From the IMG/VR virus record IMGVR_UViG_3300030090_004916, positions 1-23,317 of that record: 23,317 nucleotides of DNA, one strand, 5' to 3'. The notes under the pieces were generated by a model that saw nothing but the letters and a program-made list of their open reading frames with translations, was not told the origin of the DNA and did no database searches. This document shows positions 1 through 23,317 of the stretch, in pieces. The stretch's first letter is position 1. Each line of letters starts with the position of its first letter. The stretch comes from a virus. The translations under genes and the position numbers were made by a program.

Positions 1-795
1 AATTTTTGCTATATCATTATCTTGTGGATCAGCAAATGCCAAATACCCACTTTTATTATTTGGAGAGCCAATTGTGATGCCTGCATTATCATTGTTTTCA
101 ATGAATAATGTGTCATGAGTAGTATTCGGTGTTACTCCGCTTTCACCTTCTTTAACATGCAGGGTGCCTACCGGAGATACTTCGTTGATACCGACACGAC
201 CTTCTGTATCAATTCGGAGCCTCTCATTTGAGGATCCATTGGTATAGAAACGAAGAGGGCCAGTCGTATCTGTTCCGATGAATGCACCGTCGCTAGCTGA
301 AGTTCCAGCTGGACCTAAACGTAAGGTTGAATTGCTTTGTGTTTGACGAATATAAGCATTACTCGCATTTGAAATATCAAGTGCATGGCTTGGGGAAGAT
401 ACACCAAAACCTACATTGCTTGTAAAGTTGGCAGTGCCACTAATGTCAAGAGTATTGGTAACATCTAAATCAGCGATTGTCGTTAATAGAGGTTCAGCTC
501 TAACCCACGCACTACCTGTATAAACATAAAGTCTACTGTCATCAGTATCAAAATACTGGTTTCCAGCTACTGGGTTTGATGGAGCAGTTGCAACAATTGG
601 GACTTGTGTCTGTCCCATCCCAACTGCATTTTCACCGCTAATTCTGACTACTTGATTATTACTATCCTTCATGAAAATAGAAGGATCAGTAGTGCTAAAA
701 TTAACTGCTAACTCTCCGTATTCCAGCTGATCTGCACTTGGAGTTTTTGCACTACCACTAACTAATACACTACTGCGCTTCAGCTGAATTTTCAT
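1..795 (-). CDS. Tail fibre protein, N-terminal part (runs off the window)
   Basis: The open frame starts at ATG 793-795 and continues past base 1, so only the first 265 residues are visible. The first 50 or so residues (start MKIQLKRSS, then a GELAVNF stretch and IFMKDSNNQVVRI) look like the virion-attachment end common in cyanophage fibres. Next comes a segment containing YFDTDDSRLYVYTGSAWV, then a beta-rich shaft with LRIDTEGRVGIN at about residues 190-205, a phrase typical of marine phage fibres whose missing C-terminus often carries an S74 intramolecular chaperone. The role would be host recognition at the virion surface. It is the last gene of the minus-strand run, 55 nt after the 81-aa gene. 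The fibre call is inference from family-like phrases; the missing end prevents confirmation. Confidence 0.75.
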   Translation of the reverse strand, partial: MKIQLKRSSVLVSGSAKTPSADQLEYGELAVNFSTTDPSIFMKDSNNQVVRISGENAVGMGQTQVPIVATAPSNPVAGNQYFDTDDSRLYVYTGSAWVRAEPLLTTIADLDVTNTLDISGTANFTSNVGFGVSSPSHALDISNASNAYIRQTQSNSTLRLGPAGTSASDGAFIGTDTTGPLRFYTNGSSNERLRIDTEGRVGINEVSPVGTLHVKEGESGVTPNTTHDTLFIENNDNAGITIGSPNNKSGYLAFADPQDNDIAKI

Positions 796-850
796 GGTAA
801 AAACCTATATAGACTGGATAAAAACCCTTTTCTTATTATAAAACACGTAA

Positions 851-1096
851 TTATAATTTACCGTTGTCTTTAGCCTCGTCGATACTCATGACTTTTGTAA
901 ACTGCTCAAGGTTTTGAGTAATTTGTTCTCGCAGAAGTCGATTTAAAATATGTTGATAGCGCATCATTAGTGACGAGCACTGCTTAAGCTGCTCTCGCAA
1001 GACATTAATATCAGTACATTTATCAATGTCATCATTAATGATACGCTGCCTTAATTTGTCTTCAAGCTTCAACTCAAAATCTTCCGAGTTAAACAT
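851..1096 (-). CDS. 81-aa helical protein, possibly NblA-like
   Basis: The small protein begins MFNSEDFELKLEDKLRQR and looks all-helical: one helix at about residues 6-24, a turn with CTDIN, then a helix from about 30 to 65 with a MMRYQHILNRLLREQI end. The length, the FEL-x-LE opening and the helix-turn-helix layout recall NblA, the small adaptor that targets phycobilisomes for proteolysis and is carried by some freshwater cyanophages. Overall identity seems low, so the link is tentative; it could simply be a small structural or chaperone protein. It has its own promoter candidate just upstream, which is unusual for a gene inside this structural run, and no Shine-Dalgarno is visible. Existence as a gene is likely from clean spacing between neighbours. 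Confidence 0.75.
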   Translation of the reverse strand: MFNSEDFELKLEDKLRQRIINDDIDKCTDINVLREQLKQCSSLMMRYQHILNRLLREQITQNLEQFTKVMSIDEAKDNGKL

Positions 1097-1110
1097 AATT
1101 GATATTGCTA

Positions 1111-1140
1111 ATTATATTTATGCTAACTCTCTGGAAGCAA
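1111..1140 (-). promoter_or_regulatory. Sigma-70-type promoter candidate for the 81-aa gene
   Basis: On the minus strand TTGCTT (1135-1140) and a perfect TATAAT (1111-1116) are separated by 18 nt. The start codon lies about 15 nt downstream of the -10 box, giving a very short leader. The same -35 type and 18-nt spacing recur before the sigma gene and the lysozyme-like gene. Confidence 0.5.
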
Positions 1141-1146
1141 TGACGT

Positions 1147-3000
1147 TTAAAACTCAGTTTTAAGAATTACATATGCAAGTTCAGCATCATCCATATTTAA
1201 TGCTTCAGCCATTGCAAAAATAATTTCGATCATTGATAGATCACTTCTTTCATAACTCAGTGTAATCTCATCGCCGACATCATTAATTTCCTGTTCAAGT
1301 TTATCTTCAAACTTTGAACGAGTAGCAAACGATGGATATGAATCTGGCTCCTTCGTCTTAATGCGATTAATAAATTTAGAAGCAATTGAATGTTTGCATT
1401 GTTTGTATGACCCTTTATATTCTTTAGTTGCCCACGACTGCATCAGACCAGCAGTTTCTGTCAATGCACCTTCAGTAAAACGATCGAGACTTTTTGCAGT
1501 TGGAATTGGATATTGTTTCTGTCTGTTGACTTTGCGATTGCTACTGCTTTCAGTGGCTTGAGGCATTCTTAATTGAGCATGTGAATGATCAGGACAACTA
1601 CACGCATAAACAGTCGCTGGAACCAAAGGATTAGAGGTGTTAAAAACTGCACTTGACCATGGATCGATATCAGTTTCCAGTCTCTTCCAAAGTGCTAATT
1701 CTGTTCCACTTGCATCATACTTTCGTTCGTGATTGTAGCTTCCATCTGCATCATAATCAACAACTTCCTTTGTAAAAGAGTTCTGCGCAAATATAAGAGT
1801 TGCTTGATTTCCCAATGGTACAAACAATTTTATTTCACTAGTAAAAGGTATTGACGTTAATTCAACTGTTGTGTTCAACTCTTTCACCGATTTAATAGTG
1901 AAAGGATTAATGATAAATGATGCAGTTGTTGCTTCACTTTCAATGACCTCAGCAGTTAAATACTTTTTGCCAAAATATTTTTGATAGTCATTTTTGTCAA
2001 CAACATAAGTTCCATCAATTACATATGAAGCAGACGTCGATGAGAATAAAGATGTTAACCCTGAGATATCAAGCAGGCTAGGTGGCAGCTCTTGATTCTG
2101 ATCTAGTAAATCAACTGAAATACTTGTCTTTGTCAAGTCTACATCGATAGCTGCAAAGCGTTCATTACCTTCAAAAGTTTCATACGTAGATCCTTCTGCA
2201 AACGTAAACGATGAGTTAATTGTTTGCTCTACATAAAACTCTTTTACGTATGCAAGTTTATTCACTAATACTTGGAAATCTCCACCGGCATTTTGAACAA
2301 CCGAAGATGCTGCTAATGCAGTTTTGTCGATAATAAGTTTAATTGTTGTAGGCTTTGATCGTAATGACTTCCCAATATAAATACTTGGCTTACCTTGGCT
2401 TGTAAGTATGTTTTTCAAAGATGCTTCTGATTCCCCATCACTTATTCTTTCGCCTACCATGGTGCGAAGCATAAATGAATTTGCAGTCGTATTTATATCA
2501 ACGTATATTTCTTTGTTTTCAAAATTATCTGTGTAGACAAGTTTATCGTTTTGTACGGTATTAACTGTTCCCAACGATGGAGGATTGACTGGAGTTCTTA
2601 CTAATACATAGTGATTAGCAGTATCTGAATTTGTAGTAGCAAACCTGTAGCCGTCAAATTTAACGTTAATTTCTCCCGCCGTTCCTTGATACAATTTGGT
2701 ATTGATCTCGAAGTCTACATACTTTTTGCTTGTTACATCGTATGGATCAAAATTAGGATTAATGCGTTGCAAACGATTCCACGCTGCTCGCATGTAAAAT
2801 TCAAAGCCTTTTCTCCAACGACTCCATCCGCTGTCAATATCGTATTGCTCAATTGCACTACGAGTTATTGTAGAACCAAATGTACGATCACTTGGATATA
2901 AACCCGCAGCGCCTGGAGACTTACTACGATCAACTTTATTATTTACTTTTTTAAAACCAAATGACGATGCGTTACCAAAGCCATTTTGTTTTCTAGGCAT
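1147..3000 (-). CDS. 617-aa virion protein with SWIM-like Cys/His motif
   Basis: I place the start at ATG 2998-3000, which overlaps the TGA of the upstream gene as TGATG; a TTG one codon earlier is in frame but unnecessary. The N-terminal 30 residues are basic and Gly/Ser-rich. Residues 55-90 contain aromatic segments (GWSRWRKGFEFYMRAAW), followed by a long beta-rich middle to about 460. Near the C-terminus C467-x-C469 and C535-x-H537 form the CxC...CxH pattern of SWIM zinc fingers, with H472 and H474 close by. The end (570-617) is acidic and helical. Position between small structural genes and the fibre suggests a neck, tail or tail-associated part. I do not recognise the family; structural role is inference from context. 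Confidence 0.7.
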   Translation of the reverse strand: MPRKQNGFGNASSFGFKKVNNKVDRSKSPGAAGLYPSDRTFGSTITRSAIEQYDIDSGWSRWRKGFEFYMRAAWNRLQRINPNFDPYDVTSKKYVDFEINTKLYQGTAGEINVKFDGYRFATTNSDTANHYVLVRTPVNPPSLGTVNTVQNDKLVYTDNFENKEIYVDINTTANSFMLRTMVGERISDGESEASLKNILTSQGKPSIYIGKSLRSKPTTIKLIIDKTALAASSVVQNAGGDFQVLVNKLAYVKEFYVEQTINSSFTFAEGSTYETFEGNERFAAIDVDLTKTSISVDLLDQNQELPPSLLDISGLTSLFSSTSASYVIDGTYVVDKNDYQKYFGKKYLTAEVIESEATTASFIINPFTIKSVKELNTTVELTSIPFTSEIKLFVPLGNQATLIFAQNSFTKEVVDYDADGSYNHERKYDASGTELALWKRLETDIDPWSSAVFNTSNPLVPATVYACSCPDHSHAQLRMPQATESSSNRKVNRQKQYPIPTAKSLDRFTEGALTETAGLMQSWATKEYKGSYKQCKHSIASKFINRIKTKEPDSYPSFATRSKFEDKLEQEINDVGDEITLSYERSDLSMIEIIFAMAEALNMDDAELAYVILKTEF

Positions 3001-3482
3001 CAATAGAACCCGCCTTGCGCTCCAATAACTGGACTGTCATCTGAATTAACAGGACTTGTTCCTTGAAGTGATACCCAAAGGTTAGATCCTTTTGGTATGT
3101 AGAGAGCATTTAATTGAGCATCGGAGCCAACTTGCGCAACTGGCGCTAAAATATTTGGAAGATCAGTAGAGGATGTTCTTAATCCTTTAGTCGTAGAACT
3201 AGCTAGTTTGCCAATATAAACTGCTTCTGTTGGACGCAAAAAATCAATTGCCGTACTTAAATAAAACAGAAGTGTGTACGCAGTTGTTGAACGCGCAATT
3301 ACATATAGATCCTCAATAATTGCCCCATCATTAGCATTACAATTTACAAGAATAGCTGATTCATTCGTACCAGTAATATCCAAGTTAGTGGCGTGACCAG
3401 ACACTAGTGTGTTTGCTTTAATAGCCGAATGGAATACTCGGTCAATTAAAAGTGGTTGTTTATTTGTAGCTGTTGTTGCCAT
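3000..3482 (-). CDS. 160-aa predicted structural protein, beta-rich
   Basis: The protein starts MATTATNKQPLLIDRVFH and appears to be a compact beta-rich domain, with alternating hydrophobic strands (AILVNCNA, IIEDLYVIAR, YTLLFYLST, AVYIGKLA) and a C-terminal ALYIPKGSNLWVSLQGT strand pair ending in GAQGGFY. Such features fit a jelly-roll or immunoglobulin-like virion component, for example a tail or head-surface protein, but I cannot name the family. A GAGGT Shine-Dalgarno overlaps the stop codon of the upstream gene, and its own stop overlaps the ATG of the 617-aa gene, so translation is probably coupled on both sides. Confidence 0.7.
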   Translation of the reverse strand: MATTATNKQPLLIDRVFHSAIKANTLVSGHATNLDITGTNESAILVNCNANDGAIIEDLYVIARSTTAYTLLFYLSTAIDFLRPTEAVYIGKLASSTTKGLRTSSTDLPNILAPVAQVGSDAQLNALYIPKGSNLWVSLQGTSPVNSDDSPVIGAQGGFY

Positions 3483-3493
3483 TGTTATTTACC

Positions 3494-4180
3494 TCAAGCA
3501 GGTGGAGTGTTTCTTGCGCCCATACCCATGTTCATTCCCATGGGTTTGACTGATGCATCTGATTGCCCTTGAAGCCCAAGGCTATCAGCGCTTTGCATTG
3601 TGTTTTGCATCGCGATAGCTCCTGGATTCGTAATGGCTTCTTCAATACTGCCTAGTGGCATCATGCCCATTGGGCCAGGCAGATAAGGAGGTGGAGTTTC
3701 TTGACCGTATAGCTTTCCAGCTTGCGTTGCTGCAGATTGTGCAAGACCCATGCTTGGAAGCATATCCATCGTTTCAATTCCAGGCTGCATTTGCTCGTTA
3801 TAGTTTGTTTGATTCAAGCGAGTGCCAGGAATAACATTTTGGCCTAAATTTGAACGTTGGGAAAATCCAACTGTTCCAAGTTTATCTGCTGCATCAGGAG
3901 CGAGCACATCGTCTCCATATGCCGTTTGAGGCGCTCCTGAAATAGTCCCTCTTTGTGGCTGGCCTCCACCCATTGATTTTGCAACTTGAGGGTTGTTCAT
4001 CAAATTACCTTTTCCTTGCGGCTGGTTAGGAATAGGCTGCGCAGGCATTCCCATGTAGCCCATTGAATTGGTATTGGATGGTGGCGATCCGGGCATGGTG
4101 GTATTAGACATTGCCACCTGTGAAGGGTCTACATCACCTGCTGCTTTACGTCGATTAATTTTCTGATTATTCATGTTCAA
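3494..4180 (-). CDS. 228-aa Met/Gly/Pro/Gln-rich disordered protein
   Basis: The sequence is low in hydrophobic core residues and rich in Met, Gly, Pro, Asn and Gln, with repeated GM-type dipeptides (MGYMGMP near the start, MGMNMGMG near the end) and no recognisable domain. It starts four bases inside the upstream gene (ATGA overlap), which implies coupled translation. Its place in the cluster suggests a virion-associated or assembly protein. Two other proteins here, the 143-aa neighbour and the 155-aa protein at 11033-11500, share the same Met/Gln/Asn-rich style. Function unknown. Confidence 0.65.
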   Translation of the reverse strand: MNMNNQKINRRKAAGDVDPSQVAMSNTTMPGSPPSNTNSMGYMGMPAQPIPNQPQGKGNLMNNPQVAKSMGGGQPQRGTISGAPQTAYGDDVLAPDAADKLGTVGFSQRSNLGQNVIPGTRLNQTNYNEQMQPGIETMDMLPSMGLAQSAATQAGKLYGQETPPPYLPGPMGMMPLGSIEEAITNPGAIAMQNTMQSADSLGLQGQSDASVKPMGMNMGMGARNTPPA

Positions 4181-4608
4181 GCACCGTAAACTTGTGGGCG
4201 ATTATTAAGTCCTTGATACTGACCTCCTTGCTGCATCATTGCAATTCTAGCCATTGCATTTTGATTCATAGAGGTAGGATCTGTTTGTGGCTCTACTGTT
4301 GATGAGACACCTCCAGCCAAGAAACCTGTTTGATTGTATGGATCAGAAATAACGGAGTTTCCAGCGCTATCAGTTGATGGCTTAAAGTTACCAACTTGAC
4401 CATCAAGAATATCACCGGTTACCATATTAGGGTTGCCATATTGTGGGCTTCGAGACATTTTGGCTTCATAGCCAGGACCAAATGTTTGAACCTGCTGCAT
4501 TCCCCACATATAGCTATTAATAGCATCAGCTTGGGCTAGGGCAGCTGCTTTCTTGGATTCGAAATCAGTATCCCTATTCCGTCCCATGGTAATTTTTTGT
4601 GTTGCCAT
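4177..4608 (-). CDS. 143-aa Gln/Met/Gly-rich protein
   Basis: A basic start (MATQKITMGRNRDTDFESKK) is followed by a short Ala-rich helix (about residues 18-35), then a mostly disordered Gly/Asn/Gln-rich region with MARIAMMQQGGQYQ near the end. No known domain is visible. The gene follows the probable adaptor after 35 nt and overlaps the next gene by 4 nt. The upstream gap shows only a weak purine-rich ribosome site. A virion or assembly role is inferred from position only. Confidence 0.6.
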   Translation of the reverse strand: MATQKITMGRNRDTDFESKKAAALAQADAINSYMWGMQQVQTFGPGYEAKMSRSPQYGNPNMVTGDILDGQVGNFKPSTDSAGNSVISDPYNQTGFLAGGVSSTVEPQTDPTSMNQNAMARIAMMQQGGQYQGLNNRPQVYGA

Positions 4609-4643
4609 AGTAATCTTTTCTAATGCCTAGATCTATTCTACAA

Positions 4644-5126
4644 TTATCGCCAATATTCGTTTAAAAAGATCCGACTACCAACTGCTGTGTCTGCAGGCCC
4701 TGGAACTGACAAAATAAATTCTGAACCTGAACGTTCATACGCATATCGTCTTGTTTCAGGCCTCCTATAGTTTGGTACATACAGTGTTTCAGCTAGTCGG
4801 TCAACTTCACGCAGATAGATTTCTCTGAAGTATTCATCACCTTTTAGTGGATCAGATGTTGAAATCGTACGTTGAACGTCACCAGCAATTTGCTCTAACC
4901 GACTGTAGTTAGGAGATCCGGCTGAGCTTGTTGGGAAGTATTCACTATTTTCCCAAGCTGTGTCACAACGTCGTATTTGATATTCAACCTGAGTGTACCA
5001 GTACTCATCAGGAATCAATGACATTGCTTCTTCCAAACGGGCTCGATCACCTGCTGGAATTTGAGCACCGGCATTGAAGCCTAAGTGAAATCTTGTTTTA
5101 GATTTTAAGTATTCATTTAATTCCAT
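4644..5126 (-). CDS. Probable head-tail connector/adaptor protein
   Basis: The 160-aa protein is predicted mainly helical at its N-terminus (MELNEYLKSKTRFHLGF, then ARLEEAMSLIPDEYWY and VEYQIRRCDTAWENSE), followed by helices containing YFREIYLREVDRLAETLY and a C-terminal beta-like tail (FILSVPGP, RIFLNEYWR). A helical core of this size, coded after the portal and capsid genes, matches the general plan of connector proteins that dock under the portal ring, but the family match is not certain. Its ATG overlaps the stop of the glycine-rich gene by one base (TAATG), so the two are probably translated together. Confidence 0.5.
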   Translation of the reverse strand: MELNEYLKSKTRFHLGFNAGAQIPAGDRARLEEAMSLIPDEYWYTQVEYQIRRCDTAWENSEYFPTSSAGSPNYSRLEQIAGDVQRTISTSDPLKGDEYFREIYLREVDRLAETLYVPNYRRPETRRYAYERSGSEFILSVPGPADTAVGSRIFLNEYWR

Positions 5127-5524
5127 TAGATGATCCCTTGCTGACTAAGCGCTTTACCTAACAAGTTTTCCAAAATGATTTTATCCATCTCAGTTACATC
5201 ACCCTGAGCCTGGATCTTGGCTAAAAGCTTTGCTTCTGCTGGAGCTTCTTGCATGGCTGCATTTTGATAGGCAGCCCCTAATCCACCACCGACAATTGCG
5301 CCAAGCAGTCCTCCTGCCATACGTGCACCAGGCTTCATAAGGCGGTTTCTGCCTGTCATGTTTCCGATGCCTTTGCCAATAGCGTGAACAGGAATTCCTG
5401 CTAACACTCCACCAATTGCACCACCTGCCGCTCCAATTCCAGCAATATCCTGAACTGACGGACGCTCTTGATTCTCTTTAATAATTTGAGCCAGTAACAG
5501 CTCTTCAGGACTAGGGACCGCCAT
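5126..5524 (-). CDS. 132-aa glycine-zipper protein, possible membrane-active virion part
   Basis: Residues 26-50 (AGIGAAGGAIGGVLAGIP) and about 68-87 (MAGGLLGAIVGGGLGAAY) are two Gly/Ala-rich hydrophobic segments with the G-x-x-x-G spacing of glycine zippers, separated by a basic loop (GNMTGRNRLMKPGARM). Helical polar ends flank them. Such hairpins can insert in membranes or pack tightly in oligomers. A GAAGGAAG ribosome site lies just before the ATG. It resembles in style the partial protein at the other end of the window. In a phage virion operon this may be an internal protein aiding DNA entry; that is inference. A holin is an alternative, less likely in this position. Confidence 0.6.
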   Translation of the reverse strand: MAVPSPEELLLAQIIKENQERPSVQDIAGIGAAGGAIGGVLAGIPVHAIGKGIGNMTGRNRLMKPGARMAGGLLGAIVGGGLGAAYQNAAMQEAPAEAKLLAKIQAQGDVTEMDKIILENLLGKALSQQGII

Positions 5525-5550
5525 CTTCCTTCAACGTATGTATTACTAGT

Positions 5551-5982
5551 TTAACTAATGAAGATAAGGTCTTCTTCAATTAGTTGCTCCCAGTTAACGC
5601 GAGGGATATTTTCAAGCTGTTTAAGGTTGCTAAATCTTTCTCCTGACAATGACATGCGTAGCTCTACAATTTTCTTGGCAGTTGAATAGCCGACTCCAGG
5701 CAAACGTTTTGCAATTTGCTCTGGTGGAGCAGTGTTTAAATTCAAGCGTGTATCTTCAAGAGGCACAACGCGCTCAGGTAGTTTCTCTTCCTTTTCTACA
5801 GCAATTTCAGGCGCTGCAATTTTTGAAAGCCGTCCTTTCTCTGTGTCATACGGAACTAAATGATCGCAGCCGACATAACTTACATTGCCGGCACTATCGC
5901 GAATCATTGCATATTCCTTGTCGTGTTTGCTGATAAATTCAACCAGCTTACCCGTCCTAGTATCTTGGAATAAATTTGACAT
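5551..5982 (-). CDS. Helix-hairpin-helix (ComEA-like) protein
   Basis: Residues about 1-48 form a small beta-type domain (LFQDTRTGKLVEFISK, MIRDSAGNVSYVGCDHLVPY). After an acidic linker, residues 78-143 match the ComEA-type helix-hairpin-helix repeat: LNLNTAPPEQIAKRLPGVG followed by TAKKIVELR and then FSNLKQLENIP. HhH motifs of this kind bind the DNA backbone without sequence preference. The gene opens the second half of the structural run, directly behind a terminator and a TATAAT box. A DNA-contacting role at the head-tail junction or in packaging completion is possible, yet only the domain assignment is well supported. Host competence function is unlikely, since there is no signal peptide or membrane anchor. 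Confidence 0.75.
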   Translation of the reverse strand: MSNLFQDTRTGKLVEFISKHDKEYAMIRDSAGNVSYVGCDHLVPYDTEKGRLSKIAAPEIAVEKEEKLPERVVPLEDTRLNLNTAPPEQIAKRLPGVGYSTAKKIVELRMSLSGERFSNLKQLENIPRVNWEQLIEEDLIFIS

Positions 5983-6000
5983 AATCTATCTTTAGCGTCA

Positions 6001-6012
6001 CTATAATTATAG
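6001..6012 (-). promoter_or_regulatory. TATAAT box inside a 12-bp palindrome before the HhH gene
   Basis: The minus strand holds TATAAT at 6006-6011 within the perfect palindrome CTATAATTATAG, 24 nt before the ATG of the HhH gene and only 4 nt after the terminator T-run. No good -35 box is visible, so use by an alternative sigma or activator, or no use at all, is possible. Confidence 0.4.
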
Positions 6013-6016
6013 GCAC

Positions 6017-6042
6017 AAAAAAAGCGCCCGTGTTTGGACGCT
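6017..6042 (-). terminator. Rho-independent terminator after the decoration gene
   Basis: Minus-strand RNA would fold AGCGTCC with GGGCGCT (7 bp including one G-U pair, 6-nt loop) followed at once by seven T. It lies 24 nt after the stop codon of the 197-aa gene and would end capsid/decoration transcripts. Confidence 0.85.
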
Positions 6043-6065
6043 CTTTACTATATTGATCAAATGAA

Positions 6066-6659
6066 TCAGGCGCTTTGTCCTGCTTCGATTTGATAACCAA
6101 CATGCACATCATCAGCGTCAGGAGCGCCTGCATCTTTGTAGTAGCAGACTTCGACGATAACGTAGGCTTGCTCTGAAGTATCAACGATAGACAGAGTGCC
6201 AGAGTACACGGCGGTAATGGTCTTAGCAGACGATTCAGCGGAAACGTTACTGCCGTTGTCAGCGTCGGTGTCCAGACCAGTAAAGGTCGTCGTAGCACCA
6301 GCTGTGGGGAACACGCCGCTAGATGCAGCCAGGGAGGCTTCAGTACCTGCGGTAGTGGTCAGACCATCGACACGAACAGTCTCAGTGCCAGCGGCTTTCA
6401 GGTTTACGACTTGAATAGCAGTGCGATAAACAGTAGAGCCAGCAGGGACAATGAAAGACTTGTCGAGACGAGGCTTGTCGTCAGAACGCAGGTCCGGAGA
6501 AGGGATGGACAGAGTTAAAGTTCCACCACCGCTCAGGTTAGAAGTAACCTTAGCGATACCAACGAGCTTATAAAACTCAACACCAGGAAGAGCAACAACA
6601 CCTTGCTCTTTGTATGCATTTAAGTGGCTAACGTAGTTGCCAGGAAAAATCACGGTCAT
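6066..6659 (-). CDS. Probable capsid decoration/head protein (197 aa)
   Basis: The protein lies 17 nt after the major capsid gene with a near-perfect AGGAGG ribosome site (6669-6674), 9 nt before the ATG, as expected for a highly made virion protein. It looks beta-rich: GVVALPGVEFYKLVGIAKVTS, GGGTLTLSIPS, TVRVDGLTTT, SGTLSIVD and YVIVEVCYY, with Ser/Thr/Ala-rich loops and no membrane segment. Gene order and expression signals suggest a shell cement or decoration protein; I do not recognise a named family. Codon use is visibly richer in G/C at third positions than in most neighbours, matching the capsid gene. Confidence 0.65.
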   Translation of the reverse strand: MTVIFPGNYVSHLNAYKEQGVVALPGVEFYKLVGIAKVTSNLSGGGTLTLSIPSPDLRSDDKPRLDKSFIVPAGSTVYRTAIQVVNLKAAGTETVRVDGLTTTAGTEASLAASSGVFPTAGATTTFTGLDTDADNGSNVSAESSAKTITAVYSGTLSIVDTSEQAYVIVEVCYYKDAGAPDADDVHVGYQIEAGQSA

Positions 6660-6668
6660 TTTAAGTTA

Positions 6669-6674
6669 CCTCCT
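6669..6674 (-). promoter_or_regulatory. Strong Shine-Dalgarno of the decoration gene
   Basis: AGGAGG followed by TAA, 9 nt before ATG, sits in the 17-nt gap after the capsid gene stop. Most genes here have weak or no such site, so this one marks a highly translated gene. Confidence 0.8.
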
Positions 6675-6675
6675 A

Positions 6676-7830
6676 TCAATAAACGAAAGAGTAACCAACC
6701 GTGATGAAGTCCTTGTTCAGGATTTCAAAACCGGCGAACAGCGACCAGATCATGATAATAAAACGAGAGAAGTCGTCGTTGTTATTTAGAAGAATCTGAG
6801 CGTTGTTACCACCAATACCTACACCGACAGCTTGAGGTCCGAAGAAGATCAGCTGGCTTGCGCCGTAATCAGCAGCGGAACTACCTGCAGTCGCGTCGTT
6901 CACGACGAGGTTATAGGTGGTTTCAGGGAGGTTGGTTGACTCGAACCAACGGACGCCTTCAAATAGAAAGCCAGTGGGCATCACGGGCTGACCAGCAACG
7001 AAACCAGCCTGACCGTATGCAGGACCCATGCCTTGATAGAAGTTGGCGTTAGGTGCCTGATTGGGCTGCATGGGGTTAATCATGCCTGAGCCCGGATAGC
7101 GTGCGATCTCGCGGAAGTCGCTGTCCTGACGCAGATGCATCATCGCGGTTGGATCTACGATGCAGCGGTAGTACCCATCGGCGAAGGTCGGGACATTGCG
7201 CTTACGCATATCCTTAACAACTTCCAGCAGGTCGGTGCTCACATCAAACTTGGCAGATTCGCCAGCTGCATAAGTCACACCCAAAGTGCCACCGGATCCA
7301 CCTTTGGCTTTACTGCCAGGTAGGTAGTAACCACCTTGCTCTGAGTTTGCTTCGCCATTGGCTTCAGCTTTCAGAAGTTCGTTAGCGAACACACGGTCGC
7401 GCCAGCGGCGGTAGTCGTCCAACAGCGTAAGTGAACCAATGCTTTGATGGAAGACATTGAGGTTGCCGGTGTCCAGAAGCAGGCGCTGGGCGGTGATTAG
7501 GGTTTCCCGAGCCACCTTGAAAGTGGAAGGCTGGGCCGTATCACGAGTATCAGCAGGTCCCGTATATTCACGAAGCGTTACTAATACCTTGTCTTTAACA
7601 ATGTTGCGGGCGGATGCGGTGCCAAGAGTTTGGTCAGCGGTCCGCTCACGGGACTCCTTAGTGCCAGGCTTGCCCCAGAAGCGGTATCTATCCAGCTGGA
7701 CCGTTTGACCGGGCTGTTTGCTGAAATCGTGGACTACCACTGGCTCAACTGCCATCTCAATGATGTAGGCAGGATGAGGACGGTAAAGCTCTGCACCAAG
7801 AAGCTTGGGAAAATCATTATCAATCCACAT
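6676..7830 (-). CDS. Major capsid protein
   Basis: This 384-aa protein shows the usual features of cyanophage major capsid proteins: an N-terminal segment with VVVHDFSKQPGQTVQLDRYRFW, a basic ERTADQTLGT stretch, a long helical segment around SLTLLDDYRRWRDRVFANELL, a central Gly-rich loop and a C-terminal strand-rich half with FLFEGVRWFESTNLPE and QLIFFGPQAVGVGIGG. Size and gene place (before a decoration gene with a strong ribosome site) agree. It is separated from the portal/scaffold group by the sigma factor block and a plus-strand island, an unusual break. GGAG lies 10 nt before the ATG. Third codon positions are richer in G/C than in most neighbours, consistent with high expression. Confidence 0.88.
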   Translation of the reverse strand: MWIDNDFPKLLGAELYRPHPAYIIEMAVEPVVVHDFSKQPGQTVQLDRYRFWGKPGTKESRERTADQTLGTASARNIVKDKVLVTLREYTGPADTRDTAQPSTFKVARETLITAQRLLLDTGNLNVFHQSIGSLTLLDDYRRWRDRVFANELLKAEANGEANSEQGGYYLPGSKAKGGSGGTLGVTYAAGESAKFDVSTDLLEVVKDMRKRNVPTFADGYYRCIVDPTAMMHLRQDSDFREIARYPGSGMINPMQPNQAPNANFYQGMGPAYGQAGFVAGQPVMPTGFLFEGVRWFESTNLPETTYNLVVNDATAGSSAADYGASQLIFFGPQAVGVGIGGNNAQILLNNNDDFSRFIIMIWSLFAGFEILNKDFITVGYSFVY

Positions 7831-7864
7831 GGGATGATATCTCCGTAAGCTAAAAGGTTTATAA

Positions 7865-7883
7865 GTGACTTCGACTTAGTCAC
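7865..7883. repeat. Inverted repeat in the capsid gene leader
   Basis: GTGACT (7865-7870) and AGTCAC (7878-7883) form a perfect 6-bp inverted repeat with a 7-nt loop, 35 nt upstream of the capsid ATG in the divergent gap. It could be an operator or a 5' leader hairpin. No T-run follows on either strand, so it is not a classic terminator. Confidence 0.4.
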
Positions 7884-7944
7884 ATAATACGATAATACTG
7901 TTTATTATTGGTATTGTTGATACCTACCCCAAGATATTGTGGTT

Positions 7945-8322
7945 ATGGAATTTATAGATAGTTCTGTGTGGATTCCTGTTCATACATTACCTGGATATGA
8001 GTGTTGCATTGAATATTACGTTAACGCTGAAGGACAAGTAAAAAGTACTAAAGGACAGATCGAAAGATTGTTGAAACCAAAAATTAAAAAATCGGGATAC
8101 AAAGTGGTAAATTTGACTCAACGTATTGGCAGAAAGAAAACTATCACTGTCCCTATACATACTTTAGTTGCCTTTGCTTTTCTTGGCAACCCTCCAACTC
8201 CTTATGGGAGAACTAAAGGTTGCTCAATCGTCAAACATATAAATGGTGATCGTGCGGACTGTCGATCTTGTAATTTGAAATGGATCAAACATTCAGAATC
8301 AAAAGCCTTAAAATATAGATAA
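7945..8322 (+). CDS. HNH homing endonuclease with NUMOD4-like N-terminus
   Basis: Starting from ATG 7945 (an in-frame GTG lies two codons earlier), the 125-aa product has a NUMOD4-like start (VWIPVHTLPGYE, then YYVNAEGQVKS and LKPKIKKSGYKVVNLT) followed by an HNH core: IHTLVAFAFLG, KHINGDRADCR and NLKWIKHSES. The conserved His, Asn, Asp and NLxW residues are present, so the nuclease looks intact. Family knowledge says such free-standing enzymes cut phage DNA at an intron-less or intron-bearing target and spread by repair. Its strand, opposite to the cluster, and its position next to the capsid gene fit insertion as a selfish gene. No ribosome site is clear. Confidence 0.85.
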   Translation: MEFIDSSVWIPVHTLPGYECCIEYYVNAEGQVKSTKGQIERLLKPKIKKSGYKVVNLTQRIGRKKTITVPIHTLVAFAFLGNPPTPYGRTKGCSIVKHINGDRADCRSCNLKWIKHSESKALKYR

Positions 8323-8339
8323 GTATTTAGTCAAATCCT

Positions 8340-8954
8340 ATGGCCGATAGAGTGATTTATAAAGGCGGTAAAACCGTTACCAATGCGGTTGGGAATATCA
8401 AACTGGTACTACCAACTAATGGAACTATGCATAAGTTCCCTCGTTGGTGGAAGAAAAAGCATGGTGCTTACATCGACTGTGCAATCTTTAATGTTACTTT
8501 GGAGAATGGCGTTGTAGTGCGATTAGTTGTACCCGCTGTTGAACGTATGCATCTCGAAATTAGGCACGACGGTTACGGTAATTTTACGTTCCCTGTCAGC
8601 CGTGTTGATCGTATTGCTGTTGTTGCAATTGACAGCCCAGAACTCTTGGTTGAATATCAATTTTCCAAAATCAGCGGAGGTAAAGTCCTCAAACGAATAG
8701 TCGCTGGTATACCCTCTCCAACTGCTCCGGAGCCTCAACCCGCTCCTGAACCAGAACCTATTGTTGAAGTAGAAGCAGAAGAAGCTCCAAAAATTCAAGT
8801 CCAAGTTCATCCGAGTCACCCTAAAGTTGATTTAGAAAAAATGACTAAAAAACAACTGCTTGATTGGAGCTTAGAGCAGGGACATGATTTAGTAAATAAC
8901 CATTCCAAAGCAGAGTTGCTATCAGAATGCCAAGAAATACTCGATAATCTTTAA
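8340..8954 (+). CDS. 204-aa protein with Pro/Glu linker and SAP/HeH-like C-terminus
   Basis: The first 120 residues appear to be a beta-rich domain (NIKLVLPTNGTMHKFP, FNVTLENGVVVRLVVP, VVAIDSPELLVEYQFSK). A proline/glutamate linker (about 124-150) follows. The end, from about residue 166 (MTKKQLLDWSLEQG, then HSKAELLSECQEIL), resembles the small helix-extended-helix or SAP-type fold seen at the ends of phage and DNA-binding proteins. It lies 17 nt after the HNH gene on the same strand, and its stop overlaps that of the convergent 226-aa gene. Function is unknown; it may be a virion protein with a nucleic-acid-binding tail, or cargo that travelled with the HNH gene. Confidence 0.65.
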   Translation: MADRVIYKGGKTVTNAVGNIKLVLPTNGTMHKFPRWWKKKHGAYIDCAIFNVTLENGVVVRLVVPAVERMHLEIRHDGYGNFTFPVSRVDRIAVVAIDSPELLVEYQFSKISGGKVLKRIVAGIPSPTAPEPQPAPEPEPIVEVEAEEAPKIQVQVHPSHPKVDLEKMTKKQLLDWSLEQGHDLVNNHSKAELLSECQEILDNL

Positions 8955-9631
8955 GCTGGTGTAAGTTGTCTTTGAGTGTCTGTCATGTTGTAGAAACTTA
9001 AATATTCTCGACCAATATCTACTTCAACATTGTATGGCAGCCTTTTCGTGTTTCTTGCATGAAATCCTACATAAAAATGATCACTAGGTTTAATATAAAG
9101 AGTTTCTCCATCGAACTCTTCTTTGTTCTTGGTGTATATTCTTACATCGAACCAGTTGTCTACATACTTGTTTCCTGTTTTTAAATTTCTAAGATCTATA
9201 CGAATATACAAGTTTAAAATATCACTTAAACCATCTTTTGTTCCAGCGGTCACATAATCACCACTGGGATCACTTGTATCTACACTAAAATCTATATTTG
9301 CAGTTTCGTAATCATTAAGTGTGCCAAATTCTCTTGACACCCAAACAGGAGTGAAATTGTTTACTTGAATATCTAGGTTGGAAAATATTGATCCTTCACC
9401 TTGAATATCAAGTTTTATTTTGACAAATTTGTTCTCTGCCCCAAATAAACCTATTTTGTCTTCGTACTTAAATGTAAAAGGAATTGCAGTAATAACTTCC
9501 TCTGGGGCTGTATTAATGTTGATGCCCTGAGCAAAGTTGAGTGATTTTGTAGCGGAGTAATTATTTACATTGCTGCTACTATAGCCACCCAGCTTTAGAA
9601 TTTTATTTTCAATAGCTTGCGTTACGTCCAT
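8951..9631 (-). CDS. 226-aa predicted structural protein, beta-rich
   Basis: The start is taken at ATG 9629-9631; a GTG codon directly upstream is an alternative. After a short helical start and Ser/Asn-rich linker, residues 37-52 read ININTAPEEVITAIPF, which resembles the first helix of the HhH domain in the 5551-5982 gene. The rest is beta-rich (KFVKIKLDIQGEGSIF, LDIQVNNFTPVWVSREFG, LNLYIRIDLRNLKTG, YNVEVDIGREYLSFY). The alternating strands fit a virion surface or tail protein. It is 34 nt downstream of the sigma factor and shares the TTAA bases as stop codons with the convergent plus-strand gene. No family recognised. Confidence 0.65.
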   Translation of the reverse strand: MDVTQAIENKILKLGGYSSSNVNNYSATKSLNFAQGININTAPEEVITAIPFTFKYEDKIGLFGAENKFVKIKLDIQGEGSIFSNLDIQVNNFTPVWVSREFGTLNDYETANIDFSVDTSDPSGDYVTAGTKDGLSDILNLYIRIDLRNLKTGNKYVDNWFDVRIYTKNKEEFDGETLYIKPSDHFYVGFHARNTKRLPYNVEVDIGREYLSFYNMTDTQRQLTPA

Positions 9632-9665
9632 CACTTTTTAATCCGAGTCCTATGTTTATTGTAAA

Positions 9666-10607
9666 TTACAACAAACCATTTATCTCCTGACCTAACTCTC
9701 GCAGATTTCTAATTGCTTTTTGCTCTAATGTACGTACACGATCTCTGCTCATATTTAGTATTTGCCCGATTGCTGTCATAGACATAGGTTCAAGCACATC
9801 TTCACCAATTCCATATCTCATGCTGATTACTGCTGCTTGCATCTCTGGTAAGTCGCCAATCAGTTCCCTCACATCTTCTTTTATACAAGCACGCTCTAGA
9901 AGCATCTCTGGTAATTGAGTTTCGTCTTCAAGTAAATCAATCAATGCTGTATCTCGATTCTCCCCAATTTTTATTTCCAATGAGGTTGGCTGCCTAGCTT
10001 TGCACATCAGATCTTTTACAGCATCTGCCGTTAGTTCAAGCTCTTCTGCAAGCTCTGCTACGGTCGGCATGTAACCGTTAATTTGGCTTAATTCACGCTG
10101 AGCTTTCTTAAGGCGGTTGAGGTTTTCTGTAACATGAATCGGTAAGCGTATTGCCCTTGATTTCTCCGCAATGGCCCGCGTGATACCTTGCCGAATCCAC
10201 CAATAAGCATAAGTAGAGAACTTGTAGCCACGACCAGGATCAAACTTCTCCACACCACGAACCAAACCAATGGTGCCCTCCTGGATGATATCCAGTAATT
10301 CCATGTTCCGTTTAGTGTATTTCTTGGCGACTGAAACAACAAGCCTGAGATTAGCAGTGACCATTTTGTCTTTTGCCTTTGTGCCATCTCGCAGCTCACG
10401 TCGAAGCTCCTGTTTTGATAGTCCTAGAGAAACGGCCAATTCTTCTGTTGTCGGGTTTCCCAATAACTCTTCGCATGCTTTAATCTCCATCAGTCGTTGT
10501 ACTTTTCGACCTAACAAGATTTCCTCATCATGTTCTAGTAACGGGATTCTTCCAATATCACGCAGATATGCACGAACAGAATCACCGGAGATTTTTTGTT
10601 GCGGCAT
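9666..10607 (-). CDS. Phage-borne RNA polymerase sigma factor, cyanobacterial group 2 type
   Basis: The 313-aa protein carries all core regions of a primary-like sigma-70: region 1.2 (about 8-36, DSVRAYLRDIGRIPLLEHDE), region 2 (about 80-148) with NLRLVVSVAKKY, LDIIQEGTIGLVRGVEKFD and the -10-reading helix YAYWWIRQGITRAI (133-146), region 3 with RLPIHVTENLNRLKKAQREL, and region 4 (about 245-305) with the -35 helix-turn-helix MSMTAIGQILNMSRDRVRTLEQKA. It looks like the cyanobacterial group 2 class, not the T4 gp55 type. It sits inside the virion cluster behind its own promoter candidate. The expected role is to guide host RNA polymerase core to phage (late) promoters; loss of region 1.1 fits that class. 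The gene looks complete. Confidence 0.9.
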   Translation of the reverse strand: MPQQKISGDSVRAYLRDIGRIPLLEHDEEILLGRKVQRLMEIKACEELLGNPTTEELAVSLGLSKQELRRELRDGTKAKDKMVTANLRLVVSVAKKYTKRNMELLDIIQEGTIGLVRGVEKFDPGRGYKFSTYAYWWIRQGITRAIAEKSRAIRLPIHVTENLNRLKKAQRELSQINGYMPTVAELAEELELTADAVKDLMCKARQPTSLEIKIGENRDTALIDLLEDETQLPEMLLERACIKEDVRELIGDLPEMQAAVISMRYGIGEDVLEPMSMTAIGQILNMSRDRVRTLEQKAIRNLRELGQEINGLL

Positions 10608-10629
10608 ATGTTATCTTCACTGAAACCTT

Positions 10630-10659
10630 ATCATAGCACCTTGGTTATATTTAAGGCAA
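10630..10659 (-). promoter_or_regulatory. Extended -10 promoter candidate for the sigma gene
   Basis: On the minus strand TTGCCT (10654-10659) and TATGAT (10630-10635) are separated by 18 nt, with a TG one base before the -10 box. The start codon is 22 nt further on, so the leader is short. The -35 box overlaps the inverted repeat at 10651-10676. Confidence 0.55.
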
Positions 10660-10676
10660 CATAATATCTGCCTTAA
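10651..10676. repeat. Inverted repeat overlapping the sigma promoter
   Basis: TTAAGGCA (10651-10658) and TGCCTTAA (10669-10676) form a perfect 8-bp inverted repeat around a 10-nt loop. It overlaps the -35 box of the sigma gene promoter, so an operator role is plausible. It lies just past the stop of the upstream 96-aa gene, but no T-run follows, so termination is less likely. Confidence 0.5.
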
Positions 10677-10683
10677 TTAACAT

Positions 10684-10974
10684 CTAAACGCCGTAAATGC
10701 CAGCAAAGCGGATGCTTTCAATTGGGTTTTCTCCACTTTCCAAGCTTTCTACTGCCATAGCTTGGGCAGCATGTTCGTTGAATCCTCTTTCTTTGTAATT
10801 ACTAAGGTTGCGCTCATATTGCTCAATTGAACTTTCAAAATCTTCACCATGATGCAGCATCTCAGCAGTCATGTGATTTGCTGCTTGATCTTCCATTCCA
10901 TCAGTTTTTAGGTGTTTCCAAATAGTTTGGAATACTTCAGGTTCCGTTTGTGAAATGTCAGCAGCTTTACGCAC
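10684..10974 (-). CDS. 96-aa helical protein with internal duplication
   Basis: The product starts from GTG (10972-10974); a TAA stands four codons upstream, and no ATG is available before residue 26. It is acidic and helical. Residues 31-46 (AANHMTAEMLHHGEDF) and 69-84 (AAQAMAVESLESGENP) are an internal duplication of AAxxMxxExLxxGE, so the protein looks like two copies of a 38-residue helical unit. It lies between the 155-aa gene and the sigma gene in the same direction. I do not recognise a family; a small regulator or a virion component are both possible. Confidence 0.6.
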   Translation of the reverse strand: MRKAADISQTEPEVFQTIWKHLKTDGMEDQAANHMTAEMLHHGEDFESSIEQYERNLSNYKERGFNEHAAQAMAVESLESGENPIESIRFAGIYGV

Positions 10975-10984
10975 GGCACTATTT

Positions 10985-11009
10985 ATTTACTATTTAAATT
11001 GTAGTAAAT
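10985..11009. repeat. AT-rich inverted repeat before the 96-aa gene
   Basis: ATTTACTA (10985-10992) and TAGTAAAT (11002-11009) form a perfect 8-bp inverted repeat with a 9-nt loop, 10 nt upstream of the GTG start. Its AT content makes a stable RNA hairpin unlikely; a protein-binding site is the better reading. Confidence 0.35.
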
Positions 11010-11032
11010 TAGCCTAAATATTGATTTATTGT

Positions 11033-11500
11033 TTATGCCATAGCTTTGGCAATTGCATCGCTTGTTTGAATATTATTATAAAACCCTTCTCTGTCTGTTG
11101 TCATTCTTTCGTTCAATAATTCCATTTGGGTTGGTCTCTGTATTTTCCCTCCTTCAGCTTGGGCATACATAATATCAGATAATTTTAGGTTTAAATTTTG
11201 TTGAACGCGACTATCAATATCTGATTGTTTTACGATCGCAGTTCGTACTTGCCCCATTGCTCCTGCCGCAGCTTGAGGTCTTGCGCTTGCCATGTTTTGA
11301 TTAATATCCTGCATTTCATATTGATTCTGACGCTCTGCTTGCGCATTTAAAAAAGGATCAAGACGTCCATCATCCATATTTGTCATGCCAGGATTGGGTG
11401 GATTCATGCCTCCTTGTCCACGCTGCAATGCAGCATAAGGAAGTGCTTCTCTTGAATACTGCATGTTGCCTGCAGGCATATCAGAAATACGTTGAGCCAT
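11033..11500 (-). CDS. 155-aa Gln/Met/Asn-rich protein
   Basis: Residues 1-60 are disordered and rich in Gly, Pro, Asn and Met (MQYSREALPYAALQRGQGGM). Beyond about residue 75 the protein becomes more helical and polar (VRTAIVKQSDIDSRVQQNL, LKLSDIMYAQ, MELLNERM), with a short Ala-rich end. No domain is recognised. The gene follows the scaffold-like gene after a 64-nt gap that holds a strong hairpin. A head-assembly or internal virion role is a guess from position. Confidence 0.6.
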   Translation of the reverse strand: MAQRISDMPAGNMQYSREALPYAALQRGQGGMNPPNPGMTNMDDGRLDPFLNAQAERQNQYEMQDINQNMASARPQAAAGAMGQVRTAIVKQSDIDSRVQQNLNLKLSDIMYAQAEGGKIQRPTQMELLNERMTTDREGFYNNIQTSDAIAKAMA

Positions 11501-11529
11501 TTCAATACTTCAATCAATATTTATATTGT

Positions 11530-11553
11530 AGGGGATACAGAGTTGCATCCCCT
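11530..11553 (-). promoter_or_regulatory. Stable RNA hairpin between scaffold-like and 155-aa genes
   Basis: Minus-strand RNA forms a 10-bp stem (AGGGGATGCA with TGTATCCCCT, one G-U pair) closing a 4-nt loop, 11 nt after the scaffold-like stop. On the plus strand the same pair is an A-C mismatch, so the pairing favours a minus-strand RNA role. No T-run follows, so it may be an attenuator, processing site or 3' stabiliser rather than a full terminator. Confidence 0.55.
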
Positions 11554-11564
11554 TCTGAACTTAA

Positions 11565-12578
11565 TCAGCTATCTTGAACCAGCACTTTGGTGGTAAATGC
11601 CTGAGCAGGTGCACTGGCTAAATACTGCCATGCATTCTCAGGGTTGTTGTCCATCAGTGCGCTGAAATCACCCCAGAAACCACGGGCACCTTCACCGGAG
11701 CGCTGACCGGGGGTCGGCATTTCCATTTGAGGCCGTTGGAAGTTCTGAGGAACGCCGCGCTGCTCTTGAGCCTGAATCTCAGCTTCGAACTGAGCTGCAG
11801 CTTCTTGCTGTTGGCGGACCTGGGTTTCGTCAGCGGTTTCTGTCGGATAAGGGCCGCTAGGACCAAAGAAATCATTGACGTAATCGGCCAAGATGTCTGG
11901 ATTAGTCAGCATCAGATTCATCGCAGCACGCTCTTCACCAGCTGCTCCAAGCATCAAGTTCATGTCGTTATTACGACCGACCTGCTCAATCAGAGCATCT
12001 TCAACAGCGCAGGCATACTGATTCAGCAGTGCAGGAGCTTCAGCACCAAAGTGCTCCAGAACCTCAAGGCTGTTGTCAGAGATCTGACTTAAGTAGCTGT
12101 CACCCGCTGGGGCGGCGCTTGGCGCGGTTTGGGCCTGTGCGAGGGCCTGCAGCTGCTCTTGTGAATAAGTTGGGGTTGAAACTTGGGGACTGTAAGTCTG
12201 GGCTGCCTGGTATTGGGGCTGAGCCTGTGGCATTTGCGGTGCCTGTGAGGCCCAAGTTGCCTGGGTACTGGCCTGTGGGGTCGGTGTCTGATAAGCCGAG
12301 TACGACGCCTGGGCCGGGGACTGCTGCGGCGTATTCAGGCTTGCGCTCAGTGCCTGGAACGCCTGCTGCCATGGATTCCCCTCCGGTGCCGAAGCCTGCG
12401 GGGCCGCTGTTGGTTGGTAGGCCGGAACCTGGGGTTCCGCTACCTGCTGAACCTGAGCCGCCTGGTAAGCGGACGGGTCGCTCATCACGGGTTGGGAGAC
12501 CGATGTCGGCACGCTTGCGGTCGGCGTCGGAGAGCTTACTTGCGGCGTCGTCGCCACTGTTTGGTTGATACTTTCCAC
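11565..12578 (-). CDS. Scaffold-like Gln/Pro/Ala-rich head assembly protein
   Basis: The 337-aa protein starts at GTG 12576-12578, supported by a strong AAAGGAG ribosome site (12589-12595, 10-nt spacing). Residues 1-155 are extremely rich in Gln, Pro, Ala, Ser and Thr, with no hydrophobic core. Residues 160-337 carry helices (SLEVLEHFGAEAPALLNQY, VEDALIEQVG, RQQQEAAAQFEAEIQAQEQ) and a compact end (FWGDFSALMDNNPENAWQYL). Flexible N-terminus, coiled middle and location right after the portal gene match scaffolding proteins, though order here puts the capsid gene about 4 kb further on. Its first 479 nt overlap the end of the portal gene in another frame. Codon use is G/C-rich at third positions. 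Confidence 0.75.
   Translation of the reverse strand: MESINQTVATTPQVSSPTPTASVPTSVSQPVMSDPSAYQAAQVQQVAEPQVPAYQPTAAPQASAPEGNPWQQAFQALSASLNTPQQSPAQASYSAYQTPTPQASTQATWASQAPQMPQAQPQYQAAQTYSPQVSTPTYSQEQLQALAQAQTAPSAAPAGDSYLSQISDNSLEVLEHFGAEAPALLNQYACAVEDALIEQVGRNNDMNLMLGAAGEERAAMNLMLTNPDILADYVNDFFGPSGPYPTETADETQVRQQQEAAAQFEAEIQAQEQRGVPQNFQRPQMEMPTPGQRSGEGARGFWGDFSALMDNNPENAWQYLASAPAQAFTTKVLVQDS
12100..12578 (-). other. 479-nt dual-coding overlap of portal tail and scaffold start
   Basis: Two minus-strand frames are open across the whole interval: the portal frame down to TGA at 12100 and the scaffold-like frame from GTG 12578. The portal frame gives a Gly/Ser/Pro/Thr-rich tail (GGSGSAGSGTPGSG near its start), and the other gives the Pro/Gln/Ala-rich N-terminus. 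The scaffold start has a strong ribosome site inside portal coding sequence. The composition makes stop codons rare in all frames, so absence of stops alone does not prove that the portal tail is kept by selection. Confidence 0.7.
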
Positions 12579-14334
12579 TGTAACTTAACTCCTTTCTTAA
12601 GAATTCGAGAGATCTATATAGGAACCCTGTAATGTCAAGATTGGGATCTGACGCTAAGGGCATATTGGGCATCTGTGGGTGCGGTAGCTGATACAGCTGA
12701 CCCAGCATTCCCACAAATGTATTGAACGATTGTTGTGACTGCTGAACCATGCGGAACGGATAACCCGTTAACATTGCCGCACGTTCTTCGTCAGTCTTAG
12801 ATGGGAACAGGTACTTAAGTGCTTCAATCGAATCAACACCTAATTCCTGTAAGTTGCGAACAACAATACTATTGTTAAGAATGCCTTGTGAATCCTCTTC
12901 AAAGATTTCACCAGTCCAACGCCAGCTAACTTTTGTGCTGCCGTCTGGGATAAGACCAACTACACCTTTCGGGATATCACCTGCCTCAATACTAGCACTA
13001 AACAGTTGATCACGACTTTCTTCGAATGTAGCTAACTTCTCTTTATAATCAGCATCAGCTAATGCATATCCTTCTGGATTACCTTCAAATTCTTCAGGCA
13101 GTGGGATACTTGGTTTTTCTAACCCCATTGCTTGAGCAAACGATTCCATGAATAGGTATTCTTCATGCTGAATCATCATTGCAAACAGTTGGCATAGACC
13201 ATATTTGAAAAGTGCTTTCGCTTTCTTTTCTGCAGTAGCTGCCACTCTTCCGTAGAGAGATTTCATCTCATACGCTGTAGAAGCTGTTCCAATATCAATA
13301 TCGTCAACACCTCCTAATGCAAGCCTAATCTCAGAACGATATTGCTTCACATACAAATTCTGATCTCCGCTAACCGCATCAGGTGTCATGTAACTAACGC
13401 GATCAGTCGGCTCAAGATTGGCAATAACACGAGGGACCTTGATCTGTCCGTCTAGAGGGGATGCTCCACCAAAGGGTTGGCTCACTCTTGTAGAGGGCCT
13501 ATCCATTGCATAGAAGCCAGCCTGAGAGCTGATTGTGGGTCTGAAGGATGAATCCCCGTCAGACTCAACAATGTCGTGTTTTGGCCTACTAGAGACTAAA
13601 GTTGGATTTCCAAAGAACCTCATGTTCTTTCGGACATTCCTTACAAGCTCATCGTGGAACAAGATCTGATGTGCTAACCAATCAAACTCACCAGTACCTG
13701 TTGCTTCTCCTGTGCAGTCCAAATGATTAAAGACTTCAACTGCGGGAATAAAACCTAAACTGTTGACTAATACTTCTGTCTGTCCCGGTTGGGTTAGGTT
13801 GGGCATTCCAATGTCGTTTTCAAAATCAATCTTTTCATTACTGATTGTTTGCTCGATCCGATCTTTGTAGACACGCAGCTTGATGTACTTTTTCTTTCCT
13901 CCACGTTTACCCTGTTCAGAGAATGGATTTGCAAGATTGGTCTCTTTGACAGCAAACGAATACACTAAAACAACATTGTCAATTTCACCAGTTTGGTTGC
14001 GATAGCATCTATAGCTATCTTTTGGGAAATACAACATTTGATAGGTTTCCCCGTTAGGCCTGAAATAAAACAGACCTTGACCGTCACACAAGAAATAATC
14101 AACAATACTTTCTAACTTCATCTCCATCATGTTTTCTTCAAACACGTTGGCTATGAATTCTCTACGCCCTCCATACGAATCTTGTTCGCAGTAAAACTCT
14201 ACGCCACGCCGTAAGATAAATAGCCGCATCTGTGCAAGATGCGACGATACAATCATTGTGTCAATTGTAAGATCACCACGCCGCTCTTTAGCTGCATGGA
14301 TAATCTCTTCAAACTGATTACTTGGATTATTCAT
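12100..14334 (-). CDS. Portal protein with long disordered C-terminal tail
   Basis: The 744-aa product shows a portal-like body over about residues 1-580: an N-terminal helical segment, a beta-rich wing (VDYFLCDGQGLFYFRP, YQMLYFPKDSYRCY), then EVFNHLDCTGEATGTGEFD, LVRNVRKNMRFFGNPTLVSS, a stem-like stretch around VKQYRSEIRLALGG, and the clip/crown part with STAYEMKSLYGRV. Phages use such dodecameric rings as the DNA gate of the head, where TerL docks. The last 150 or so residues are a Gly/Pro/Ser-rich tail, coded over the scaffold-like gene. Start ATG 14332-14334 follows the 786-aa gene by 30 nt with the decamer CGTTAGACTT in the gap and no clear ribosome site. Confidence 0.87.
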   Translation of the reverse strand: MNNPSNQFEEIIHAAKERRGDLTIDTMIVSSHLAQMRLFILRRGVEFYCEQDSYGGRREFIANVFEENMMEMKLESIVDYFLCDGQGLFYFRPNGETYQMLYFPKDSYRCYRNQTGEIDNVVLVYSFAVKETNLANPFSEQGKRGGKKKYIKLRVYKDRIEQTISNEKIDFENDIGMPNLTQPGQTEVLVNSLGFIPAVEVFNHLDCTGEATGTGEFDWLAHQILFHDELVRNVRKNMRFFGNPTLVSSRPKHDIVESDGDSSFRPTISSQAGFYAMDRPSTRVSQPFGGASPLDGQIKVPRVIANLEPTDRVSYMTPDAVSGDQNLYVKQYRSEIRLALGGVDDIDIGTASTAYEMKSLYGRVAATAEKKAKALFKYGLCQLFAMMIQHEEYLFMESFAQAMGLEKPSIPLPEEFEGNPEGYALADADYKEKLATFEESRDQLFSASIEAGDIPKGVVGLIPDGSTKVSWRWTGEIFEEDSQGILNNSIVVRNLQELGVDSIEALKYLFPSKTDEERAAMLTGYPFRMVQQSQQSFNTFVGMLGQLYQLPHPQMPNMPLASDPNLDITGFLYRSLEFLRKELSYSGKYQPNSGDDAASKLSDADRKRADIGLPTRDERPVRLPGGSGSAGSGTPGSGLPTNSGPAGFGTGGESMAAGVPGTERKPEYAAAVPGPGVVLGLSDTDPTGQYPGNLGLTGTANATGSAPIPGSPDLQSPSFNPNLFTRAAAGPRTGPNRAKRRPSG

Positions 14335-14353
14335 TTATTTACGGGCTTTTTTA

Positions 14354-14363
14354 AAGTCTAACG
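14354..14363 (-). promoter_or_regulatory. Shared decamer CGTTAGACTT before the portal gene
   Basis: The same ten bases occur at 18291-18300 before the terL gene. Here it ends 19 nt from the portal ATG; before terL the distance is 21 nt. I found no further copy by eye. It may be a regulatory or RNA element common to the two packaging genes. Confidence 0.35.
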
Positions 14364-14364
14364 A

Positions 14365-16725
14365 TTAGCTGTATCTTTTAGCAATTTCCTCGATGTTATT
14401 TGTAGGTGGCTTATACGGTTCAGGCATAACAAATGTTGGTGGCCTAAATGCATAGGTATCACCTAAATACCTATTCTGCTGATTAATCATCATGTTCTGG
14501 AAATATTGAGGCTGCATTGCTGCGTTATAACGTAACTGATTTGCACTTTCTCGTGCTCCTGTAGTCTGTTGAGCACGTGCTGAGGCTTGAGCTGCTCTGG
14601 TTGAACCACTGAATTGAGCTTGGGACTTAGCGAACGCATTATCATTTAAGGCACCCAGTGCTGCACCGCTAAACATATTATCCATCATGGGATTGTATGA
14701 ACCTGTTCCGGCACCACTTCCAGATCCTCCCACTTGATTGCCAGCATTGTTGTAACCGATAGTCACGCTGTAATCTGCACCTTGGTTATTATTTCCAATA
14801 AATGTGCCAGTATTATCAAAGATATTTGTCTGGTCTCCCATTGTTTTACCAACATTAGAATTCATATCACCACCAACAGCAACACTGCCAGTGCCAATTA
14901 CACGTGTATTCTGCGGAGCTTTTCTTAATCTTGGTGGAGCAATTCGATTTCTTGGTGGACGTTCTTTTTTCGGAGTTTTAGTTGGTGTTGTGCCAGGTGG
15001 CTGTACTGGCATTCCCACTATCGGCAGCCGATTTGGGAAATCGTACGTAAGCGCGGGATAGTCCTCGACCGCACGGACATCCGGACGAATGCCTTGGGGA
15101 GGGATTGCACGCGTGTCCCCTGGTAACGGCTGAACGCCTTGCGATCCAAAATTTAACTGCTCTTCAGTAGGTGCAAATGGATCGATTTCACCATATCCTC
15201 GACCAATTGGATTCATGTTTGAGTCCAGTTGTGTCGGCTGACCCATCATTGGATTGGCTTCACGCATTTGAGTTTCTGCCCAGTCATCCATACCTAATTC
15301 ACCACCACCAGTTTTATATTCCGCAAATCTGTTGTTTTTATTTTGTTCGCGCAGATGGCTTGACCACTCCTCATCTGTTGATGGCTCTAAACCAACAACG
15401 GAACGTAATTGATCAAATGCTGAACGTGTTGTACCGCCAGCAGCTCGCATATCATTAACGGCATTTGTCACACTTGGACCTGATTGCTGTGGTCCACTTG
15501 TGGTGTTTTTAAAGTAATCCTCGTTTAATGCAACGCCACCGTCATTGTGAGTATATGTTTCTCCAGTTTCCGGATTTGTAATGGTTTTCAATGCTTGTGT
15601 CACTGCCATGCCGTCTCCGCTTGGTTTCACCCAATCAGGCATAGATCCATCTCTGTAGCTATAGGCTTTTGGCCCTTCATTAGGTTGCTCCGTAGCAGTT
15701 AATCCAGGGTTTTTAGCATTAAATTTCACGTTTGGCCGTTGCTGAGCATTCATCATGCTTGCAACTGATTGATTACTGTTATTTACATTGCCAGCAGTGT
15801 TAGAGCCTGTTGTAGTGCTGTAATCAGCTCCTTGATTATTGTTCCCAATAAATGTTCCAGTGTTACTAAAGGTGTTAGTTTGATCTCCCATCACCTTCCC
15901 AACATTTTGATTAAGATCACCGCCAACAACAAAGTCACCAGTTCCTTTGTAAACAGATGTAGATCCTCCACCGTTAGCTGAACTTCCAGTTTCAGTTGTA
16001 TCTGAACCTCCCATATTAATTACATTGCCACCACGTTGGCTATTATCAATTGTTTGAGAGTTGTCCGTGACAGTAGTGTTAATATCTCCAGTTGGAACAG
16101 GCTGAGGAGTTGCAGTTGGCTTGGTGTTAATGACTGGCGAACCATCTCCTGCATCTGTTACATCTGTAGCAGGCTGCTGTGTCATTGCATTTAATCGTTC
16201 ATTTAAAAATGACTGTGCATTAGTACCGAAACTGTAGTTATTCTTTTTTGCCCAATCATTAATATCTCCAGCACTGAAATTACTATCTTTTAGTAAAAAC
16301 TTTACTTCTGATTTGCTAAGATCTGCGCGTTCGGTTCCATCTTCTTTGGGAGCTGTTCTTCCCATAGAACCAACATCATAGTCGTCTAAACTTGCAGGTT
16401 TTGAGGCAGCACCGTGAATACCAAACTTTCGCTGAACAGATGCTTTTACATTTCCAACACCAGCACGTTCTGCAACACTTTTAATTTGAGCTTGAGAGAA
16501 TCCCTGCTCCTCCATCTTTCTTACATCTTTGCTTCCAACAGTTTTCCCAAAATTATAATTATCTGCTTGCTGCTGATTTTGATATGACTGTGCAATAGCC
16601 TTGGCACTACTAGCGTCTCCACCTGATTTTGCTACTTGTTTTTTGGCGGCTTTAAACGCTTTTTTATCTCCACCATATGCTTGTTTTTCTTTATCAGATA
16701 ATTCAGACCACTTTGCCCTAGCCAT
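14365..16725 (-). CDS. 786-aa Gly/Asn/Thr-rich virion protein with duplicated module
   Basis: Residues 1-110 are basic and helical (WSELSDKEKQAYGGDKKAFK, then VRKMEEQGFSQAQIKSVAER). From about 190 onward the protein is low-complexity, rich in Gly, Asn, Thr, Gln and Pro. Two 52-residue copies of a module with VGGD.N.NVGK.MGDQTN.F.NTGTFIGNNNQGADYS occur at 262-313 and 612-663. A C-terminal segment (about 700-786) is Ala/Gln-rich helical then Pro-rich. It starts 5 nt after the terL stop and precedes the portal. The module suggests a beta-solenoid or surface repeat; a head or tail accessory protein is likely, but no family is recognised. The stretch about 15000-15130 is richer in G/C. Confidence 0.7.
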   Translation of the reverse strand: MARAKWSELSDKEKQAYGGDKKAFKAAKKQVAKSGGDASSAKAIAQSYQNQQQADNYNFGKTVGSKDVRKMEEQGFSQAQIKSVAERAGVGNVKASVQRKFGIHGAASKPASLDDYDVGSMGRTAPKEDGTERADLSKSEVKFLLKDSNFSAGDINDWAKKNNYSFGTNAQSFLNERLNAMTQQPATDVTDAGDGSPVINTKPTATPQPVPTGDINTTVTDNSQTIDNSQRGGNVINMGGSDTTETGSSANGGGSTSVYKGTGDFVVGGDLNQNVGKVMGDQTNTFSNTGTFIGNNNQGADYSTTTGSNTAGNVNNSNQSVASMMNAQQRPNVKFNAKNPGLTATEQPNEGPKAYSYRDGSMPDWVKPSGDGMAVTQALKTITNPETGETYTHNDGGVALNEDYFKNTTSGPQQSGPSVTNAVNDMRAAGGTTRSAFDQLRSVVGLEPSTDEEWSSHLREQNKNNRFAEYKTGGGELGMDDWAETQMREANPMMGQPTQLDSNMNPIGRGYGEIDPFAPTEEQLNFGSQGVQPLPGDTRAIPPQGIRPDVRAVEDYPALTYDFPNRLPIVGMPVQPPGTTPTKTPKKERPPRNRIAPPRLRKAPQNTRVIGTGSVAVGGDMNSNVGKTMGDQTNIFDNTGTFIGNNNQGADYSVTIGYNNAGNQVGGSGSGAGTGSYNPMMDNMFSGAALGALNDNAFAKSQAQFSGSTRAAQASARAQQTTGARESANQLRYNAAMQPQYFQNMMINQQNRYLGDTYAFRPPTFVMPEPYKPPTNNIEEIAKRYS
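14737..14892 (-). repeat. Second copy of the 52-codon module in the 786-aa gene
   Basis: This 156-nt stretch encodes residues 612-663 and matches 15787-15942 over its full length without an indel. The protein copies keep NVGK.MGDQTN and NTGTFIGNNNQGADYS, while the DNA differs at many third positions, so the duplication is old or maintained by protein selection. Confidence 0.85.
15787..15942 (-). repeat. First copy of the 52-codon module in the 786-aa gene
   Basis: This encodes residues 262-313 and pairs with 14737-14892. It begins TGDFVVGGDLNQNVGK and ends with the NNQGADYSTTTGSNTAGN segment. Confidence 0.85.
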
Positions 16726-16730
16726 TTCAA

Positions 16731-18269
16731 TTACAAATCAAAACTATCTTCATTGTAGTCTAATTGTAAACTACCCCTCCTCAACAACCCGCCTATAGTT
16801 AGCACCATAGAATCCACTGCATCATCGTGTTGTGAATGTCCAAAGTTTATCAATTCTTCTTCTAAAATATTCCATGTTCGCCACTTGTTCCAAATAACTT
16901 TTTTATGTTCAAAAAGACCAAGCACTCCTCGTAGTCTTGCTAATTTATCTCCTTTAAATCCTTTTACTGGAGAGCATTGTAAATTATATAGCGCTCTATC
17001 TTCAAACATTATACGTTTAAAATCTCCTTCAAATGATGATTGATACGCAACTGCTTCAGGCCATATTACACATGGCGACATAGTTGGGAAAAACTGTTTC
17101 TCATCATTTTCAATCAGTATATTCCAGTCACCTAGCATTTCACACAAGGTGTCCATTTTTTCTATATTACCCATTGATCTACATCGTCTCTGGTCAATAA
17201 GATATATTTTTCCGTCTTTAATGCCACCAAGTGTAAATACAGTCCAGTCGTTCTTTTCTGATAATCCTGCGCTTAAGTCAATGCCTACACCGAGGCAATC
17301 GTATTCTTCAGGTACTTCGCCTTTAATAAGCAGCTCTGGTGATATACCTACTTCAGTTGATTGGACAGCTGTGTTTAAGTACTGATATGCAAAAGCAACT
17401 CTATCCTCAAGCTTGCGTTCGTTCAAGTATTTCATTGACCAGAACTCAGGCCAGTATGAGCGCTGGCGTCCGTCAGCATCTGTGATGACTGCTTTTTGAA
17501 TTATTTGTTTCCAATTATTTTTGGGTACAAAGAGGGTCGCGTGAATATCGTCAAAGTGGAAGCGGGTTCCCAGACAGATAGCCCGTGCACCTTGGAACAT
17601 CGTTGGTGCGATAACGTTAGACCACGTCTGCTCCATCTCACGGCGAATGTCTGGGTTGTTGATCGAAGCGGCAGATTTAATAGGGTCATCAATAAGCACC
17701 AGCTGTGATCGTTTAGAGGTGATTGCACCCTTGAGACCACCGCACGCAATTGTAAAAGCTTCCTCACCTGCTGTATCAATACCCGCAAATTCATAATCAA
17801 TTGACCAATATTCATCCGAACGCTTTATTTTACTTAATCGGACCATCGGAAAAATTTCTCGATATTTAGGGCTTGTCAGTATTCCTTTGATAGTTGCTGA
17901 CTTTGCTCTACTAATATCAACCATGTACGCGATGTACAGAATACGCAGCATTTGCTTGGCAGCTGCATGTCGGCCTATCATCCAAGCTGCAAACATACCA
18001 AGGACAGTACTTTTGGCAGATCCTCTGGGAGCCAGAATAGATGTGTTTGTTCCTGCTATTCCTAGTAGACATTCGCTATCTTCTCCTGTACATAATTGCA
18101 TATGCCATTCCAGCATGTGTTTTGCTGGAGGCTTTCCCATTGCAGTGCAGAAAGCTATGAAGTTATCTCTTGCTGCTAATACTTCCTGTGATGGTGGTTT
18201 TGTTGTTACTTTTGTAGCAGTCATTAGTGCACTGCGTCGATAAGCCAATGCTGCACTTGGGATTGCCAT
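16731..18269 (-). CDS. terL: Terminase large subunit
   Basis: The 512-aa protein has both terminase parts. The ATPase half shows a Walker A motif APRGSAKST (80-88), a Walker B LVLIDDP (190-196, with D194-D195) and the coupling motif GTRFHFDD (234-241). The nuclease half (RNase H-like) shows D331 in GIDLSAG, E387 in LIENDE and D482/D483/D486 in HDDAVDSM, the usual acidic cluster for metal binding. It would dock on the portal, pump DNA into the head and cut the concatemer. The gene follows the 90-aa gene after 32 nt, a gap carrying the decamer also found before the portal gene. All key residues are present; the protein looks intact and of usual length. Confidence 0.95.
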   Translation of the reverse strand: MAIPSAALAYRRSALMTATKVTTKPPSQEVLAARDNFIAFCTAMGKPPAKHMLEWHMQLCTGEDSECLLGIAGTNTSILAPRGSAKSTVLGMFAAWMIGRHAAAKQMLRILYIAYMVDISRAKSATIKGILTSPKYREIFPMVRLSKIKRSDEYWSIDYEFAGIDTAGEEAFTIACGGLKGAITSKRSQLVLIDDPIKSAASINNPDIRREMEQTWSNVIAPTMFQGARAICLGTRFHFDDIHATLFVPKNNWKQIIQKAVITDADGRQRSYWPEFWSMKYLNERKLEDRVAFAYQYLNTAVQSTEVGISPELLIKGEVPEEYDCLGVGIDLSAGLSEKNDWTVFTLGGIKDGKIYLIDQRRCRSMGNIEKMDTLCEMLGDWNILIENDEKQFFPTMSPCVIWPEAVAYQSSFEGDFKRIMFEDRALYNLQCSPVKGFKGDKLARLRGVLGLFEHKKVIWNKWRTWNILEEELINFGHSQHDDAVDSMVLTIGGLLRRGSLQLDYNEDSFDL

Positions 18270-18290
18270 ATTAATCTTACATAGTGATCT

Positions 18291-18300
18291 AAGTCTAACG
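18291..18300 (-). promoter_or_regulatory. Shared decamer CGTTAGACTT before terL
   Basis: Identical to 14354-14363. It ends 21 nt before the terL ATG and starts within 2 nt of the upstream stop codon. Confidence 0.35.
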
Positions 18301-18301
18301 T

Positions 18302-18574
18302 TTAGATTTTGCCCTCAGCCCATCGCTGTGCATATCTTTCTTCTTCACGCGAACGAGCCCGCATTCTTGCATTCTGTATGCGAGTAATTTCAAATGCAAT
18401 TCTCATTGCCTCAGCCAGACGTCTTGCTTCCAATGCTCGTGGATCATATCCAAACAACGACACCACATTTAAATCAGGCATTTGTGGTAAGCGTTTAATC
18501 AATGAACCAGTTAACCGCAAAGCTCTGGTGCTATGGCTTTGAATTTCAGGTAGTTCGGGAAGTTCGGGAAGCAT
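18302..18574 (-). CDS. 90-aa basic helical protein upstream of terL
   Basis: The product starts with a repeated Leu-Pro-Glu phrase (MLPELPELPEIQ), coded by a 9-bp tandem repeat near 18552-18569. Next come a basic segment (LRLTGSLIKRLPQMP), a hydrophobic stretch (LNVVSLFGYDPRALEARRLAE) and a strongly basic, arginine-rich C-terminal helix (RIQNARMRARSREEERYAQRW). The ATG overlaps the TAA of the candidate small-terminase gene by one base, so the two genes are probably coupled. Position between TerS-like and TerL genes suggests a role in packaging; no family recognised. Confidence 0.6.
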   Translation of the reverse strand: MLPELPELPEIQSHSTRALRLTGSLIKRLPQMPDLNVVSLFGYDPRALEARRLAEAMRIAFEITRIQNARMRARSREEERYAQRWAEGKI

Positions 18575-19110
18575 TAGCTGTTACTGATTTCACTATAAAT
18601 TTTTGCCCATGCTGCATTTATAGCATTTTCGATGGGCTCAGCAAACTGTGGATCATCCTTGAAAATATTGGTAAGTTCTCTCATCACTCGATCAGCACCG
18701 GCAAGGATTAGACCACGTTTATCAGTGCTTTTATTCATACGATCCGAAGTTTCAATATGCGCTCGAAGTTCCTTTTCAAGAGCTGCCAGACGCGCACAAC
18801 CATTATCTCCTTTGACTTCGCCTGAGGTAATCGCCATTCTAAGTTCTTGTATATCGGAGTGTAGAGCAGCAATTTCGCTATTAAGTATTTCACGGCGATT
18901 TAATTTCCGATACTTCATTTTTACCCATCTAGATAAATCTACGAATGAGCCTTCATAACCTACTATTCCAGCATATACCCAGATTTCAATGATAGAAGGA
19001 GTAGCTTCGGCAAACTCTCTAAAGTCCTCACTTTCAGCTGCTGAAATAGTATCTAACCATTGATCGACAACGGTTAGATAAACCTTACTTGTTTTAGATG
19101 CAGTAGTCAT
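18574..19110 (-). CDS. Possible terminase small subunit
   Basis: This 178-aa protein sits just ahead of the packaging genes. Residues about 38-65 (PSIIEIWVYAGIVGYEGSFVD and following) could be a small helix-turn-helix. Residues about 70-125 form heptad-patterned helices (REILNSEIAALHSDIQELRM, then LAALEKELRAHIETSDRM) of a type that would oligomerise. The C-terminal part is helical (ADRVMRELTNIFKDDPQFAE). DNA-binding front, coiled coil middle and location upstream of terL match the small-terminase plan, which recognises phage DNA and regulates TerL. Family sequence similarity is not obvious, so it remains a candidate. Its ATG overlaps the stop of the repeat-protein gene by one base. Confidence 0.6.
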   Translation of the reverse strand: MTTASKTSKVYLTVVDQWLDTISAAESEDFREFAEATPSIIEIWVYAGIVGYEGSFVDLSRWVKMKYRKLNRREILNSEIAALHSDIQELRMAITSGEVKGDNGCARLAALEKELRAHIETSDRMNKSTDKRGLILAGADRVMRELTNIFKDDPQFAEPIENAINAAWAKIYSEISNS

Positions 19111-21377
19111 CAGAACATACCTGCCAAACTACGAGCAAATTTACTTTGATTCCTTCGATCAGTCATTAGGTTCTTCTGTGCGTTGTCTTGTGATAATCTC
19201 TCTTGTTCACCTGTCGCTCCGATCTTCTTGACATCGACGTCCCCTTGAGCACCAATGCTTGCCAAATCTTGCTCTCCTTTTAGTGTTTGTAATGCTTTAT
19301 CAATAGAACCCTGTGACTCAATTTTGCCGATATCCACTTCACCTTGCTTACCGATCTTGCTGATGTCTACATCACCTTGAGCAGTAATCTGTTCTTTCGC
19401 CTGAGCCCCCTTCGTTTCTTGAAGTTTCTGATCAATATCACCCTGTGCGCCTATCTTCAATAGATCCTGAGCGCCTTGCCCTTCAATCTGAGCTAAAGCC
19501 TGTTCACCCTTCAGCCCCTGCATTTTTTCATCTAAGAAACCCTGTGCTTCAATCTGCTTCAGTGCTTCTGCACCTTGCCCACTGATCTGCTCCAGTGCTT
19601 GCTTGCCCTTCTCAGTCTTTAGCCATTTATCAATGCCTCCTTGTTCTTGGATCTGCTTGATAGCCCCAGAGTCACGCAGCTCCTGAAGAGTTTGGTCGTT
19701 GACACCTGTCTGCTTCAGTTGATCTAGAGCTTGCTCTCCTTTAATTCCTTGAATTTTCTCTTCAACAAATCCCTGAGCTTGAATCTTGGTTACATCTACT
19801 TCACCTTGACCAGCAATCTGCTTCAGTGCTTCCGCACCTTGGCCACCAATCTGTTCTAATGCTTGCTGACCTTTTTCAGTTTGGAGCCATTTATCAACGC
19901 CACCTTGTGCGTCAATTTGCTCAACTGCTCCTGTGTTCCTCAATGTTTGCAGTGTTTGCTCATTAACACCAGCCTGCTCTAGTTGCTGTAAAGCTTGAGA
20001 ACCTTTTGTTGTTTGCAGCTCTTTCTCGATTTCACCTTGTGCTTTGATTTTGTCTACATCAATACTCCCTTGAGCACCAATTTGAGCTAAAGCTTGTTGA
20101 CCTTTTTCTGACAACAGCGCAGCTTCAATGTCACCTTGAGCAGTAATTTGATCTAATGCACCTGTTTGTCTTAATTGCTCAATCTGCTGGTCATTTAGAC
20201 CAGATTCTTTGAGTTGAGCAAGAGCCTGTTCGCCTTTAATATTTTGAAGCGCCTCCTCAACCACACCTTGAGCACCAATCTGCTCCATGGCTTGCTCGCC
20301 TTGTTTAGATTTAAGCCATTTATCAATTCCACCTTGTGCATCAATTTGAGTTACCGCGCCTTGATCACGTAATGCTTGCAGCTGCTGATCATTTAAACCA
20401 GACTCTTTTAGCTGCTCTAGAGCTTGTTCGCCTTTAGTAGTTTGCAGTGCTCGATCAGCTGCAATTTGAGTTTCCAGCTGAGTTTGTTGTTGAGCACCTT
20501 TTAGTGTCTGAAGATTTTGATCAAGCAAACCTTGTGCTTGAATTTTAGATATGTCAACAGTTCCCTGACCTTCAATTTGCTTTAATGCTTGTTTCCCTCT
20601 TTCAGAAATTAATAATTCTTCTACACCACCTTGCTCTAGAATTTGACGAACAGCTCCATCATCCCGAAGACTCTGTAACTGTTGATCATTCAGGCCAGCT
20701 TGCTTCAGCTGTTGCATTGCTTGCTCGCCTTTAGTGTCTAATAGCTGAGCCTCTACTTGCCCCTGTGCAGTAATTTGATTTAAAGCTTCTTGGCCGCTTG
20801 CACTGATTTGCTGCAGAGCTTGCTTACCTTTCTCAGTCTGCATCCACTTTTCAACATCACCTTGTGCAGTGATCTGGTCAATTGCTCCTGAGTTACGAAG
20901 GTTCTGAATATCTGTCTCATTCATCCCTTGCTGACGAAGCTGGGCAATAGCCTGCTCTCCAGTTTGTTTTTGAAGGTTGCCTTGAATATTGCCTTCATGA
21001 GTCAATTTGTTTAAATCACGATTTGCTTGATCAACCGCAAACTTGCCTTGTAGATCAAACTCTTCGCCCATCTTGGCCATGGTGTAATCAAACTCATCGG
21101 CCATGATGGTTTGTTGGTTTGACAACTCCAGATTGGCTGCATTAAGCATTGCTTGAGAAGCAATAGCCTGATTGGTGTAGGCCAAATCCTTTGTATTTTC
21201 TGTGTCAAATGCCTGCTTCACCATATCAGTCATGAACGTATTCTTCAGGGCCTGTCCAGCAGCATCGTCCTCTCCAGGCTGCCAAGACAAGAACTGATTC
21301 ATGATGCTTTGGAAGTTAAACAATCCTTGCCCAGTATTATTATTGTTTTGTGGAGCTTGAGGTGAAGAGCTAGTCAT
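19110..21377 (-). CDS. 755-aa hendecad-repeat rod protein, probable internal virion or length-setting protein
   Basis: The first 93 residues are Gln/Asn-rich with a helical part. From about residue 138 to 720 the protein is 53 consecutive 11-residue units with no insertion or deletion, consensus roughly AQG-x-hydrophobic-D-x-x-(I/L)-x with Gly at position 3 and Leu/Ile/Val at 5, 9 or 10. The weaker start (94-137) and end (721-731) keep the same register. Eleven-residue periods give right-handed or straight helical bundles, so a rod of about 870 A is possible if fully helical. The C-terminus is basic (DRRNQSKFARSLAGMF). Neighbours are a lysozyme-like protein and a charged helical protein, as in DNA injection modules. 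It might act as an ejection protein, a tape-measure-like ruler or a tail-rod; none is proven. Confidence 0.75.
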   Translation of the reverse strand: MTSSSPQAPQNNNNTGQGLFNFQSIMNQFLSWQPGEDDAAGQALKNTFMTDMVKQAFDTENTKDLAYTNQAIASQAMLNAANLELSNQQTIMADEFDYTMAKMGEEFDLQGKFAVDQANRDLNKLTHEGNIQGNLQKQTGEQAIAQLRQQGMNETDIQNLRNSGAIDQITAQGDVEKWMQTEKGKQALQQISASGQEALNQITAQGQVEAQLLDTKGEQAMQQLKQAGLNDQQLQSLRDDGAVRQILEQGGVEELLISERGKQALKQIEGQGTVDISKIQAQGLLDQNLQTLKGAQQQTQLETQIAADRALQTTKGEQALEQLKESGLNDQQLQALRDQGAVTQIDAQGGIDKWLKSKQGEQAMEQIGAQGVVEEALQNIKGEQALAQLKESGLNDQQIEQLRQTGALDQITAQGDIEAALLSEKGQQALAQIGAQGSIDVDKIKAQGEIEKELQTTKGSQALQQLEQAGVNEQTLQTLRNTGAVEQIDAQGGVDKWLQTEKGQQALEQIGGQGAEALKQIAGQGEVDVTKIQAQGFVEEKIQGIKGEQALDQLKQTGVNDQTLQELRDSGAIKQIQEQGGIDKWLKTEKGKQALEQISGQGAEALKQIEAQGFLDEKMQGLKGEQALAQIEGQGAQDLLKIGAQGDIDQKLQETKGAQAKEQITAQGDVDISKIGKQGEVDIGKIESQGSIDKALQTLKGEQDLASIGAQGDVDVKKIGATGEQERLSQDNAQKNLMTDRRNQSKFARSLAGMF
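19218..20966 (-). repeat. 53 tandem 11-residue (33-nt) repeats
   Basis: Residues 138-720 of the protein above make 53 exact 11-mers, for example AQGDVDISKIG, KQGEVDIGKIE, SQGSIDKALQT and LKGEQDLASIG. A second, longer order shows: the phrase GLNDQQLQ or a close variant recurs at units 2, 9, 18, 24, 31 and 39, each followed by LR-x-x-GA and AQGGIDKW. The DNA copies have diverged at silent sites, so this is not a recent slippage product. Confidence 0.9.
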
Positions 21378-21392
21378 TTACTTCTATTGTTT

Positions 21393-21422
21393 TTGCCTTT
21401 ATTCATTCTACAAAGATACAAT
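21393..21422 (+). promoter_or_regulatory. Promoter candidate for the lysozyme-like gene
   Basis: TTGCCT (21393-21398) and TACAAT (21417-21422) are separated by 18 nt, with the ATG 24 nt past the -10 box. The -35 box is the same as at the sigma gene. The -10 box overlaps the inverted repeat at 21416-21430. Confidence 0.45.
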
Positions 21423-21430
21423 GGTTGTAT
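21416..21430. repeat. Inverted repeat in the divergent gap
   Basis: ATACAA (21416-21421) and TTGTAT (21425-21430) surround a 3-nt spacer in the gap between the repeat-protein gene and the plus-strand gene. It overlaps the promoter candidate and could be an operator, or part of a hairpin. Confidence 0.35.
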
Positions 21431-21445
21431 TAATAGTGCTTACAT

Positions 21446-22444
21446 ATGACTTTCCGTTCTTCAGCAAGATCTAACGTAAATCGTTATATCCAGGCAGGGA
21501 ATGCTGCTGCTAGTGCAGGTGTAGAAATTAGCGGGGGTATTGCTGCTAATCGTCCTCGTTTTGACAAGATTGAAGATGCTCGAATGCAGGTTCATGCGGA
21601 TCTCTTCGAAGCTGCTATTGATGCTGATGCAAAGGTTGCAAAAGCTGGAATGTCAATTAAAGCTGCACGCGAGCAGAGAAAAGCCAAGGAAAAAGCTGAG
21701 AAGAAAATTAGAGCATCTAACAAGTCAGCTGCAATGGCAGGTAAATTAGCTGCAGGTGCTCAGGCAATTGGCCTCAGCCAATATGTAAGGAATCAGAAGC
21801 AAGAGGAAAATCCATTATTAGACCTTTATCAGCAACAACTTAATAAGACTGGCTCTAAATTAGAAGACGTGATGGCAAAACTAGATGCATTGAATTCAGG
21901 ACAAAAAACTGAAGGTACTAATCCCTCTTCATCTATTGATGAGTCTTCTCCTTCAACTTCTTCTACTAACTCATATGGAGGCCTTACTGGTGTCTCAAAA
22001 ACTATTGCTGATGCAGTAGCAAAGCCTGAATCTGGAGGATACGGTTACGAAGCTTTTAATCAAGGTGGCGCTGCCGGTGGAACAAAAGTCGTAGGTAAGT
22101 CTGGCAACTACTCAGACACCTATGGCTCATCTTTGACTGATATGACTTTGTCAGAAATTTTTCATAAACAAAATACTAAACAACGTGGTTTAAGTATGCA
22201 AGAACATTTAGATCAGGGCGGCTTGCATGCGGTTGGAAGATATCAATTTATTGGACCAACTTTGCAAGAAGAAGTTCGGCTTATGGGAATAGACCCTGAA
22301 ACAACTAAATTTACTCCTGAAATTCAAGATAAGATATTCTTGAATCATATTAAACGTGTCGGTAATGTTAGCCCTTGGGTCGGTACTCAAAATTACAGTC
22401 AAACTGAAAGAGATAGGCTTAACAACTTAATTTCTCAACTTTAA
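21446..22444 (+). CDS. Virion-associated lysozyme-like (transglycosylase-fold) protein
   Basis: The first 150 residues are an Ala/Lys-rich helical part (ADLFEAAIDADAKVAKAG, then KAAREQRKAKEKAEKKIRA) and a helix with DLYQQQLNKTGSKLEDVMAKL. A Ser/Thr-rich linker follows (159-178). From residue 186 the sequence matches the lysozyme-like superfamily: KPESGGYGYEAFN holds the candidate catalytic glutamate E195, MTLSEIFHKQ follows, then LHAVGRYQFIGPTL (260-273) and PEIQDKIFLNHI. Family knowledge says such domains cut peptidoglycan, locally at DNA entry if virion-bound. There is no signal peptide, so an export partner or virion location is needed. It is the only structural-type gene in this part on the plus strand, and ends flush against the convergent neighbour. 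Confidence 0.82.
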   Translation: MTFRSSARSNVNRYIQAGNAAASAGVEISGGIAANRPRFDKIEDARMQVHADLFEAAIDADAKVAKAGMSIKAAREQRKAKEKAEKKIRASNKSAAMAGKLAAGAQAIGLSQYVRNQKQEENPLLDLYQQQLNKTGSKLEDVMAKLDALNSGQKTEGTNPSSSIDESSPSTSSTNSYGGLTGVSKTIADAVAKPESGGYGYEAFNQGGAAGGTKVVGKSGNYSDTYGSSLTDMTLSEIFHKQNTKQRGLSMQEHLDQGGLHAVGRYQFIGPTLQEEVRLMGIDPETTKFTPEIQDKIFLNHIKRVGNVSPWVGTQNYSQTERDRLNNLISQL

Positions 22445-23143
22445 TTAAACTGTCATACCAGCGAAGGCTTCGCCAAGGTTGCCTAAGCCTGACATCAAAA
22501 TTGCAATTGCTTTGTCTTTACGATCTTGAGCTAACCGAGCATCTGCTCGCATAGCCTCAGCTTTTTGGAACATCAGTTGATCTCTTTTGAATTCGAGATT
22601 ATCTGCTCGCTCTTGATAGTACCTACGATCATTTTCTCTTTCACGTGCTATACGATCTTCACGCTCAGTGTTATAGCGTTGTTCTGCTTCTCTCTTCGTG
22701 TCAGCTTCTTTCTTTTCAGTTTTTTCAGTAAGCAATCTTGATGCCAATGCTTCGATTTCACCTGGATCGGTTAATTCGAGAAATTTACCTCGATCCAAAC
22801 CTGTTAAAGCAGCTGCTTTACTTCTGGCACCTTTAGTTGCCCTCCTATCAGTAATGGCAGTTTTAATCTGCCGCTCAGTTAATTTGGATAAATCACCAAT
22901 ATCCTCATAACCTCTTATTCCACGCAGTTTATCTACATCACTGCCATATACGTCTCTTTTCTTTTGCCTATCTAGCTCTTGTGTTTTTTCTCCAACTTCT
23001 TTAGCGTAATTAGTTCCTGTAAGGAACGACATCACACGATCACCTATGCGATCGCCAGTATCTCTTTTGCGTCCTTTCCTTACATCATATTCTTCATTTT
23101 CTGCAATTTGTTCAGGTGTTAGTCCAAGTGCTTCTAATAACAT
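22445..23143 (-). CDS. 232-aa charged helical protein, probable internal virion protein
   Basis: The product starts MLLEALGLTPEQIAENEEY, continues with a basic segment (RKGRKRDTGDRIGDRVMSFL), a hydrophilic middle, and from about residue 135 to 215 an uninterrupted charged helix (KTEKKEADTKREAEQRYNTE, then EDRIARERENDRRYYQERA) typical of coiled coils. It ends AIAILMSGLGNLGEAFAGMTV, a small hydrophobic tail that could contact membrane or partner. Its ATG overlaps the upstream stop by one base. Location and charge suggest an internal or ejection component. No family recognised. Confidence 0.65.
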   Translation of the reverse strand: MLLEALGLTPEQIAENEEYDVRKGRKRDTGDRIGDRVMSFLTGTNYAKEVGEKTQELDRQKKRDVYGSDVDKLRGIRGYEDIGDLSKLTERQIKTAITDRRATKGARSKAAALTGLDRGKFLELTDPGEIEALASRLLTEKTEKKEADTKREAEQRYNTEREDRIARERENDRRYYQERADNLEFKRDQLMFQKAEAMRADARLAQDRKDKAIAILMSGLGNLGEAFAGMTV

Positions 23144-23317
23144 CAGATTACTCCTCCACGTAATGCAGCTAAAGCTTCTTCCATTCTACGTTCTTCTGGT
23201 GTCTGACCTCCGCCAAACAAACGTTGGATTGTGTCGCTACCCATCTTGCCTAGGTTGGCCCCAACTGCTCCCCCTAAGGGTCCACCAATCATGGTTCCAG
23301 CAGTACCTGCAGCCATC
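23143..23317 (-). CDS. Partial glycine-zipper protein at the window edge
   Basis: The frame is open from the window end to TGA at 23143-23145. The visible 57 residues begin at a Met (codon 23314-23316) that may be the start or an internal residue. Residues 1-25 are Gly/Ala-rich (TMIGGPLGGAVGANLGKMG), a glycine-zipper type hydrophobic segment; the rest is polar and helical (TPEERRMEEALAALRGG). The stop overlaps the next ATG as TGATG. It resembles the 132-aa protein at 5126-5524 in style, so both could be membrane-active virion proteins. Confidence 0.6.
   Translation of the reverse strand, partial: MAAGTAGTMIGGPLGGAVGANLGKMGSDTIQRLFGGGQTPEERRMEEALAALRGGVI

Follow-up and report, generated by a model that had tools for sequence, protein, structure and literature searches.

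The H protein of phage phiX174 contains glutamine-rich hendecads, QKELTKMQLDN among others (PMC7354561), and our literature search on hendecads in phage ejection returned work on phiX174 only. The ejection sets of podoviruses combine a peptidoglycan hydrolase with a small membrane protein and with large helical proteins that vary greatly in size (PMC8954989). In these sets, the size of gp15 ranges from 431 to 982 aa, and gp16 requires the basic residues at its C-terminus (PMC8954989). The phage studied here belongs to the lineage of Synechococcus phage S-EIV1 (KJ410740), which is listed among the Podoviridae (PMC9382816). Phages of the S-EIV1 type abound in aquatic systems, but for most of their structural proteins no role has been assigned.

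Here we describe a repeat protein from a marine virus record of 23.3 kb (the whole stretch is referred to as the window). The large terminase (TerL) of this virus is 55% identical to that of S-EIV1, and the order of the structural genes follows that of S-EIV1.

Results

Phage lineage and gene context

Close relatives of the window phage are plentiful in IMG/VR. Each TerL scan yielded 228 candidates, from which 80 were kept. Judging from S-EIV1, the host is probably cyanobacterial. Three metagenome-bin contigs found in the contig scan were assigned to unrelated bacteria; we judged these to be misbinned phage and of no use for assigning a host. The features of the locus are listed in Table 1.

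Table 1. Coordinates of the repeat-protein gene, its parts and the neighbouring genes in the window.
Feature	Position	Strand	Basis
Portal-like virion structural protein	12100..14334	-	phrog_20475, E 9e-180; portal role suggested by size and position
Large terminase subunit	16731..18269	-	PHROG 38, E 1e-65; 55% identity to S-EIV1
178-aa protein, probable small terminase (TerS)	18574..19110	-	homologous to the S-EIV1 ORF before TerL
Repeat protein gene, 755 aa	19110..21377	-	ORF and 75 relatives at the same position before TerL, always on the same strand
N-terminal conserved domain, residues 1-137	20967..21377	-	alignment of 36 sequences; AlphaFold2
Continuous array of 11-residue units, residues 118-733 (56 according to the profile)	19179..21026	-	unit profile and dynamic-programming segmentation
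GLNDQQLQ-type 44-aa module 1, residues 140-183	20829..20960	-	pattern; module profile
GLNDQQLQ-type module 2, residues 217-260	20598..20729	-	pattern; helix broken here in AlphaFold2 model
GLNDQQLQ-type module 3, residues 316-359	20301..20432	-	pattern; AlphaFold2 model
GLNDQQLQ-type module 4, residues 382-425	20103..20234	-	pattern; AlphaFold2 model
GLNDQQLQ-type module 5, residues 459-502	19872..20003	-	pattern; AlphaFold2 model
GLNDQQLQ-type module 6, residues 547-590	19608..19739	-	pattern; AlphaFold2 model
Conserved 22-aa basic C-terminal tail, last residue Phe	19113..19178	-	comparison of homologues
Divergently oriented partner gene; N-terminal segment conserved up to about 21814, C-terminal hydrolase-type domain exchangeable	21446..22444	+	swap compared with L002; Pfam in homologues
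Helical protein of 232 aa belonging to the same module, C-terminus hydrophobic	22445..23143	-	homologues in 12 of 53 loci (simple phmmer)

Several other genes of this lineage were noted. A full primary-type sigma-70 factor with regions 1.2, 2, 3 and 4 is encoded inside the structural gene cluster (9666-10607, minus strand), and a 786-aa protein (14365-16725, minus strand) without Pfam or PHROG match carries two copies of the motif GGDxNxNVGKxMGDQTNxFxNTGTFIGNNNQGADYS. An ORF of 337 aa rich in Pro and Gln (11565-12578, minus strand), whose product is a scaffold candidate, shares 479 nt with the 3′ end of the portal gene but is read in a different frame. Inside this overlap lies the motif GNPWQxAF, with 87 matches across loci, some of them from overlapping loci of one contig; its counterpart in S-EIV1 is GNPWESAF. 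The recurrence of the motif in the loci and in S-EIV1 suggests that the overlap is truly dual coding. In S-EIV1 itself, the large terminase (24081-26621) has 846 aa compared to 512 in the window, with an apparent intein-like insertion, and its gene contains an out-of-frame ORF of 319 aa with HNH-like sequence.

An unbroken 11-residue register

The first-pass annotation had divided residues 138-720 of the repeat protein (19218-20966) into 53 units of 11 residues without a single indel, which was borne out. Glycine occupies position 3 in 46 of the 53 units, as described there, and the 583 repeat residues contain no Pro, Cys, His or Tyr. The register was also proposed to extend beyond both ends, and indeed runs unbroken from residue 118 to 733, leaving the 22-aa tail, when an iteratively trained unit profile is read on the protein of the relative L002, a near-identical copy of the window protein. 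In an autocorrelation of the window array, lags at multiples of 11 gave identities of 0.21-0.32, the highest at 77, 88 and 44, compared to a maximum of 0.157 over all lags in 300 composition-matched shuffles. The identity at lag 22 (0.27) was higher than that at lag 11 (less than 0.2). The proposed 11-residue period holds as a register, but a length of 22 residues, made up of two unit types of opposite face, is the more apt description of the basic repeat.

The recurrence of GLNDQQLQ-type units at intervals of six to nine units was found as well: these units start at residues 151, 228, 327, 393, 470 and 558, at spacings of 7, 9, 6, 7 and 8 units. Pairwise comparison of the six 44-aa modules gave a pS of 0.57-0.98 and a pN of 0.18-0.35, and dS was saturated for most pairs. 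Silent sites have thus changed while the protein was kept, and such a low pN at saturated or nearly saturated silent sites between paralogous modules indicates that the amino-acid pattern is selected. The best DNA match of a window unit to another unit averages 70%, which indicates that the array is old in the window.

Helix geometry and alternating faces

AlphaFold2 predicted helices throughout the window protein and no strand; its model of L049, a homologue of 249 aa, is a helix with hardly any interruption (mean pLDDT 68.6, mostly 70-84). The N-terminal domain is predicted to form a short helix followed by a single long helix. In the window model (pLDDT about 75-86 in the better parts), long helices of 45-67 residues are interrupted by short helices at all six GLNDQQLQ modules; it is a model of a single chain with an overall pTM of 0.24 and therefore does not fix the relative placement of the helices.

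The hydrophobic power at 3.67 residues, the single stripe of a hendecad coiled coil, was 0.8 in the window array, which is noise level, whereas homologue L003 reached 19.6 and does have the stripe. The window array instead consists of two unit classes, with the consensus GxQALxQIxAQ and GxIDKxLQxLK, whose hydrophobic faces point in opposite directions, at 180 degrees (polar R 0.25; axial R 0.77 compared to a null maximum of 0.35). The face switches at 41 of 53 junctions, compared to a mean of 25.6 in shuffled arrays, and none of 5000 shuffles reached as high a number. This two-faced dyad of 22 residues is also present in L030, L027, L029 and L023 but was not seen in L018, L021 and L067, and is thus a clade-specific elaboration. 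Because the 3.67-residue signal is absent, the faces alternate and the helix is broken at each GLNDQQLQ module, the single straight rod of about 870 Å that had been proposed is not supported. Together with the compact 44-residue modules, the dyad suggests that the array packs laterally through both of its faces or is built of articulated segments, rather than forming one simple coiled coil.

Length variation among homologues

Searching with a profile of the N-terminal domain, we found 75 distinct homologues, all on the strand of TerL and mostly 820-1035 nt before it; in 75 of 75 related sequences the gene precedes TerS/TerL. The start is intact in 69 homologues, which range from 177 to 1160 aa. 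Common to the homologues are an N-terminal helical domain of about 115 aa and the basic C-terminal tail, which starts exactly 22 residues before the end in 61 of the 75 and has Phe as last residue in 57 of the 69. Between these conserved ends, the number of units varies from about 3 to 89. Where the register shows short breaks that are not divisible by 11, 60 of 106 equal +4 modulo 11. In a few homologues, for instance L008, L035 and L055, the unit profile fails to recognise long stretches, so that the statement on the register is strong for most members, not for all.

Among relatives with TerL at least 97% identical, 21 of 34 non-zero length differences, measured from the N-domain anchor to the C-terminus, were exact multiples of 11 (chance expectation one eleventh; the pairs are not independent). 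L003, L004, L005 and L007, for example, differ by 99, 176 or 275 residues at a TerL identity of 98.6-99.6%, although near-identical repeats may collapse in short-read assemblies; this concern is smaller for the differences between L027 and L029 and between L023 and L039, where the units concerned have diverged. Tandem duplications of 297 nt in L030 (9 units, 87% matches) and of 66 nt in L003 (2 units, 90-96% matches) show how units are gained.

Freely varying indels had been named by the first-pass annotation as evidence against its reading. The outcome is mixed: the unit number does vary freely, but in steps of whole units. A fixed size fitted to a tail or channel, as had been suggested, is unlikely, since up to 275 residues change between phages with about 99% identical TerL, and such fast changes disfavour fixed-length functions. 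The proposed selection on helical geometry, on the other hand, is supported by the lack of proline, by a register kept across about 3-89 units with breaks that are mostly +4, and by the conservation of units despite silent saturation. The helical phase is under selection; the total length is not.

A divergent hydrolase gene next to the repeat gene

In the loci that could be examined, the gene directly upstream of the repeat gene is transcribed divergently and encodes about 290-450 aa; in most cases it lies 58-101 nt away. Its C-terminal domain matches different Pfam families: SLT_3/SLT in L155, L002, L003 and L063, M23 in L033 and Phage_lysozyme2 in L043. In several relatives, the window included, this domain had no Pfam match; that of the window (GRYQFIG...) was judged lysozyme-like by eye. 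Over 6731-21814, the window shares 99.64% identity with L002; inside the partner gene, after its residue 123, the two diverge, and their hydrolase domains differ completely. This divergence next to 15 kb of such identity indicates that the hydrolase domain was exchanged (21814-22440 in the window). Further upstream of the partner gene, small proteins with hydrophobic Gly/Ala-rich stretches are encoded. With a hydrolase-type neighbour and virion-type genes, the neighbourhood is a virion or DNA-entry module, which agrees with the virion cluster initially proposed. Its composition is that of an ejection module, and it shares with podoviral ejection genes the presence of a peptidoglycan hydrolase gene among those of the virion.

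Two small proteins of locus L155 are worth mentioning. One, upstream of the module (L155:19352-19963, minus strand), carries a Peptidase_S74 endosialidase chaperone domain (E 2e-17) and is not a long fibre. The other, a neighbour of 174 aa (L155:18831-19355, minus strand), ends in ALRGGMF, which closely resembles the ARGLAGMF of the repeat protein; the two C-termini may have a docking or packaging signal in common.

Comparison with protein databases

When homologue L003 was compared to phage records, all 13 matches were Microviridae DNA pilot/VP2 proteins (best E 7e-6). A control with reversed L003 (579 of 601 residues) gave one weak VP2 match (E 0.8), so part of the pilot similarity is due to composition. 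The window protein had no phage match even at E 10, and four further homologues had none among the phage records. No described family matched the repeat protein in PHROGs, Pfam or PDB profile comparisons, including the PHROG and Pfam families that would support an ejection function through homology to a known ejection family. The N-terminal membrane segment of pilot proteins was likewise not found, as the window protein contains no strong transmembrane segment (maximum 19-residue hydropathy 0.44). The N-domain profile found nothing in the PDB at E 10, and Foldseek returned nothing below E 0.001 for the window model against the PDB or for the L049 model against BFVD.

Three groups of apparent matches were rejected. 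The whole-protein score of 31.9 for the AbiEi_4 antitoxin (PF13338) is a sum of weak repeats in which no single stretch passes, and a single module has no match. Matches to HHH_6, HlyD_D4 and similar Pfam families are repeat-inflated sums as well, without any single stretch above the cut-off. Finally, PDB matches of the module profile to armadillo designs (E 1e-4) comprise five stretches of about 6 bits each and reflect local mimicry of NEQIQKLIEAGAL, not homology.

Discussion

About half of our confidence goes to the reading that the repeat protein is a virion protein acting in the manner of ejection or DNA-pilot proteins. The analysis shows the repeat and its register, the variation in length, the selection, the gene neighbourhood and the swap of domains, and from these the location in the virion, ejection, oligomerisation and role in a conduit are inferred. 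The protein consists of a conserved N-terminal helical domain and a conserved basic C-terminal tail, with a helical array of 11-residue units between them. Inside the virion, it would be stored in the head and then leave with the DNA and, together with the exchangeable peptidoglycan hydrolase and small membrane-active proteins, it would help to form or brace a transient conduit across the host envelope. Units are duplicated and lost whole, so that the length drifts quickly while the helical phase is kept. The all-helical prediction and the strict register fit this reading. Independent hints are the pilot-protein matches of L003, weakened by the reversed control and by the lack of matches for the window protein and four other homologues, and the glutamine-rich hendecads of phiX174 H. 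The gene for a wall-cutting enzyme that adjoins the repeat gene suggests such a role in carrying viral DNA through the host envelope, whereas a range of about 3-89 units fits poorly with a conduit whose length is strictly defined. We also considered, as a distinctly doubtful extension, that the two-faced 22-residue repeat represents a new extendable helical tube or lattice for DNA entry, with a plug-in wall hydrolase and a length that is adjusted as whole units are added or removed, perhaps to match the thickness of the host envelope.

Fast copy-number variation of this kind is typical of surface-exposed shafts, and the conserved N-terminal domain could serve as an anchor for an external helical fibre, whisker or head decoration, fixed at one end and with a freely varying shaft length. 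We consider this unlikely: the distal end would be merely a 22-aa helix without receptor-binding or chaperone domain, and tail-fibre and S74 genes are found elsewhere in the cluster of the relative G002. We give the same low weight to a protein of the head interior (part of the core, a DNA organiser or a scaffold-like filler) that forms no conduit and in which the unit number is near-neutral as long as the helix phase is kept. The drift in length between near-identical phages would fit, and the basic tail could bind the shell or portal, but the 337-aa ORF between the portal and capsid genes is a better scaffold candidate, and the adjoining hydrolase gene suggests a role in entry.

Helical 11/3 repeats are also a hallmark of lipid-binding and LEA proteins. 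A non-virion protein, such as a host-takeover protein or a membrane-binding 11-mer of the apolipoprotein/LEA type, that merely adjoins the terminase genes is nevertheless improbable, given the same position and strand before TerS/TerL in 75 of 75 related sequences and the flanking virion-type genes. Least probable is that the protein sets the length of a long tail as its tape-measure or ruler. A long helical protein within the virion cluster would suit this function, but S-EIV1 is listed as a podovirus (PMC9382816), the length differs by up to 275 residues at 99% TerL identity, and neither a tape measure nor a tail tube was among the 25 families listed of the 69 matched PHROG families.

The fixed phase and the range of about 3-89 units constitute a natural experiment, which separates what is selected (phase and ends) from what is not (length). 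If the repeat protein is an ejection protein, the genome-delivery apparatus of these phages tolerates or even exploits large changes in length, and the exchangeable hydrolase next door would provide a direct link to the type of host wall.

Comparison with known systems

Like phiX174 H and the VP2 proteins of Microviridae, the repeat protein has Q-rich helical repeats of 11 residues, and among phage records L003 matches pilot proteins exclusively. In contrast, phiX174 H has three hendecads followed by heptads and forms a fixed tube of 170 Å, while the protein described here has about 3-89 units, which are two-faced in the clade of the window. Moreover, the window phage is a dsDNA portal phage, and no homology to Microviridae pilots was detected for the window protein. 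With ejection proteins of the T7/P22 type (gp14/15/16; gp7/16/20) it shares the helical fold, the variable size, the occurrence in a set with a peptidoglycan hydrolase and the basic C-terminus. Sequence homology to these was not found, the size range among the homologues of the repeat protein is far larger, and 11-residue arrays are not described in PMC8954989.

S-EIV1 belongs to the same lineage and has a homologous order of structural genes downstream, but at the corresponding place it carries a gene of 292 aa without repeat array. There is no sequence-detectable homologue in S-EIV1; the similarity, seen by eye, is a short Gly-phased stretch near the C-terminus of the 292-aa product. With hendecad (11/3) right-handed coiled coils, the helical repeat protein has in common the unbroken 11-residue register, and its +4 breaks fit the helix phase. 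The window array differs from these in lacking the 3.67-residue hydrophobic stripe and in its alternation of opposite faces. Helical entry proteins are thus a known kind, whereas the phase-locked but length-free architecture and the two-faced dyad appear, as far as our sequence tools show, to be new.
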